56,176 bases of DNA, from NCBI GenBank assembly GCA_016929115.1, contig JAFGJL010000079.1, positions 1 to 56,176 of the forward strand, given 5' to 3'. The translations under genes were made by a program, and so were the position numbers. A model generated the notes under the pieces. That model searched no databases, had not been told where the DNA came from, and saw only the letters and a list, made by a program, of their open reading frames with translations. Shown piece by piece: positions 1 through 56,176 of this stretch; position 1 is the stretch's first letter; each line of letters opens with the position of its first letter. Source of the DNA: Candidatus Omnitrophota bacterium. Lineage in GTDB: Bacteria > Omnitrophota > Gorgyraeia > 2-01-FULL-45-10.

Positions 1-720
1 ATCCGCTGTGGCGTCCCCAACGACCCTCTCGATATCGGCTACATCAGCGCACTTGTAGGACTCAGACTTCGTCATGGCGTCAAGCGGATCGGCCGCTGTG
101 GCTCTCGCCATCCCAGCTCCGTAGTACATGACTGAGGTGCTCTTTATGATAGAGGCGTCCCCGAGCTTGAAGTTATAGGAGTAATCGGCTATCTCGTCGC
201 CCTTCTCTCCTACGAAGTAGGTCTCAGAGAGGAGGTTATCTGCCGTGGCATCGCCAATAACGCGCTCTATCTTGGTGACGTCATCGGTCTTATAGGACTC
301 GCTCTTTGTCATGGCATCAAGGGGATCAGCTAGCGTGGCCCTTATCTGGCCGGCTCCGTAGTACATGACCGAGGTGCTCTTTATTATGCTTGCGTCGCCA
401 AGCTTGAAGTTGTAGGAGTAGTCCGCTATCTCGTCTCCCTTCTCTCCTACAAAGTAGGTCTCGCTTAAGAGGTTGTCTGCTACCGCATCGCCTACGACCC
501 TTTCGATCTTGGTAACGTCATCAGTCTTGTAGCTCTCGCTCTTGGCCATAGCGTCAAGAGGATCTGCGGCTGTGGCCCTCGCTACGGCTGCACCATAGTA
601 CATGACGCTTGTCGACTTGATTATAGAGGCGTCGCCCAGCTTGTAGTTGTACGAGTAATCCGCGATCTCCTCTCCCTTATCTCCCGCGTAGTACGTGGCG
701 GACGTAAGATTGTCATCGGC
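1..720 (-). repeat. Near-identical 237-bp (79-aa) coding tandem repeats, about 3 copies, running off the left edge
   Basis: The anchor gtcatggcgtcaag / gtcatggcatcaag / gccatagcgtcaag occurs at 71, 308 and 545, exactly 237 bp apart. Confidence 0.9.
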
Positions 721-3700
721 GCCCACGCCGTCTTTATCGATGTTCGCCAGAGAATCTGTCCTGTACAGCTCGCTCTCTGTCATCGCATCTTCAGGATCGG
801 CGTCCGCAGCCCTGTCAAATGCCGCATTATAATAAAATACCGAGACGTTCTTGACCGTCGTCCCGGCCGTATCATACGCATAGGAATAATCAGCTATCTC
901 CTCGCCCTTCTCGCGCTTCAGCCCCGTCCCATCGATGATGTTGTAGTAGGTCTCCGATTTCAGGGTGCCGATGATGGGTGAGCCGTCAGGGTTCTCTCCG
1001 GCTATCCTGTAGGTATCGGACCTTATCATCAGGTCTTCCGGCCCTGCCTGGTCTGCCGTCTTGTCGCCCTCGTAAATATAGACCGTTTTCGATGTTTCTC
1101 TTGTGCCACCGTTGTCGTAGGTGTAGGTGTAATCGGCCACCTCTTCGCCCTTGGACCGCTTGACTCCGTCAGAATCGATGATGTTATAGAATGTTTGCGA
1201 CTTCAGGGTACCGACGTTCAGCGTCTCCTTCACGCCGTCACCGTCGTCGTCCGTATAGAAGACCCTGTAAGTGTCCGAATGTATCATGAGGTCGATGCAT
1301 TCGGCCTGGTCGGCCCTATGCTCGCCCTCGTAGATGTAGATGGTCTTTGCAGTTACATTTGTTCCTGCCTTATCGTAGTTATACGTGTAATCGGCCACCT
1401 CCTCGCCCTTCTCGCGCTTGGTGCCGTCCGGATTGTAGATGGAATAGAAGGTGCTGGATTTCAGCGTCCCCACATGCATCGTTTCGGCTATCCCGTCCCC
1501 GTCATCATCCGTATAGAAGATCCTGTAGGTATCGGACTCTATCATCAAGGCGGTCGACTCTGACTGGTCGGCTGTCTTGTCGCCTTCGTAGATATAGACG
1601 GTCTTTGACGTGATCCTTGTGCCGGTCCTGTCATAAGTGTATGTGTAATCCGCGACCTCTTCGCCCTTCAGCCTCTCTGTCGCATCCGGGTTGGTTATTG
1701 AATAGAACGTCTGGGATTTCAGGGTGCCGATTATGGGGCTGCCGTCCGGGTTCTCTCCGGCTATGCGGTAGGTATCGGACCGTATCATCAGATCTGCGGC
1801 ATCAGCCTGGTCGGCCGTCTTGTCGCCTTCGTAGATATAGATAGTCTTTGCTATTACATTAGTGCCGGTCCTGTCATAGGCATAAGTGTAGTCCGCTATC
1901 TCCTCGCCCTTATCGCGCTTCGTTCCGGTCGAATCTATGAGATTATAGAAGGTCTGTGATTTCAGGGTGCCGATATTGAGGGTCTCGTTGATGCCGTCGC
2001 CGTCAGTATCGGTATAGAAGGTCCTGTAGGTATCCGAACGCTCCATGAGGTCGGTAGCCAGCGCGGTGGCGGCCGTGTTCCCGCCTTCGTAGATGTAGAC
2101 GGTCTTTGCCGTGACCTTCGTGCCCGTGGAGTTATACGCGTAGGCGTAATCGGCTACCTCTTCGCCCTTCAGCCTGCCGTCCGTATGGTAGAAGGTCTCG
2201 CTCTTCAGCGTGCCTATATTCATCGTTTCGGCTATGCCATCACCGTCATCATCGGTGTAGAAGACCCTGTATGTCTCGGTCTCGGTCAGGCAATCGCGGT
2301 AATTGGCGTCGTTCGCGGTAACGCCGCCGGCATAATAATAGATGGTCTTTGACGTCACCAGGCCTGCCTTGCTGTAATTCAGGGTGTAGTCGGTGACCTC
2401 TTCGCCGTTCAGGCGGTGCTCGGTATCATAAAAGGTTTCGCTCTTCTTCGTCCCTGCCGCTATCTCGGCATCCGTGATAATACCGTCGCCGTCCGCGTCA
2501 ATATCCCCCCAGTAAGTGACCGCCTTTTCCTTTGGGTCGCGGTAGTAGCCGTCCGCGGCCCGCTTATCCCCCTTGTAATAATAGACCGTTGTGTCGGTAA
2601 CGCTGCCGTCCTCGGCAAAGTTCTGCGTGTAGTCGGCTATCTCCTTGCCCTTCTCGCCCGCGTACAGCGTATTCGAGGACAGGTATTCGGTGCCATCCGC
2701 CTTCTTGGTGTAGGTCGCGCTCGAAATGAGCTTATTGTCGACATCGTAAGTATATTTTGTCCTAATATAATAATTAAGGGGATCTGTGACCTTGTAGTAC
2801 AACGTCTCCTGGATCTTATTGTCATCGCCTGTTCCAGCGTAGGTGGACTTCTCGATAAGGCGGTCTGTGCCGTCTGAGACGTCGTATTTCTTCGTTTCGG
2901 TTATGTCCTCACCGGCATAGGTGTAGTCGATCCTGAACTTTGCCTCATATTCGCCGGTGCCCGGGTTCAGCCTGTAACCGGCATAGATCTTTTCGACCTT
3001 TGAGGAGTCCTTATCCCCGAAATAGATGATGAGCTCTATAAGCCGCTCATCTCCGGGCATCGTCTTGTCCTTGTAACCCACCCAGTACGGTAAGGCAGTC
3101 TTCTCATCGGTCTTCTTCTCCGAGCCGTCCCTCCAGAAGGCAAGGTCTATCTCAGGCCGTCTTGTCACATCGAACTTCATTATCTGCTCAAGCGCGCCCG
3201 CGACATCATAATCATAATCGTTCAGGTTGTGGGCGTCTTCGATATCATCAGGGTCGGTCAGGGTATAGGCAGCCCCCATGCCGCCAGCGCCGCCTTCATC
3301 GCTACTCTGGCGCTTCTGCAAAGGCCAATCCTCATCTTCCGGAGCCTGGAGCTTGCGCTTTAAGGCGTCATCCAGGGACCACCCCAGGTCCTCCATCTCC
3401 TGCTTCTCGCGCACAACGGCCTCATGCTTCTGCTGCTGCTCCTGGATAAAGGCGGGTGAGAACGACCAGGACTGCTGCTTCTCCTGGCGGCTCGGCAAAA
3501 GGCTGTCAACGACCGATTTTCTCTCTTTATAAGAAAGGAGGTCATAGTTCGTGACCTCCACTTCTTTTGAGCCTTTCTTTTCTGCTATAGGTGGCAAGCG
3601 TTCAGGAATAGAACCACTTGTTTGCGCAGGCTTCGGTGCGGTATATGAATAGAAGAGGTCTCCGCCCGCCCATGTGATGTCGTACCATAGGAATGAGATG

Positions 3701-3765
3701 ACGATGAAGAGCGAGATAGTCTTCACCCATATCCGTTTGCGAGGGTCAGTATAATAGTCTATCAT
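1..3765 (-). CDS. Giant repetitive secreted/surface protein, 5' portion (about 1255 codons; continues past the window start)
   Basis: Continuous minus-strand frame from ATG at 3765 to base 1, translated by eye: MIDYYTDPRKRIWVKTISLFIVISFLWYDITWAGGDLFYSYT..., a hydrophobic N-terminal segment, then tandem units such as GEEVADYTYTYDRTGTRITSKTVYIYEGDKTADQ and ETYFVGEKGDEIADYSYNFKLGDASIIKSTSVMYYGAG. Not in the ORF track because no stop lies inside the window. Confidence 0.85.
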   Translation of the reverse strand, partial: MIDYYTDPRKRIWVKTISLFIVISFLWYDITWAGGDLFYSYTAPKPAQTSGSIPERLPPIAEKKGSKEVEVTNYDLLSYKERKSVVDSLLPSRQEKQQSWSFSPAFIQEQQQKHEAVVREKQEMEDLGWSLDDALKRKLQAPEDEDWPLQKRQSSDEGGAGGMGAAYTLTDPDDIEDAHNLNDYDYDVAGALEQIMKFDVTRRPEIDLAFWRDGSEKKTDEKTALPYWVGYKDKTMPGDERLIELIIYFGDKDSSKVEKIYAGYRLNPGTGEYEAKFRIDYTYAGEDITETKKYDVSDGTDRLIEKSTYAGTGDDNKIQETLYYKVTDPLNYYIRTKYTYDVDNKLISSATYTKKADGTEYLSSNTLYAGEKGKEIADYTQNFAEDGSVTDTTVYYYKGDKRAADGYYRDPKEKAVTYWGDIDADGDGIITDAEIAAGTKKSETFYDTEHRLNGEEVTDYTLNYSKAGLVTSKTIYYYAGGVTANDANYRDCLTETETYRVFYTDDDGDGIAETMNIGTLKSETFYHTDGRLKGEEVADYAYAYNSTGTKVTAKTVYIYEGGNTAATALATDLMERSDTYRTFYTDTDGDGINETLNIGTLKSQTFYNLIDSTGTKRDKGEEIADYTYAYDRTGTNVIAKTIYIYEGDKTADQADAADLMIRSDTYRIAGENPDGSPIIGTLKSQTFYSITNPDATERLKGEEVADYTYTYDRTGTRITSKTVYIYEGDKTADQSESTALMIESDTYRIFYTDDDGDGIAETMHVGTLKSSTFYSIYNPDGTKREKGEEVADYTYNYDKAGTNVTAKTIYIYEGEHRADQAECIDLMIHSDTYRVFYTDDDGDGVKETLNVGTLKSQTFYNIIDSDGVKRSKGEEVADYTYTYDNGGTRETSKTVYIYEGDKTADQAGPEDLMIRSDTYRIAGENPDGSPIIGTLKSETYYNIIDGTGLKREKGEEIADYSYAYDTAGTTVKNVSVFYYNAAFDRAADADPEDAMTESELYRTDSLANIDKDGVGADDNLTSATYYAGDKGEEIADYSYNYKLGDASIIKSTSVMYYGAAVARATAADPLDAMAKSESYKTDDVTKIERVVGDAVADNLLSETYFVGEKGDEIADYSYNFKLGDASIIKSTSVMYYGAGQIRATLADPLDAMTKSESYKTDDVTKIERVIGDATADNLLSETYFVGEKGDEIADYSYNFKLGDASIIKSTSVMYYGAGMARATAADPLDAMTKSESYKCADVADIERVVGDATAD
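900..2420 (-). repeat. Diverged coding repeats of about 240-262 bp with DxDGDG-type motifs
   Basis: Recurring units at about 1011, 1270, 1530, 1768 and 2030 (gtaggtatcggac..atcatca); protein motif SDTYRxFYTDDDGDGxxETxNxGTLKSxTFY. Confidence 0.85.
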
Positions 3766-3812
3766 TTCTTTAACCTTTTTTTATTCTTTTCTAAACTCTA
3801 TTATTAACACCC

Positions 3813-3840
3813 AAAAAAAATTCCGGTGCCTTCTTGCACC
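3813..3840 (-). terminator. Terminator/attenuator-like hairpin in the 5' leader of the giant gene
   Basis: Minus strand: GGTGC-AAGAAG-GCACC-GGAA-TTTTTTTT, about 48 nt upstream of the ATG at 3765. Confidence 0.5.
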
Positions 3841-3843
3841 ACT

Positions 3844-3866
3844 ATATTATATATCATATATAATAT
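3844..3866. promoter_or_regulatory. Perfect 11-bp inverted repeat (possible operator) at the putative giant-gene promoter
   Basis: ATATTATATAT-C-ATATATAATAT, with TTGACA (minus) at 3876-3871 next to it. Confidence 0.45.
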
Positions 3867-3961
3867 GTCGTGTCAATATTAGAATTTAAACTTTTTTAAA
3901 TACTAACGATTATGTCATACTACTAAAATTAAGCGCTTTTGTTTTTCTAATAAATCCGCTT

Positions 3962-6900
3962 TTAGCTGACTGTTTTCGCCTTGGCGAGCCACTCTCTAGC
4001 CCTGGCCTGGCCGTCTTCGAAGATAAGATAAGCGCTCGGGACCATGACCAGTGTCAGGACAGTGGAGCTGCTAAGGCCGCCCATTACCGTGATGGCGAGC
4101 GGGCTCCAGAGGTTTGAGCCTTCGGCAGTGCTTATGGCCATGGGCAGCAGGCCCAGAAGGGTGGTGATGGTGGTCATCAAGATCGGCCTGAGCCGGTCGC
4201 GGGAAGCTATGATCACTGCTTTTAACGAGCCTATGCGGCTCTTCTTCTTAAGGAAATTGATATGGTCGATAAGGAGAATGGCGTTATTGACTACTATGCC
4301 TCCAAGCATCATTAAACCTACAAGAACGCCCATGCCGACCGACTTCCCTGATATATACAGCGAGACTACCACTCCTATCAGGGCCAGCGGCACAGAGACC
4401 ATTATGATGAAAGGTTGATAGTACGATTCAAAAAGCGAGGCAAGCACCAGATAGATGAGGATGGCGATAAGCCAGATGATGGCACGGAACTGTTTCTGGG
4501 TAGCTATCATCGTTGGATAGTTGCCCCCCACCCTGTAATAGTAGCCTTCGGGGAATTTTATGTCGCTCAAAGCCGTGCGGGCAAAGGTTACCGCTTTGCT
4601 CATAGGGTATTTGCCGACGTTTGAGCTGACCTGGATCATGCGCATCTTGTTCTTGCGCCAGATCTCGCTGGGGCCCAAGCCGTATTTAAAGTCGGCCAGC
4701 TGGTCCAGATACACGACCTCGTCATCCTTGTTCAAAAAAACGAGCTTGTGGAGGTCCTTGAACGTCTTGCGGTACTTTTCATCTAGCCTGGCGATAGTCT
4801 CGACCTCGCTCGATTCCGTATGGAACAACGTGGCGCGCAAACCCCTCATCTGCGCGTGTATCATGTTGGCCACATCCGACACGGAGAAGTCGACAAGGCT
4901 CGCCTTGTCCCTGCTGACCTTCAATCCAAGCTCGGGCCGGCCTTCCCTCATCCTTATCTTGGTATCGGTAAAGCCCTTTACCCCGCCGAGCCGCGATGCC
5001 ATGGCAACGGCTATTTCTCTCAGGGTATTATAGTCATAACCGAATATCTCGAGCACGATCTCTTTTGTGCCGACTTCCTGTTGCTCCTCAAAATAGATGA
5101 AGGCAGGACGTATCCTCTCGACCTTCGGGCGGAGGCTCTCGATAACCTCAGCGATGGATCTCTTTCTCTCCGTGAGACTTACGAGCTCCACATAGACCTT
5201 GCTAGACCACGGCTCGACCCTCGCGGAGAAGGTCTTGACCTCCGGTATCTCCTTGGCGAGCGCCTCGACCCTCTTTACCACCTTATCGGTCGCCTCAAGT
5301 TTCGTGCCTGTAGGCAGTTCTATGAATATGGTGAACTTGTTCTGTTCAGTCGTTCCGAGGAACTCCATGCCGAGCCGCGTGAAGAAGAAGAACGCGATGC
5401 CTAGGGCGATGAAGGCATACAAGAACATGCGGTACCTGCGCCTTATGACATAGGTGACCCATTTCCGCTGCACGTCATAGAGGACCTTCATGAACTTTAC
5501 AACGCCTTCCTTGCCGTAGCCTTTAGGTATCTCTTCGACCGAAAAATGCATCCTCGAGGCAAGTAACGGGACGACGGTGATCGAGACGAACAGGGAGATG
5601 ATGAGCGAATAGGTCACCGTCCACGCGACGCCGCCGTAGAGCAGTTTTATCTCTTCGCCGACAAAGACCATCGGCAGGAAGACGATGACCGTGGTGAGCG
5701 TCGACGCCCATATCGCTATCCAGACCTCTTCTGCGCCGGCTATGGCGGCCTCCGTGCCCCTCATCCCGGCTTCGTTCTTGCTTATTATGTTCTCGAAAAC
5801 GACTATAGAGTTATCGACGAGCATGCCGACGCCGAGCGCAAGCCCGAAGAGCGTCATGAAGTTTATGGTCAGTTTCTGAGACCACATGAGGATAAAGGTG
5901 ATGATGACCGATATAGGGATGGCGGTGGATACTATCAATACCGGCCTTACCTTGCGTATCGCGACCGCCGCTATCGTCATACCGGCAAGGAGCGGATAAA
6001 GAAGCTTGACAGGGACGAACATCACAGCCAGAAGCAGGCCGCTCGTCAGGTAAACGAGTCTTTTGTTGAGCTTGACAAGGAAATAGGCGAGGACTATCAT
6101 GATAAGCCCGGCGCCCTGCAGGAGCGCCACCTTCAGATTGTCGATGGCGTTTTTTATGAAATCGGCCTGATTACTCGTTATGGCTATATGCAGGTCTTTG
6201 GGCAGGCGCTCCCTTAGCTTCTGGACCTCTGCCTCCACCTGGTGGGCCACCTGGATCGTGTTCGCGGTGGATTCTTTCTGCAGGTAGACGGAAACGACAG
6301 GCCTGACATTGACGCGCGCGTATCCTGTCGGCTCCAAATATGAATCGAGGACGTTCGCCACATCCTTTAGCCGCACGATAGCTCCGTTCGGGAGCGTGGA
6401 AACGGAGATGTTCTTTATATCGTCGACGCTGAGGTAAAGGCCTATTGCCCGGATAAGATATTTCTTTTCCTCCTGGTCTATGCCTCCAGAGAGCAGGTTC
6501 AGGTTATTGGCGCCGATGGCCGAGATGACCCTTTCAAGCGATATGCCGTACGCCACAAGCCTGCGCTGGTCGACCTCGACGAGGATCTTCCGCTCACGGC
6601 CGCCGGCCACCTCGACATCGGCGATGCCGTTCACGCGCCTCAGGCCCTCCTTTATCGTCTCGTCGACGATCTTCCTTATCTCTTCAGTCGTCCTCCTAAG
6701 GCTGGTCACGGCCAGTATCATGATGGGCACGTCGGACCGCTTGAACTGGGCGATGACCGGCTTCTCTATCTCTTTCGGCAGCTTGTTCTTTATGCGCGCG
6801 AACTTTTCCCGCACATCAAGCGCCGCGAAGTCCATGTTCGTGCCGGGAGTGAAGCTTAGAACGACCGTCGATTCGCCTTCCTTGGATATCGAGAGCATCT

Positions 6901-7138
6901 CCTCGAGATGGCCCACCGAACCGACGCCCTCCTCTACCACCTTCGTCACCAGGGTCTCGACCTCGGTAGGCGGCATGCCGCCGCGCACGCCTATGATGAT
7001 GGATATCTCTCCGAAACTTATATTGGGATATAGCTCGACGGGGAGTTGCGTGATGGCAAGGATGCCGGCTACGATGAGTATCGTATAGACCATCAGCATC
7101 GTGACCGGCCTTTTTATGCTAAAGGCGGGTAAACTCAT
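3962..7138 (-). CDS. RND-family efflux permease (second permease of the operon)
   Basis: 1058 aa; AcrB/HAE1-like motifs (FSIKRPVTMLM, GMLVDNSIVVFENI, C-terminal GGIVVNNAILLIDHIN..RLRPILMTTITTLLGLLPMA); TAATG overlap with the upstream permease. Confidence 0.93.
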   Translation of the reverse strand: MSLPAFSIKRPVTMLMVYTILIVAGILAITQLPVELYPNISFGEISIIIGVRGGMPPTEVETLVTKVVEEGVGSVGHLEEMLSISKEGESTVVLSFTPGTNMDFAALDVREKFARIKNKLPKEIEKPVIAQFKRSDVPIMILAVTSLRRTTEEIRKIVDETIKEGLRRVNGIADVEVAGGRERKILVEVDQRRLVAYGISLERVISAIGANNLNLLSGGIDQEEKKYLIRAIGLYLSVDDIKNISVSTLPNGAIVRLKDVANVLDSYLEPTGYARVNVRPVVSVYLQKESTANTIQVAHQVEAEVQKLRERLPKDLHIAITSNQADFIKNAIDNLKVALLQGAGLIMIVLAYFLVKLNKRLVYLTSGLLLAVMFVPVKLLYPLLAGMTIAAVAIRKVRPVLIVSTAIPISVIITFILMWSQKLTINFMTLFGLALGVGMLVDNSIVVFENIISKNEAGMRGTEAAIAGAEEVWIAIWASTLTTVIVFLPMVFVGEEIKLLYGGVAWTVTYSLIISLFVSITVVPLLASRMHFSVEEIPKGYGKEGVVKFMKVLYDVQRKWVTYVIRRRYRMFLYAFIALGIAFFFFTRLGMEFLGTTEQNKFTIFIELPTGTKLEATDKVVKRVEALAKEIPEVKTFSARVEPWSSKVYVELVSLTERKRSIAEVIESLRPKVERIRPAFIYFEEQQEVGTKEIVLEIFGYDYNTLREIAVAMASRLGGVKGFTDTKIRMREGRPELGLKVSRDKASLVDFSVSDVANMIHAQMRGLRATLFHTESSEVETIARLDEKYRKTFKDLHKLVFLNKDDEVVYLDQLADFKYGLGPSEIWRKNKMRMIQVSSNVGKYPMSKAVTFARTALSDIKFPEGYYYRVGGNYPTMIATQKQFRAIIWLIAILIYLVLASLFESYYQPFIIMVSVPLALIGVVVSLYISGKSVGMGVLVGLMMLGGIVVNNAILLIDHINFLKKKSRIGSLKAVIIASRDRLRPILMTTITTLLGLLPMAISTAEGSNLWSPLAITVMGGLSSSTVLTLVMVPSAYLIFEDGQARAREWLAKAKTVS

Positions 7139-10100
7139 TACTTCTTTTTCCTCTTAAAGACCTTGTCGCGCCATTCCGTCACTGTCAGATAAAGCGTCGG
7201 GATGACTATGAGGGTGAGGAACGTAGATATGGCCAGACCGCCCATAACGGTGATGGCCATCGGCGCGCGCAGCTCCGAACCTTCGCCGCCCAAAAACGCC
7301 ATGGGGACGAGGCCCAGGATGGTGGTGACCGAGGTCATCAAAATGGGGCGCAGGCGTATCTTGCTGGAATTGACGACAGCGTCACGCACGCTCATCCCTT
7401 TCGACAGAAAGAGGTTGATGCAGTCGATAAGGACGATGGCGTTATTGACGACGATCCCGCCGAGGACGCCGACGCCCATGAGGACATAGGCGCTCACGCT
7501 CGTACGGGTGACAAAGAGCGCCACTGCCACGCCTATAAGGGAGAGGGGTATGGTGAACATGATTATGAGCGGCTGCCATAACGACTCAAAGAGCGCGGCC
7601 ATGATCATGTAGACGAGCAGGAACGCCGCGGTGATGGCGTTCTGGAGGCTCACGAACGATTCCTTCATCTCTTCCGTCTGCCCGGCGAGCTTCACGGTAT
7701 AATCTTTCGGGACATCCAGACCGTCCAGCATGGCATTTACGTCCTGGGTGACGTCTTTTAAGGGCCTGTCGTATATATTGGCGTAGACAAGTACGGTGCG
7801 CTGCTGGTTTGAGCGCTTGATCTCGCTTGGGCCCTTGCCCTTACCGAACCGCGCCACGTTCGAGAGCGGGACGCTGATCCCGGAGGGTGACTGGATCTGG
7901 AGCCTGCCGAGCTTGGCGAAATCATCCCTGTCCTTTTCCTGCATCCTTACCCGGATATTGAATTCCTGCCCTTTCTCCTTGAATTTGCTCGCGATAACGC
8001 CCTTCAGCCCTATAAGCGCGGTCTGCGCGATATCCGTAACGGAAAGGCCGTATAAAGACGCCCTGTCCTTATCGATAAATATCTTCGTCTCGGGCGAGGC
8101 CTCAGCCATGTCGCTCTTGACGCCGTAGACGCCCGGTATCCCGGACAACCTTTTCTGTATTTCGCGCGCCAGGCTCTCCAACTTATTGAGTTTCGGCCCT
8201 TTGATGTCGATAGTGACCGGCGCCGCTGCAGCAAACCCGGTCGCCAGCACGTTCTCCTGGAGGCCGTATTCTATGCGCGCGTCACCCACGTCCATCCCGC
8301 CAATATGGTTCTTTATGATCTGGACGACGTCGTTTGTCTTCAGCTTCCTCTTCTTTTTGAGGTTTATAGCTATTTCGGCCTGATGAGGGCCGAGGCGCTC
8401 CAGGACATGCTTTGTCGTGGCTTCCCGAGAAGAGCCGACGGTCGTATTGACATTATCGACTTGAGGGATCGTCAGGATATATTTTTCTATCGCATCGGAG
8501 AGGGCGTTCGTCACATCGACCCGGGTCCCTGCCGGCATATCGATCTTTATCATGAACTGTCCGGTGTCGACCTTGGGCATGAGCTCCTTATCCATGAATA
8601 TAAAGAGGCTCATCGAAGCGAGGAATATCATGAAAGTCAAGGAATACGCCTTCTTCCGCTGGGCGATGTACACCTGAAGAAGCCCGCCGTAGAACTTGCG
8701 CAATTTCGCCATGGCGCCGGTCGTATCCAGTTTTGACAGGTCGTTCTCGTCCTCAAGCGTCACTCCCTTACCCATTTTCACGCCGCGCGAGGAAAGCAAG
8801 GGGATGATGGTCATGGACGCCACTAGCGAGGCAAGAAGCGAAAACGTGACTGTCAGCGCGAAGTCCTTTGATATCTGGCCTATGATGCCCACGACGAATA
8901 TTAGAGGCAAAAAGACAACGATGGTGGTAAGGATAGACCCCGATATAGCTACCGTGACTTCGTTCGCCCCTGCCACTGCCGCGTCCTTGGGGCTCTCCCC
9001 CATCTGCATATGCCTGAAGATGTTCTCCACGACGACTATGGCGCAGTCGACAAGGCTCCCGACGCCGAACGCCAGGCCTCCGAGCGACATCATGTTTATG
9101 GTAACGCCGCTGAAGAACATGAGGGCGAACGTCGACATGACCGATATCGGTATGGTCAGGGTGACTATGAAGGCGCTCCAGAAATTCCTCAGGAAGTAAT
9201 AAAGGACGAGGAAGACGAGCACGCCTCCCTGCCAGGCGGCGTTCCACACGCCGGCGATGGAGCTCTTTATGAATTCCGACTGGTCATAGACGACCGCGAT
9301 GTCGATATCCTTCGGTATGTCCGGCCGCATCTCCTCGAGCTTCTTCTTGACCTTGCTGATGGTCCTTACCGTATTGCCAAGCGCCTGTTTCTGTATCGCT
9401 ATGGAGAGGTTCTCCCTGCCGTTATACCGCGAATAGCTCGTCCTCTCTTTGACCGTATCCGTGACCGTTGCCACGTCTCTCAGGTATATGAGCCGCCTGT
9501 CCCTGCTGATCGGGGAGCGCTGGGCCATGCTCATCTCGGGCTGGCCCCTGTACGGCCCTTCCTGGCCGGTGGCCGCCTCGGACCCGACGGCTATATTCTC
9601 TATGTCCCGGACATACTCGAACTCGCCGAGCGTCCTTATGAGATATTCGTAGAAGCTTTCCTTGATGGTCCCGGCCGGATAGTTGAGGTTCGCGTTGGTG
9701 ACCGCCTTGGATACGTCGAGGATCGGGATGTTGCGGGCGAATATCTTATCCTGGCTTACATCGACCTGTATCTCCCTCTCCAGGCCGCCTGAGATCGTCG
9801 CCGAGGCCACCCCCTCGACCTTTTCCAGCTCGTCCTTTATCATGCGCCTGATGAGCTCCCGCAAAAGCACCGGAGAGCGCTCGATAGAAGTCGTTACGCT
9901 CAGTATGAGGATCGGCTTGTCAAATGGGTTGAACGGCAGGACGACGGGCTCTTCCGCTTCCCTGGGCAGCCTTTCTTTTATAAGGTCTATCTTTTCGCGC
10001 ATGCCGAGCGCCGCGAAGTTTATGTTCTGGTTCCAGCCGAATTCGGCGATGACCATCGACAGGCCCTCGCGCGAGATGGAATGGATGCGCTTTACCCCGC

Positions 10101-10323
10101 TGACCGTCCCGACCGCTTCCTCGACCGGCTTGGTGATCAGGGTCTCTATCTCTTCGGGCGCGGCGTTCTCGTAAGGAGTGATGACAGTCAGTTGCGGATA
10201 AACGATCTGTGGGAAGAGCTCCTGGGGAAGGAGCTCTAGCGATATGATGCCGAAAATAAGTATGCCCGTGACGATCATGATGACCGTTACAGGCCTTTCG
10301 ACGGAGAATCTGGCTAGGTTCAT
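7138..10323 (-). CDS. RND-family efflux permease (first permease of the operon)
   Basis: 1061 aa; FSVERPVTVIM, FGVGSLVDCAIVVVENIF, GGIVVNNAIVLIDCIN, RLRPILMTSVTTILGLVPMA. Confidence 0.94.
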   Translation of the reverse strand: MNLARFSVERPVTVIMIVTGILIFGIISLELLPQELFPQIVYPQLTVITPYENAAPEEIETLITKPVEEAVGTVSGVKRIHSISREGLSMVIAEFGWNQNINFAALGMREKIDLIKERLPREAEEPVVLPFNPFDKPILILSVTTSIERSPVLLRELIRRMIKDELEKVEGVASATISGGLEREIQVDVSQDKIFARNIPILDVSKAVTNANLNYPAGTIKESFYEYLIRTLGEFEYVRDIENIAVGSEAATGQEGPYRGQPEMSMAQRSPISRDRRLIYLRDVATVTDTVKERTSYSRYNGRENLSIAIQKQALGNTVRTISKVKKKLEEMRPDIPKDIDIAVVYDQSEFIKSSIAGVWNAAWQGGVLVFLVLYYFLRNFWSAFIVTLTIPISVMSTFALMFFSGVTINMMSLGGLAFGVGSLVDCAIVVVENIFRHMQMGESPKDAAVAGANEVTVAISGSILTTIVVFLPLIFVVGIIGQISKDFALTVTFSLLASLVASMTIIPLLSSRGVKMGKGVTLEDENDLSKLDTTGAMAKLRKFYGGLLQVYIAQRKKAYSLTFMIFLASMSLFIFMDKELMPKVDTGQFMIKIDMPAGTRVDVTNALSDAIEKYILTIPQVDNVNTTVGSSREATTKHVLERLGPHQAEIAINLKKKRKLKTNDVVQIIKNHIGGMDVGDARIEYGLQENVLATGFAAAAPVTIDIKGPKLNKLESLAREIQKRLSGIPGVYGVKSDMAEASPETKIFIDKDRASLYGLSVTDIAQTALIGLKGVIASKFKEKGQEFNIRVRMQEKDRDDFAKLGRLQIQSPSGISVPLSNVARFGKGKGPSEIKRSNQQRTVLVYANIYDRPLKDVTQDVNAMLDGLDVPKDYTVKLAGQTEEMKESFVSLQNAITAAFLLVYMIMAALFESLWQPLIIMFTIPLSLIGVAVALFVTRTSVSAYVLMGVGVLGGIVVNNAIVLIDCINLFLSKGMSVRDAVVNSSKIRLRPILMTSVTTILGLVPMAFLGGEGSELRAPMAITVMGGLAISTFLTLIVIPTLYLTVTEWRDKVFKRKKK

Positions 10324-10355
10324 GGCAAAACCTTCTTAAAATAGGTAAAATAGGT

Positions 10356-10423
10356 AAAATAGGGACAGACACCTATTTTATAGGTCGCGATAGACGCAGA
10401 AAATAGGTGTCTGTCCCTATTTT
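10356..10423. repeat. REP/BIME-like perfect 24-bp inverted repeat
   Basis: AAAATAGGGACAGACACCTATTTT (10356-10379) and AAAATAGGTGTCTGTCCCTATTTT (10400-10423), 20-nt spacer; preceded by short AAAATAGGT tandem copies. Confidence 0.9.
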
Positions 10424-11718
10424 CAAATAAGGCCTTCCTGGACTTCCGCTATCTCGACTTTTGTCTTGTCTTTCAACTCTTCCTGTATCTCGACAATGAT
10501 GAGTTCGTCCTCTTTAAGCCCTTCCGCTATCTCGACAAGGTCCTGAGTCATATACCCGACTTTAACCTTTCTTATCTCCACAATCCCGTATTCGACCCTT
10601 TCCTCCGGCTTCAGCTCGGGCTTCGGCGCCTCTTTCTTCTTACCCAGGCCGAAGAATCCCCTCTTTCCCTTCGGAGCCTTTTCGGCACCCTCCTGTTGGG
10701 GCTCTTCCTTATTTACGACGTACACAAAATAATCCTGCTCTTTTTTCTTGAGCGCGGACGACGGGATGACAAGGGCGTCTTTCTTCTCGTAAGTAGCGAT
10801 GAGCGCTCTGACGAACATGCCGGGCTTTAAAAGCTCGTCTCTATTCTCAAGCTCGACCTTGATGACCTCGGTCCTCGAGCGCCCTTCGATGATGGGCGCC
10901 ATGCGGTCGACCACGCCGCTGAACGTTTTCGTCGGGTAGGCATCGACGAACACTTCGGCCCTCTGGCCGAGCGCCACCTTCGGGATGTCCCTCTCGATGA
11001 TATTGAACTCGGCATAAACCTTGTCGATCGTGATGAACGTGCCTATCCTCTGCTCGTAGCTGGGGTTAAAATAGCTGCCGACATCCATCAGTTTGGAACC
11101 GAGTAGCCCGTTCGACATCGCGTAGATATTGGTCTTGTCAAGCTCGCTCTTGGCCGATTCGTACTCCAACTTTGACTGGTCGAGCTTGATCTGGTTTATT
11201 GCCCCTATTTCGAAGAGTTTTTGCTGCTTATTGAGCTCCACCTCGGCGTATTTCAGCTTCAGGAGCGCGTCCCTCTGGACAAGGCTCGCTATGATGTCGC
11301 CCTCCTGCACCCTTTCTCCCTCCTCAAAGTTGAAGCTTTCGACGATGCCCGGCACCTGGAACTTAAGGTCTATCTCCTTAAAGCCTTTGACGTTCCCCAT
11401 CGCCGGCAGCGTATCCTTAAAATCAGTCCGCTTTATCTTCATGACCTTGACCGGTATCGCCTCTTCCTCGAACGTGATCGCCGCGGCCTTCTTCGCGGCT
11501 TCCGGCTTCTTCTTAAAGAGCGCCTTTTGGACGTTGCCGAACATGCGCGCCAGGATTATCAGGGCGACGATCGCTATCAACAGGGTAAATATGAATTTCT
11601 TTTTCGCCGCCGGAGTCTTCAGGTCAGGCCTGGGTATCTTCGCTTTTACAAGGAGGCCTTTGATCTTCAAAGCGAAACCGGCCAAAAGAGTCTTCATTTT
11701 CGCCATCATTTCTTTCAT
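10423..11718 (-). CDS. RND efflux periplasmic adaptor (HlyD/MFP family)
   Basis: 431 aa; N-terminal TM helix, lipoyl/barrel-like GIVESFNFEEGERVQEGDIIASL and ..GVVDRMAPIIEGRSRTEVIKVELENRDELLKPGMFVRA. Confidence 0.9.
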   Translation of the reverse strand: MKEMMAKMKTLLAGFALKIKGLLVKAKIPRPDLKTPAAKKKFIFTLLIAIVALIILARMFGNVQKALFKKKPEAAKKAAAITFEEEAIPVKVMKIKRTDFKDTLPAMGNVKGFKEIDLKFQVPGIVESFNFEEGERVQEGDIIASLVQRDALLKLKYAEVELNKQQKLFEIGAINQIKLDQSKLEYESAKSELDKTNIYAMSNGLLGSKLMDVGSYFNPSYEQRIGTFITIDKVYAEFNIIERDIPKVALGQRAEVFVDAYPTKTFSGVVDRMAPIIEGRSRTEVIKVELENRDELLKPGMFVRALIATYEKKDALVIPSSALKKKEQDYFVYVVNKEEPQQEGAEKAPKGKRGFFGLGKKKEAPKPELKPEERVEYGIVEIRKVKVGYMTQDLVEIAEGLKEDELIIVEIQEELKDKTKVEIAEVQEGLI

Positions 11719-11730
11719 ATACGCTGCCCC

Positions 11731-13683
11731 TTATTTTTTCGCGGCACTTCCCGGTTCCTCTTCAAGCTTCAGGTAATCCTCGAGGCCGACCGCCTTGTTT
11801 ATGCTCGCCACAGAAACGTAGTAATCGTTCATCGCCTGCGAATGGCCGAACTTCTCCTGGCCCAGCTTTGTCATGCTCTCTATGACGTCAGAATCGAGCG
11901 CCTCATCCATCTGCCGCCTGAACTTCATGAACTCCAGGTCCTTGGTCTGGTATTCGACCTTCTTTAACGCTGTGTCTATCTCTATCAGGGATTTCTGGTA
12001 ATTGAAGCACCCCTCCTTGACCTCGAGCGTGACGTCCTGCTTTACTTTGACGAACTCCTGTTTTGCCCTGCTGAGGTCTATGTCCGCGGACTGTTTGTCA
12101 GAGAAGTATTTGAGGTTGTCCAGGAGGTTCAGTGTCACTGTCGTCGTCGTGGCTTGCGTGCCCTGGTACGTGCTCACGACCGGCACCCATTGTTCTCTAG
12201 TCTGCGAATATTCCATGGTGTTGCCCCAGGCCGGCATGCTGGCTTTTATGCCTGCATACCACTGCTGGCTGAGCTTCCGCTCCACATCCCCCGTGACCGG
12301 CGTATAATCGAAATCCTCCGCGACGTAATGCTCTTTCGCCATGCCCCAGTTGCCCATGAAGTCGATCTTGGGCCAGCCCTTCGCCTTCGCGACGTCCTTC
12401 TCGTATTTGTAATATTCTATGCTCATCGCGTTTATCGCTATTTCCGGCCTGTACATGAAGGCGGCCCGGAGCGTCCGCTCGAAATCCACGTTAAAACGCC
12501 TGAACTTGAACTTAGGCGCGATGCTCACGCGGTCATTGGGAGCCAGGTACATCGCCTGCTTCAGGATCAGCTCGGCCACTTCGACGTCACCTTCGGCCGA
12601 AACAAGCTGAAAATGCGTCTGGTTGGTCTTTGCCTCGACGTTCAGCGCCTCTATCTTTGAGACGAGGCCCTCTTCCGCCTCTTTCTTTGTCATCCCCGCG
12701 ATCTTGCCTATCTCCGCGGCAAGCTCCTTCTGGACCCTCAGGTTCTCGACGGATTTGGCGAGCGAGAAATACGCCCTCCTCACCTGGAGCACCAGCTCGT
12801 TCCTTATGCGATCGTAATCCTTCTTGACAATTGACAAGTTAGTCTCAGCTTGCTTCATCGTGAAGAAAAGCTCGCCGCCGTGGAATATGGGCTGCTGGCC
12901 TTCCATATATTCCTTCTTGCCGTAATACCTCTGCCCGTTGATCCTGCCGGTATATTCCTGCCAGACGGCCTTGAAGGTCGGGAGCATGTTGCGCCGCGCT
13001 TCCCACACACGCATCTCGGCAAGCTTCACGCTCTTGGTCGCGACCTGCAGTTGAAGGCTGTTCGCTACGGCCGTCTCTATGCACTCGTCAAGGCTCATGA
13101 GGGTCGGCTCCTTCGGCGCCTCGCCCTCTCCGATGTAGCCCACATCCTTATACCAGCGCGCCTTCTGCTCCTGCCTGGCCTCTTGCTTCCTTAATGCCGC
13201 TTCCGCCTTGCGCTTCTTTCCGGCTTCGAGCTGCTCCTTTTTGCGCTCAGCGGCCGCGGCCTTTTTCTTCGCTTGGCGGACCAACCTTTCCTGCTCGGCC
13301 TCTGCCTTGCGCTTCTTTTCTTCCGCCAGTTTTGCCTCGGCTGCCGCCTCTCTTTTGAGGCGCTCGACCTCTTCTTTTTCGGCTCGAAGCGCCTTCTTTC
13401 TAGCCTCAGCCTCGATGCGCGCCTCTTCCAGCAGCTCTTTTTCCAGCCTCTTTGCCTCTTCCTTTGCGGCGCGCTCCCATTCTTCACGCTCGGCTTTTGA
13501 CTTTTCGGCAAGCTCCTTTTCCTGACGCGCAAGAAGCTCTTCTTCGAGGGAGGCTTTTCCGGCCTCCGCTGCCTGCGCCAACACCGGTCCGCGGCACGGA
13601 AAAGAATAGGCGCTAAAAATGGTTATCGAGCATACTATACCTATAGTTGCGAGTCGCTTAATGTGCGCTGCTATCATTTTCAT
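11731..13683 (-). CDS. TolC-family outer-membrane efflux protein with a long charged N-terminal helix
   Basis: 650 aa; about 150-aa Lys/Glu/Ala-rich TolA-like segment followed by a TolC-like domain (SLDECIETAVANSLQLQVATKSVKLAEMRVWEARRNMLPTF). Confidence 0.85.
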   Translation of the reverse strand: MKMIAAHIKRLATIGIVCSITIFSAYSFPCRGPVLAQAAEAGKASLEEELLARQEKELAEKSKAEREEWERAAKEEAKRLEKELLEEARIEAEARKKALRAEKEEVERLKREAAAEAKLAEEKKRKAEAEQERLVRQAKKKAAAAERKKEQLEAGKKRKAEAALRKQEARQEQKARWYKDVGYIGEGEAPKEPTLMSLDECIETAVANSLQLQVATKSVKLAEMRVWEARRNMLPTFKAVWQEYTGRINGQRYYGKKEYMEGQQPIFHGGELFFTMKQAETNLSIVKKDYDRIRNELVLQVRRAYFSLAKSVENLRVQKELAAEIGKIAGMTKKEAEEGLVSKIEALNVEAKTNQTHFQLVSAEGDVEVAELILKQAMYLAPNDRVSIAPKFKFRRFNVDFERTLRAAFMYRPEIAINAMSIEYYKYEKDVAKAKGWPKIDFMGNWGMAKEHYVAEDFDYTPVTGDVERKLSQQWYAGIKASMPAWGNTMEYSQTREQWVPVVSTYQGTQATTTTVTLNLLDNLKYFSDKQSADIDLSRAKQEFVKVKQDVTLEVKEGCFNYQKSLIEIDTALKKVEYQTKDLEFMKFRRQMDEALDSDVIESMTKLGQEKFGHSQAMNDYYVSVASINKAVGLEDYLKLEEEPGSAAKK

Positions 13684-13701
13684 TAATTCATACCTCTATA
13701 A

Positions 13702-14067
13702 TCAGGCGACCGTGCCTTCGGCGCCGGTTTTGCCATGGCCCTCTTGAGCCCTCTTCTTCCTGTATTCCCTCATATAGTCCTTCATATACTGCCGGTGCCG
13801 GTCCCTGTGTTCTTCGCGGTAAAGCTTGAGGTACTCCTGGTGCTTCTTGCGCCAGTCAAGGGACCGCTGCCTGCACGTCTCTTTCCATGACGTGTCCTGG
13901 CTCTCCTTATATTTGAAGTAATTGGGGTTGCGGTTCCGCCATTTTTTCATGTTGTCGAGCTGACGCTGGTACTGGCATTCAAGGGACGAGCAAACGGTCT
14001 GGTTGGAACGGTATTTGTTCGGAATAAAAGACTTTCCGCAGATCTTACATGTCCTTTCTTCGGCCAT
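13702..14067 (-). CDS. Small Zn-ribbon/basic-helix protein of unknown function
   Basis: 121 aa; CKICGKSF...CSSLEC followed by a repetitive basic/aromatic helix (WRNRNPNYFKYKE..LDWRKKHQEYLKLYREEHRDRHRQYMKDYMREYRKKR). Confidence 0.7.
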   Translation of the reverse strand: MAEERTCKICGKSFIPNKYRSNQTVCSSLECQYQRQLDNMKKWRNRNPNYFKYKESQDTSWKETCRQRSLDWRKKHQEYLKLYREEHRDRHRQYMKDYMREYRKKRAQEGHGKTGAEGTVA

Positions 14068-14082
14068 ATATTACCTTTCTTT

Positions 14083-15246
14083 TTAAGCTTTTAAGAAGAC
14101 TTCCCTCACTGCTAGGGAAGCCGCCCCCAGGCTAACCGCATCCGCGCCGAGGGCGCTCGGTATTATCTTCACCATTTCAGCCTGTTCCCGGAACGCGAAC
14201 TTCTTTACCGCGTCCCGTATCGGGCCCAGGACAAGCTCTCCGGCCTTTTCGATGCCTCCGCCGACGACGACCATCTCGGGGTTGAAGAGGTTCACAAGGT
14301 AGGCGATGCGCACTCCGAGGTTCTTGCCGGCGTTTTCTACGATGTAAGAAGCGATCTCATCGCGCCCGATTGCCGCCTGTATGACGACGTCAAGCGAGAT
14401 ATTCTCCATCTTGCCTTTCGCGAGCGCCACCATGGTGGTCCCGACGCCTTTTTCGATCTCGGCCTTCGCGGTCTCGGTGATGCATATCCCGGACCCCCAC
14501 GGCCGCAGGTACTGGGCGTCGCGCGCGAAGATGCTCTCCTCTTTTGTCCGGTATTCGTGGTAAAGCTCTATCTCACCGGCTGTCCCTCCGGCGCCGAAAT
14601 ATATATCGCCGCTTACCACTATGCCGCAACCGCTGTCGGAATACATATAGAGGAGGTCCTCGACGTCAGCGTCGGCATTGAGCTTCTTTTCGCCGTAGGC
14701 CGCGCAGGCGGCGTCGCTTCCGATATATGTCCCGATCCCGACCTTATTTATGGCATCCCTGAGCGCCCAATCATTTACCGCGACCCCGACCCCCATCGCC
14801 TTGACAGCGCCCTTTTCGACGCCCGCCTTGCCGCAGAGGTCGGCCACGAGTTTCTTGAGCGCTGTTACAAGCTCATCGGCGCTGCCGGCCGGCCGCTCAG
14901 ATTCTGCCTTTGCTACGGGTTTTAACGAAATGTCTATCATAGCTGCGCGCAATTTAGCGGCGCCGACATCGATGCCGATCGCGTAAGCGCCTTTCGTATT
15001 CAGCTCGACAAGCTCGGCGCGCCTGCCGCCGCTCGAAACGTCCGGGCCTGTTTCGACGACAATATTCTCATCCATGAATTTCTTGACATAATTGGAGATG
15101 GAGACGATGTTGATATCCGTGACTTTGGATATGTCGGCCCTTGATATACGGCCTTCTTTTCTGATGAGTTCGAGGATAGTAAGGTTCTTCCGCTCCTTGT
15201 CTGAAAGGGCATGATGGCTGAAGAGACCTTCGCGGTTTTTTTCCAT
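14083..15246 (-). CDS. ROK family transcriptional regulator
   Basis: 387 aa; N-terminal winged HTH (ILELIRKEGRISRADISKVTDINIVSISNYVKKF) plus ROK domain (GIDVGAAKLRAAMIDISL; NLFNPEMVVVGGGIEKAG). Confidence 0.87.
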   Translation of the reverse strand: MEKNREGLFSHHALSDKERKNLTILELIRKEGRISRADISKVTDINIVSISNYVKKFMDENIVVETGPDVSSGGRRAELVELNTKGAYAIGIDVGAAKLRAAMIDISLKPVAKAESERPAGSADELVTALKKLVADLCGKAGVEKGAVKAMGVGVAVNDWALRDAINKVGIGTYIGSDAACAAYGEKKLNADADVEDLLYMYSDSGCGIVVSGDIYFGAGGTAGEIELYHEYRTKEESIFARDAQYLRPWGSGICITETAKAEIEKGVGTTMVALAKGKMENISLDVVIQAAIGRDEIASYIVENAGKNLGVRIAYLVNLFNPEMVVVGGGIEKAGELVLGPIRDAVKKFAFREQAEMVKIIPSALGADAVSLGAASLAVREVFLKA

Positions 15247-15265
15247 TATGTTATCCTAACTTAAT

Positions 15266-15280
15266 AGTTAGTAACTAACT
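15266..15280. promoter_or_regulatory. Putative ROK operator palindrome
   Basis: AGTTAG-TAA-CTAACT, just downstream of the -10 box of the ROK gene. Confidence 0.55.
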
Positions 15281-15287
15281 TTTTTTA

Positions 15288-15316
15288 AGTATACTTTATA
15301 TTGGAACAAATGTCAA
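15288..15316 (-). promoter_or_regulatory. Sigma70-type promoter of the ROK gene
   Basis: Minus strand TTGACA-N17-TATACT. Confidence 0.7.
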
Positions 15317-15332
15317 TCCATAATTCTAAAAT

Positions 15333-15391
15333 AAAAAACCCCGCTGTCATCTTTAGATTGTTCTAACCCAAAGACATCTACGGGGTTTTTT
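15333..15391 (-). terminator. Intrinsic terminator of the polysaccharide operon
   Basis: AAAAAACCCCG ... CGGGGTTTTTT, just after the stop at 15398 (minus). Confidence 0.75.
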
Positions 15392-15397
15392 AAGCGA

Positions 15398-16447
15398 TTA
15401 TTGCTCGTCAGTCCACCCGCTCTGGCGGCGGCTGCCGATGACGATGAGGACGCCTATTATGATAAAGATGATCGCCGCCTGCGAGAGGGTAAAGAAAGCT
15501 TCGATGAAACTATTACGGCTCACCATGAGCGCGCTTAATCCCAGCGCGAACGTGACGAGATATATGAAGAGAACGGCGCCGGTCCTTGTAAGGCCGAGCT
15601 CGACTAAATAATGGTGAAAATGGTCCCTTCCGCCGTATTTGAGCCACTCCACGAACGTCTTGACCCTGCCCTGGGCTATCCTCATTATGGTAGTGAAGAC
15701 CATATCAAATATCGGCACGCCGAGTATCAGTATGGGGATCGATATCTTCACGATGCTGTCCTCGGCCCAAGAGCCCGTGGTGGCTATGGAGGCGATGGTG
15801 AAGCCCAAAAGGGTGCTCCCCGCGTCCCCGAGGAATATCTTGGCGTGTTTGAAATTATAGGGCAGGAACCCCAGGCATGAGGCCATCAGGGCTACCGATA
15901 AAAGGGCTATCTGGGATTGCCCGGTCTTGAACAATATGACCGCGAAGAAGAAAAGATTAATGGCCGCGGAGCCGGTCGCCAGCCCATCCATGCCGTCGAG
16001 ATAATTGCAAGCGTTCGTGACACCCACTATCCAGAAGAGGGTAATGACGATCTCTAGCGCATCCCAATATATGCCATGCGGAAGGAACTCGATGCGCTGG
16101 CCGAAGATGATGACGATGTAAGCGGCGATTATCTGGACCAAAAGGCGGAACTGGGCGCTTAATTTCCATATATCGTCGGCCAGCCCCAGCAGGAAGATCA
16201 TGGTCGAGCCGACCAGAAGCGGCAGATACAGGCAGGCGCTCTTCGGGTTGAGCGCAAGGCCGGCGATGAGCCCCAGGTATATCGCCGCGCCGCCCAAAAG
16301 CGGCATCACCTTCCTGTGGATCTTGCGCGCATCCGGCATATCGACGATCTTCAGCCTTACAGCCAGTATCCGTAAGGCTGGAGTGGCAACATACGCCACC
16401 AGGAACGAGCTCAGTATTGTTATGCAAACCTGTACCGGTTCCGCCAT
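15398..16447 (-). CDS. Undecaprenyl-phosphate sugar-1-phosphate transferase (WecA/MraY-like)
   Basis: Start MAEPVQ at 16447 preferred over the listed ORF start; multi-TM, VDMPDARKIHRKVMPLLGG, NACNYLDGMDGLATG, GDAGSTLLGF. Confidence 0.88.
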   Translation of the reverse strand: MAEPVQVCITILSSFLVAYVATPALRILAVRLKIVDMPDARKIHRKVMPLLGGAAIYLGLIAGLALNPKSACLYLPLLVGSTMIFLLGLADDIWKLSAQFRLLVQIIAAYIVIIFGQRIEFLPHGIYWDALEIVITLFWIVGVTNACNYLDGMDGLATGSAAINLFFFAVILFKTGQSQIALLSVALMASCLGFLPYNFKHAKIFLGDAGSTLLGFTIASIATTGSWAEDSIVKISIPILILGVPIFDMVFTTIMRIAQGRVKTFVEWLKYGGRDHFHHYLVELGLTRTGAVLFIYLVTFALGLSALMVSRNSFIEAFFTLSQAAIIFIIIGVLIVIGSRRQSGWTDEQ

Positions 16448-16455
16448 ATGCCCTT

Positions 16456-17073
16456 TTAACTTATTTTCCTTAATACGCGCAGGGACCTGAAGCCTTCGGC
16501 ATATTTTACCCTGCCTTGAAAACCCCGGAAAGTGGCGCACGACTTGGCGCTTTCCAGGATAGTGAGGTTCCTGACCCTCGTCTTGTCTATCTGCGAGTTG
16601 TGGAGCTCCAGAAGGTGTAATTTCTTGTCGAGCACGTCTTCGATATCGACAAACGTGGCCGGGTCAAAATTATATGTCGTCGGAACTTCGAAAAAGAGCA
16701 CCTCGTGCACATACCTGGTCGCAGATATAGCCGCAAGGGCCACTCCGCGGTGGTCCTGATGGATGTCTTCGTGATAATTCAAGAACACGATATCCGGCTT
16801 GACCTTCTGGACGACACCGTCTATCTTCCATATGAGCTGCCTGCTACTCGTCACTTCGGTATCGATAAAATCCCCCCAGAAGACCTCCCTCGCGCCCATG
16901 GACTTAGCCGATTCCTGCTGCTCCTTTCGCCTCGTGCCGGGCTCCCCGCCAAAACTTCCATCCGTCGCGATGAAAAGGTCCACGTTGTGGCCGGCCCGAG
17001 CGTATTTTATGAGGGTCCCGCCGCAGCCGAATTCTATATCATCCGGATGGGCCCCGATCGCCAGTATGTTCAT
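16456..17073 (-). CDS. PIG-L/LmbE family deacetylase
   Basis: Start MNILAIGAHPDDIEFGCGGTL at 17073; HQDHRG motif; ATGA overlap with the upstream gene. Confidence 0.9.
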   Translation of the reverse strand: MNILAIGAHPDDIEFGCGGTLIKYARAGHNVDLFIATDGSFGGEPGTRRKEQQESAKSMGAREVFWGDFIDTEVTSSRQLIWKIDGVVQKVKPDIVFLNYHEDIHQDHRGVALAAISATRYVHEVLFFEVPTTYNFDPATFVDIEDVLDKKLHLLELHNSQIDKTRVRNLTILESAKSCATFRGFQGRVKYAEGFRSLRVLRKIS

Positions 17074-17747
17074 GTAATAAACCTCCCTTCGTTGAAAAGC
17101 AGGTCCAGCGCCGACATGTAAGGAATAAAATCGCTCTTGTCTTTCATGAACTGCTGCCTGTATACGGGATGCTTGTAATCCTGGTAGGCAAGCTTTATCC
17201 CGGCCCGGCCGAACTTTTCCTCGTCGAGATAATCCCTGCCTCCGGCGCCGGAAAGATATGTATCCGCCTTCAGCTTTCGGCATATATCGATGATGCGGTC
17301 CGTCTTGGCCGAGCGTATATCGAGTTCCGCCTCGAAGGAAAGCGGCGTGGATATGGAAAATTTTTCCAGTAAATATTTTATGATGTGCGTGCTGAGATCC
17401 GTGAGCCGCTCCCACTGCCTCTTGTAAACATCCTCAAAGAACGGAAAATGCTCATTGAAAAACGGCGCCCGGCCGTACCAGGACCTAAGGCTCTCCAGAT
17501 GCTGATTTTGCCAACCGGCGGAATTATCGATAAGGACATCGCATATCTTCTGCCGCTCGCCGTGACGGGATACCACCGGCACGGTCAGCCACATCCACCC
17601 GTCCTTGGTCCTGATCTTGTTGCGGTTCTGGAATTCGCGTTCCTTGTACTGGACCCGGTCCAAAAAGACGAAGGCGTCGCTTTTGGCTATCTTATCGAAA
17701 TATCCCAGCCACGGCAGGTACTGAGGCTGGTGCACTGCTACTATCAT
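17070..17747 (-). CDS. WbqC-like family protein
   Basis: 225 aa; MIVAVHQPQYLPWLGYFDKIAKSDAFVFLDRVQYKEREFQNRNKIRTKDGWMWLTVPV. Confidence 0.88.
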   Translation of the reverse strand: MIVAVHQPQYLPWLGYFDKIAKSDAFVFLDRVQYKEREFQNRNKIRTKDGWMWLTVPVVSRHGERQKICDVLIDNSAGWQNQHLESLRSWYGRAPFFNEHFPFFEDVYKRQWERLTDLSTHIIKYLLEKFSISTPLSFEAELDIRSAKTDRIIDICRKLKADTYLSGAGGRDYLDEEKFGRAGIKLAYQDYKHPVYRQQFMKDKSDFIPYMSALDLLFNEGRFIT

Positions 17748-18925
17748 GGTTTATTATACCTTACTTTATTTTGCCCGTCCAGTATCGCCTGATAGAGCGC
17801 GGATATGTTACCGACCATCATATCCGAGCTGAACTTGCCCCTGACCCACGCCTTGCCATTCTCGCCCATCCGTGACCGGCTGTCCTTGTCCGACAAAAGC
17901 GCTATGATCGCGCCGCTCAGCGCGCGGCTGTCAGCCGGCGGCACCAGAATGCCGGTCTCTTTGTCCTTCATGATCTCGGGTATCCCTCCGACGTTCGTCG
18001 CCACGACGGGTACCCCTGCGGCCTGCGCTTCGATGAGCACTATCCCGACCGCCTCGTTCAAGGACGGCAAGACCTCTATGTCGAATATGCGCATGACCTC
18101 CGGCACATCGTCCCTCCAGCCGGTAAATATGAAATTGCCGCTAAGCCCCAGGTCCTCGACGCCGGCCTCGATGCTGCGGCGCAGGCTGCCCTCGCCCACT
18201 ACGACGAATTTCGCGCGCGGGAATGTCTTCACCACCTCATACGCGGCCTCGACGAAGTAATACGGCCCTTTGATCGCCTCAAGGCGGCCCACCATGCCAA
18301 CTACGGATTGGTCCGGTTCTATATTTAATTCCCGGCGCGCCTTTTCCGGGTCGCCGGCCGGTTTCTCGTAATCCGATAGTTCCAGCCCCTGATATATCAC
18401 GGCCACTTTGCCATCTTTGGCCACACGGAACCTCACCATGTCCTTTTTCTCGAGTTCCGTAAGCGCGATGAACTTATCGGTGAAAAGCGTCGCGAATTTC
18501 TCGATGAGGATAATGGCCTGGCTGGTAAGCCACGTAAAATAGCCGTAAAAATTGTGGCCGTGCGGTGTATGCAGGATAGCTTTACAACCGGCAAGGCGGC
18601 CGGCGAGCCTGCCCAAAAGTCCCGCCTTCGCGGTATGGGTGTGTATGACGTCGAATCTTTCTTTTGAGAATAAACGGCAGAGCTTGACAAACGCCAATAT
18701 ATCAAAAAACGGGTTGATATCACGTTTCAAGCATGGGATGACAATTGTCCTGTCGCGGAATCTTGTTAGGAATTCCCCCGTCTTGCGGCTGGAATACTTC
18801 GTAGGTCCGGTTATCAGCCATACGTCATAAATATCCGGGTCGAGCCGCTCGCACAGCACCCTGACGATATCGGGCGCCCCGCCCCAGTCGAGGCGCGTTA
18901 TTACCTGCGCGACCTTTATCTTCAT
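17744..18925 (-). CDS. Glycosyltransferase family 4
   Basis: 393 aa; GMVGRLEAIKGPYYFVEAA, EAQAAGVPVVATNVGGIPEIM. Confidence 0.88.
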   Translation of the reverse strand: MKIKVAQVITRLDWGGAPDIVRVLCERLDPDIYDVWLITGPTKYSSRKTGEFLTRFRDRTIVIPCLKRDINPFFDILAFVKLCRLFSKERFDVIHTHTAKAGLLGRLAGRLAGCKAILHTPHGHNFYGYFTWLTSQAIILIEKFATLFTDKFIALTELEKKDMVRFRVAKDGKVAVIYQGLELSDYEKPAGDPEKARRELNIEPDQSVVGMVGRLEAIKGPYYFVEAAYEVVKTFPRAKFVVVGEGSLRRSIEAGVEDLGLSGNFIFTGWRDDVPEVMRIFDIEVLPSLNEAVGIVLIEAQAAGVPVVATNVGGIPEIMKDKETGILVPPADSRALSGAIIALLSDKDSRSRMGENGKAWVRGKFSSDMMVGNISALYQAILDGQNKVRYNKP

Positions 18926-18959
18926 AACAAACTCCCAACTCCCAACTAATGCTACTGGC

Positions 18960-20111
18960 CTAATACCTGTACAACTCCGTGCACCTTGCGCACGCCGGGA
19001 AAAGCCCTTTTTCCTTCAGGGCCTGTCTGAACCGGACGGCCTTTTCGCCGTTCCAGATATCGGAAAATTTCCCGCTCCTTACATTGCCGAACGAATATGT
19101 GCTGTTGAGGCAAGGCCTCACCTCTCCGTCCGGGAATATGTAGGCTACTATCCACGGGCTTAAGCAACGGGCCGGATATTCGGTAGGCATATAACAGGGG
19201 TTGCGGTAATATTCGGCCATCGCCTTGCGTGAAAAATTCGGGTAGAGATCGACGCTGAATTTATATTTCCCGGAAAGGATGTCTTTCATCTTCGCGTGCA
19301 GGGCCTCGGGATCTATCCCTGGCTCGAATATGAAACCCTCCCAATCGCCGGACGAACAACCCAGAAGCTCGTCGTACGGTTTCTGCTTATCTAAAACATC
19401 GCGGCTCGTGAAGATGAGGTTGTGGAAGGTGAGAGAATCAGCCCCGGCCTCCCGCGCCACGTCCAGCATCTCGTCCAGGCGCTCGTAGTTGTATTTCGTT
19501 ATCGTGCACTGCAGATTCACGAGCGGCTTTTTCCTGCGGGCCGCTATTTTGACATCGCGCACCTTCTTTAAGCCGGACATGATCCTGTCGAAAAGGCCCG
19601 GCATGCCTCGTATATCGTCGTGCAGGGCCCTACCGCCGTCGAGCGAGACGTTAAGCTCGTCGAGCCCGCTCTCCACGATATCCTTAGCCGTATTCTCCAA
19701 GAGCGAGCCGTTGGTGATGACAAGGCAGTGCATGCCTTTTCTTTTTATGTGTTTTATGAGCGCGAGGCAACCCGCATAGAGGAGCGGCTCGCCTCCGAAA
19801 AGCGTTATGTTCGGCCTGGCCGCCGCCACATCGTCGACGAAAGAGACGAGCTCCTGCAGCGGTATCTCGCCTTTTACATACTCGGCGCTCTGTTTTTTCG
19901 TGACGCCGCCTTCGCCCCACTGGCCGCACATCTTGCAATGGAGGTTGCAGCGGTGCGTCAAAAAAAGCGTGACCGCCTCCGGATAAGAGCTCCTGCCGCG
20001 GCCAAGGAGATAATGAAGATATGCGGCCGACCGGTTTTTTAAGACCCTGGCCGCGTACAGAGGCTGGAGCATCGTTTTATAAAATACCCTTCTCAAGTTC
20101 CGCGGGAGCAT
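18960..20111 (-). CDS. Radical SAM protein with SPASM-like C-terminus
   Basis: 383 aa; THRCNLHCKMCGQ, GGEPLLYAG, C-terminal PARCLSPW..GEVRPCLNS..CARCTELYRY. Confidence 0.88.
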   Translation of the reverse strand: MLPRNLRRVFYKTMLQPLYAARVLKNRSAAYLHYLLGRGRSSYPEAVTLFLTHRCNLHCKMCGQWGEGGVTKKQSAEYVKGEIPLQELVSFVDDVAAARPNITLFGGEPLLYAGCLALIKHIKRKGMHCLVITNGSLLENTAKDIVESGLDELNVSLDGGRALHDDIRGMPGLFDRIMSGLKKVRDVKIAARRKKPLVNLQCTITKYNYERLDEMLDVAREAGADSLTFHNLIFTSRDVLDKQKPYDELLGCSSGDWEGFIFEPGIDPEALHAKMKDILSGKYKFSVDLYPNFSRKAMAEYYRNPCYMPTEYPARCLSPWIVAYIFPDGEVRPCLNSTYSFGNVRSGKFSDIWNGEKAVRFRQALKEKGLFPACARCTELYRY

Positions 20112-21292
20112 CAGGCAGCCTCGTTTATTATAACGTCCGCCATCTTCAGCAGGTCTTCTTCCGTCACGGACGGATGGATGGGAAGCGTAAGGACGCGTTC
20201 CGCGAAATAGCAGGCGTTCGGGAACTCATCATGCATGTACCCCAGATTGAACATGTGATGCAGCGGCTGAAAATACATCCGCGAACTTTCGATGCCGGCC
20301 CTCCGCAGCGCCTTCCGCACTTTCTCCACCGTCTGTCCATCTTTAAAGAGTATGGGCATGCGGTTAAAGACTGTCCGGCTGTCCTTGCCCGTCGCAGGCA
20401 GGGTTACGCTCTTCAGATCCTTAAGGATATCGGCCAGGAAGATGGCGTTCATCTGCCTCGCAGATAAAAGGCCTTCCGCTATTTCGATCAGGGAGAGGCC
20501 GCACGAAGCTGTAAATTTACCCATCGTCCGGACCGCGAAACGCCTTACCGGTTTGTCGCTTTTAAAAGGAGCTATGAGAACATATCCCATCCCGTATATA
20601 TATGGATTGAGCGCGAGCGATACAAGGGAGCTCTTAAAAAACATCGCAAATTCGGAGAGCAGGCTCTGTGGCTTAAGCTGCCTTGACTCTTCTTCGATCC
20701 ACCCTGCCAATTCCTCATCTTCTGTCGCGATGCATCCTCCCCCGCCAAGGGGCAGGTTCTTGCCGCGGTTAAAACTGAAGAAACTGGCATCGCCGAAACT
20801 TCCTGTCAGCTTCCCTCCGACGCTGGTGCCCATGCTTTGCGCACAGTCCTCGATCAGGAAGACATCCTGAGGCAGCCGCTCCGCAAGCTGGCCGATGTCG
20901 CTCATGCCGACGCCGAACATATGCACGGCAACGACCGCAAGCGTATCGCCGCAAACAGCCTTAAGAGCTTCTTCGGCGTCCATATTGAAATCCGAAAATT
21001 TTATACCGCACAGGACCGGCCGTAAGCCGGCTTGCCGAACAGCCACTACCACGTTGCCGGCGGTATACGCGGGCAGGATGACCTCTTTCCGGGGCGATCT
21101 TTTGGCAAGGGCCTTCAAGATCAAATACAGGCATGTTGTCCCGGAATTGGCAAGGTAAATGCGGCTGGGCGCTACATATCGATGCAGGGCTTGCCTGAAC
21201 ATGTCACATGACGCGCCGCCCATCCCGATAAGGCTGCCCGCCATGCGACCAAGCCCGATCGGAGCGTCTATAATGGGCAGTTTCTTTATCAT
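20111..21292 (-). CDS. DegT/DnrJ/EryC1/StrS family aminotransferase
   Basis: 393 aa; ANSGTTCLYLILKAL, EVILPAYTAGNVVVAVRQAGLRPVLC, LIEDCAQSMG, FFSFNRGKNLPLGGGGCIAT. Confidence 0.85.
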   Translation of the reverse strand: MIKKLPIIDAPIGLGRMAGSLIGMGGASCDMFRQALHRYVAPSRIYLANSGTTCLYLILKALAKRSPRKEVILPAYTAGNVVVAVRQAGLRPVLCGIKFSDFNMDAEEALKAVCGDTLAVVAVHMFGVGMSDIGQLAERLPQDVFLIEDCAQSMGTSVGGKLTGSFGDASFFSFNRGKNLPLGGGGCIATEDEELAGWIEEESRQLKPQSLLSEFAMFFKSSLVSLALNPYIYGMGYVLIAPFKSDKPVRRFAVRTMGKFTASCGLSLIEIAEGLLSARQMNAIFLADILKDLKSVTLPATGKDSRTVFNRMPILFKDGQTVEKVRKALRRAGIESSRMYFQPLHHMFNLGYMHDEFPNACYFAERVLTLPIHPSVTEEDLLKMADVIINEAA

Positions 21293-21957
21293 GATTTTTT
21301 TGCCTCGATGACGATGACCGGAGCTAAGATGCCCAAAGGAAAACCGATATGCCGCCTCCCGGTGACCTCAAACCGCATGTCACTTAAAACCTTTTCTATC
21401 TCTTTCGCGTGGTACGCCATGAGCGGCAGTCCCTTTACCGTTTCGTCGTAATAACGCGCAAGGCCGTACTTTATTTTCAAGAGCGGGTTTAGCGCGTTGC
21501 GGAATTCGAAGATGATAACGCCGCCTTTTTTGCACACGCGGCCCATCTCGTTGAGCGCCTGTTCCACCATCTCGAATGACGGCATGTTGATAAAAACATT
21601 GACGCAGACGACCGCGTCAAAATAATCATCTTGAAGGTCGAGGCGCGATGCTTGTCCTAACAGGGCCCTTACGTTCCCGAGGCCCTGTCTTTTGATCCTC
21701 GCGTCCACCTCGGTAAGACGGTCTCTATTATTGTCGATGCCCCATATTTCAAGGGCCGGGTTTTCCTGCGCAAGGTGTGCCATGAAAAGCCCTTCCCCGC
21801 ATCCGACTTCGAGGAGCCTGCCGTGAAGACCGCGGCACATGCCGATGGCTTCTCTCCTGATCCTGTCGGGCCAGTATCCCTTTGAATACTCGCCCTCCTC
21901 GCCGGGCCTGGAGATCTTTTGATGAAACCAGTTATAGATATTATGTATCATACGCAT
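21289..21957 (-). CDS. Class I SAM-dependent methyltransferase
   Basis: 222 aa; LLEVGCGEGLFMAHLA. Confidence 0.82.
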   Translation of the reverse strand: MRMIHNIYNWFHQKISRPGEEGEYSKGYWPDRIRREAIGMCRGLHGRLLEVGCGEGLFMAHLAQENPALEIWGIDNNRDRLTEVDARIKRQGLGNVRALLGQASRLDLQDDYFDAVVCVNVFINMPSFEMVEQALNEMGRVCKKGGVIIFEFRNALNPLLKIKYGLARYYDETVKGLPLMAYHAKEIEKVLSDMRFEVTGRRHIGFPLGILAPVIVIEAKKS

Positions 21958-21977
21958 CCATAGAACCTGGCGGCGCG

Positions 21978-22856
21978 CTACGCCAGTTTTAAAGGCAAAT
22001 ACGAATCCTTCTCTCCTATTGACAGCATACTATAAAGCCACAACAAGATCAAAAGATCCTTCTGCCCTTCAGTCAACCCGACAGTGGCGCTATACGCGCG
22101 CATGCTGTCCCTTACGGCCTTTGATACGACGCCCTCCTTGAGATAAAAGAGATCGAAATACCTCAAGACCGTCTCTTTTTCCAGATGCATTTTTGTCTTC
22201 TGAAGGCCGTACCTGGCGTGAATATAGCGCAGGACGAACTCAATCAGGTCAAAAAGCGGGAACCACTCCGGCTGATACCTGTCCCAATCTATCACCCTGA
22301 TCCCGTCTTGAGCGATCAGGATATTGCTCGGCCTGAAATCGCGGTGCGCTACTACAGTCGGCAAGTCAATGCCCTCAAAAGGGACCTTCAAAAAATCAGG
22401 CGCGATGGACGCCGCTACTTTATCCCGGAAGAACCTGACCATGTCCGCTGATACTGCAACGCGCCCTACTGAGAAGGCCTTATGAAAACCGCCTATCCAT
22501 GCTGAAGCAAGCTCGAGGTCCTTTAAAAAACGCTTGCGCCAAAAAACACCTCTTCTTTGCGCGTGCGCCTCCATCGGCGTCCCATCCTCATACGCCTCGC
22601 GGATCACGAAATACCCGCTCTCCTCCCCGGAAGACAGCGCTTTCTGGACCGAGCCCCTAAGCACCCCGGCATCATGGTCGTATATCCGTTCCATGAGCCG
22701 GCACATCCTCTCCGCGCGCTCCCGCCCGCTCTTTTCATAGACCTTTATCTTATACGACGGCAGCTTCGCCCCATCCGTGAAAACGAAGATCGTCCGGCGC
22801 GCCACGTCGCTGTGAAGGATGCATTCATCAAGTTCGCTTTCTTTGCAGAGCAACAT
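21978..22856 (-). CDS. Aminoglycoside-phosphotransferase-like (APH fold) kinase
   Basis: 292 aa; VVAHRDFRPSNILIAQDGIRVIDWDRY. Confidence 0.7.
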   Translation of the reverse strand: MLLCKESELDECILHSDVARRTIFVFTDGAKLPSYKIKVYEKSGRERAERMCRLMERIYDHDAGVLRGSVQKALSSGEESGYFVIREAYEDGTPMEAHAQRRGVFWRKRFLKDLELASAWIGGFHKAFSVGRVAVSADMVRFFRDKVAASIAPDFLKVPFEGIDLPTVVAHRDFRPSNILIAQDGIRVIDWDRYQPEWFPLFDLIEFVLRYIHARYGLQKTKMHLEKETVLRYFDLFYLKEGVVSKAVRDSMRAYSATVGLTEGQKDLLILLWLYSMLSIGEKDSYLPLKLA

Positions 22857-22857
22857 A

Positions 22858-23925
22858 TCAACGCCTCGCCACTATGCTGAAGTCCGGGACGAAATACCTG
22901 GCTATCTTATAAAGAAAAAACGAATTCGCCGCAAGGATGAAAAACCTCTGCATATCGTTCCTGGGAAAGGCCATGCTCCGCAAGAAAAATTTGATCTTTG
23001 AACTGTCCTTTATGGGCAGCATGTAATAAAAACGGCGGTATGTAGGCAAGGGGGCGTAGAAGCGCGCGTCGGAAAATCCGGCTTTCCTGAGCATCCGCCT
23101 ATGCTCCCAATAGGTCCAGGTGTATTCCCTGAAATCCTTGCCCCGGACGGCCCTGCTGTAGATATTAGCGAGAAAACGCGGCATGAGCGTGACAAAACGC
23201 AGTCCCGAATGCGTATCCTTAAAACCGAGGAAATTAATGGCGGCCCACCTGTTCTCTATCGCGAGATAGAGATATCCCCCTTTTTTCAATACGCGCAGGA
23301 CCTCTTTCAGGGCTCCCATCTGGGCAGTGGCGGGGGACACGCCTTCCTCCATCATAGGCACCCATTCCAAGACACCGTTCAATACGACAAGATCAAAATA
23401 CCCGTCCGGGAACGGGAGCGAACCGACCTGCCCGCATACCGGCGTGAGGTTCTTGAGGCCTTCACTTTTGCTCCGGATATCGATGAACTCCACCCTTTGC
23501 CTGACAGCGTCAAGCGCCACTACTTCCCTGTATACGCCGGCGAGCGCGAACGAAAGCGTCCCCCATCCGCAACCGGCGTCCAGGATCCGCGATTCCCGCC
23601 CTATCGGTACCAGAAGATGCCAATCCGCACGCCTCTTGTCCAACGTGTAATCGTAATACTGCGGGTCCCGCTCAAGGAAAAACTCTTTCAGCGCGGCGTT
23701 CCAACCCGCTTCTCTGCATCTCGCGACAAGCCTGTCCATCACATCTTCCGGATACTCGCCCCAGTATCTCGCCGGGCTTAGGCGGAGATCCGCGATACCG
23801 CCCGGCGCTCGCCACTCCTTGCCGCATTTCTGGCAGCTAAGCAAGCCTTCACCGCGGTCGAGGGTTCCCTTACAGACAGGACAAACAAGATCGACGCCCA
23901 TGCATTCCGTCCCCAGGTCGTTCAT
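22858..23925 (-). CDS. Class I methyltransferase with N-terminal Cys4 Trm112-like domain
   Basis: Start MNDLGTECMGVDLVCPVCKGTL at 23925 preferred; CPVC..CQKCG; ILDAGCGWGTLSFALA. Confidence 0.82.
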   Translation of the reverse strand: MNDLGTECMGVDLVCPVCKGTLDRGEGLLSCQKCGKEWRAPGGIADLRLSPARYWGEYPEDVMDRLVARCREAGWNAALKEFFLERDPQYYDYTLDKRRADWHLLVPIGRESRILDAGCGWGTLSFALAGVYREVVALDAVRQRVEFIDIRSKSEGLKNLTPVCGQVGSLPFPDGYFDLVVLNGVLEWVPMMEEGVSPATAQMGALKEVLRVLKKGGYLYLAIENRWAAINFLGFKDTHSGLRFVTLMPRFLANIYSRAVRGKDFREYTWTYWEHRRMLRKAGFSDARFYAPLPTYRRFYYMLPIKDSSKIKFFLRSMAFPRNDMQRFFILAANSFFLYKIARYFVPDFSIVARR

Positions 23926-23930
23926 ATGCC

Positions 23931-25001
23931 CTATTTTCGGTCCCCTAAAATATCGAGCGAACTTTTCACAACGCTGTCGACCGATATGCCAGTCAAGCAT
24001 GTCATCGAAGCGCACCTCTTCTTGTTGCACGGAGCGCACCCGACCTTATCGTATAACACGATCGCCCTATCCGAGACCTTCCGCGGGTCGTAGCGAGCCA
24101 GATAGCCCGGGCCGAATATGGCAACTAGCGGCGTCCCCAAAACCGCCGCGATGTGCATCGGGCCCGTATCATTGGTGATGAAAAGGCCGCACCGCTCTAT
24201 GAGAGCGAAGAGCTCTTTTATGCTCAGCCGCCCTGCCAGATCGATCACATTCGCGCCGGCGTCGTTCTTTAATTTTCCGGCGAGACCCTTCTCTTGGGCA
24301 TCGCCTGTTATGACGAACCTGGCATCGGTCTTACCGGTGATTTTTTCTATCACGCGCGCGAACCGCTCACTGGGCCATCGGTGAGCCGGCGTGCCGCCGG
24401 GGTTGATCCCGATAAGGACATCGCCACTGCTGACGCCATAGCCTTCAAGGACGCGACTTACCCTGGCGCGGCTCTCCTCGTCAACGCGGTAATCTATGCG
24501 TTCATCAACATCGCGCGCGCCAAGCCTTTTGACCATAGCGATATCGTAGTCGCGTTCATACTTATCGCCGGCATCCGACTCCGGGACCGCGACATCGAAA
24601 AATGAGCCCCTGCCCTCCGTATCCCTTCCCGCTTTAACTTTCGGGCCGATGATGGCAAAAAGAAGCCTCATCTCAAACGCGCTTTTCCCTGATACGAGCG
24701 TGCGCATATTGACCGCCAGGTCAAAATGTCTTTTTCTCAGGCGAAGCAGCGCCAGCGTATTTCTCCATATGCGGAAAAGGCCCCCTTTTGCCCTGAGACC
24801 CAAATGCAGGACTGCCGCATCATCGACATAGGAAAGGCCCCTCACAAGATCGTGAAGACGCGGGACTATCAACATTTCTACGCGCGCATCGGGATAAAGG
24901 CCCCTGAGCGCCTTCAGCGCCGGAAGGGACAACAGGATGTCCCCGATCCCGCCAAGGTTGACGACCAGTATCTTTTTGAACTTCTCGCGCTCGTTTTCCA
25001 T
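23931..25001 (-). CDS. Glycosyltransferase family 9 (heptosyltransferase-like)
   Basis: 356 aa; ILVVNLGGIGDILLSLPALKAL, GINPGGTPAHRWPSERFA, FITNDTGPMHIAAVLGTPLVAIFGP. Confidence 0.9.
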   Translation of the reverse strand: MENEREKFKKILVVNLGGIGDILLSLPALKALRGLYPDARVEMLIVPRLHDLVRGLSYVDDAAVLHLGLRAKGGLFRIWRNTLALLRLRKRHFDLAVNMRTLVSGKSAFEMRLLFAIIGPKVKAGRDTEGRGSFFDVAVPESDAGDKYERDYDIAMVKRLGARDVDERIDYRVDEESRARVSRVLEGYGVSSGDVLIGINPGGTPAHRWPSERFARVIEKITGKTDARFVITGDAQEKGLAGKLKNDAGANVIDLAGRLSIKELFALIERCGLFITNDTGPMHIAAVLGTPLVAIFGPGYLARYDPRKVSDRAIVLYDKVGCAPCNKKRCASMTCLTGISVDSVVKSSLDILGDRK

Positions 25002-25019
25002 ATTTTTTCCGCCATCCGG

Positions 25020-26558
25020 CTATCGCGGCGATGGTATGGGCATCCCAAGCTCTTCCGGATATACGTTCCTCGACAAGCCGTGATAAACGATAAAGCCGTC
25101 GACTATATCCTTTTTAAAGCGCACCCCGAGTTCCTTAAGGCGTTTATGTATCATTGGCACATACTCCGGGAACCTGCCGGTTTGTATGATGTAGACCGCG
25201 GAGCCTGTTTCCCTGACTTTTTTCGTGTAGGCCGGATATCGTTCCGAAAAAGCCTTGTCGTCGAAGACCGTCGGCGAGACCAGTATCTTCTCGTTCGAAG
25301 CAAATGTCACGCAATACGCCGTGTCGTAATCAGAATATCCGTAACGCACGTTGTTTTTCTCAAGCCAACGCATTAATCGCGCATAATCCGGGCCGGTCTT
25401 TTCCGAAAACGAATATCCGATGTCCGAAAGATTAAAAAGCGCGATCGCGGCCAATAGCACGGCGGGCACCGCCTTTTGCCTCTTCCCCGCGTCGGCCAAC
25501 AACGCCCCGATGAAAAATGGCGCGACGACATACAGGGGAAGCATATATCTTGATCTATCCACTCCCACCAACACGGAATAAAAGACAAAGAACCACATTA
25601 TATAAAGTGCCAATATGCCGAAAGGGCCTATCCTGTTATTTTTTATGCCCGCGGTATATTCCTTTTTAAGGACCCATATGAGTCCGATAAAGAAAAGCGC
25701 GGCATTGAGCGTGCCTATTAAGGAAGACAGCAGATGAGGCGCCCTTAGGGCCGATATCGGGATCGTGGATATCCTCCATATGACCTTTTCCGCTATGATC
25801 CTGTTCATGTCCGGCGAAGAAAGGACGCTGCGGTCAAGGTCCAAAAGCCTGCCCGCCATCCTGAATAATGACGCGCCCGGATATTGAATATTGTAAATCA
25901 GCGCCGGCAAATAGCCGATCAAAAAACCGCCGACAAAGAAAATGAGCCCTTTCCGGAAAAACTCCTTTCTATCGTTTATCAGGAAGACCGTTATGGCCGT
26001 CAGAAGGAACGGCGCCAAGGCGGGTGAGATCCATAGCCCGACTCCGGAAAAAAATCCCAAAAGCGGATAAAGGCCCCTGCGTTTTCCGCTGCCTTCATGG
26101 TCCCAGCGGACCATGAGCAGAACGAGCAAAGAACCGAAGGCCAGTATTTCGGCGTGCATGGCTGCAAAGAGGGAGAAGAAGAGCACATTGAAGGGAGGGA
26201 CCAGGATGAGGAGCATGGATGCATAAAGGCCCACGCCGTTGTCAAAGAGCCTCCTCGCTATGCGGAAAGAAAAAAATACCCAGAGACACGAAAAAAATAT
26301 TCCCACCAGGCCATAAGTGAGGTAAGACGCGCCGAATGCCTTAAAAAACAAAGCCCCGACATAACTTGATAGCGCCCCCCCATAGTGGCATAGCCACAAG
26401 TAGAGCGGGAATTCGGTCCCGGCCGCAATATGCCGCGCCATGAGAGCAAAGACCATGCGGTCGCCGTGCCACATAAGGGGATGGGTGATGCCCAGGATCC
26501 GGACGGCCGCGCCCGCTATCACAAGGACCCCCATGAATATGATATGTCCCGCGCGCAT
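25020..26558 (-). CDS. Glycosyltransferase family 39-like polytopic membrane protein
   Basis: 512 aa, many TM segments; WHGDRMVFALMARHIAAGTEFPLY. Confidence 0.7.
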   Translation of the reverse strand: MRAGHIIFMGVLVIAGAAVRILGITHPLMWHGDRMVFALMARHIAAGTEFPLYLWLCHYGGALSSYVGALFFKAFGASYLTYGLVGIFFSCLWVFFSFRIARRLFDNGVGLYASMLLILVPPFNVLFFSLFAAMHAEILAFGSLLVLLMVRWDHEGSGKRRGLYPLLGFFSGVGLWISPALAPFLLTAITVFLINDRKEFFRKGLIFFVGGFLIGYLPALIYNIQYPGASLFRMAGRLLDLDRSVLSSPDMNRIIAEKVIWRISTIPISALRAPHLLSSLIGTLNAALFFIGLIWVLKKEYTAGIKNNRIGPFGILALYIMWFFVFYSVLVGVDRSRYMLPLYVVAPFFIGALLADAGKRQKAVPAVLLAAIALFNLSDIGYSFSEKTGPDYARLMRWLEKNNVRYGYSDYDTAYCVTFASNEKILVSPTVFDDKAFSERYPAYTKKVRETGSAVYIIQTGRFPEYVPMIHKRLKELGVRFKKDIVDGFIVYHGLSRNVYPEELGMPIPSPR

Positions 26559-27674
26559 TTATTTAAGGATCTTTCTCATCAAAATATCCACCGCCCGGAG
26601 GACCTCTTCCACGCTTATGAACTTCATGCAGTCGTGTTTATCGCATACGCCCTTGTTGCACGGGCTGCATGAAAGGTCCTTCCTGATAACCAGATTATAC
26701 ACGCCTATCGGCCACCAGAGGGCAGGGTCTGTCGGGCCCATCATGGAGACCGTGGGCTTTCCAAGCGCCGCCGCGATATGCAAAAGGCCCGAGTTATTGC
26801 CTATGAAGAGGTTGGCGGACGATATAATAGCGGCCACTTTATCAAGCGGCAGGCCTATGGCCGTGACCGCTTCCACTCCCACCAACAATGCCATGTAATC
26901 GACTATATCCCTTTCGGCATGGCTGCCGAGGATGACTATGCCGGCATGATATTTCTGGGCTATGGTCTCGGCCACCTGGGCAAAACGCTCACGGGGCCAA
27001 CGTTGGCTCGGATAATAGCCGCCGGGGTGCATGGCCACGATGACCCTCTTTCTCGCGATGAGGTCCTTCAAAAAGGTGTCCGCGAAGTTCTTGTCCTCTT
27101 CGGATACAAAAAGCCGGGGGTCGGAATATCCGGCCGCGTCTTCGCCAAAGCCGAACTTCGCCCCTATCGCGCTTACAAGGTCCAGGAGATGCTCGGCCAT
27201 CTTCTTCTTTTCCTCGGTCGGCCGCACCGGTATGGTAAACAGGCCGCCCCTTCCCCCTATATCGAAACCGGCGGTCACCTTCGCCCTGCTCAAATAAGCA
27301 AGCATCGCCGTCTTTAGCGTATAATCCATCAAAAGGTCGACCGCTATGCTGAACTTCTCGGCATGCAGTTTCTTGAGCGCCCCGGCGAAGTCATAATAGG
27401 GTATCACTTCATTTATGAACGGGACGCTCTTGATGAGCGGCGCGTTCTCGGCCCTGATCATCACGGCCAGGTGTGCGTGCGGGAACATGTCTTTCAACGC
27501 CTTGAGGGCCGGCAGTGATACCACGACATCGCCTATCCTGTCTATCCGCATGGCGAGGATCGATGTTATCATGGCCGGATCCGGCCGCTTCGGCAGAGAC
27601 GGAGCGCGCAGCGGCACCAGGAAGACCGCGCGGAAAGCAAGATACAGGGACTTCATGGCATATCTAAAGGTCAT
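26559..27674 (-). CDS. Glycosyltransferase family 9 (heptosyltransferase-like)
   Basis: 371 aa; ILAMRIDRIGDVVVSLPALKALKDMFPHA, MHPGGYYPSQRWPRERFA, GNNSGLLHIAAALGKPTVSMMGP. Confidence 0.9.
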   Translation of the reverse strand: MTFRYAMKSLYLAFRAVFLVPLRAPSLPKRPDPAMITSILAMRIDRIGDVVVSLPALKALKDMFPHAHLAVMIRAENAPLIKSVPFINEVIPYYDFAGALKKLHAEKFSIAVDLLMDYTLKTAMLAYLSRAKVTAGFDIGGRGGLFTIPVRPTEEKKKMAEHLLDLVSAIGAKFGFGEDAAGYSDPRLFVSEEDKNFADTFLKDLIARKRVIVAMHPGGYYPSQRWPRERFAQVAETIAQKYHAGIVILGSHAERDIVDYMALLVGVEAVTAIGLPLDKVAAIISSANLFIGNNSGLLHIAAALGKPTVSMMGPTDPALWWPIGVYNLVIRKDLSCSPCNKGVCDKHDCMKFISVEEVLRAVDILMRKILK

Positions 27675-27709
27675 CTATTTACCCCGTTCGGAAAAAACAG
27701 GCGTGGTTA

Positions 27710-29176
27710 TCACGCAAAGAGGACGCCGATACCGCCCATCTTTTGATCCGTGTCGGCAATGATCTCCGCATGTTCATAACGCGGCTTTATCTCTTCCCAG
27801 AACCGGCTCACTTCGCAGCCTGACTCCGGCGCGTGAACGACTATATCATGGAAGGCTATAATGCCGCCCTTTCGCACCAGCGGGCTGTACATCTCGAAAT
27901 CTTTCCTGACCCCTTCATAAGTATGGTCACCGTCTATAAAAAGAAGGTCGACGGGTTTATCCTTCAGCATCGTAGCCGCTTCCTTTAGGGTGGTGACCCT
28001 GTGCGAATCTTTCCGTATCAGAAATATTTTCTGTCCCGGCAACGCGAATGCCTTGTATAGCAGGACCCTCCACAAACGATACCCTCCGCCGAAGCGGCCA
28101 CCCGGAAGATCGATGCTCAATATTGAAGCGTCCCTTGAGGCGGCGCGTGAAAAGAGGAAGAGTGTCCCGCCGACATTGGTCCCTATCTCGAGCACCATCC
28201 GCGGCTTTCTCGCGGCCACGATCTCAAGGAACTTTGTTATCTCTTCGCGGATCTGCAAGGGTCTTATCATGCCGCGACGGCCGTTGAAGACAAAATCCAC
28301 AGACTCTCTTATGCCATAACCGGCGGTGAACATCCTCACCGCTATCGTAAAATACAATGCGTAAAAAACCCTTGCCGGATAGCTCGGAGCCCTGGCGGCG
28401 GGGCCCTGCGCTCCGGGGCGCCCGTTCTGCATCTCCCAGACCTTGGCATAGTTCAGGAAGACGGCCAGCGCCGTAAAGGCGCTTATGACAAGTCCGTTGA
28501 ACCCGTCAAGGAATCCCCGCATTAAAACAAATTTACGGATGAAGCTGAGAGGGGGTTTCACCGCGAAATACCAGAACATATTGCGCGGCTCTATCCTTAG
28601 GCCCTGCCTGTAAAGCTCTTTGGCGTCATACGACGTGAACTTATCGAGCTTAGTGACGTGCTGGGCGATATTTTTATAGGAATAATGGTGCATCGGGTTC
28701 TTCAGTTCGCCCACCGGGCCTGAGGCCAGGATCTCCTCGTGGACATATTTCATGTCAAAGCGCCCTTTGGCCTTTTTAAAAAGCCGCAGGATAGGCACAT
28801 ACCAATCGCAGTGGCGTATCCATTCGCCCATATAAAACGTTTTGCGCCATATCCTGTAGGCGTCGAACGATGCTTCCGTCCCGATGGCCTTCTTCATCTC
28901 TTCCTGCAACGGGGGTGAAAGTTCTTCATCGGCGTCAAGGACCAATATCCACTTCCCCGTAGCCTTGTCTACGCCGAACTGTTTCTGCTCGCCGAACCCT
29001 TCCATCTTTTTTTCGTATATTTTATCGGTATATCCGCGGGCGATCTCGACCGTATCGTCCGCGCTTGAATCGTCAACGATGACTATCTCGTCCGCCCATT
29101 TGACGCTCTCAAGGCAACGGCGGATATTCGCCGCTTCGTTCTTCGTTATTATGACAACGGAAAGCCTTGCGTCCAT
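27710..29176 (-). CDS. Two-domain protein: GT2 glycosyltransferase fused to a class I methyltransferase-like domain
   Basis: 488 aa; N-terminal LSVVIITKNEAANIRRCLESVKWADEIVIVDDSS..VLDADEELS; C-terminal MVLEIGTNVGGTLFLFSRAA..DLLFIDGDHTYEGVRKDFEMYSPLVRKGGIIAFHDIV. Confidence 0.87.
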   Translation of the reverse strand: MDARLSVVIITKNEAANIRRCLESVKWADEIVIVDDSSADDTVEIARGYTDKIYEKKMEGFGEQKQFGVDKATGKWILVLDADEELSPPLQEEMKKAIGTEASFDAYRIWRKTFYMGEWIRHCDWYVPILRLFKKAKGRFDMKYVHEEILASGPVGELKNPMHHYSYKNIAQHVTKLDKFTSYDAKELYRQGLRIEPRNMFWYFAVKPPLSFIRKFVLMRGFLDGFNGLVISAFTALAVFLNYAKVWEMQNGRPGAQGPAARAPSYPARVFYALYFTIAVRMFTAGYGIRESVDFVFNGRRGMIRPLQIREEITKFLEIVAARKPRMVLEIGTNVGGTLFLFSRAASRDASILSIDLPGGRFGGGYRLWRVLLYKAFALPGQKIFLIRKDSHRVTTLKEAATMLKDKPVDLLFIDGDHTYEGVRKDFEMYSPLVRKGGIIAFHDIVVHAPESGCEVSRFWEEIKPRYEHAEIIADTDQKMGGIGVLFA

Positions 29177-29177
29177 A

Positions 29178-29918
29178 TCACGCCTTCCTGGCCTTGATTA
29201 TGAGTATATCGCCGAAAAGCAGCGCCGGATGCAGCAACATCTCGTTGTACGCTCTATTGAAATGTGTATTCGCCCATCTCAATATATGCGCGATGGGACG
29301 AAGAAGAAACGGCGTTCTTTCCCGCGCGTTATTCGCCGTGATCGTTTCGACCATAAAGCCGGTTTCGTTCAGGATGAGCTCCAATTCCGGAAAGCCGACG
29401 GGATTTATATGCGCCCGCAACGACTTGTCCGCTATGTCGATCCTGGAATTGAAATACCTGTAAGAGCCGAACAGCAGGAACTTTATCCGCGAGGCGATGC
29501 TTGCGATATTTGGAGTGGTCACGACCAATTTTCCCTGCGGCCTTAAGACCCGCGCGAGCTCCCGTGCCAGATGATGGGGGTTCTCAAGGTGTTCTATGCC
29601 TTCCACGCAAATCGCGTAATCGAAAGACGAATCGGGATACTCGATGGCCCCATTGAGGTCTCCCGTCTTGAAATCGATGTTCGCTCCGTGGGCCTTAAAC
29701 ACGCGGCCGTTTATATCAAGCGCCGAAACGGTGAACCCGATATCGCTCAGCGCCTTCGACAGGGCCCCTTCTCCGGCGGGCGCGTCCAGGACCCTACCCC
29801 TCCTCTCTTCGCCGAGAAGCTCCAGGACTTTTTGGTGCACTCCCGGGCCCGCATTGGGACGCAGCATATCATCGTCCTTCCAAAAGTTTGGCGTAAATGT
29901 TTTCGATCTTCCTGACAT
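29178..29918 (-). CDS. Class I SAM-dependent methyltransferase
   Basis: 246 aa; VLDAPAGEGALSKALSDIGF, SFDYAICVEGIEHLENPHHLAREL; internal start near 29867 also possible. Confidence 0.82.
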   Translation of the reverse strand: MSGRSKTFTPNFWKDDDMLRPNAGPGVHQKVLELLGEERRGRVLDAPAGEGALSKALSDIGFTVSALDINGRVFKAHGANIDFKTGDLNGAIEYPDSSFDYAICVEGIEHLENPHHLARELARVLRPQGKLVVTTPNIASIASRIKFLLFGSYRYFNSRIDIADKSLRAHINPVGFPELELILNETGFMVETITANNARERTPFLLRPIAHILRWANTHFNRAYNEMLLHPALLFGDILIIKARKA

Positions 29919-31002
29919 TTGATCCGATGCTGAAAAGGCTTTCCGCCCTTTTCCTTCCCGCCAGGCCCATCGCGGTCCTCTTTGACCTATCGTTTATCAG
30001 CATCGCAAGCGCTTCCGCCATAGCCTTGGGCTTGCCGGGAGCGACCAATATGCCGCTGACACCATCCTCTATGATCTCGGGCGTCCCGCCTGAATCCGTG
30101 CCAACCACAGGCTTGCCCGACGCCATCGCCTCGATTATGACCCGTCCGCAAGCTTCGGCATCAGAGGCAAGGACAAATAGATCGGTCGCCGCGTAAACTT
30201 CCGGCATGTCCTTTCTGAGCCCCGTAAATACCACCGCTTCGTTCAGCGGGAAAACGGCCGCCAGATCTTTAAGCCGCGCTTCGCGCTCTTTATCTGTATC
30301 GAACACCGCTCCCCCGGCTACCAGGAACTTAAGCCTTCTTTGGGGCATATCCCTCAGGAGTATTTTTGCCGCCTCAAAAAATGTCTCATGCCCTTTCGAT
30401 CGATGGAACCGCGAGGCGATTCCGACTACAGTCTCATCTGCCTTTACGCCGAATCCTTCCCGCACTTTTTGCCCGTTCACCGATGGGCTGAAGAGCCCTG
30501 TATCCACGCCGTTATGTACCACCGTCACTTTTGCCGGGAGCGCGCCCCTCCTCATAAAACGGCGCGCGATGGCGCCGGAATTACAGATGATCCTGTCCGG
30601 TAAAAACGAGAGGCTCCTTTCGGGATCGATGAGTTCGTTCGCGATGAGATTGCGCTCGTGCCACACTACCGGCACGCGGGCTTCTCTTCCCGCGGCAGAG
30701 CCGTAGAGATGAGTGCGGATGCTGTTCGAGTGGATGATGCGGATATCCTTCTCCTTGACGACGCGCGCCAATTTTTTAAATGCCCGGAATACCCCGGCGA
30801 GCGCCCTCACCTTCGGGAAGGGGATAAAAAGAACCTCGATGCCGGCCTTCGCAAGTTCTTCCGACAGCGGCCCCGGCTCAGGCAATACGAATATAGGATC
30901 AAATCTCGTCTTGTCGATATTTTTGACGAGGTTCAGGAGGCTGTATTCCGCGCCGGCGATCCTGGATGTCTCATGCAGATACAGTATGTTCGTTATGTTC
31001 AT
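29869..31002 (-). CDS. Glycosyltransferase family 4
   Basis: 377 aa; GIASRFHRSKGHETFFEAA, EAMASGKPVVGTDSGGTPEIIEDG. Confidence 0.88.
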   Translation of the reverse strand: MNITNILYLHETSRIAGAEYSLLNLVKNIDKTRFDPIFVLPEPGPLSEELAKAGIEVLFIPFPKVRALAGVFRAFKKLARVVKEKDIRIIHSNSIRTHLYGSAAGREARVPVVWHERNLIANELIDPERSLSFLPDRIICNSGAIARRFMRRGALPAKVTVVHNGVDTGLFSPSVNGQKVREGFGVKADETVVGIASRFHRSKGHETFFEAAKILLRDMPQRRLKFLVAGGAVFDTDKEREARLKDLAAVFPLNEAVVFTGLRKDMPEVYAATDLFVLASDAEACGRVIIEAMASGKPVVGTDSGGTPEIIEDGVSGILVAPGKPKAMAEALAMLINDRSKRTAMGLAGRKRAESLFSIGSNVRKIENIYAKLLEGR

Positions 31003-32063
31003 GATCTCGCGATATCCAATAAATCCGCTATCCTGTTCTTATAAGTATGCTTTTCATGGGCTTTTTCATATGAGCGCGCCGCTATCGCCGACCTCTCATC
31101 GGGATGCTCCAGATAATACGCGATCTTGCGCCGCAGATCATCGGTATCCGCATAAGTGACGATCTCCTCCCCGGCTTTGTAAAGGGCGCTTATCTGTGAC
31201 GCGCGATTTGTGAGCAGGAAACCGCCCGATGCCGGGACCTCAAAGAGCCGCGGCGTGACATTGAATATCTCCTGTCCGCTTCCGAATAGCGAATGGATAT
31301 CCAGGACGATCTTTGAGGCATTATAGACCTTTACAGCCTCCTCCGCGTAGATATCTTTTTTCTGATAACGCTTGCGCAAAAGAGGCGACACCCTCTGCCA
31401 TCGCCCCCAGATCTTGATATCAAGATCGCCCACGGCCTCCAGCACCTTCTCCCGTTCTGGCGTCACCGTTCCGACGAAGGCGATGTCGCTTCCGTAATAC
31501 GCTCGCTCGTCATGCGCCAATTCCACCCGGCGGTGTATGCGCGGGTCGCATGCCAGGGGAAGCGTAGCTACGCGCTTACACCGGAGCGGCACCGACTTTA
31601 ATATCTCCTGGCTGTCGACGATGAAGACATGATCATACGCCGGCAGGACCGATGCGATAAATCCCTGCCTGCGGGGAGCGAGTAACGTATCATAAAACCA
31701 ATTTGCGCTCACCGTGCCCAGCTCCCGCCTTAAAGTCTCGAGCGTGCCGGGCAGTATATTCTCCCCGAAGAGGACGAGTAAGATGTCCGGCCTGAAACGC
31801 CTGGCCTGTTCAAGAAGCGCGTTGTTTATCTTCCGGTCGACCGTTCCCTTTATCACGGGCATATCATACGGAGACGGCGCGCGCGGGAAAAGGGGCCTTG
31901 CTACCGCTTTAAGCGCCGATATGGCCGCGTTCCGCGAGTAGGGCCGCCTGCGAAAATCAAATATCTCCACCTCGTGCCCGAGGCCCTTTAGCGCCCCGGC
32001 GCAATAGCCGCCGATGACACCGAGCGTAGCCCTGTCTTCGGGAGTTGCCAGCAAGACCTTCAT
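30999..32063 (-). CDS. CgeB-like glycosyltransferase
   Basis: Start MKVLLATPEDRATLGVIGG at 32063 preferred; FYDTLLAPRRQG, IFNVTPRLFEVPASGGFLLTNRASQISALYKAGEEIVTYAD. Confidence 0.78.
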   Translation of the reverse strand: MKVLLATPEDRATLGVIGGYCAGALKGLGHEVEIFDFRRRPYSRNAAISALKAVARPLFPRAPSPYDMPVIKGTVDRKINNALLEQARRFRPDILLVLFGENILPGTLETLRRELGTVSANWFYDTLLAPRRQGFIASVLPAYDHVFIVDSQEILKSVPLRCKRVATLPLACDPRIHRRVELAHDERAYYGSDIAFVGTVTPEREKVLEAVGDLDIKIWGRWQRVSPLLRKRYQKKDIYAEEAVKVYNASKIVLDIHSLFGSGQEIFNVTPRLFEVPASGGFLLTNRASQISALYKAGEEIVTYADTDDLRRKIAYYLEHPDERSAIAARSYEKAHEKHTYKNRIADLLDIARS

Positions 32064-32064
32064 C

Positions 32065-32670
32065 TTATTTCCATTTTCTGACGACTTTGGCCGGGATCCC
32101 CACGGCAATAGAATAAGGCGGGATACTCTCACTCACGACTGCGCCGGCGCCGATCACTGAATACGTACCGATCGTGACGCCGTCCAGGATGACGGCGTTC
32201 GCGCCTATCCATACGTTATCCTCTACCACGATCCCCTTGCCGCGCATGTCGACGCTGAAACGCGGCGTCCCCAGCTTTTCATAGTCATGCTCCGAGGCCA
32301 CGATCACCGTATGGGCGGCTATGTGAACACCCGAACCGATGCGTATACCGCCATAGCCGTAGAGAATGGAATAATCGTTGACCGAGGAGTGGCTCCCTAT
32401 CTCGATCGTCCCGCCGTTCGCCTTAAGAAGCGCGTAGGGGTATATGGTAGTGCCATCCCCTATCGTGATCCGCGCGTTCTTTCCATTAGCATAGAGCCGC
32501 GCGTAGCGTTCCAGCACCGCGCCGCCGCCGAGCGTGATCCGCCGCGCCCCTCTAAGCTCGCAGAGCGGCGAGATATACGCGCCGTTGGCGAGTCTAGCGC
32601 CGCGCGGCGCTGATATCAGCCATTTCGCGAATAGTTTTGCATGCTCCCCGTATTCCCGCATGAACACCAC
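32065..32670 (-). CDS. Hexapeptide-repeat acyltransferase
   Basis: 201 aa; left-handed beta-helix hexapeptides, VVEDNVWIGANAVILDGVTIGTYSVIGAGAVVSESIPPYSIAVGIPAKVVRKW. Confidence 0.88.
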   Translation of the reverse strand: MVFMREYGEHAKLFAKWLISAPRGARLANGAYISPLCELRGARRITLGGGAVLERYARLYANGKNARITIGDGTTIYPYALLKANGGTIEIGSHSSVNDYSILYGYGGIRIGSGVHIAAHTVIVASEHDYEKLGTPRFSVDMRGKGIVVEDNVWIGANAVILDGVTIGTYSVIGAGAVVSESIPPYSIAVGIPAKVVRKWK

Positions 32671-32677
32671 CCTTTCA

Positions 32678-34225
32678 TCATCCCGCCATAATATTCTCAG
32701 GCAGGCCCTTTAAGAATGAACGCGCCCTCTCCCTGGCAAAATCATCTAAGCCCCACTGCCATATTATATACGCGTAAACGACAAAGGCGGCGATGAGGCC
32801 GCCTATAGTGAGAGGATGCAGGATATACGGGCTGAAGTTCTTAAGCCACCACAATAATAGCCCGCATACGAACACCGGCGCGAAAGAGCGTCGGAATAGT
32901 CTTAGATACCAGGCGAAAAGGCCCTCGCCGAATAATACGGCCGCGGCTTTATGAAGGAGCGCTGTATCCAGCAATGCTCGCGCCAGAAAAGCGAGCGCCG
33001 CGCCTGTGCCGCCGAACTTCCTGATCAATATATACGCGAGCGGGACATAGAAGATCACTTCGATGATGTGAAATGCGGCGGGGATGTGCGGCTTGCCCAC
33101 GCCCTGGAGGATGTTCAGGGAAGGCCCCGCCATCGCGTTCACCAAAACAGCTACGGCAAGGATGACGAGAATAGCCGCCGAGCGCTCGGCAAAATCCTCT
33201 CCTATCCAAACAGCGAGAAAAGACCTGCCGAAAGTGGCCAGGAAAAGAACGAAGAACGCGTACAGGAAAAGGATGTAGAGGGCGCTCCTGTAATAGAGCT
33301 CTCTGCTCGCTTCCTTTTCATGCGCGCTGTCCAGACGGCTGAAAGCCGGAAAGAGGACGGTTGAAAAAGAAGAACGGATGACCGAGAGCCGGTCGGTCAA
33401 AGCGAACGGCACGGAATAATAGGTAAGATTGGAGATGGAGCGAAGCGACGCCAGGAATATCTTTTCTATGTTGAGGAATATCGGCGTGGTAACGCTTGAT
33501 ATCGTGACGAATCCGCCGAACCTGAGGAGCTTGACCAGCGCTTTTGGGTCCCAGGCAGGTCTAGCCAGGAACGGAAACAAGTTCTTGGCGCTTATCCAGT
33601 AGAGGCAGACGCCGAGCGCCTGGACGGCGACGTTCGCGACAACAACCTCTTTGAGGGAGTACCCCAGCTTAAGCAATATCACGGTAACGCTCACCTGTAA
33701 AGAACCGAGCGCTATGCCGATGCGGTTCAGGAGATCGAACCTGCCCGCTGCCTGGATGATCGCGCTCACAGAACCAAGGACCATGGAGATAAAAAATCCG
33801 GCGGAGGCCGCTATAAGCGCAAAAAGGCAGACCCCCCGCAGATCCGCCGGTATCTTCAAGATCGTGTCGGTAAAAAAACGCGCCGACGAAATTATCGCCA
33901 GCATGCCTATCAGGCCCAAAAAACCATGCGCCGCAAGGCAGGACCAGAAAGTCCTTCTCACCTCGTCCTCCTGGCCGGTGTTAAGGTAGGAAGCGACGTA
34001 TTTTATCGACGCGGCGCCCAGGCCGAGCTGCAGGAAAGCGAAATATCCGACGACCACGCTCACAAGCGCATAGATCGCATAGAGGTCGACATTGAGCGCG
34101 CGCACTATGAAAGGGGTGGCAAAGAAGGCGAGGCCGAACATCCAGGCCTGGCCGATAAAATTCCAGAGTATATTCTTTATGATGCCGTGCGACAGGCGCT
34201 CTTTCTTTGCGTCCTTACCGGTCAT
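32678..34225 (-). CDS. Polysaccharide flippase (Wzx/MATE-like)
   Basis: 515 aa polytopic membrane protein with oligosaccharide-flippase-like N-terminus (IIKNILWNFIGQAWMFGLAFFATPFIVRALN). Confidence 0.82.
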   Translation of the reverse strand: MTGKDAKKERLSHGIIKNILWNFIGQAWMFGLAFFATPFIVRALNVDLYAIYALVSVVVGYFAFLQLGLGAASIKYVASYLNTGQEDEVRRTFWSCLAAHGFLGLIGMLAIISSARFFTDTILKIPADLRGVCLFALIAASAGFFISMVLGSVSAIIQAAGRFDLLNRIGIALGSLQVSVTVILLKLGYSLKEVVVANVAVQALGVCLYWISAKNLFPFLARPAWDPKALVKLLRFGGFVTISSVTTPIFLNIEKIFLASLRSISNLTYYSVPFALTDRLSVIRSSFSTVLFPAFSRLDSAHEKEASRELYYRSALYILFLYAFFVLFLATFGRSFLAVWIGEDFAERSAAILVILAVAVLVNAMAGPSLNILQGVGKPHIPAAFHIIEVIFYVPLAYILIRKFGGTGAALAFLARALLDTALLHKAAAVLFGEGLFAWYLRLFRRSFAPVFVCGLLLWWLKNFSPYILHPLTIGGLIAAFVVYAYIIWQWGLDDFARERARSFLKGLPENIMAG

Positions 34226-35589
34226 GGCGCAGCTCCTCTCCTCCCGGCAAGCATCTCCTCAAGCACCACGATTATGGCCGCGAGGAACCAAAACGGCTCC
34301 ATGATGCGGATGATGACAAAGACGGCCGCGGACGCCGATTGCGCGAGAAGGCCGATGAACCCGGCCATAAAACCCAGGCTGACCGCCCTGGCAAAATTGT
34401 TATCTTCTGCCATGCTATAGACACGTTTCGCGGTCCTGAAGACGACTATCAAGATCCAGGCAAAGAAAGTCAAGCCGACCACGCCTGTTTCGTTGAGCAC
34501 CCTTGTATATTGGTTGTCGATGACAACGCCTGCCGGTACGCCATACCCCAGGATAGGCCTGCTCTTCCATCGCTGAAACCCCACGCCCCATGAATCTATG
34601 CGCGCCGCCACGGATTTGTCTACGGAGATCTCATTACCAAACACCCTGTATGTCTTCCAGCGATAAGCGAACGTGTCCTTGACGCGTTTGTGCACCGCGT
34701 GCGGCGCCATCAGGGGCAGAAGGACAACGCCGACTATAAGGGCAAGCAAAAGCGGCAGGCGCGCCCTTCGGTCCAGGATGATAAATGTGGCGAGCATGGG
34801 AAGGAAGCTAAGCCACCCGCCGCGGGAGAGCGTCAGGAGAAAAGACAGGAAGGCCATGCAGCATAAGACAATAAGCGCTATCGTCTTATGCTCCGTTTCC
34901 GGATACAATATGAACGCTATTATGATCGCCGTCATAAGGAGCAGGTAGCCGGCGAACGTGTTCGGCTCTCCTCCCTCCCCCTCAAAAGGCGCGGTTACAC
35001 GCCCGCCAAGAGGTGTTTGCGTGAGCGCGTATACGCATACCAGAAAACAGGTAAGCAGTAAGAAAGCGACGAACTTTTTCGCCTGTTTCGTCGTCCTTAA
35101 ATTATTTGAGACCATGAAGAAAAGCAGGAAATATTCCACATACTTGAGCACATAAAAGGCTACATGCGCGGCTTTCAACCGCCCTTCCATGATGCCGATG
35201 AAAGAGGAGATGAGGCAGGTGATGATATAAAGGAAGATGGGGATGTTGAGGGGGGTCGTCTTGAGCAGTCCCAGCTCTTTCTTGATCGCCATCTTCGCGA
35301 TCCAGCCTAAGAATACAACGATCAGAAAAACGTCGTCTGCCCGAACCACGACGGCGCGGCCGGTGACTTCGCCGATGGCGTATTCGGGCGAAAGCAACAT
35401 CGAAAATATCAATATTATGAGCGCGAGGTCGGTGTTGAAGAAAGATATGCTAAAGACAATGCTCCCGAGGATGAAGATCAGCGGATATTTCACAGGGAGG
35501 CCTATAAACGTGGATATGAGCAGGATCGCGAGAAAGGCGAGGATAATGACCACGCCGATTGTAGACTGGCCTTGTCGGTTACGCATCAT
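34222..35589 (-). CDS. O-antigen ligase/polymerase-like membrane protein
   Basis: 455 aa polytopic; LTLSRGGWLSFLPMLATF; PILGYGVPAGVVIDNQYTRVLNETGVVGLTFFAWI. Confidence 0.82.
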   Translation of the reverse strand: MMRNRQGQSTIGVVIILAFLAILLISTFIGLPVKYPLIFILGSIVFSISFFNTDLALIILIFSMLLSPEYAIGEVTGRAVVVRADDVFLIVVFLGWIAKMAIKKELGLLKTTPLNIPIFLYIITCLISSFIGIMEGRLKAAHVAFYVLKYVEYFLLFFMVSNNLRTTKQAKKFVAFLLLTCFLVCVYALTQTPLGGRVTAPFEGEGGEPNTFAGYLLLMTAIIIAFILYPETEHKTIALIVLCCMAFLSFLLTLSRGGWLSFLPMLATFIILDRRARLPLLLALIVGVVLLPLMAPHAVHKRVKDTFAYRWKTYRVFGNEISVDKSVAARIDSWGVGFQRWKSRPILGYGVPAGVVIDNQYTRVLNETGVVGLTFFAWILIVVFRTAKRVYSMAEDNNFARAVSLGFMAGFIGLLAQSASAAVFVIIRIMEPFWFLAAIIVVLEEMLAGRRGAAP

Positions 35590-35590
35590 C

Positions 35591-37519
35591 TTACGCGACC
35601 GTTTCTTTGACCTTGCCTTTTTTTCCTTCCCCTTCCTTTTCGCCGTACCGGTAATGGTAGCGGTAATAAGGATACGTCGTGATGGCCTCCGTCTGGGGTT
35701 GTGTATGGTTCAGGACGACGCCGGCGATCTTGGCTCCTGCTGATTCCAGCTGTATCTTGGCGCGTATGAGCGCCTCGCGGCTCGTCCGCCCTATCTCGTA
35801 TACGAGGACGACAGCGTCCATCTTAGGCGCCAGGATGCTCGCATCGGTGACCGGCAATACGGGCGGAACATCGAATATTATGGCGTCGAACCGGTTCTTG
35901 AGCTTTTCGATAAGTATCGACATCTCCTTGGACTTCAATATCTCCGCCGGGTTATAGGAAAGGCGGCCTGAGGGGATGATCCATATATTATCCAGTCCGT
36001 GCGTCTTCCTGATATCGTCAAAGCTCATCTCCCCCACCATGACATCCACTATGTTGTAGAGCACGTCCTTGAAGCTCACCGCGCCGGTGACGAACTCGTT
36101 CAGGCCCGGCTCGCGCTTTATGCCGAACGCTTTATCAAGGGCAGGCCGCCTCAGGTCGGCTGAGACCAGGAGCGTCTTTAACCCCGCCTGAGCCATTACT
36201 ATACCAAGATTGGACACGACGTTCGTCTTGCCCTCGCCGGGACCTGAGCTCGTCACAAGGATGGTCTTTCTGGACGGGTCAAGTTTCAAATTGGTGTTTA
36301 TATTACGGTAGGCCTCGGCCGCCGTGGAGGTCGGCTCGTAATGCGCCACGAGATAGATGGGAGATGCCTCCGCCTCTTTCTTCGCGGCCGACGGCATAAA
36401 CCTTTCCACTATCATTCCGAGAAGGCCTTTTCTCTTCTGAGTTATGCCCTTGCTGAGCGGCGGGACCAGGCCCAGCACCCTCAATTTCACCACGCGTTCT
36501 ACGTCGTCGATCGTGCCGATCGATGTATCGAGCGCTTCGAAGATAAAGGCCGACGATACGCCCAGGACGAGCCCCATGAGCAGCCCCACCATGATCCCCA
36601 TGCCCTTACCGCTCGACACAGGCATGTTCGGCATGAAGGCGGGGTCGATGATGGATACGTCGCCGACCTTCTGCGCCTCGGTGATCCTGGCCTCCTCGAG
36701 CTTCTCCTTGAGGAGGGCGTAGAGCTTCCTGTTCACTTCGACCTCCCTGACCAGGCGCGCGTATTCAAGCTGTTTCGATGACAACCCTTTCATCTGCTCG
36801 CTGAGTTCCTTGATCTGGGTCCTGAGCTCGATCACCCTGGGGTGTTTCTCGGTATATCTCTGCGTCGCCTCGGCAAGAGCGAATTGCGTATCGATCAACT
36901 TCTTTTGGATGGGATCTGCCAACATCACCGTCCTATCCTCTTCGCCGAAGCGCCGCAATTCTTCTTCCGTGACCCTCATCCTGTCTTCGAGCGCGCCGAG
37001 CTGTTCTTCGATGAATTTGCGCGTATGGCGGACCTGTTTCGCCTTTTCCGCGAGATTTTCTTCTATATAGACCTCGGCGACCGTATTGGCCAGGTCCATC
37101 GCCCTTTTCGGGCTGTCGGCCTTCGTGGAGATCCTGATCATGTTAGTCGCGCCGATCCTCTCGGTCTCGATAGATCCCTGCAGCGCGCTGACGGCCTCAT
37201 TGACCTTATTCAGCGGCGATGCTTCGGCCACCATGCCCATGCGGATCGCCGTCTTCCGCATCACATTGTAACCCTTGACCGTCTTTGTTTCCGATTCCAG
37301 CTCGTCGCCGGCGCTGTAGAGGATCCAATCGGTGAGGAGGCCGGCAACCGTCTTGCGTTCGACGATCTTTACGGTCGTGCTCGATTGGTAGACGACAGGT
37401 TCACTGGAGACATAAAAAATGGATCCCAGGGTCACGATGACCGTCACCAGGATGACCGCGGACCTTCTCTTGCGAAGTATGCGCAGGTAATCACTGATAT
37501 TAAGTTCGTATTTTGCCAA
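35591..37519 (-). CDS. Wzc-type chain-length determinant / bacterial tyrosine autokinase
   Basis: 642 aa; Wzz-like N-terminus, Walker A VTSSGPGEGKTNVVSNLG, VSADLRRPALDKAFG, C-terminal Tyr cluster TTYPYYRYHYRYGEKE; TTG start with AAGGAG upstream. Confidence 0.92.
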   Translation of the reverse strand: MAKYELNISDYLRILRKRRSAVILVTVIVTLGSIFYVSSEPVVYQSSTTVKIVERKTVAGLLTDWILYSAGDELESETKTVKGYNVMRKTAIRMGMVAEASPLNKVNEAVSALQGSIETERIGATNMIRISTKADSPKRAMDLANTVAEVYIEENLAEKAKQVRHTRKFIEEQLGALEDRMRVTEEELRRFGEEDRTVMLADPIQKKLIDTQFALAEATQRYTEKHPRVIELRTQIKELSEQMKGLSSKQLEYARLVREVEVNRKLYALLKEKLEEARITEAQKVGDVSIIDPAFMPNMPVSSGKGMGIMVGLLMGLVLGVSSAFIFEALDTSIGTIDDVERVVKLRVLGLVPPLSKGITQKRKGLLGMIVERFMPSAAKKEAEASPIYLVAHYEPTSTAAEAYRNINTNLKLDPSRKTILVTSSGPGEGKTNVVSNLGIVMAQAGLKTLLVSADLRRPALDKAFGIKREPGLNEFVTGAVSFKDVLYNIVDVMVGEMSFDDIRKTHGLDNIWIIPSGRLSYNPAEILKSKEMSILIEKLKNRFDAIIFDVPPVLPVTDASILAPKMDAVVLVYEIGRTSREALIRAKIQLESAGAKIAGVVLNHTQPQTEAITTYPYYRYHYRYGEKEGEGKKGKVKETVA

Positions 37520-37620
37520 GAGGAGAGCTCCTTTTTATAATGATATAGTTGGAGTATGGCCTTTATAGCATAAAATAGCATATAATATTGTCAATGGCAA
37601 GATTTTTATGATAGCCTGGT

Positions 37621-37662
37621 TCCCGCCCCGGCCGGGAACCATGGTTCCCGGCCGGGGCGGGA
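37621..37662. repeat. Perfect 42-bp GC-rich palindrome without a loop
   Basis: TCCCGCCCCGGCCGGGAACCATGGTTCCCGGCCGGGGCGGGA; the two 21-nt halves are exact reverse complements. Confidence 0.95.
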
Positions 37663-37676
37663 TTTTAGCCGAAAGA

Positions 37677-37705
37677 TTGACGCTCCACGGTTTTTCTGCT
37701 ACACT
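37677..37705 (+). promoter_or_regulatory. Sigma70-type promoter for the ABC transporter pair
   Basis: TTGACG-N17-TACACT, about 20 bp upstream of the ATG at 37726. Confidence 0.6.
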
Positions 37706-37725
37706 ACAAAGAGTAACAATATCCC

Positions 37726-38523
37726 ATGAAAAAGATGATCGAAGCCCAAAACATCACCAAGGATTTTCGCCCTCCTGTTTCTCTGCGTCAGATATTCCGG
37801 CCCGGGCCAGGGACCCTGGGGACAACGCGCGCGCTCGACGACATCTCATTCTCGCTCGAGAGCGGAAAACTCCTGTGCGTACTCGGCCCTAACGGCGCCG
37901 GCAAGACGACGCTTCTAAAGATAATAGCCGGCCTTATCCTGCCCGACATGGGCGCGCTCACCGTAGACGGGTTGATCCATGAAAGGGATGACGAAAGGAT
38001 AAGGTCTATGATCGGCCTGTCCTCGTTCCACGAGAAGGGCTTCTATTGGCGGCTTACCGGGCGGCAGAACCTGGAGTTTTTCGCGGCGATGTACGGCCTT
38101 GACAGCCGCGCGGCGCGCGAAAGGCTCAAAAAGCTTTTCGGGCTTTTCGGCGTCACATACCAGAACAAACGATTCGACGCCTATTCGGCCGGCATGAAGC
38201 AGAAGATCGCTATTATCAGGGCGCTTCTCAACGACCCGCGGCTTTTACTTTTCGACGAACCCACGAAGAGCCTGGACTACGGATCATCGTTTCGCCTGAT
38301 GCATTTGATCAAAGACACCCTCGTCGGCAAAGAAGGAAAGACCGTCATCTTCACCACGCATCACATGGACGAGGCGGCCGAGTTCGCGCATGTTTTTCTG
38401 ATCCTGCATAACGGAAGGCTCCTTGACGCGGGTACGATCGACGAGCTGCGGCAGAGAGTAAATAAGCCGGCGGCTTCGCTCGGCGAGATATACGTTTCGC
38501 TCACGAGAGATCGGCCATGCTGA
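37726..38523 (+). CDS. ABC transporter ATP-binding protein
   Basis: 265 aa; LGPNGAGKTTLLKIIAGL, YSAGMKQKIAIIRALLNDPRLLLFDEPTKSLD. Confidence 0.93.
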   Translation: MKKMIEAQNITKDFRPPVSLRQIFRPGPGTLGTTRALDDISFSLESGKLLCVLGPNGAGKTTLLKIIAGLILPDMGALTVDGLIHERDDERIRSMIGLSSFHEKGFYWRLTGRQNLEFFAAMYGLDSRAARERLKKLFGLFGVTYQNKRFDAYSAGMKQKIAIIRALLNDPRLLLFDEPTKSLDYGSSFRLMHLIKDTLVGKEGKTVIFTTHHMDEAAEFAHVFLILHNGRLLDAGTIDELRQRVNKPAASLGEIYVSLTRDRPC

Positions 38524-39323
38524 GAAAGATCATCGCATTCGTAAAAAAGGACTTTCTGGTAGAATCCAGCTATAGGTTCGCCCTGGCCTTCAATATATTC
38601 GGCATCCTGACAAGCCTCCTGGGATATTTCTTCATCGATAAGCTCTTCGGTCACCGCATAGTAAACCAATTGGAGGAGTTCGGGGTTAACTATTTCTCAT
38701 ACGCTCTCCTTAGCACGGCTGTCTTCGGGTATGTCGGCATGGGCTTAAGCTCTTTCTCTGAGCGCATACGTTACGAGCAGGTGGAGGGCACTCTCGAAGC
38801 GATCCTGCTGACGCCCACGCGCACAGCCACTCTGCTCACTTCCATGGCGCTGTGGAACATGCTCCTCACGACGGTGAATATAGTGATCTACGCCGTAATA
38901 GGATCGTGTGTATTCAAGATCGACTTTACGCGGGCCGATATCCCGGCCACGCTCATGGTCTTTTTCCTGACCATACTGTCGTTCAGCAGCCTGGGGATAC
39001 TATCCGCGAGCTTCATCATGGTCTTCAAAAGGGGAAATCCGGTCGGTTGGATCATTGGAGGGCTGGAAGGCCTGATAGGCGGCGTTTATTTTCCAGTCGC
39101 CGTGCTGCCGGTCTGGCTGCAAGCCCTGGCGCAATTCTTCCCGATCACGCACGCTATCCGGGCCGTTCAATTATCCGTTTACAAAGGCTATTCTATCGCC
39201 CACCTGGGGAAGGAGATATGTTTCTTATCCCTTTTTTCGATCGTTCTTCTTCCGCTTAGCTTTTTTGCGTTTAATCACAGCATAAGGAAGGCAAGGATCG
39301 ACGGGAGCTTGTCACAATATTAG
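38517..39323 (+). CDS. ABC-2 type transporter permease
   Basis: 268 aa, about 6 TM; overlaps the ATPase gene; GGLEGLIGGVYFPVAVLPVWLQALAQFFPITHAIRAVQ. Confidence 0.87.
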   Translation: MLRKIIAFVKKDFLVESSYRFALAFNIFGILTSLLGYFFIDKLFGHRIVNQLEEFGVNYFSYALLSTAVFGYVGMGLSSFSERIRYEQVEGTLEAILLTPTRTATLLTSMALWNMLLTTVNIVIYAVIGSCVFKIDFTRADIPATLMVFFLTILSFSSLGILSASFIMVFKRGNPVGWIIGGLEGLIGGVYFPVAVLPVWLQALAQFFPITHAIRAVQLSVYKGYSIAHLGKEICFLSLFSIVLLPLSFFAFNHSIRKARIDGSLSQY

Positions 39324-40123
39324 GCTGGGTATTTCTCAAGGACAGCGTACCGCGAAGATTCCGAGTCGTCGCCCATCTCTTTTACTCTAAGGCCCGCCTC
39401 GGCCGCTTCAGCCGCCACCTCATCCGTAGTCGGGAAATGGCGCATGAAATGGAACGACGGTAAGAATTCGTCTCCGGGCGAATAGCCGATATTGCCTTTC
39501 AGGATCCTGGCTACGCCCCTCCGGAAGCCGGCGAGGCGCTCATTCGCCCTTGCGGGACTATAAAAAAAGTGAACCACCGCAAGGCCGCCGTCCTTAAGGA
39601 CCTTTCTTATATCCGAGAGCATCTTGACTCTCATCCTCCTGGCTGGAATAGCGCTATACATGTAACATGAAACGATGCAGTAGTCAAAAATATCGCCCCG
39701 GACCGGCATATTGAGCATATCGCCTATGCGAAAATCCGCCTGAACGCCTTCCCTGACAGCGGTTTCTTTCGCGGCGTTTATCATGGGTTCGGATGAGTCG
39801 ACCCCCGTAACATTAAAACCCATCTTCGCAAGAGCGATTGATTCCCTGCCGCCGCCGCATCCAAGCACCAGCATTGATCCATTGCTTATAAAATAGTCTT
39901 TAAGCACCTTGTCTTCCCACGGCATGAGGCCTCTTTTTATGAACTTCCAATCGCCGAATACGTCCGTTTTGCCATAAAACTTTCGCGTATAATCAACTAT
40001 CTCTTCCGGAGTCATGAGAACAGCCAGGAAGGAGCCCATAAAGGACGATATGCGCAGGGCGCACTTCGCGAATGCCTCGACCGCTAAGCTCAGCCCCATG
40101 TATAGCCGCGGCACTATCCGCAT
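39320..40123 (-). CDS. Class I SAM-dependent methyltransferase (last gene of the RiPP-like operon)
   Basis: 267 aa; MLVLGCGGGRESIALAKMGFNVTGVDSSEPMI; overlaps the upstream PqqD-like gene. Confidence 0.82.
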   Translation of the reverse strand: MRIVPRLYMGLSLAVEAFAKCALRISSFMGSFLAVLMTPEEIVDYTRKFYGKTDVFGDWKFIKRGLMPWEDKVLKDYFISNGSMLVLGCGGGRESIALAKMGFNVTGVDSSEPMINAAKETAVREGVQADFRIGDMLNMPVRGDIFDYCIVSCYMYSAIPARRMRVKMLSDIRKVLKDGGLAVVHFFYSPARANERLAGFRRGVARILKGNIGYSPGDEFLPSFHFMRHFPTTDEVAAEAAEAGLRVKEMGDDSESSRYAVLEKYPA

Positions 40124-40392
40124 ATGCCGGCCAATCCTTTATTGATGATCTCTTCTAAAAATTTAAAAATGTCCGTCCGCAGGTCTTTTTTTTCGCCTTC
40201 GAATTCTTCGTCAATCCGGACTACTATATCCCCTGCCGGCGTCTCACCGTCAAGCAGTTCCCACACCCTCGTCCCCACTTCATCCAGGGGATAGATCATA
40301 TTGCCCTTCGTGTCCACGATAAGCGCCTCTTCCTCTATGACCCTCCAGGCGATATCACCATTCCTTTTAATGATGCTACGCGATAGATCCAT
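40114..40392 (-). CDS. PqqD-like (RRE-type) protein
   Basis: Start MDLSRSIIKRNGDIAWRVIEEEALIVDTKGNMIYPLDEVGTRVWELLDGETPAGDIVVRIDEEFE at 40392. Confidence 0.82.
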   Translation of the reverse strand: MDLSRSIIKRNGDIAWRVIEEEALIVDTKGNMIYPLDEVGTRVWELLDGETPAGDIVVRIDEEFEGEKKDLRTDIFKFLEEIINKGLAGICG

Positions 40393-41167
40393 CGATATAC
40401 CTCCATAGTTCCGGCTCTGCCTTAAAATGGAACTCATAGCACGGCACGCCTGCCGCGAGCGCGTCGAGCGCGGCAAATACGGCGTTGAACGTCCTTATGT
40501 CGGCCGGCGGCATAATGACGCTGCGGAATAATTCCTGTACCGCCTCCTTCCTGCTTAGCGCGCGGTGCGCGAACTTGTCATCTTTGCGCAAAAGCATGAG
40601 TGCCCTTATCGGCCCTCCGGTATTTTCGGACACTTTTTCGAACTCACCGGCGAACGGCGTCGCGTACGCGTAATACGCATTCCCGGACAGCGCGATAGCC
40701 GCCGTCTCATCCGTAAGGATCTTGTCTTCGCCCGACAGCCGCGCCACCGTCGTCTTGCCGCTCTCCGACGGCCCGAAAAAGACATAGGCATGGCCTTTCC
40801 TTAAAACAGCCGAGGCGTGCAGAAGAAAGCCCTGCCTTCTTAATAACGTTACGGATGTCAAAAGTCGTAATACATCGGCTATGCCGAATTCGGCGCCGGT
40901 GGCAAGGGAAGCCGTGCCCTTTGCCATCTGCATGTCAAGATCGAAAGATGGCGTCCGGGCAAAAAAACGCTCGCCTTGCCATATCGGGACCGCGGAGTGA
41001 GACAAACCGTTTTTCTTTTTCCGCCAGGCGAGCACAACATCCATATCCGGCCGTGATGTCGAAAGGAAGAGCTTATAATTTTCCCTAACCCATGCTACCG
41101 GAGATCTATCCCGGCATCTTATCCGAAAAATAGCGCCGGCTATGTCAACGCTGGTTTCGTGCCACAC
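40376..41167 (-). CDS. HPr-kinase-like (HprK-fold) protein
   Basis: 263 aa; GFLLHASAVLRKGHAYVFFGPSESGKTTVARLS (Walker A), ILTDETAAI. Confidence 0.78.
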   Translation of the reverse strand: MWHETSVDIAGAIFRIRCRDRSPVAWVRENYKLFLSTSRPDMDVVLAWRKKKNGLSHSAVPIWQGERFFARTPSFDLDMQMAKGTASLATGAEFGIADVLRLLTSVTLLRRQGFLLHASAVLRKGHAYVFFGPSESGKTTVARLSGEDKILTDETAAIALSGNAYYAYATPFAGEFEKVSENTGGPIRALMLLRKDDKFAHRALSRKEAVQELFRSVIMPPADIRTFNAVFAALDALAAGVPCYEFHFKAEPELWRYIDGSIA

Positions 41168-41597
41168 GGCTCAATACCCTTTTCGCGTAGATAAATGGCC
41201 TGGCCAGTAACGGTAGGGCATATCCAAACGCCAATCCCGCTACGCGGCAAAGCATATTTTCGACGGGTATGTCAATACCGCATCTTTTAACGCTCACTAT
41301 CTTGCCCGCAAACAGGTCGACGGGCACCGGGGAGTCGAAGCGTAAGGTCGCGTCACCTTTTGTTTTAAGAAAGCGCCGGCCGTCTTTAAGCACCTTTTTA
41401 AAAACTCGATGGCACGTAAAACCGCCGTCCACGTTCTTGAACACGGCGATGTCGCCGGCGCAAAGATCATTGAACGAACAGAGGCGCGCCTTAGCCGTCG
41501 AACCGGATGAGAAAACAGGGAACATGCTCTTACCGATTATATTTACCGTAAAAAAGGCGCCTATATCGGGGCATTCCCCGGCACAACCGTGTGTCAT
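41145..41597 (-). CDS. S24/S26-like (signal peptidase I-type) peptidase
   Basis: 150 aa; VNIIGKSMFPVFSSGSTAK, CAGDIAVFKN, FTCHRVFKKV, FLKTKGDATLRFDSPV. Confidence 0.72.
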   Translation of the reverse strand: MTHGCAGECPDIGAFFTVNIIGKSMFPVFSSGSTAKARLCSFNDLCAGDIAVFKNVDGGFTCHRVFKKVLKDGRRFLKTKGDATLRFDSPVPVDLFAGKIVSVKRCGIDIPVENMLCRVAGLAFGYALPLLARPFIYAKRVLSRVARNQR

Positions 41598-41617
41598 CGT
41601 ATCTATTCAGCCCTGTT

Positions 41618-41785
41618 TTAAGACACCACCCATGAGTTCTTCCCTTTGCCTCTCCCCATCCTCACGGCTTTATTCCCACATGCAACGGTATCGACACGGC
41701 AACAGAGCGGGGCGCCAGCCCCGGCCTCCAGCATGCTCATCCCCTTAAGCTCGGGTCTCTTATACGTCTTCTTCTTATTCTTCAT
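41618..41785 (-). CDS. Candidate RiPP precursor peptide (55 aa; not in the ORF track)
   Basis: MKNKKKTYKRPELKGMSMLEAGAGAPLCCRVDTVACGNKAVRMGRGKGKNSWVVS; its ATG overlaps the radical SAM stop codon (ATGA, 41782-41785) and is preceded by GGGGAGG. Confidence 0.75.
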   Translation of the reverse strand: MKNKKKTYKRPELKGMSMLEAGAGAPLCCRVDTVACGNKAVRMGRGKGKNSWVVS

Positions 41786-42858
41786 GCGCCGCCTCCCCTT
41801 TTTGAGACTATCTCATATTCTATCCTCGACATCGTCTCCAATGTCTTATAGCATTTCCTGATATCGTTCGTCTCCAGGTACGCCATCCCGATGCATTTCC
41901 TGCAGACGCCCACATACCGGCAAGCCGGACATGACTCGAAATCCCCGTATGTCTTGATCGATCTTAACTCCTCCATGAGCGTGGTGGTATTTTCCCATAT
42001 TTCCTTAAAATGCCTCTTTTTAACATTTCCCATGGGGATGAAGAGCTGCGGACACGGGTGGACGTCGCCATACGGTGTTATATAACAAGTGGTGAGGCCC
42101 GTGCCGCATACCGCTTTTTGAAGCGGATCTCCAGAAAAAGGTTTTTCACGCGCCATCTCATCCGTTATTATCATGGACATAAATTCGTATATGTGCTTTT
42201 CGCTGAGCTGGTATTGCTGGGGCGTCTTAGTGCCGTCGTTCTTCGGACAGACCTCGATCGTAAAATCGTAGTCATCGGCCCCCAGGCGGCGCGCAAACCC
42301 GGGTATCTCCTCGGCCTGATGAAAATTCGGTTCCATAATAACGGATTTTAAAACTACCCTTAGCCCCTCCCTCTTTAAAATCCCCACGGCCGCTGTGAGT
42401 CTTTCGAAAGACCCTTTCTTCCCTGTAATGGCATCATGAACTTTTGCGGTCGAGCCGTATATGCTCATCTCGACCGACTTGGGCATCAATCCTTTCATGC
42501 GTCGCGCGATCGCTTCATCTACCAATGTGCCGTTCGTGAAAAGCGTAAGGCAAAAATTCTTCCGCTTCGCATGTTCGGCGACCTCAAAGAAGTGCGGATA
42601 CGCAAGGATCTCGCCTCCCGAAAGTGTCAGGTACAGCGCGCCCGATTCCGCCAGCTGGTCTATGACGCGCCTTATCTCCGCAAGCGTCATCTCGGTCTTG
42701 CCTGCCAAAAAGCCGTCGGAGAGTTCCCGGCAATAACAATGGATGCAGCTGAGGTTACACCTGTGCGTGAGGTCGATATGCACCCAAAGCGGGATCCTCT
42801 TCTCTTCCGCCCTGCCTACCAATCTTCTGACAGCCGCTTCGGCGCCCGGGTATATCAT
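41782..42858 (-). CDS. Radical SAM/SPASM peptide-maturase-like enzyme
   Basis: 358 aa; LTHRCNLSCIHCYCRE, LSGGEILAYPHF, C-terminal C-rich region GDVHPCPQL..FESCPACRYVGVCRKCIGMAYLETNDIRKCYKT. Confidence 0.88.
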   Translation of the reverse strand: MIYPGAEAAVRRLVGRAEEKRIPLWVHIDLTHRCNLSCIHCYCRELSDGFLAGKTEMTLAEIRRVIDQLAESGALYLTLSGGEILAYPHFFEVAEHAKRKNFCLTLFTNGTLVDEAIARRMKGLMPKSVEMSIYGSTAKVHDAITGKKGSFERLTAAVGILKREGLRVVLKSVIMEPNFHQAEEIPGFARRLGADDYDFTIEVCPKNDGTKTPQQYQLSEKHIYEFMSMIITDEMAREKPFSGDPLQKAVCGTGLTTCYITPYGDVHPCPQLFIPMGNVKKRHFKEIWENTTTLMEELRSIKTYGDFESCPACRYVGVCRKCIGMAYLETNDIRKCYKTLETMSRIEYEIVSKRGGGA

Positions 42859-42861
42859 GGT

Positions 42862-43941
42862 TCAGTTATCCGCTTTAAAGGCGAGAGACCGCAGTCCTGT
42901 AAGCATGAAATGCGCCTTACTAAGTAATGTTCTATTCATCGCCAGATACAAGAGAACGCACTTGCCTTCCCCCGGAAAATCGTGATTCGATATATACCGA
43001 ATCATATATCTCTCTAATAATGACGGGCCGCCGGGCCTTAAGCTCTTAAAAAATCCCGAAGGTATGTCCGTATAAAAGGCGCTCTTGGCCAACAAAAGCC
43101 CTGTATACAATGGAACAGTAAGCCCCCATCGCCTAGCCGTACCGGCAAGCGCCTCCCATGATATCGCATCTCTATAATGCGCTATGTAAGAATGGATGTC
43201 GTATAAAAGGTCTATGCGGGAAAAGCCGTGGCTTAAACCGTGACTGGCAAGCGCAAGGACCATATGCTCAGGATCCATGACGCGCACGTTCGCGCCGGCG
43301 GTTCCGCCAAACGGCGCGGAGCCCTCCCATATCTCGCGCATTTCTATGCCGGTCCAGTTCATCTTAAAAAAAGGCGCCGATAAATTGACTATATGCCAGT
43401 GCAGGTGCACGGGCGCCGCCAGAAAAGTGTCCTTTTGCCCGTTGAAATACATCTCCGCCTTCCTGCCTCCCTGACCGCCCATGATCGAAGGACTGCCGTT
43501 TTTACCCGGATGGCGATAGCCCAGAGATTCGAGTATCCCGTGAGCCCTTTCGACATCTTCCTCGCGCACCAGGATATCGATGTCCGACATCTTCCTTGTG
43601 CCCGCCACATGCCGGTATATCGTACGCGCAAAATACGCCCCTTTCAATAAGATCAGGTCGACGTTCGCGCTCCCGAGCGACGAACAGACCCTGTCGAATT
43701 CATCCATAATAAAAATATTCCTCAGTGTGTTTATCTGACAGGATTTTTTCAACCTGCGGCGGATATCTTCCGGGACAGCGATCTCGTCAAGGTCTTTTAT
43801 CTGATTAAAGAGGAGCGTCTCGACTTTTGAATACTCGGCAACCGATAAAAGCTTTTTCCAATTGAGGCATGCGGAGGATATCCGGCCGTATCGCCCGTTA
43901 AGGAGGGTCAGGAGGTCCTGTTTCAGCGGAGAAAGGCGCAC
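42862..43941 (-). CDS. Nucleotidyltransferase family protein (NTP_transf_5-like)
   Basis: 359 aa; LILLKGAYFARTIYRHVAGTRKMSDIDILVREEDVERAHGILESLGY, HLHWHIVN. Confidence 0.82.
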   Translation of the reverse strand: MRLSPLKQDLLTLLNGRYGRISSACLNWKKLLSVAEYSKVETLLFNQIKDLDEIAVPEDIRRRLKKSCQINTLRNIFIMDEFDRVCSSLGSANVDLILLKGAYFARTIYRHVAGTRKMSDIDILVREEDVERAHGILESLGYRHPGKNGSPSIMGGQGGRKAEMYFNGQKDTFLAAPVHLHWHIVNLSAPFFKMNWTGIEMREIWEGSAPFGGTAGANVRVMDPEHMVLALASHGLSHGFSRIDLLYDIHSYIAHYRDAISWEALAGTARRWGLTVPLYTGLLLAKSAFYTDIPSGFFKSLRPGGPSLLERYMIRYISNHDFPGEGKCVLLYLAMNRTLLSKAHFMLTGLRSLAFKADN

Positions 43942-43947
43942 AGCGTA

Positions 43948-44916
43948 TTACCACCTTCTGCTATGAAGACTGTCGCCTAATAATACGCCTTTTTGCAGAG
44001 GATTCATGATCTCGTCGGCAAGCCAATTGGCATCCGAGAGGGGTTTCTTCGGCACGAAGACGACATCCTCCGACTCGAGGACGATATTGTGCTCCGGGAA
44101 TCCCCTGAGCGCGAGGTTCGCGCTCACCCTGATCACGCGGGGATCGCCTGAGTATACCCCCTTGAGTATGACAATGGTCGAGGCGAGGGAAGAATCGGTG
44201 AATCCTTGCGCCATGGCGACCGCCTCAAGAACGGTGGTCGCGCCGCTCAACGTATACACGCCCGGCCATTTCACCTCACCGAGCACGATGACCTTCTTGC
44301 TACCCATCCTCTTTATCGATACCGACACCTGCGGATTCTTTACGTATTCCTCGAGCCGTTTGGCTATCTCCTTACCAAGCTGCATTGTAGTTAGCCCCTT
44401 TGCCATGACGGAGCCTACCAGGGGGAACGAGATCCTGCCGTCAGGTTGCACGGTAACATTCCCGCTCAAGTCTGGATTTTGCCACACGAATACATGGAGA
44501 CCATCTCCCGCGCCAAGGAGGTATTCTGCTGAATACCCGCGAGGAACAAATTCCGCCTTTGCCGTAGAGACCTTCCGGTTCCATTTCCAGAAGTTGTATT
44601 CTTGCTTCTTGGCGGCTGTCTTCTTTTTTTTGGCCGTCTCCTCGCCCTTTCCGCCACCGACCAGATCGAGGGCCATTTGGAAACGTTTTTCCGCTTCCCC
44701 ATATTTCCCCTGCCCGTAGAGCTCGTTTCCTTCATCGTAGAGCATTTTTGCCTTCGCCTGCGGTGAGCCGGGAGGCGCGGCTCTATCGTCTACCGGCACG
44801 CTGTCGTATATCGGCGCATCTTCGCCTTCTGTGCCCCTGTGCTTTGACTCTGCGTAAGAATACGACGCTGACGCGATCAAAGCGGCTATGACGATGATAT
44901 TGATAAATGCTTTCAT
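43948..44916 (-). CDS. Polysaccharide export protein (Wza-like) with N-terminal TPR-like segment
   Basis: 322 aa; signal peptide; YLLGAGDGLHVFVWQNPDLSGNVTVQPDGRISFPLVGSVMAKGLTTMQLGKEIAKRLEEYVKNPQVSVSI; SLBB-like VLGEVKWPGVYTLSGATTVLEAVAMAQGF. Confidence 0.9.
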   Translation of the reverse strand: MKAFINIIVIAALIASASYSYAESKHRGTEGEDAPIYDSVPVDDRAAPPGSPQAKAKMLYDEGNELYGQGKYGEAEKRFQMALDLVGGGKGEETAKKKKTAAKKQEYNFWKWNRKVSTAKAEFVPRGYSAEYLLGAGDGLHVFVWQNPDLSGNVTVQPDGRISFPLVGSVMAKGLTTMQLGKEIAKRLEEYVKNPQVSVSIKRMGSKKVIVLGEVKWPGVYTLSGATTVLEAVAMAQGFTDSSLASTIVILKGVYSGDPRVIRVSANLALRGFPEHNIVLESEDVVFVPKKPLSDANWLADEIMNPLQKGVLLGDSLHSRRW

Positions 44917-44926
44917 TGTGATAGGG

Positions 44927-45355
44927 TTATTTTTTATCCGTCGTTATCCGCAATCTCTGCTCAAGCTCCTGCTTAAGCGCCCCGGCTTTCTGTTTATCCG
45001 GGCCGCTGTATTCCGATCTTAGCCTGTCGATCTCGCCCTTTAGCGAGGCGATCTGCGCGATCTTGCCCTTAAGCTCCGCTGCCGTTTCGTCGAATGCCCT
45101 GGAGGCATCTGCCAGTTTGTCGTTTAACGCAGCCTGCGCTGCGGCGGCCTCCTCAGCCGCTCTCTTCTGCTGGTCCAGCGCTTCCTGGATATTGGCTTTC
45201 TCGCTTTTTATCTTATCATACTCCCTGCTCATCGCTTCTACGACATCCTTGGAACCCTCGAGTGTCTTCTTTAACTTCATATGCAGGAGCGCCGAATGAG
45301 CGACCAGGAGCACGATGATGACGGCAACAAGGGCAGATCTTATCTTTGCGGGCAT
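44927..45355 (-). CDS. Membrane-anchored coiled-coil protein
   Basis: 142 aa; N-terminal TM helix then Lys/Glu/Ala coiled coil. Confidence 0.65.
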   Translation of the reverse strand: MPAKIRSALVAVIIVLLVAHSALLHMKLKKTLEGSKDVVEAMSREYDKIKSEKANIQEALDQQKRAAEEAAAAQAALNDKLADASRAFDETAAELKGKIAQIASLKGEIDRLRSEYSGPDKQKAGALKQELEQRLRITTDKK

Positions 45356-45379
45356 ACCCTTTCTTTCCGCGCTTACGCG

Positions 45380-46474
45380 CTAAACTTTTAACTCCTCTTT
45401 TACGCAATCTTCGACATAGATGACGGGGTTATCGGCAAGATCGATGAGTTTGGGTTCCTTGAGTTCGTGGCCGGTAGAATCGATGACGATGCTCACGACG
45501 GGCCTTAGGGGCTGCTCCGGGTTCTTCTCTACGACTATGCCTATCTCTTTGGTGTTGAGCTGCACCGGTATCCCCACCGGGAAAACGCCGAACTGTTCGA
45601 TCAACGCCTTCACTATCTTGGGGCCGAATATCTTCTTGTTCTTCACGATCGTGCTCACCGCCTCCAGTGAGGTGTACTTGCGGCGGTAGGGCCGCTGGTG
45701 CATCATCGCCTCGTATACATCCGCGAGGCCGACTATCTGGGCATATTCGGTGATCGCGTCATCCTTTAAGCCGCGGGGATACCCTGAGCCGTCCCGCCGC
45801 TCGTGCTCTTGCATGACGACTTCGGCGATCCTCGGATTTATATCTTTGACGACGGAGCTCAGGAGTTTGACGCCCTCCTCGGGATGGCGCCGTATCATTT
45901 CGTAATCCTCTTTATCGAGCACCGTGGCGGTATCTTCGATCACATGGAGCGACTTGAGTCCTATGTCGTGGACGAACGCCGACGCACCCAGTTCCATCAA
46001 CTTTGAGCGTTCATACGCCAACCCCGCGCCGATCTCGAGCGAGATAATGCAGACGTTCACCGTATGATAGTAGAGGTGCTCCTCCATGGTCGGATAATCT
46101 GTGAGGCAGTCGAGCGGAAGCTCGCGGTCCCCGGATTGCAAAAGGTTTATCACCTTAAGCACGAACGTGTTCACGTCGTTCATGAAATTCGGCTCGTGCG
46201 TGAGGTCCGCCGTGTAGATGTAGCGCGCCATCTCCAGGCCTTCGAGATAGAGCTTGTGCAGCTGCGATTCGCTGGCCCTCTCTCCCGGGCGCTTGCTGAG
46301 GGCGCCGGCCATGCTCATCCTGCCGGACTGCGGCGCCTTGCCCTCTCCGGCCGTCGGGGGAACAGCCTCATCGCTTCCGCCAGGACCTCCGGACGAGGCT
46401 CCGGGAGTACTCTGCTTGGGCTGCTTATCCTTGTCTTCCTGATATTTTTTTATTATTTTTGATATCCTGAACAT
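45380..46474 (-). CDS. HD-GYP domain protein (putative c-di-GMP phosphodiesterase)
   Basis: 364 aa; ASAFVHDIGLKSL, RRHPEEGVKLLS, MQEHERRDGSGYPRGLKDDAITEYAQIVGLADVYEAM. Confidence 0.9.
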   Translation of the reverse strand: MFRISKIIKKYQEDKDKQPKQSTPGASSGGPGGSDEAVPPTAGEGKAPQSGRMSMAGALSKRPGERASESQLHKLYLEGLEMARYIYTADLTHEPNFMNDVNTFVLKVINLLQSGDRELPLDCLTDYPTMEEHLYYHTVNVCIISLEIGAGLAYERSKLMELGASAFVHDIGLKSLHVIEDTATVLDKEDYEMIRRHPEEGVKLLSSVVKDINPRIAEVVMQEHERRDGSGYPRGLKDDAITEYAQIVGLADVYEAMMHQRPYRRKYTSLEAVSTIVKNKKIFGPKIVKALIEQFGVFPVGIPVQLNTKEIGIVVEKNPEQPLRPVVSIVIDSTGHELKEPKLIDLADNPVIYVEDCVKEELKV

Positions 46475-46498
46475 ACGGGGTCGGGTGGCGGCCTTTCT

Positions 46499-47317
46499 TT
46501 AGCCTCTGGATCGCACAGCGTCGAAGTCTTCGCGTATCTCGGCGACGATCCTCGTGTCGACCATCTGCAATTCATTGCTGAAACCGTCGAGAAGCGCAAG
46601 GTCGCACATCGTGTTGATGCGGCGAGGCACGCCCTGCGAGTGGATGTATATCTCGCGGTAGGCGTCGTCGGTGAATATCTGCCGCCGGGCGCCGGCCATC
46701 GTGAGGCGGTGCTCGATATATTCCTTCGTCTCGCGCTCGTTCAGGCCCATGATATGGTAGCGTACCGCCAGCCGCTGGTCCAGCTGCGGCATGCCGATGA
46801 TGATATGCTGCAATTCCGGCGAACCAAGGAGGATTATGGTGAGCAAAAACGCGTCGTCGAGCTGGAAGTTCAGGAGAAGCCTCAGCTCCTCGAAAATATC
46901 CATGTTCTTGATGGACTGCGCCTCGTCTATGACGAGCACGCAATGTTTTCCGTTTTTATGATTGGTGTAGAGATGATTATGCAGTGAGTGGAAGAGGTCT
47001 ATCTTGGTCTGCGCCGCAGGCTTGCCGCTCAGCTGGTAGACGATCTCCTGGACGAATTCCAGTCCTGAGAGGCGGGGATCGAAGATATTGACCGCCTGAT
47101 ACCTGTGCTCCTGCTGCAGCTCGTTCCTTAGGACGCGGCTTAAGAGCGTCTTGCCGCACCCGTATTCCCCGGTCAGGACCGCGGCGCCTTTACGTTCGTG
47201 TATGACGTAAAGCATGCGCGCGAGCGCTTCTTCATGCTGGTGCGAATGATAGAAGAACTTGGCGTTAGGGGTGTTCTCAAACGGTTTCTCTGTAAGCCCC
47301 CAGTATGCCTCGTACAT
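46499..47317 (-). CDS. ExeA-like AAA ATPase
   Basis: 272 aa; YWGLTEKPFENTPNAKFFYHSHQHEEAL, GEYGCGKTLLSRVL, VLVIDEAQSI. Confidence 0.9.
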   Translation of the reverse strand: MYEAYWGLTEKPFENTPNAKFFYHSHQHEEALARMLYVIHERKGAAVLTGEYGCGKTLLSRVLRNELQQEHRYQAVNIFDPRLSGLEFVQEIVYQLSGKPAAQTKIDLFHSLHNHLYTNHKNGKHCVLVIDEAQSIKNMDIFEELRLLLNFQLDDAFLLTIILLGSPELQHIIIGMPQLDQRLAVRYHIMGLNERETKEYIEHRLTMAGARRQIFTDDAYREIYIHSQGVPRRINTMCDLALLDGFSNELQMVDTRIVAEIREDFDAVRSRG

Positions 47318-47437
47318 TAAGCGACGATCTCCGTATTTACGTCAAAATATACCACAAAAACGAAAAAAAAGGAAGTTAAAATTTAAAAATTTATCCTTTT
47401 ATGAATATTATGTTATAAGGCCGGTGGGATTTTTACT

Positions 47438-47878
47438 TCATTTCGAGTTTTCGGCAAGCACCGCTTCGATCTTTTCAATAAGGACGAGCGGCTTGAAGGG
47501 TTTTTTGATGAATGCCTTGATGCCCAATGCATCCATCAGCCTGATCTGCTGCTCGCTGAAGGTATAATAGCCGGTCATAGCGATAAGCGGGATGTCCGAG
47601 GTCTCCATTGACTGGGTCAGCCTGTCGGCCAATTGAAAACCGTCCATCCCATCCATTTTGAGGTCGAGCAGCATCAGGTCCGGATCCAGCGAACGCGCGG
47701 CGCGCAAGGCGCTGGCGGCATCTTGAAACGACTTTGCCTCATACCCATAAAATTCAAGCAGCTGCCGTATCTCTTCCAAAAATTCCTTGTCATCATCGAC
47801 GATCATGATCTTTCGTTTCGAGTTATTATTATTGTGGTTCTTCTTGTTTGCCCTGCCCACAAAATCTCCTTTTAGCAC
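47438..47878 (-). CDS. Response regulator receiver protein
   Basis: 146 aa; IMIVDDDKEFLEEIRQLLEFYGYE, DLMLLDLKMDGMDGFQLADRL, IALTGYY-like and KPFKP. Confidence 0.87.
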   Translation of the reverse strand: MLKGDFVGRANKKNHNNNNSKRKIMIVDDDKEFLEEIRQLLEFYGYEAKSFQDAASALRAARSLDPDLMLLDLKMDGMDGFQLADRLTQSMETSDIPLIAMTGYYTFSEQQIRLMDALGIKAFIKKPFKPLVLIEKIEAVLAENSK

Positions 47879-47956
47879 AACTATTCTACGAATTCTGAAA
47901 AACTTGTCAATTGGCGATTTCTGCTATTTCACGACTTTTTTCTACTTTTGAAAAAT

Positions 47957-47992
47957 AAAACCCCTGCACGCGAAGAATGCGGCAGGGGTTTT
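47957..47992. terminator. Bidirectional intrinsic terminator
   Basis: AAAACCCCTGC-N14-GCAGGGGTTTT. Confidence 0.8.
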
Positions 47993-48000
47993 CATTTTAT

Positions 48001-48030
48001 GTCCCTCCGGCGCTCCTATTCGTCGCACCT
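48001..48030 (+). repeat. Partial/degenerate copy (D) of the tRNA-associated hairpin element
   Basis: GTCCCTCCGGCGC-TCCTATTCGTC-GCACC, same loop as elements A-C. Confidence 0.5.
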
Positions 48031-48223
48031 ACCTCTAAGGGAAGGGGAATTTTAAGCGGCAGCCCGAACCGACCCTCCCAAGTATGTTTGGTTTTACTTT
48101 TAAACATGATTAATGCGCTACCTCTTTCTCAAAGTTAAATGAAGGCATGCGCAGGTGGCCGATCTCCTTCTTCCCCGGACCTCGGCTTAAGACAATAAGC
48201 GGGATTTTTTTCTCTAAAAGATA

Positions 48224-49627
48224 TTAGAATCTCAAGGCGGGTATAAAAAACTGCGCTATCTTAAAATATATAATAAGCCCTATTATATCTACGATGCTTG
48301 TCGTTATAGGGCCTGCTAAAGCCGCCGGATCAAGGCCTATCTTTTTTGATAATAGCGGTAAGGTCAATCCTGAGAGTATGGCGACGATCACTATCAGGAA
48401 CATCGTAGAGCCTACAACAATCGCGACAAAAAAATCCCTTTGAAGAAGAAATGCCCTGCCTAACGCGACAACCCCTACCAGCGACGCCATCATTAGCGAT
48501 GCCGTCATTTCAAGCCTGGCTACTTTCCGGATATTTTTCCAGTTAACATCTCCTGTCGCCAGCCCTCTTATCACGGTTATCGCGGTCTGCGCGCCGGCAT
48601 TGCCACCTGTGTCAAGAAGCATCGGTATGAAAAAGGCGAGCGCCACAACAGCGCTTAGGGACGCCTCAAAGCTCTTGAGGACAGTCCCTGTAAGAAAATC
48701 AAAAATTAACAGCAGAATCAGCCATCCGGCCCTTCGTCTCATCATCTCCCAGACCGTAGCCGTCTGATAACTGATGATTTCGCCGCCGGAAGCGTTCATT
48801 TTGCCGATCTCGTATATTTCGGAGGTGTTCTGACGCTGCATCATATCAATAACATCGTCTATAGTTATTATTCCGAGCATCTTTCCCGTCTTGTCAACTA
48901 CGGGCGCGTCCGACAGATCATATTTTGAAAAACATGCCGCGATCTCTTTTTTATCAATATCGGCTTCTATTTTAATATTATCAACGCCTGACATGATATC
49001 CTTCACAGGCGTATCCTGCGGCGCTTTAAGCAGCTCCTGCAAGCTTATTTTGCCCATGACCCGGCGGTCGGAATCCACAACATATACCGAATAGACATCC
49101 TTTTCGTAAGCCGATGTAAGTCTTTCCTGTGTCACTAGAAGCGCTTTTCTTGCTGTGATATGCTTATCCACCTCAATAAAATCTGTAGTCATTATGCTGC
49201 CGGCGCTTCCATCTTTAAAAGATAAGAGCTTTTTGACGTCGTCTGATTCGCCCGTTTTTAAAAGCTTGAAGAGCTTTGATGTCATTCTGTCCGACATTTT
49301 TTTAAACAGGCGCGATCTCTCATCAGAAGCCATATCATTCAATATCGGCGTAATCTCATCGTTATTCAGATTATCCAGAATGAATTTTTGGTCTTCGAAA
49401 CGCAAATCTTCAAATAATTGTATGGCTTTTTTTAAAGGCATTGCTTTGAAAATGACAAGCTTCTCCTGGGCTTCAAGCAAACGCCATCCGTCCGATAAGT
49501 CCACAGGGCTTATATCTTTTAAAATACTCCTGATCCCTGAAAAATCTTTTTTAACCAGGAGGTCGCGGAATCCCGGCAACATCAGGGCAAGGACTTCAAA
49601 TTTTTTGTTACTGCGTTTTCCATTCAT
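48224..49627 (-). CDS. mgtE: Magnesium transporter MgtE
   Basis: Start MNGKRSNKKF at 49627 preferred; MgtE_N helical repeats, CBS pair (MGKISLQELLKAPQDTPVKDIMSG.. / DAPVVDKTGKMLGIITIDDVIDMM), TM domain PMLLDTGGNAGAQTAITVIRGLATGD. Confidence 0.92.
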   Translation of the reverse strand: MNGKRSNKKFEVLALMLPGFRDLLVKKDFSGIRSILKDISPVDLSDGWRLLEAQEKLVIFKAMPLKKAIQLFEDLRFEDQKFILDNLNNDEITPILNDMASDERSRLFKKMSDRMTSKLFKLLKTGESDDVKKLLSFKDGSAGSIMTTDFIEVDKHITARKALLVTQERLTSAYEKDVYSVYVVDSDRRVMGKISLQELLKAPQDTPVKDIMSGVDNIKIEADIDKKEIAACFSKYDLSDAPVVDKTGKMLGIITIDDVIDMMQRQNTSEIYEIGKMNASGGEIISYQTATVWEMMRRRAGWLILLLIFDFLTGTVLKSFEASLSAVVALAFFIPMLLDTGGNAGAQTAITVIRGLATGDVNWKNIRKVARLEMTASLMMASLVGVVALGRAFLLQRDFFVAIVVGSTMFLIVIVAILSGLTLPLLSKKIGLDPAALAGPITTSIVDIIGLIIYFKIAQFFIPALRF

Positions 49628-49808
49628 AATATCTTCTTCCTTTACCCGCATATTATACACCATCACACGCATAAGTAAGCCTTTTTTTATGAACCACCTC
49701 TCTGAATACAGTAGAGAGGCAAATGCTCTTTGAAATGCGCTGCATTTAGTTCATCGAATTATCGGCCATATGCAATGATTCAAATCTAGCCAATATCTGG
49801 CAAATTAT

Positions 49809-49879
49809 CGACCCCTCGGCTTTGCTATGCCTCGACAAGCTCGGCATTCGCCCTGAGCCTGCCGAATGGCTCGGGGTCG
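49809..49879. repeat. Intergenic inverted-repeat element
   Basis: CGACCCC ... GCATTCG-CCCTGAGCCTGC-CGAATGGC ... GGGGTCG. Confidence 0.55.
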
Positions 49880-49986
49880 TCCTGAGCAAGCTCGTGAATA
49901 AAAGCTCGAAGCGCGCCAAAGGACGATTAACTAACAGAGTATCGACTAAGAGTTGTGAAATTCCTCGACGACAAAACGCAACAAAA

Positions 49987-50010
49987 TAGCCGACATTAAA
50001 ATGTCGGCTA
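49987..50010. repeat. REP-like inverted repeat
   Basis: TAGCCGACATT-AA-AATGTCGGCTA, perfect 11-bp arms. Confidence 0.75.
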
Positions 50011-50052
50011 CAGTGCGTTGTTCTCTGCCTATCTGATTACGGGCAAAATAAT

Positions 50053-50130
50053 TGGTAGCCCCAACCGGATTTGAACCGGTGTCTTATGGCTGAGAACCAT
50101 ACGTCCTAGGCCGGGCTAGACGATGGGGCC
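50053..50130 (-). tRNA. tRNA-Glu (CTC)
   Basis: GGCCCCATCGTCTAGCCCGGCCTAGGACGTATGGTTCTCAGCCATAAGACACCGGTTCAAATCCGGTTGGGGCTACCA; cloverleaf folds by eye, CCA encoded. Confidence 0.93.
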
Positions 50131-50210
50131 AAAAATTGTGAAACAATTTTTGATGCTGAGGCGGCGTTAAGCGGCCCGACAAATAGGAGGGCCGTAGCCG
50201 CCGAAGCACC
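50131..50210 (-). repeat. tRNA-abutting structured element A
   Basis: GGTGCTTCGGCGGCTACGGCCC-TCCTATTTGTC-GGGCCGCTTAACGCCGCCTCAGCATCAAAAATTGTTTCACAATTTTT; ends at the 5' end of tRNA-Glu and begins on the GIY-YIG stop codon. Confidence 0.75.
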
Positions 50211-50473
50211 TAATAGCAACCTGTATTGCTTATCAAAGTCAATTTTTTGCTGCGACTGTACTCTTGTATCTCTAATTCTCGTTTCCTGGCAGCAGATTTC
50301 GTTCCTAGTTGTTCACAATAGACCAATTCCACCGGATGTCTAAATCGCGTAAATCTGCAACCCTGCCCTTTGTTATGCGTCGCAACTCGCTTGCTTACAT
50401 CGTTAGATATACCGGTATAGAACTTGCCGTCGGCGCATTTTACAATATAGACTGACCAGGGCCTACTATTCAT
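50210..50473 (-). CDS. GIY-YIG nuclease superfamily protein
   Basis: 87 aa; WSVYIVKCADGKFYTGISNDVSKRVATHNKGQGCRFTRFRHPVELVYCEQLGTKSAARKRELEI. Confidence 0.88.
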   Translation of the reverse strand: MNSRPWSVYIVKCADGKFYTGISNDVSKRVATHNKGQGCRFTRFRHPVELVYCEQLGTKSAARKRELEIQEYSRSKKLTLISNTGCY

Positions 50474-50497
50474 GCTAGAGAGTCACTTGGCTGATTA

Positions 50498-50577
50498 GGT
50501 CCTTCGCTTCGCCTGAAATCCTCCTATTCGTCGGATTTCATGGCTCGTTCAGGATCAAATTTTCTTCGAAAATTTGG
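50498..50577 (+). repeat. tRNA-abutting structured element B
   Basis: GGTCCTTCGCTTCGCCTGAAATCC-TCCTATTCGTC-GGATTTCATGGCTCGTTCAGGATCAAATTTTCTTCGAAAATTTGG; ends on the CCA of tRNA-Leu. Confidence 0.78.
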
Positions 50578-50659
50578 TGCGGAGAGGGGGATTTGAACCC
50601 CCATGGGTTGCCCCACATGCCCCTCAAACATGCGTGTCTGCCAGTTCCACCATCTCCGC
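50575..50659 (-). tRNA. tRNA-Leu (GAG)
   Basis: GCGGAGATGGTGGAACTGGCAGACACGCATGTTTGAGGGGCATGTGGGGCAACCCATGGGGGTTCAAATCCCCCTCTCCGCACCA; class II tRNA, CCA encoded. Confidence 0.93.
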
Positions 50660-50681
50660 AAGATCATCAAAGATCGGAATA

Positions 50682-50843
50682 TCATTTAATGCCGCGTAAC
50701 TTCCAGAAGATATTCCTTCTTCCGGGAGTCGCCACGGCAAGCAACATCTCATGCACCGCCTGAAGCCACTCCATCTTCTTCTTGGGCGGCACCTTTATGG
50801 AGCGCTCGATCTTTTCTTTGTCCGTCTCCCATCCAAATTTCAT
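50682..50843 (-). CDS. Small basic partner protein (53 aa) of the nucleotidyltransferase; not in the ORF track
   Basis: MKFGWETDKEKIERSIKVPPKKKMEWLQAVHEMLLAVATPGRRNIFWKLRGIK; ATGA overlap (50840-50843) with the upstream gene. Confidence 0.7.
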   Translation of the reverse strand: MKFGWETDKEKIERSIKVPPKKKMEWLQAVHEMLLAVATPGRRNIFWKLRGIK

Positions 50844-51340
50844 CGGCCTCGCCTCTTGATCCTGTCGATCTCTTTAAGCACGTTTATGTCCAGCCGGTCC
50901 ACCGGTCGGCCGGCAGCCCTCTTCATCTTCATGAGCTTCTTTATCGATATGACAGGCACAGCAAACTCGCCGACCTTGACGCGCACCTTGTCTTTCGCGG
51001 CTCCAGCATACTGAACCGGAGAATCCACAATAATATCAACTTCCTTCAGATCTTCTTCCTTGTAGAAGTTAAATGCCTTCATGTGCTTATTTTTTATCCA
51101 ATCCGCCCTTGTTTTTTTATCGGCGATATCGATCGGAGCTACGGGTTGTTTTACCCGATACCCTTGAGATACAAGGATATTTACGATCTTTTTCAGATTA
51201 CCATCAGTCATCTCGACGAGAATGTCCATATCATGTGTGGCGCGCTCGCCGCCGAGCAAATTAAAAGCTATGCCCCCAACAAGCACATAACGAACCTTCT
51301 GCCTCTGAAATTCCTTGAGTATCTCTCCGTAGAGTATCAT
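50840..51340 (-). CDS. AbiEii/DUF6036-like nucleotidyltransferase (possible toxin)
   Basis: 166 aa; VRYVLVGGIAFNLLGGERATHDMDILVEMT; C-terminal RAAGRPVDRLDINVLKEI. Confidence 0.75.
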   Translation of the reverse strand: MILYGEILKEFQRQKVRYVLVGGIAFNLLGGERATHDMDILVEMTDGNLKKIVNILVSQGYRVKQPVAPIDIADKKTRADWIKNKHMKAFNFYKEEDLKEVDIIVDSPVQYAGAAKDKVRVKVGEFAVPVISIKKLMKMKRAAGRPVDRLDINVLKEIDRIKRRGR

Positions 51341-51408
51341 GCGCCCCCTGAGGGTATTACATTATAGCTAAACTCGCTGCAAAATCAAGTGTTGTGTACT
51401 GTTAAGAA

Positions 51409-51480
51409 GGTCCTTCGGACGCTCCTGTTCGTCGCGTCCTCAGGATCAATTTTGCCCAACTTATTATCCGGCAAAATTGG
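51409..51480 (+). repeat. tRNA-abutting structured element C
   Basis: GGTCCTTCGGACGC-TCCTGTTCGTC-GCGTCCTCAGGATCAATTTTGCCCAACTTATTATCCGGCAAAATTGG; ends on the CCA of tRNA-Gln. Confidence 0.78.
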
Positions 51481-51551
51481 CTGACGGGCTAGGATTTGAA
51501 CCTAGACAAACAGATCCAGAGTCTGTTGTGCTACCGTTACACTACCCGTCA
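51478..51551 (-). tRNA. tRNA-Gln (CTG)
   Basis: TGACGGGTAGTGTAACGGTAGCACAACAGACTCTGGATCTGTTTGTCTAGGTTCAAATCCTAGCCCGTCAGCCA; anticodon CTG, CCA encoded. Confidence 0.93.
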
Positions 51552-51607
51552 AAATTTTGATGCCGCCTATTATACTACACCCTGCTGCTCCTTGCCACGT
51601 TCTTTCA

Positions 51608-51943
51608 TCACATATGGTGGTTGGCCGGATCGGTGGGGCACGCCGGTTCGGCGTCCACCGCAGGGACCTCATACGCCGCCCCGCTCTTGGGGCAGACCGG
51701 CCATCTCTTCAGGTAATTGTCGACGAGATCAGCTGTTGTCGGCGTATCGGTGCCGGTCTTTTCGTGGACGATCGCCCAGACCTGAACGGCGCCGCGGATC
51801 TGCTTCAGGTTCTCTATGCAAACCGTCTTCTGGGTAATGGTCCGCGTATTCACGTAGTTGGGGATGGCTATCGCCGCCAATACTGCGATGACCGCGATCA
51901 CTATCATGATCTCCAGAAGCGTAAAGCCGGGACGCCTCCCCAC
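51608..51943 (-). CDS. Type II/IV pilin-like (pseudopilin) protein
   Basis: 111 aa; prepilin N-terminus RRPGFTLLEIMIVIAVIAVLAAIAIPNYVNTR. Confidence 0.9.
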   Translation of the reverse strand: MGRRPGFTLLEIMIVIAVIAVLAAIAIPNYVNTRTITQKTVCIENLKQIRGAVQVWAIVHEKTGTDTPTTADLVDNYLKRWPVCPKSGAAYEVPAVDAEPACPTDPANHHM

Positions 51944-52194
51944 TATTTTACCTCGCCCTTCCTCATATCTTCGATCTCTCTTCTTAGCCTGTCCAGCTCC
52001 CTGTCTTTTTCGTCCACCAGCTCGCCGAGCTTTTCTATCACGGCATCCTTCTGCTTGATAAGGTTGTCAACCGCGACGGTCCCGTTCTCTATCAGTTTTA
52101 TCGTCTCATAGTTCATGTAAAAGCTGGCGCCGAAAAGAGCGACTATGATGGCGACCAGGCTTACAAGCATTATCCTGACCTTTTTCGCTTCCAT
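51943..52194 (-). CDS. Small membrane-anchored coiled-coil protein
   Basis: 83 aa; N-terminal TM, coiled-coil C-terminus; overlaps the pilin gene. Confidence 0.65.
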   Translation of the reverse strand: MEAKKVRIMLVSLVAIIVALFGASFYMNYETIKLIENGTVAVDNLIKQKDAVIEKLGELVDEKDRELDRLRREIEDMRKGEVK

Positions 52195-52236
52195 GCCCTG
52201 CCCCTCCGTTATCTTTCTATTTTGCTGTCTACCTTT

Positions 52237-53925
52237 TCAGCGCTTTTTAGACGCGTCCACCTTGGCCCAGGTATCTTTCAGCGAAACGGTCCGGTTAAAG
52301 ACCTTCTTCCCCGCGCCTGAAGCGGCCGGATCAAGGTAAAAATAACCCAGCCTCTCGAATTGGTAGCGGCTCCCGGGCACGGCGTTCTTGAGCGACGGTT
52401 CCAATTTGCAGGATGGCAGGACCTCGAGCGATCCGGGGTTCAGGTTGGCGCGGAAGTCAGCGCCTTCAGGCACATCCTCCGGATCCCTCTTCGTAAAAAG
52501 CAGGTCGTAGAGCCGCACCTCAGCATCGATCGCGTGAGGCGCCGAGACCCAATGAAGCGTAGCCTTCACCTTTCGCCCGTCGGGCGCGTCCCCGCCGCGC
52601 GTGGCCGGGTCATAGATGCAGCGGACCTCCGTCACTTCGCCGGTCTTCGGGTCCTTTACCGCCTCAACGCATTTCACGAAATAGGCATAGCGCAGGCGCA
52701 CCTCTTTCCCGGGCGCCAACCGGAAGAATTTCGGCGGAGGCTCCTCGCGGAAATCGTCTTTTTCTATGTAGAGCTCGCGCGAGAACGGCACCTTCCTTGT
52801 TCCCATCGCGGCATCCTCGGGATTATTCACGGCATCGAGCTCTTCAGTCTTTCCTTCGGGGTAATTCGTGATGACGACTTTAAGCGGCCGCAGCACAGCC
52901 ATGGCGCGCGGGGCCGTCCTGTTGAGCTCCCCGCGCACGGAGTTCTCGAGCACGTTGACATCGACGATGGAGTTCATCTTCGCGACGCCTATCTCATCGC
53001 AGAAACCGCGTATCGACGAAGCCGTATATCCGCGCCGTCTCAGGCCCGACAGCGTCGGCATCCTCGGGTCGTCCCACCCGCTCACGCGCTCCTCCCTGAC
53101 GAGCTGGAGCAGTTTGCGCTTGCTTAGAACGGTATTGCCCAGGTTGAGCCGCGCGAATTCTATCTGCTGAGGGTGGTGGGCGCCGAGCGCGTCGAGTATC
53201 CAGTCATAAAGCGGCCTGTTGTTCTCGAACTCGAGGGTACAGATCGAATGGGTGATATGTTCGATCGAATCCGAAAGGCAATGCGCGAAGTCGTACATCG
53301 GGTAGATGCACCATTTATCGCCGGTGCGGTGGTGATGCTCCCTCTTTATCCGGTAGAGAACGGGATCGCGCATTATGATGTTGGGATGCGCCATGTCTAT
53401 CTTCGCCCTTAACGTGCGCGAGCCGTCCTCGAACTCGCCTTTGCGCATCCGCTCGAACAGATCGATGCTCTCTTCGACAGGCCGGCCGCGGTTCGGGCTG
53501 TCCTTGCCCGGCTGGGTGAGGGTCCCCCGATAATCGCGCACCTGGTCGGCGTCCAGGTCGCAGACATAGGCCTTGCCCTTCCTGATCAGGTCGACCGCAT
53601 ATCCGTAAAGCTTATCGAAATAATCCGAGGCGTAGTAGAGGCGGCCGCCCCAGTCGAACCCGAGCCACCTGACATCCTCGATGATGGCGTTGACATACTC
53701 CATCTCCTCTTTTTCCGGGTTCGTATCGTCCATCCGGAGATTGCACAGGCCCTTGTAGTCGCGGGCTATGCCGAAGCTCAGGCAGATCGCCTTGGCGTGG
53801 CCTATGTGGAGATAGCCGTTCGGCTCCGGCGGGAAACGCGTGTGGACCTTGCCGTGGAACCTGTTCGTCCGCAGGTGTTCGTCTATTATCTCGCGTATGA
53901 AATTTGTCGTGGCCGTCTTTTCCAT
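52237..53925 (-). CDS. glnS: Glutamine--tRNA ligase
   Basis: Start [18 protein letters not shown] at 53925 preferred; [43 protein letters not shown]. Confidence 0.95.
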
Positions 53926-53929
53926 GGCA

Positions 53930-55207
53930 TCAAGCGGATGCTTTTCGCATCCGTTCAAGCACCTTCTCTTTTCCCAGCGCTTCCATCATCTCGAAGAGCC
54001 CGGCGCCGGATGTCTTGCCGCTTATCGCCATGCGCGTAGGGTGTATGACCTGGCCCGCTTTCAAGCCCTTATCTTCCGCCAGTTTGCGGCACGCCTCTTC
54101 TGCCGCGGCAGCCGAGAGGCCGTCCATCTTTTCAAGGCGCGAGGCAAAATCGCGCAGTACCTCTTTGCTTTCGGATGGCCTGAGGTATTTTTCCCTCCCC
54201 TTCTCCTCCACGGAATAATCGTCGCCGAAGAAATGGTCGGTGAGCTGCACAAATTCGGCAAGCGTCTTGACCCGCATCTTATACAGGTCGATGACCTTAA
54301 GCAACAGGCCGTCCTGCGGGACGGGCTTACCCATGCCGGCCATCTGCTGTTTTATGAGCGGCAACAACTCTGCGCCCTGTTTGGCCATGATGTACTCGCC
54401 GTTCATCCACCGGAGTTTCTGGATGTCGAACTTTGCCTGGACACCGGTCATCCCCTTCATATCGAATATCCTGACGGCCTCTTCCAGCGGGATGATCTCG
54501 CGGTCGCCGCCCGGCGACCAGCCGAGGAGGAGCAAATAGTTGACCAGCGCCCCGGGCAGAAACCCATCGCGTTTATATTCCTCGACGGAAACGCCGCCGT
54601 GCCTTTTGGAGAGCTTCGCGCCGTCCTGTCCCATGATGAGCGGCATGTGGCCGAATTTCGGCGGCATGAGGCCCAGGGCTTCGTAGAAGAGGATCTGCTT
54701 CGGCGTGTTGGATACGTGGTCATCGCCCCTTATGATGTGCGTTATCTTCAGGAAGGCGTCGTCTATGACGCAGGAAAAATTATACGTGGGCGAGCCGTCT
54801 GACTTTATCATGACCTGGTCCTTGATGTCATCTGTGTTGAAGGCGATCTTCCCGTGTATCATATCATCCACTTCTATCGCCCGGCCCTTCTCCACTTTGA
54901 ATATGCACGCCTCTCCCTCACGATAGGCCTTACCTGCCTTGAGGAGGTCTTCGGCAGCCTTGCGGTAGACGTCGAAGCGCTTCGACTGGTGGACAGGCTC
55001 CTCGTCCCAGTCGATGCCGAGCCACTTAAGGTCCGTCAATATTTCGCCGAGGAACCGCTGCTCGGAGCGGGCCATGTCCGTGTCCTCGATGCGCAAGAGA
55101 AAGGAGCCGCCGTAATGGCGGGCGTAGACCCAGTTGAAGAGCGCGGTCCTGGCGCTGCCTATGTGCAGATACCCTGTCGGGCTTGGCGCGAATCTTACTC
55201 GTATCAT
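53930..55207 (-). CDS. gltX: Glutamate--tRNA ligase
   Basis: 425 aa; [36 protein letters not shown]. Confidence 0.96.
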
Positions 55208-55222
55208 ATGTGTTGGATTATG

Positions 55223-55780
55223 CTACCGGCTGCTGGCGAAGCCTTTTTCAAGCGCGCGCTTATTGAGTTCCAAAAAGCCCTTTTTGTCGCCCATCATGTC
55301 CTTTAAAGCGCCCGCCACTGTCCTCAACGGGAATATCTTCGTCTTCTTTAGGAGCGCGCCAAGCGCGATCATGTTGGCGCACCGCGCGTTGCCGAGCTTC
55401 GATGCCATATCGGTGAACGGGATGTTCATCATGGTAACGCCCTTGCGCTTAGGTATCTCGTGTATAAGTGATCTGTTCGCTACTACTATACCGCCCTCCT
55501 TCACCATGGGCCCATACTTGGAAAGGGACTGTTGGTTCATGGCGACGAGTATGTCGGGCCTTGTGACGATGGGGCTCGCGATCTCCTTATCCGAAATCTT
55601 CGTCATCGAATAGGCGGTGCCTCCGCGCACTTCGGCGCCGTAGGACGGCATCCATGTGACGTTCCTCCCCGCAAGAAGGCCCGCATGCGTCATGAGCTTT
55701 CCCATGAACATTATGCCCTGGCCGCCGAACCCGGCGAAGAATATCTCTGTGGTCTTTGCGCTCATCTTTTTCTTGGCCAT
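55223..55780 (-). CDS. 2-oxoacid:acceptor oxidoreductase gamma subunit
   Basis: Start MAKKKMSAKTTEIFFAGFGGQGIMFMGKLM at 55780 preferred; MPSYGAEVRGGTAYSMTKIS. Confidence 0.9.
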   Translation of the reverse strand: MAKKKMSAKTTEIFFAGFGGQGIMFMGKLMTHAGLLAGRNVTWMPSYGAEVRGGTAYSMTKISDKEIASPIVTRPDILVAMNQQSLSKYGPMVKEGGIVVANRSLIHEIPKRKGVTMMNIPFTDMASKLGNARCANMIALGALLKKTKIFPLRTVAGALKDMMGDKKGFLELNKRALEKGFASSR

Positions 55781-55785
55781 TTTTA

Positions 55786-56176
55786 CTACCAGCTCTTTAT
55801 GGTGCCGATTGGATAGAAGGTCGAGACCTCGTTCTTTATCCTGTCTGCCGCCTGGATCGGCGTCATGCCCCAGTAGGTCGGGCACATCGAAAGGACCTCG
55901 ACGATCGAAAACCCCTTCTTCTCTATCTGCGTCCTGAACGCCTTTTTGATGGAGCGCTTCGCCCTAAGTATCTCCTGCGCGTTATGGACGGAGACGCGCT
56001 CCGCATGCCTCACGCCCGGCAGGACCGCGAGCATCTCCAGTATCTTCAGGGGATAGCCGTCGCGCCTGATGTTGCGGCCCATTATCGAGGTGTCGGTCTT
56101 CTGCCCCGCCAGGGTGGTTGGGGCAAGCTGGCCGCCGGTCATGCCGTAGACGCCGTTATTGACGAATATCGTCGTG
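55786..56176 (-). CDS. 2-oxoacid:ferredoxin oxidoreductase beta (TPP-binding) subunit, partial (5' end beyond the window)
   Basis: Frame reads TTIFVNNGVYGMTGGQLAPTT...; GFSIVEVLSMCPTYWGMTPIQA. Confidence 0.88.
   Translation of the reverse strand, partial: TTIFVNNGVYGMTGGQLAPTTLAGQKTDTSIMGRNIRRDGYPLKILEMLAVLPGVRHAERVSVHNAQEILRAKRSIKKAFRTQIEKKGFSIVEVLSMCPTYWGMTPIQAADRIKNEVSTFYPIGTIKSW

Follow-up and report, generated by a model that had tools for sequence, protein, structure and literature searches.

The window, i.e., the entire analyzed stretch of 56,176 nucleotides from a Candidatus Omnitrophota bacterium, carries a gene for a 55-residue peptide within a head-to-tail gene string. In order, this string codes for a Wza-like protein, an NTP_transf_5 nucleotidyltransferase, a radical SAM/SPASM protein, the peptide, an S26-like peptidase, an HprK-like kinase, a PqqD protein and a methyltransferase, and is followed by a convergent ABC-2 transporter (Table 1). 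Wza/Wzc export genes flank the cluster (34222-37519 and 43948-44916), and the genome contains two Poly_export copies. A second radical SAM/SPASM gene of the window (18960-20111) is located inside a glycosyltransferase/aminotransferase locus, with no link to the peptide seen. An initial annotation had described the peptide and its coupling to the radical SAM gene; it mentioned neither the C-terminal Ser nor the wider family, nor the genes for kinase, nucleotidyltransferase, PqqD and S26 peptidase.

Table 1 Features of the peptide cluster, with positions in the window, strand and supporting evidence.
Feature	Position	Strand	Evidence
Convergent ABC-2 type transporter; possible exporter	37726..39323	+	ATPase 37726-38523, permease 38517-39323
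SAM-dependent methyltransferase at operon end, role uncertain	39320..40123	-	PF13649 1.5e-17; near the cluster in L075, L079, L080
PqqD-type RiPP recognition element (leader binder)	40114..40392	-	PF05402 8e-13; start codon chosen by eye
HprK/PEPCK-fold peptide kinase; proposed C-terminal Ser kinase	40376..41167	-	Model pLDDT 92.7; Foldseek PEPCK and HprK/P
S24/S26-type (SipW/Sec11-like Ser-His) peptidase; proposed leader peptidase	41145..41597	-	TIGR02228 2.7e-10, below cut-off
55-aa precursor peptide gene	41618..41785	-	Leader KKTYKRPELKGMSMLEAGA, CC..C core, GKG, C-terminal Ser; conserved in 11 orthologues and the wider family
Radical SAM/SPASM peptide maturase, 358 aa	41782..42858	-	PF04055 3e-23, PF13186 3e-10; 4-nt overlap with peptide gene
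Shine-Dalgarno GGGGAGG of peptide gene	41791..41797 (approximate)	-	Equivalent before 11/11 orthologues
NTP_transf_5 nucleotidyltransferase; proposed transferase onto phosphorylated Ser	42862..43941	-	PF14907 1.1e-48
Wza-type polysaccharide export protein, next upstream in the gene string	43948..44916	-	PF02563 6.6e-27; co-location in relatives

The peptide gene

Coordinates and sequence of the 55-residue open reading frame agreed exactly with those first reported. The described ATGA overlap was verified to the base, the peptide ATG occupying 41785-41783 and the radical SAM stop codon TGA 41784-41782. The GGGGAGG proposed as an in-register ribosome-binding site is likewise present as the Shine-Dalgarno sequence of the gene, 6 nt upstream of the start (AAGGGGAGG-CGGCGC-ATG).

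Because identity to even the closest relatives is about 50%, 11 orthologues were compared in all six frames in place of a codon dN/dS test. The mean pairwise BLOSUM local score was 107 for the peptide frame and at most 57 for the other five frames, and in-frame internal stops numbered 0 in the peptide frame versus 12 to 50 in the others. A Shine-Dalgarno sequence is located upstream of the open reading frame in all 11 orthologues. A tblastn search with the peptide alone, one of the checks suggested beforehand, retrieved the orthologue adjoining the 54%-identical radical SAM gene with E=4e-9. Frameshifts or stops in relatives, which the initial annotation had named as evidence against its reading, were absent across the orthologues, and the Cys/leader pattern, whose loss it had named likewise, is kept beside homologous radical SAM genes. 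On these sequence grounds, i.e., frame-specific conservation, absence of stops and a Shine-Dalgarno sequence in every orthologue, the 55-residue open reading frame is a real gene. Its short length and the lack of a database model might suggest a fortuitous frame where the radical SAM gene ends; the six-frame comparison rules this out and leaves it practically no probability.

The precursor family and its C-terminal serine

Nine aligned members share the invariant residues K5, Y8, P11, E20, G22, C28, C29, C36 and G46, and in comparison to its aligned relatives the window peptide has a 2-residue insertion ahead of CC and a divergent tail. The claimed leader-like start is conserved as Y/W..P.[LIVM] next to homologous radical SAM genes, the Gly/Ala junction is conserved among relatives and the Cys positions of the putative CC..C core are kept. 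From the basic tail, GKG is retained and the remainder is not conserved. Conservation of leader, junction and Cys beside homologous radical SAM genes supports the original proposal of a RiPP-type precursor coupled to the radical SAM gene. Radical SAM relatives, each with a like peptide adjacent, were found in genomes G295 (54% identity), G012 (48%), G231 (47%), G205 (46%), G268 (44%) and others.

Curation of the peptides adjoining related radical SAM genes yielded a set of 51, i.e., 55 machine matches minus four removed by eye. All follow the same plan of a K-rich start, Y/W..P and a Cys-containing core, mostly with three Cys. Besides the CC type, a second core type, [VIL][FY]E..L.C and usually LxCGK, occurs in Acidobacteriota, Elusimicrobiota, Nitrospirota, Pseudomonadota (Thermomonas flagellata, T. 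beijingensis) and others. A lipoprotein-like reading of L..C was ruled out by eye, a hydrophobic signal stretch being absent. In a tree of 70 radical SAM rows, the eleven enzymes that adjoin CC-type peptides group in a single clade (100/99). A short conserved precursor with leader and variable core is found beside a modifying enzyme, together with an RRE-type leader-binding protein in the cluster, as is expected for a RiPP. No credible match to Pfam or NCBIfam models was obtained for ten representative peptides, the window peptide included, and no description of this peptide family was found in the open-licence literature, subscription papers lying outside the search.

The family spans Omnitrophota, Acidobacteriota, Elusimicrobiota, Thermomonas isolates and others, and in Acidobacteriota and Thermomonas the peptide gene is positioned upstream of the kinase. 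The cluster is also present in isolated Thermomonas strains, with a FETMAL.CGK peptide at 4223-4390 of locus L117 and near 4261 of L139; these isolates make the family directly testable. Two further kinds of peptide were observed. Cys-free peptides with a YEKPKL-type leader lie beside radical SAM clusters (L036, 14464-14622; L046, 9242-9563), and longer Cys-containing peptides with an RVKLNPEQAVL motif, ending in Ser, lie beside other radical SAM arrays (L045, 1747-1950; L047, 5135-5338 and 10771-11022).

Of the 51 curated peptides, 40 end in Ser and 5 in Thr, and no other tail position approaches this. Given a Ser share of 11.6% in the preceding 15 residues, the binomial probability for the end residue is 5e-28, with the peptides not being phylogenetically independent. 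After thinning to <40% identity, the end residue is Ser in 11/19 and Thr in 2/19. When FE..L.C peptides were searched for with a pattern that left the end residue free, 29 of 31 ended in Ser and the other 2 in Thr; this set partly overlaps with the curated one. All 11 CC-type orthologues end in Ser. This C-terminal Ser or Thr matches the HprK-like kinase in the same cluster. The Ser-kinase pairing is not absolute, given a radical SAM subclade (L082, L091, L181 and L184, with the nearby L169) in which kinase and PqqD are kept and the C-terminal Ser is absent; most of the exceptions fall into this subclade.

Tailoring enzymes and proposed maturation

The gene set of the family comprises the radical SAM enzyme, a PqqD-type leader binder, an HprK/PEPCK-fold kinase, an NTP_transf_5 protein and an S26-type peptidase. 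Kinase and PqqD genes are each found near 46 of the 51 peptides, the missing ones mostly being on cut contigs. Among solved proteins, SkfB is the best relative of the radical SAM enzyme (E=3e-30, profile A1). As SkfB is the nearest solved protein and the cores mostly contain three Cys, the enzyme probably makes a Cys thioether in the core, and a radical SAM/SPASM maturase next to a Cys-containing core is the combination seen in sactipeptides and ranthipeptides. Against a thioether, the enzyme also resembles the AhbD, MftC, NirJ and PqqE profiles of NCBIfam.

In the kinase, H117, the P-loop K138 and D153 are invariant and are followed by E154 (D/E in relatives). These correspond to residues required in lasso-peptide kinases, which phosphorylate the C-terminal Ser of their precursors (PMC9266682, PMC10368454); BsfK phosphorylates an internal Ser (PMC10368454). 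Both components of a lasso-type phosphorylation module, an HprK-fold kinase with conserved H, K, D and D/E and a precursor ending in Ser, are found here, the one subclade excepted.

NTP_transf_5 is a single-copy gene in the window genome and is scarce in these genomes, lying inside the cluster in 9/9 tested. In pseudomycoidin, the action of a nucleotidyltransferase after the kinase results in a hexose on the phosphate (PMC9266682, PMC8498205). Glycosylation by the NTP_transf_5 protein would be an extrapolation from one in vivo study of PsmN, assuming that PsmN belongs to PF14907. The S26-like protein, with the motif GKSMFP...CHRVF, keeps the GxSMxP and HR motifs and has no membrane anchor ahead of the catalytic Ser, and therefore probably acts in the cytosol. 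The conserved E-[AV]-G-[AST] ahead of CC, its putative cleavage region, would obey the -3/-1 small-residue rule of signal peptidases. S26-like peptidase and NTP_transf_5 are fused into a single protein in 12 loci (L033, L034, L035, L038, L040, L094, L164, L173, L178, L179, L180 and L185), as counted from a single-sequence search.

A homologous ABC-2 permease is present near 24/42 peptide loci. Among 42 peptide loci of at least 8 kb, Wza or Wzc was found near 18, with ~2 expected by chance in a rough estimate, which makes a link of the cluster to exopolysaccharide likely. Poly_export occurs in one to four copies per genome in a set of 20 genomes partly chosen knowing that Wza was nearby, so that 18/42 is the less biased figure for co-location.

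We consider it probable that the open reading frame encodes a RiPP precursor subject to both radical SAM core modification and lasso-style C-terminal Ser phosphorylation, and regard this as the best explanation of the whole. Gene reality, conservation of family and gene set, homologies and Ser conservation were computed; every catalytic step is what we infer. In the proposed route, the stand-alone PqqD domain would bind the N-terminal leader K-K-x-Y-x-x-P-x-L and present the peptide to the modifying enzymes. The radical SAM/SPASM enzyme would modify the Cys core, most likely by thioether cross-link(s) from C28, C29 or C36, and the HprK-like kinase would phosphorylate Ser55. NTP_transf_5 would then probably add a sugar or nucleotidyl group onto the Ser55 phosphate, the S26-type peptidase may cleave off the leader near E-[AV]-G-[AST], and the ABC-2 transporter probably exports the product. 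Since the cluster often lies beside polysaccharide export genes, we propose, as a speculative extension with a small chance of being correct, a cross-linked peptide with a phosphate-linked sugar on its C-terminal Ser that acts on or is joined to the exopolysaccharide of the cell.

Co-location with Wza/Wzc loci can also be read differently: the peptide could be a sactipeptide or ranthipeptide made by the radical SAM enzyme, with the neighboring kinase, nucleotidyltransferase and S26 peptidase serving exopolysaccharide synthesis instead. In favor of this explanation, EPS/exosortase loci contain HprK-like proteins that go by other names (TIGR04352). We nonetheless consider it unlikely, as kinase and PqqD accompany the peptide even without Wza/Wzc nearby, both share homology with their lasso counterparts, and otherwise dissimilar peptides retain the C-terminal Ser. 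Lower still is the probability that the peptide is the source of a redox cofactor of the PQQ/mycofactocin type, in which the radical SAM enzyme would form a C-C bond or decarboxylate, PqqD present and proteases trim the peptide. MftC, PqqE, NirJ and AhbD do rank among the top NCBIfam matches of the enzyme and the cluster has a PqqD-type chaperone, but all such models score far under their cut-offs (MftC 129 of 265, PqqE 99 of 381 bits), by which membership in the PQQ and mycofactocin systems is ruled out. PQQ and mycofactocin precursors conserve Glu-Tyr or Val-Tyr; the residues conserved here are instead Cys and the C-terminal Ser. In addition, the identified cluster genes include kinase, nucleotidyltransferase and polysaccharide-export genes and no cofactor-dependent dehydrogenase.

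A structural or metal-binding role of the peptide, as a small protein of the EPS locus, with the radical SAM enzyme acting on another substrate, is very improbable. The peptide is indeed small and contains Cys, and gene order alone is no proof of a substrate; against this, the core type follows the radical SAM clade, the peptide and radical SAM genes are tightly coupled in translation, and the leader motif is a known recognition sequence of the PqqD class, as in the Sts system, where a PqqD-type RRE binds W/YxxP (PMC12710340).

Relation to radical SAM systems and lasso peptides

The preferred reading, a precursor with radical SAM core modification and C-terminal Ser phosphorylation, was compared with named radical SAM systems. 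Like the StsB/StsC sactipeptides and SkfB, the cluster has a radical SAM/SPASM maturase, and it has the PqqD-type RRE in common with Sts (PMC12710340). Unlike them, it contains kinase, nucleotidyltransferase and S26 peptidase genes in addition, and its peptides conserve the C-terminal Ser; the StsB sactipeptide maturase model NF045574 scored 106 of 625 bits, under its cut-off. The SynChlorMet cassette (kinase-like ScmC, PqqD-like ScmD, radical SAM ScmE/F) presents a similar radical SAM/PqqD-like/HprK-like trio. Its models remained far under their curated cut-offs (ScmE 101/400, ScmF 76/400, ScmD 30/100 and ScmC 19/125 bits), ruling out membership. The GeoRSP system likewise combines a radical SAM/SPASM protein with a PqqD-family chaperone, and membership was ruled out at 98/400 and 32/100 bits.

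A lasso peptide proper was ruled out as well, as the cluster lacks a cyclase and B2 is missing. In the window genome, the lasso cyclase family PF00733 is confined to contigs C1 and C48, with none on C33 and none in the cluster; the transglutaminase-like B2 protease PF13471 was found in none of 9 genomes. By sequence, the peptides constitute a new RiPP family, neither lasso peptide nor member of the named radical SAM systems tested. It is a precursor family without Pfam or NCBIfam model that extends across several phyla, including the poorly known Omnitrophota, and in which two tailoring logics seem joined. To our knowledge, core chemistry by radical SAM enzymes and the lasso-type module, in which C-terminal Ser phosphorylation is combined with a nucleotidyltransferase, are known only apart.

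The likeness to lasso clusters extends over several components. Clusters of the paeninodin/pseudomycoidin type share the YxxP leader, a PqqD-type B1, an HprK-fold kinase with H-K-D-D/E and a precursor ending in Ser (PMC9266682, PMC8498205), and lasso_PqqD_Bac is the best NCBIfam match of the PqqD gene, below its cut-off. HMMs built from the radical SAM clusters only recognized the kinase (4e-17), PqqD (3e-18) and NTP_transf_5 (8.5e-65) of locus L192 from Paenibacillus cellulosilyticus. This locus is of lasso type by B2 and PqqD matches exceeding the model cut-offs and by a best match to a lasso cyclase, and its candidate precursor ends in Ser; a PF14907 nucleotidyltransferase is accordingly seen in both kinds of cluster. 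The L192 cluster (5887-12677), of the paeninodin type with NTP_transf_5, is unannotated in the plasmid collection. The S26-NTP_transf_5 fusion has a parallel in some lasso clusters, where a nucleotidyltransferase and B2, the leader protease, are joined in a fusion (PMC8498205). Unlike lasso clusters, the window cluster has a radical SAM/SPASM enzyme, an S26-type peptidase and conserved core Cys, and an S26-type enzyme is suggested as leader peptidase instead of B2. The family would thus retain the lasso 'front end' of leader, RRE, kinase and nucleotidyltransferase, in which the radical SAM enzyme and the S26 peptidase appear to replace the cyclase and the transglutaminase-like protease.

Follow-up and report, generated by a model that had tools for sequence, protein, structure and literature searches.

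The interval between the tRNA-Leu and tRNA-Glu genes on a contig of a Candidatus Omnitrophota bacterium is probably a minimal selfish cassette that targets tRNA ends and consists of one GIY-YIG gene of about 85 residues with structured inverted ends. The window, i.e. the whole stretch of DNA analysed here, is 56,176 nucleotides long and belongs to a 1.5-Mb genome assembled in 79 contigs. Comparison with relatives shows, at the level of sequence, mobility or turnover of such cassettes, targeting of tRNA genes, a strand rule, duplicated tRNA ends and conserved hairpins. The mobile-cassette reading extends well beyond the window and is supported by independent lines of evidence.

A GIY-YIG gene and its hairpins between two tRNA genes

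On the minus strand, the order of features is tRNA-Gln(CTG) (51478-51551), which opens a Gln-Leu-Glu tRNA order common to relatives, at the 3' end of tRNA-Gln a solo hairpin element (51409-51477, minus strand, identified by sequence, fold and family) that has no GIY-YIG gene, a nucleotidyltransferase-like gene, tRNA-Leu(GAG) (50575-50659), element B (50498-50574), the GIY-YIG open reading frame (50210-50473), element A in inverted orientation (50131-50210, plus strand) and tRNA-Glu(CTC) (50053-50130). The tRNA-Leu and tRNA-Glu genes were identified by ARAGORN and Rfam, and the GIY-YIG gene lies on the same strand as both. Element A was assigned from its sequence, fold and covariation in the family, and element B from its sequence, folds and membership of the element family. 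The left boundary of the cassette is the CCA end of tRNA-Leu, directly 3' of which element B starts; the right boundary is the 5' end of tRNA-Glu, where the H1 hairpin of element A abuts base 1. The 444-nt insert contains the GIY-YIG gene as its sole gene, and no integrase is encoded. The TAG stop codon (50212-50210) has its last base, 50210, in common with the outer end of element A. The array thus has the order and coordinates given in the original prediction, including the shared base, as checked with ARAGORN, Rfam, Pfam and the sequence itself.

The GIY-YIG protein is a single UPF0213-like domain of 87 aa (PF01541, 56.4 bits, Pfam span 6-77). Residues Y9, Y19, G21, R29, H33 and E66 are invariant in an alignment of 15 sequences. 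The protein has both the domain and the conserved Tyr, Arg, His and Glu residues of the GIY-YIG superfamily, and Y9, Y19, R29, H33 and E66 would fit its active site. We know of no mobility among UPF0213 proteins. Two of them in the PDB are relatives by sequence, 1ZG2 (BH0048, E 2.6e-14) and 1YWL (EF2693, E 2.1e-11), and the deposited molecules are named hypothetical. Searches of NCBIfam and PHROGs returned no named family. Classical homing endonucleases carry a DNA-binding domain beyond GIY-YIG. The window protein has no such C-terminal region after its nuclease domain, and its target choice may thus rest on DNA structure or on a partner protein.

Elements A and B belong to a family of double hairpins (H1 and H2) of about 80 nt, which on the element strand read CC(A)-H1-GATCCTGA-stem-GACGAATAGGA-stem'-GAAGGACC. 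The H1 hairpin varies from copy to copy and is usually rich in A and T. In H2, an outer and an inner stem are separated by a GA/GA internal loop, and the hairpin is closed by a conserved loop of 11 nt. The H1 of element B (50556-50576) is AT-rich and extends into CCA; it is followed by an H2 with the outer stem GATCCT/AGGACC, the GA/GA internal loop and the loop GACGAATAGGA. Elements A and B are not identical. They align with a score of 15 (best of 2000 shuffles, 7.5), have GAT-CTGA...GAC(G/A)AATAGGAG...GAAG-ACC in common, and both fold as DNA (z = -6.2 and -2.6, respectively).

A search of the 1.5-Mb genome for the exact core GACGAAYAGGAG gave 14 occurrences, against about 0.4 expected by chance according to our own estimate. 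An extra core, GACGAATAGGAG, lies on the minus strand at 48013-48024, in the intergenic stretch 47879-48223. A stem-free pattern matched 53 copies, spread over 15 of 57 relatives, and none when reversed; such counts, obtained from pattern searches, are minima. In 31 distinct short copies, the free stems are complementary without exception (CCT with AGG, CCC with GGG) and the inner stem is paired through many base combinations. Pairing extends to 97.9% of cells among ten long copies, with double changes at 18 of 25 pairs; none of 500 shuffles reached as high a value, and no slid register comes near. The element family is, as judged from this pairing, structurally constrained.

Element copies are placed after tRNA 3' ends, before tRNA 5' ends in inverted orientation, and, also inverted, immediately 5' of a Shine-Dalgarno-like sequence with its start codon, with a nearby ATG in 11 of the 25 copies that have a definable H1. 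The flank beside H1 tends to (T)GG outward at all placement types. As short imperfect palindromes that occur both solo and in inverted pairs, the elements resemble REP sequences. Inverted solo elements just 5' of Shine-Dalgarno sites were observed at L216, L220, L222, L231, L233, L239 and L243, a position from which they may influence how the gene that follows is translated. A hammerhead-like resemblance (CUGA...GAA) was considered and dropped.

Other repeats were observed in the same window. A compound REP-like palindrome at 49810-49880, CGACCCCTCGGC...GGGGTCG, is of CCTGAG/GAGG style and lacks the GACGAAYAGGA loop. A different sort of REP-like hairpin is formed at 10356-10423 by a 31-nt inverted repeat between two genes, with arms AAAATAGGGACAGACACC and GGTGTCTGTCCCTATTTT. 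The left side of the contig (860-2288) is occupied by tandem repeats that are 243 or 258 nt long and 65-79% alike.

Empty and occupied tRNA sites in relatives

The Gln-Leu-Glu tRNA order allows the same site to be compared between genomes, all of them fragmented metagenome-assembled genomes. The empty tRNA-Glu/tRNA-Leu sites that the original prediction had proposed to look for were found: among five close relatives or family members (G003, G004, G009, G014 and G025), the Leu-Glu gaps are only 12, 21, 27, 31 and 33 nt long, and the more distant genomes G036 and G040 have gaps of 14 and 20 nt. In G001, the gap is 187 nt and harbors both hairpin ends with no gene. Another hairpin element, each unit of which terminates in a repeat of the final 20 nt of tRNA-Leu, occupies the site in G018 (one unit) and G011 (two tandem units). 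In G021 and G010, the GIY-YIG cassette at the site is of another subfamily and has inverted ends of its own, TACT(T/A)CGC...GCGAAGTA. A single genus, g15, includes an empty site (G014), an element-only site (G018) and a GIY-YIG cassette (G021). The presence and absence of the gene at orthologous sites is as for free-standing GIY-YIG homing endonucleases.

A second site, between tRNA-Val(TAC) and tRNA-Asp(GTC), is empty (19-59 nt) in five genomes and occupied in five. The module of the window recurs at Val-Asp and Thr-Tyr tRNA pairs with proteins that are 64-70% identical, and further copies are found at Leu-Glu or Val-Asp in other Omnitrophota. In a tree with few strongly supported forks, the clade of the window protein mixes sites, and a second clade, of Val-Asp copies, keeps to its own site. 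As a pattern, this corresponds to homing to an allele interrupted by occasional jumps. Within the same tRNA cluster, the Gln-Leu interval is a second variable one: in the window (50660-51477), it contains an element copy and the nucleotidyltransferase-like gene (50840-51340, minus strand), and in G003 the two tRNA genes are 62 nt apart.

The association with tRNA genes holds for several phyla. A tRNA gene lies within 300 bp of 42 of 90 small GIY-YIG genes from relatives, and tRNA density around these genes is 1.4-1.9 per kb up to 100 bp vs 0-0.05 per kb beyond 1 kb. In the contig set, linked genes were 12/24 in Omnitrophota, 4/6 in Patescibacteria, 1/1 in Elusimicrobia and 1/1 in Ignavibacteria, and no linkage was found in Gammaproteobacteria (0/13), Betaproteobacteria (0/3) or Chlamydiae (0/5), which indicates that the family also has non-mobile members. 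In six chosen genomes, 17 of 27 loci are linked, a value biased upward since these genomes were picked for one gene seen beside a tRNA. When loci from several phyla were pooled, a same-strand tRNA was present within 300 bp at 80 of 180 distinct loci and an opposite-strand tRNA at none of the 180; more than half of small GIY-YIG loci have no detectable tRNA nearby. In viral contigs, the only homologues were nine distant ones, all of them lacking a tRNA within 1 kb, so that the search revealed no viral vector.

A second GIY-YIG subfamily (YTKRYAPW...FEKYLKSGSG) was observed at L285-L294 and L304, with its own ends TTCTACTTCGC...GCGAAGTAG. Its left end usually starts at the 3' end of an adjoining intact tRNA (Leu, Asp, Met, Gln, Glu, Ser or Pro), sometimes with a 16-nt duplicated tRNA end. 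In G006 (contig C16; L064:3282-3508), a group I intron (RF00028, 87.9 bits) splits a tRNA-Tyr beside a GIY-YIG cassette, a free-standing gene beside an intron-bearing tRNA that recalls, by analogy, collaborative homing.

Duplicated tRNA ends, a possible mechanism and its alternatives

Of 65 genes that lie behind a tRNA, 16 are followed by a copy of the 3' part of that tRNA (2.4 on average and at most 6 in swapped controls). These duplications mostly stop at the tRNA 3' end, and among the 13 whose end is clear, 9 start no more than 6 nt from C56 in the T loop. Where the gene lies before a tRNA, the 5' part is copied ahead of the gene in 17 of 52 cases (controls: mean 1.3, maximum 6), usually from nt 1 to nt 13-38. 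Since the copy always corresponds to the tRNA resident at the site, we interpret it as a duplicated target. No such tRNA fragment accompanies the cassette of the window. The window genome has a second small GIY-YIG gene, on contig C64 before a tRNA-Asn, and here nt 1-29 of this tRNA are duplicated. At L154, a tRNA-Glu-like copy 3' of the GIY-YIG open reading frame is split by GC-rich palindromes near its apparent D-arm and anticodon regions, with an intact tRNA-Glu further downstream; palindromes seem to insert into tRNA fragments there.

Empty and occupied sites, recurrence at other tRNA pairs, same-strand linkage and duplicated ends together give good support to the original prediction of a mobile or homing cassette with structured inverted ends at tRNA boundaries. 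Its further suggestion, that the nuclease may recognise or mobilise the hairpins, is hypothetical: solo copies also lie at tRNA ends and 5' of Shine-Dalgarno sites, and genomes with a close GIY-YIG homologue carry elements more often but only weakly so (p = 0.07). G001 has seven element copies and no close GIY-YIG gene, and G013 also has hairpins without one. That prediction had also named what would speak against it, namely elements away from GIY-YIG genes together with a lack of empty-site polymorphism; such elements were indeed found, but the polymorphism does exist.

A model of break followed by repair copying is suggested by the phage nuclease SegB, which cuts inside tRNA genes, together with the duplications that start in the T loop. 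The nuclease or a relative may break tRNA genes in conserved arms, in the T loop for 3'-side insertions and in the D or anticodon arm for 5'-side insertions, and the cassette would be copied into the break during repair. It would thereby insert at mature tRNA-gene ends, always on the tRNA strand, leaving the tRNA intact. In many insertions, the segment from the internal break to the tRNA terminus would be duplicated with one complete tRNA remaining, and only insertions that leave one intact tRNA would survive. The strand rule would be accounted for if the GIY-YIG gene were expressed via the tRNA transcript and its message released by tRNA processing. The hairpin ends probably serve as structures for recognition or processing; they can also be present where the gene is absent, and can reach additional tRNA ends and places immediately 5' of Shine-Dalgarno sites.

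Cassettes and hairpins might instead be passengers moved in trans, either by a RAYT/IS200-type Y1 transposase acting on REP-like hairpins or by a tyrosine recombinase using tRNA 3' ends as attB, with the GIY-YIG gene as a hitch-hiker. The elements are REP-like, most genomes have Y1_Tnp genes (five in the window genome), and duplicated tRNA 3' ends are a classical trace of integration at tRNA genes. However, the genome with most elements (G006, 21 copies, 82% complete) has no match to Y1_Tnp (PF01797), element and Y1 numbers are uncorrelated (rho = -0.14), and the element core was found in none of ten RAYT loci examined, which disfavours a RAYT as mobiliser. A recombinase would fit less well with duplicated segments that match the resident tRNA of any isotype, as in target duplication and not as from a fixed attP, and with 5'-side insertions that duplicate tRNA 5' ends, which is unusual for integrases. 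We thus regard movement in trans as unlikely.

The strict same-strand position directly behind or before tRNA genes, and the clade that keeps its Val-Asp site, would also suit a host enzyme tied to tRNA, e.g. in trailer processing or in repair at tRNA genes, with synteny reflecting co-expression. Sites that are empty in close relatives, the many tRNA isotypes, the different GIY-YIG subfamilies at one site, the in-frame stops in some copies (L111, L214 and L287) and the duplicated tRNA fragments make this highly improbable. We give even less credence to the hairpins being RNA regulatory or terminator structures of the tRNA or downstream gene, unconnected with the nuclease. Their strong covariation and the solo copies just 5' of Shine-Dalgarno sites point that way, but the transcribed strand varies, with GACGAAYAGGA at tRNA 3' ends and its complement 5' of Shine-Dalgarno sites and at tRNA 5' ends, which suits a DNA element. 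Moreover, an Rfam search of the window and two loci gave no family for the hairpins. A selfish, tRNA-end-targeting cassette is our preferred reading of the Leu-Glu interval.

It is possible, if not quite probable, that this cassette represents a widespread and previously undescribed class of minimal bacterial mobile elements, each with a GIY-YIG protein of about 85 aa and lineage-specific structured inverted ends. These would make a staggered break between the T loop (or the D/anticodon arm) and the tRNA end and leave a tRNA-preserving target duplication, and their non-autonomous hairpins would colonise other tRNA ends and leader regions.

Comparison with known systems

The hairpins resemble REP/RAYT systems in being short and covarying, in forming inverted pairs around a small nuclease gene and in having solo, non-autonomous intergenic copies. 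They differ in that the enzyme is a GIY-YIG and not an HUH/Y1 protein, in their exact placement at tRNA ends, and in the lack of the element core at the ten RAYT loci. As in tRNA islands of tyrosine recombinases, an intact tRNA on one side is accompanied by a duplicated tRNA 3' end on the other, present in relatives and absent in the window copy. Unlike these islands, the cassettes are below 0.5 kb, encode no integrase, switch isotypes and also insert at tRNA 5' ends with 5' duplications, which do not fit that pattern. Among eukaryotic elements, Penelope-like retroelements have a GIY-YIG endonuclease (PMC3846280) that makes target duplications, and Dada transposons use tRNA genes as targets (PMC8869645); both are larger and contain a reverse transcriptase or DNA transposase.

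Small GIY-YIG genes and tRNA-linked GIY-YIG homing in phages are already known. In the open-access literature, which was the scope of our search, we recognised no description of tRNA-linked small GIY-YIG cassettes in bacterial chromosomes; tRNA is hardly mentioned in PMC1564403. The mobile-cassette reading would supply a class of tRNA-directed nucleases of fewer than 90 residues and would account for many of the tRNA fragments and hairpins that are repeated close to tRNA genes in candidate phyla. Bacterial genomes commonly encode small GIY-YIG proteins, most of which take their name from the domain alone. Many of them would gain a testable role, as selfish parasites of tRNA genes outside phages.

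The Leu-Glu cassette is best read, by analogy, as comparable to SegB, a free-standing GIY-YIG homing endonuclease of T-even phages. GTTCSAWTY, the complement of the SegB motif RAWTSGAAC, is by our own reading the T-loop sequence. Passages of PMC13096335 describe SegB as enriched near tRNA genes of many isotypes and as cutting within tRNA genes at this motif, and refer for the original work to Brok-Volchanskaya et al. 2008. According to the same passages, SegB acts in phage genomes through homologous recombination between them, and these passages describe no structured inverted ends, solo hairpins or tRNA-end duplications. The window protein differs also in being a single 87-aa domain. The likeness lies in a GIY-YIG gene beside tRNA genes of many isotypes, which in SegB, as those passages have it, promotes inheritance or amplification of its own region, and in a cleavage motif that would match the T-loop sequence where many of the tRNA duplications described here begin. 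The bacterial cassettes would thus offer a parallel to the phage SegB system.
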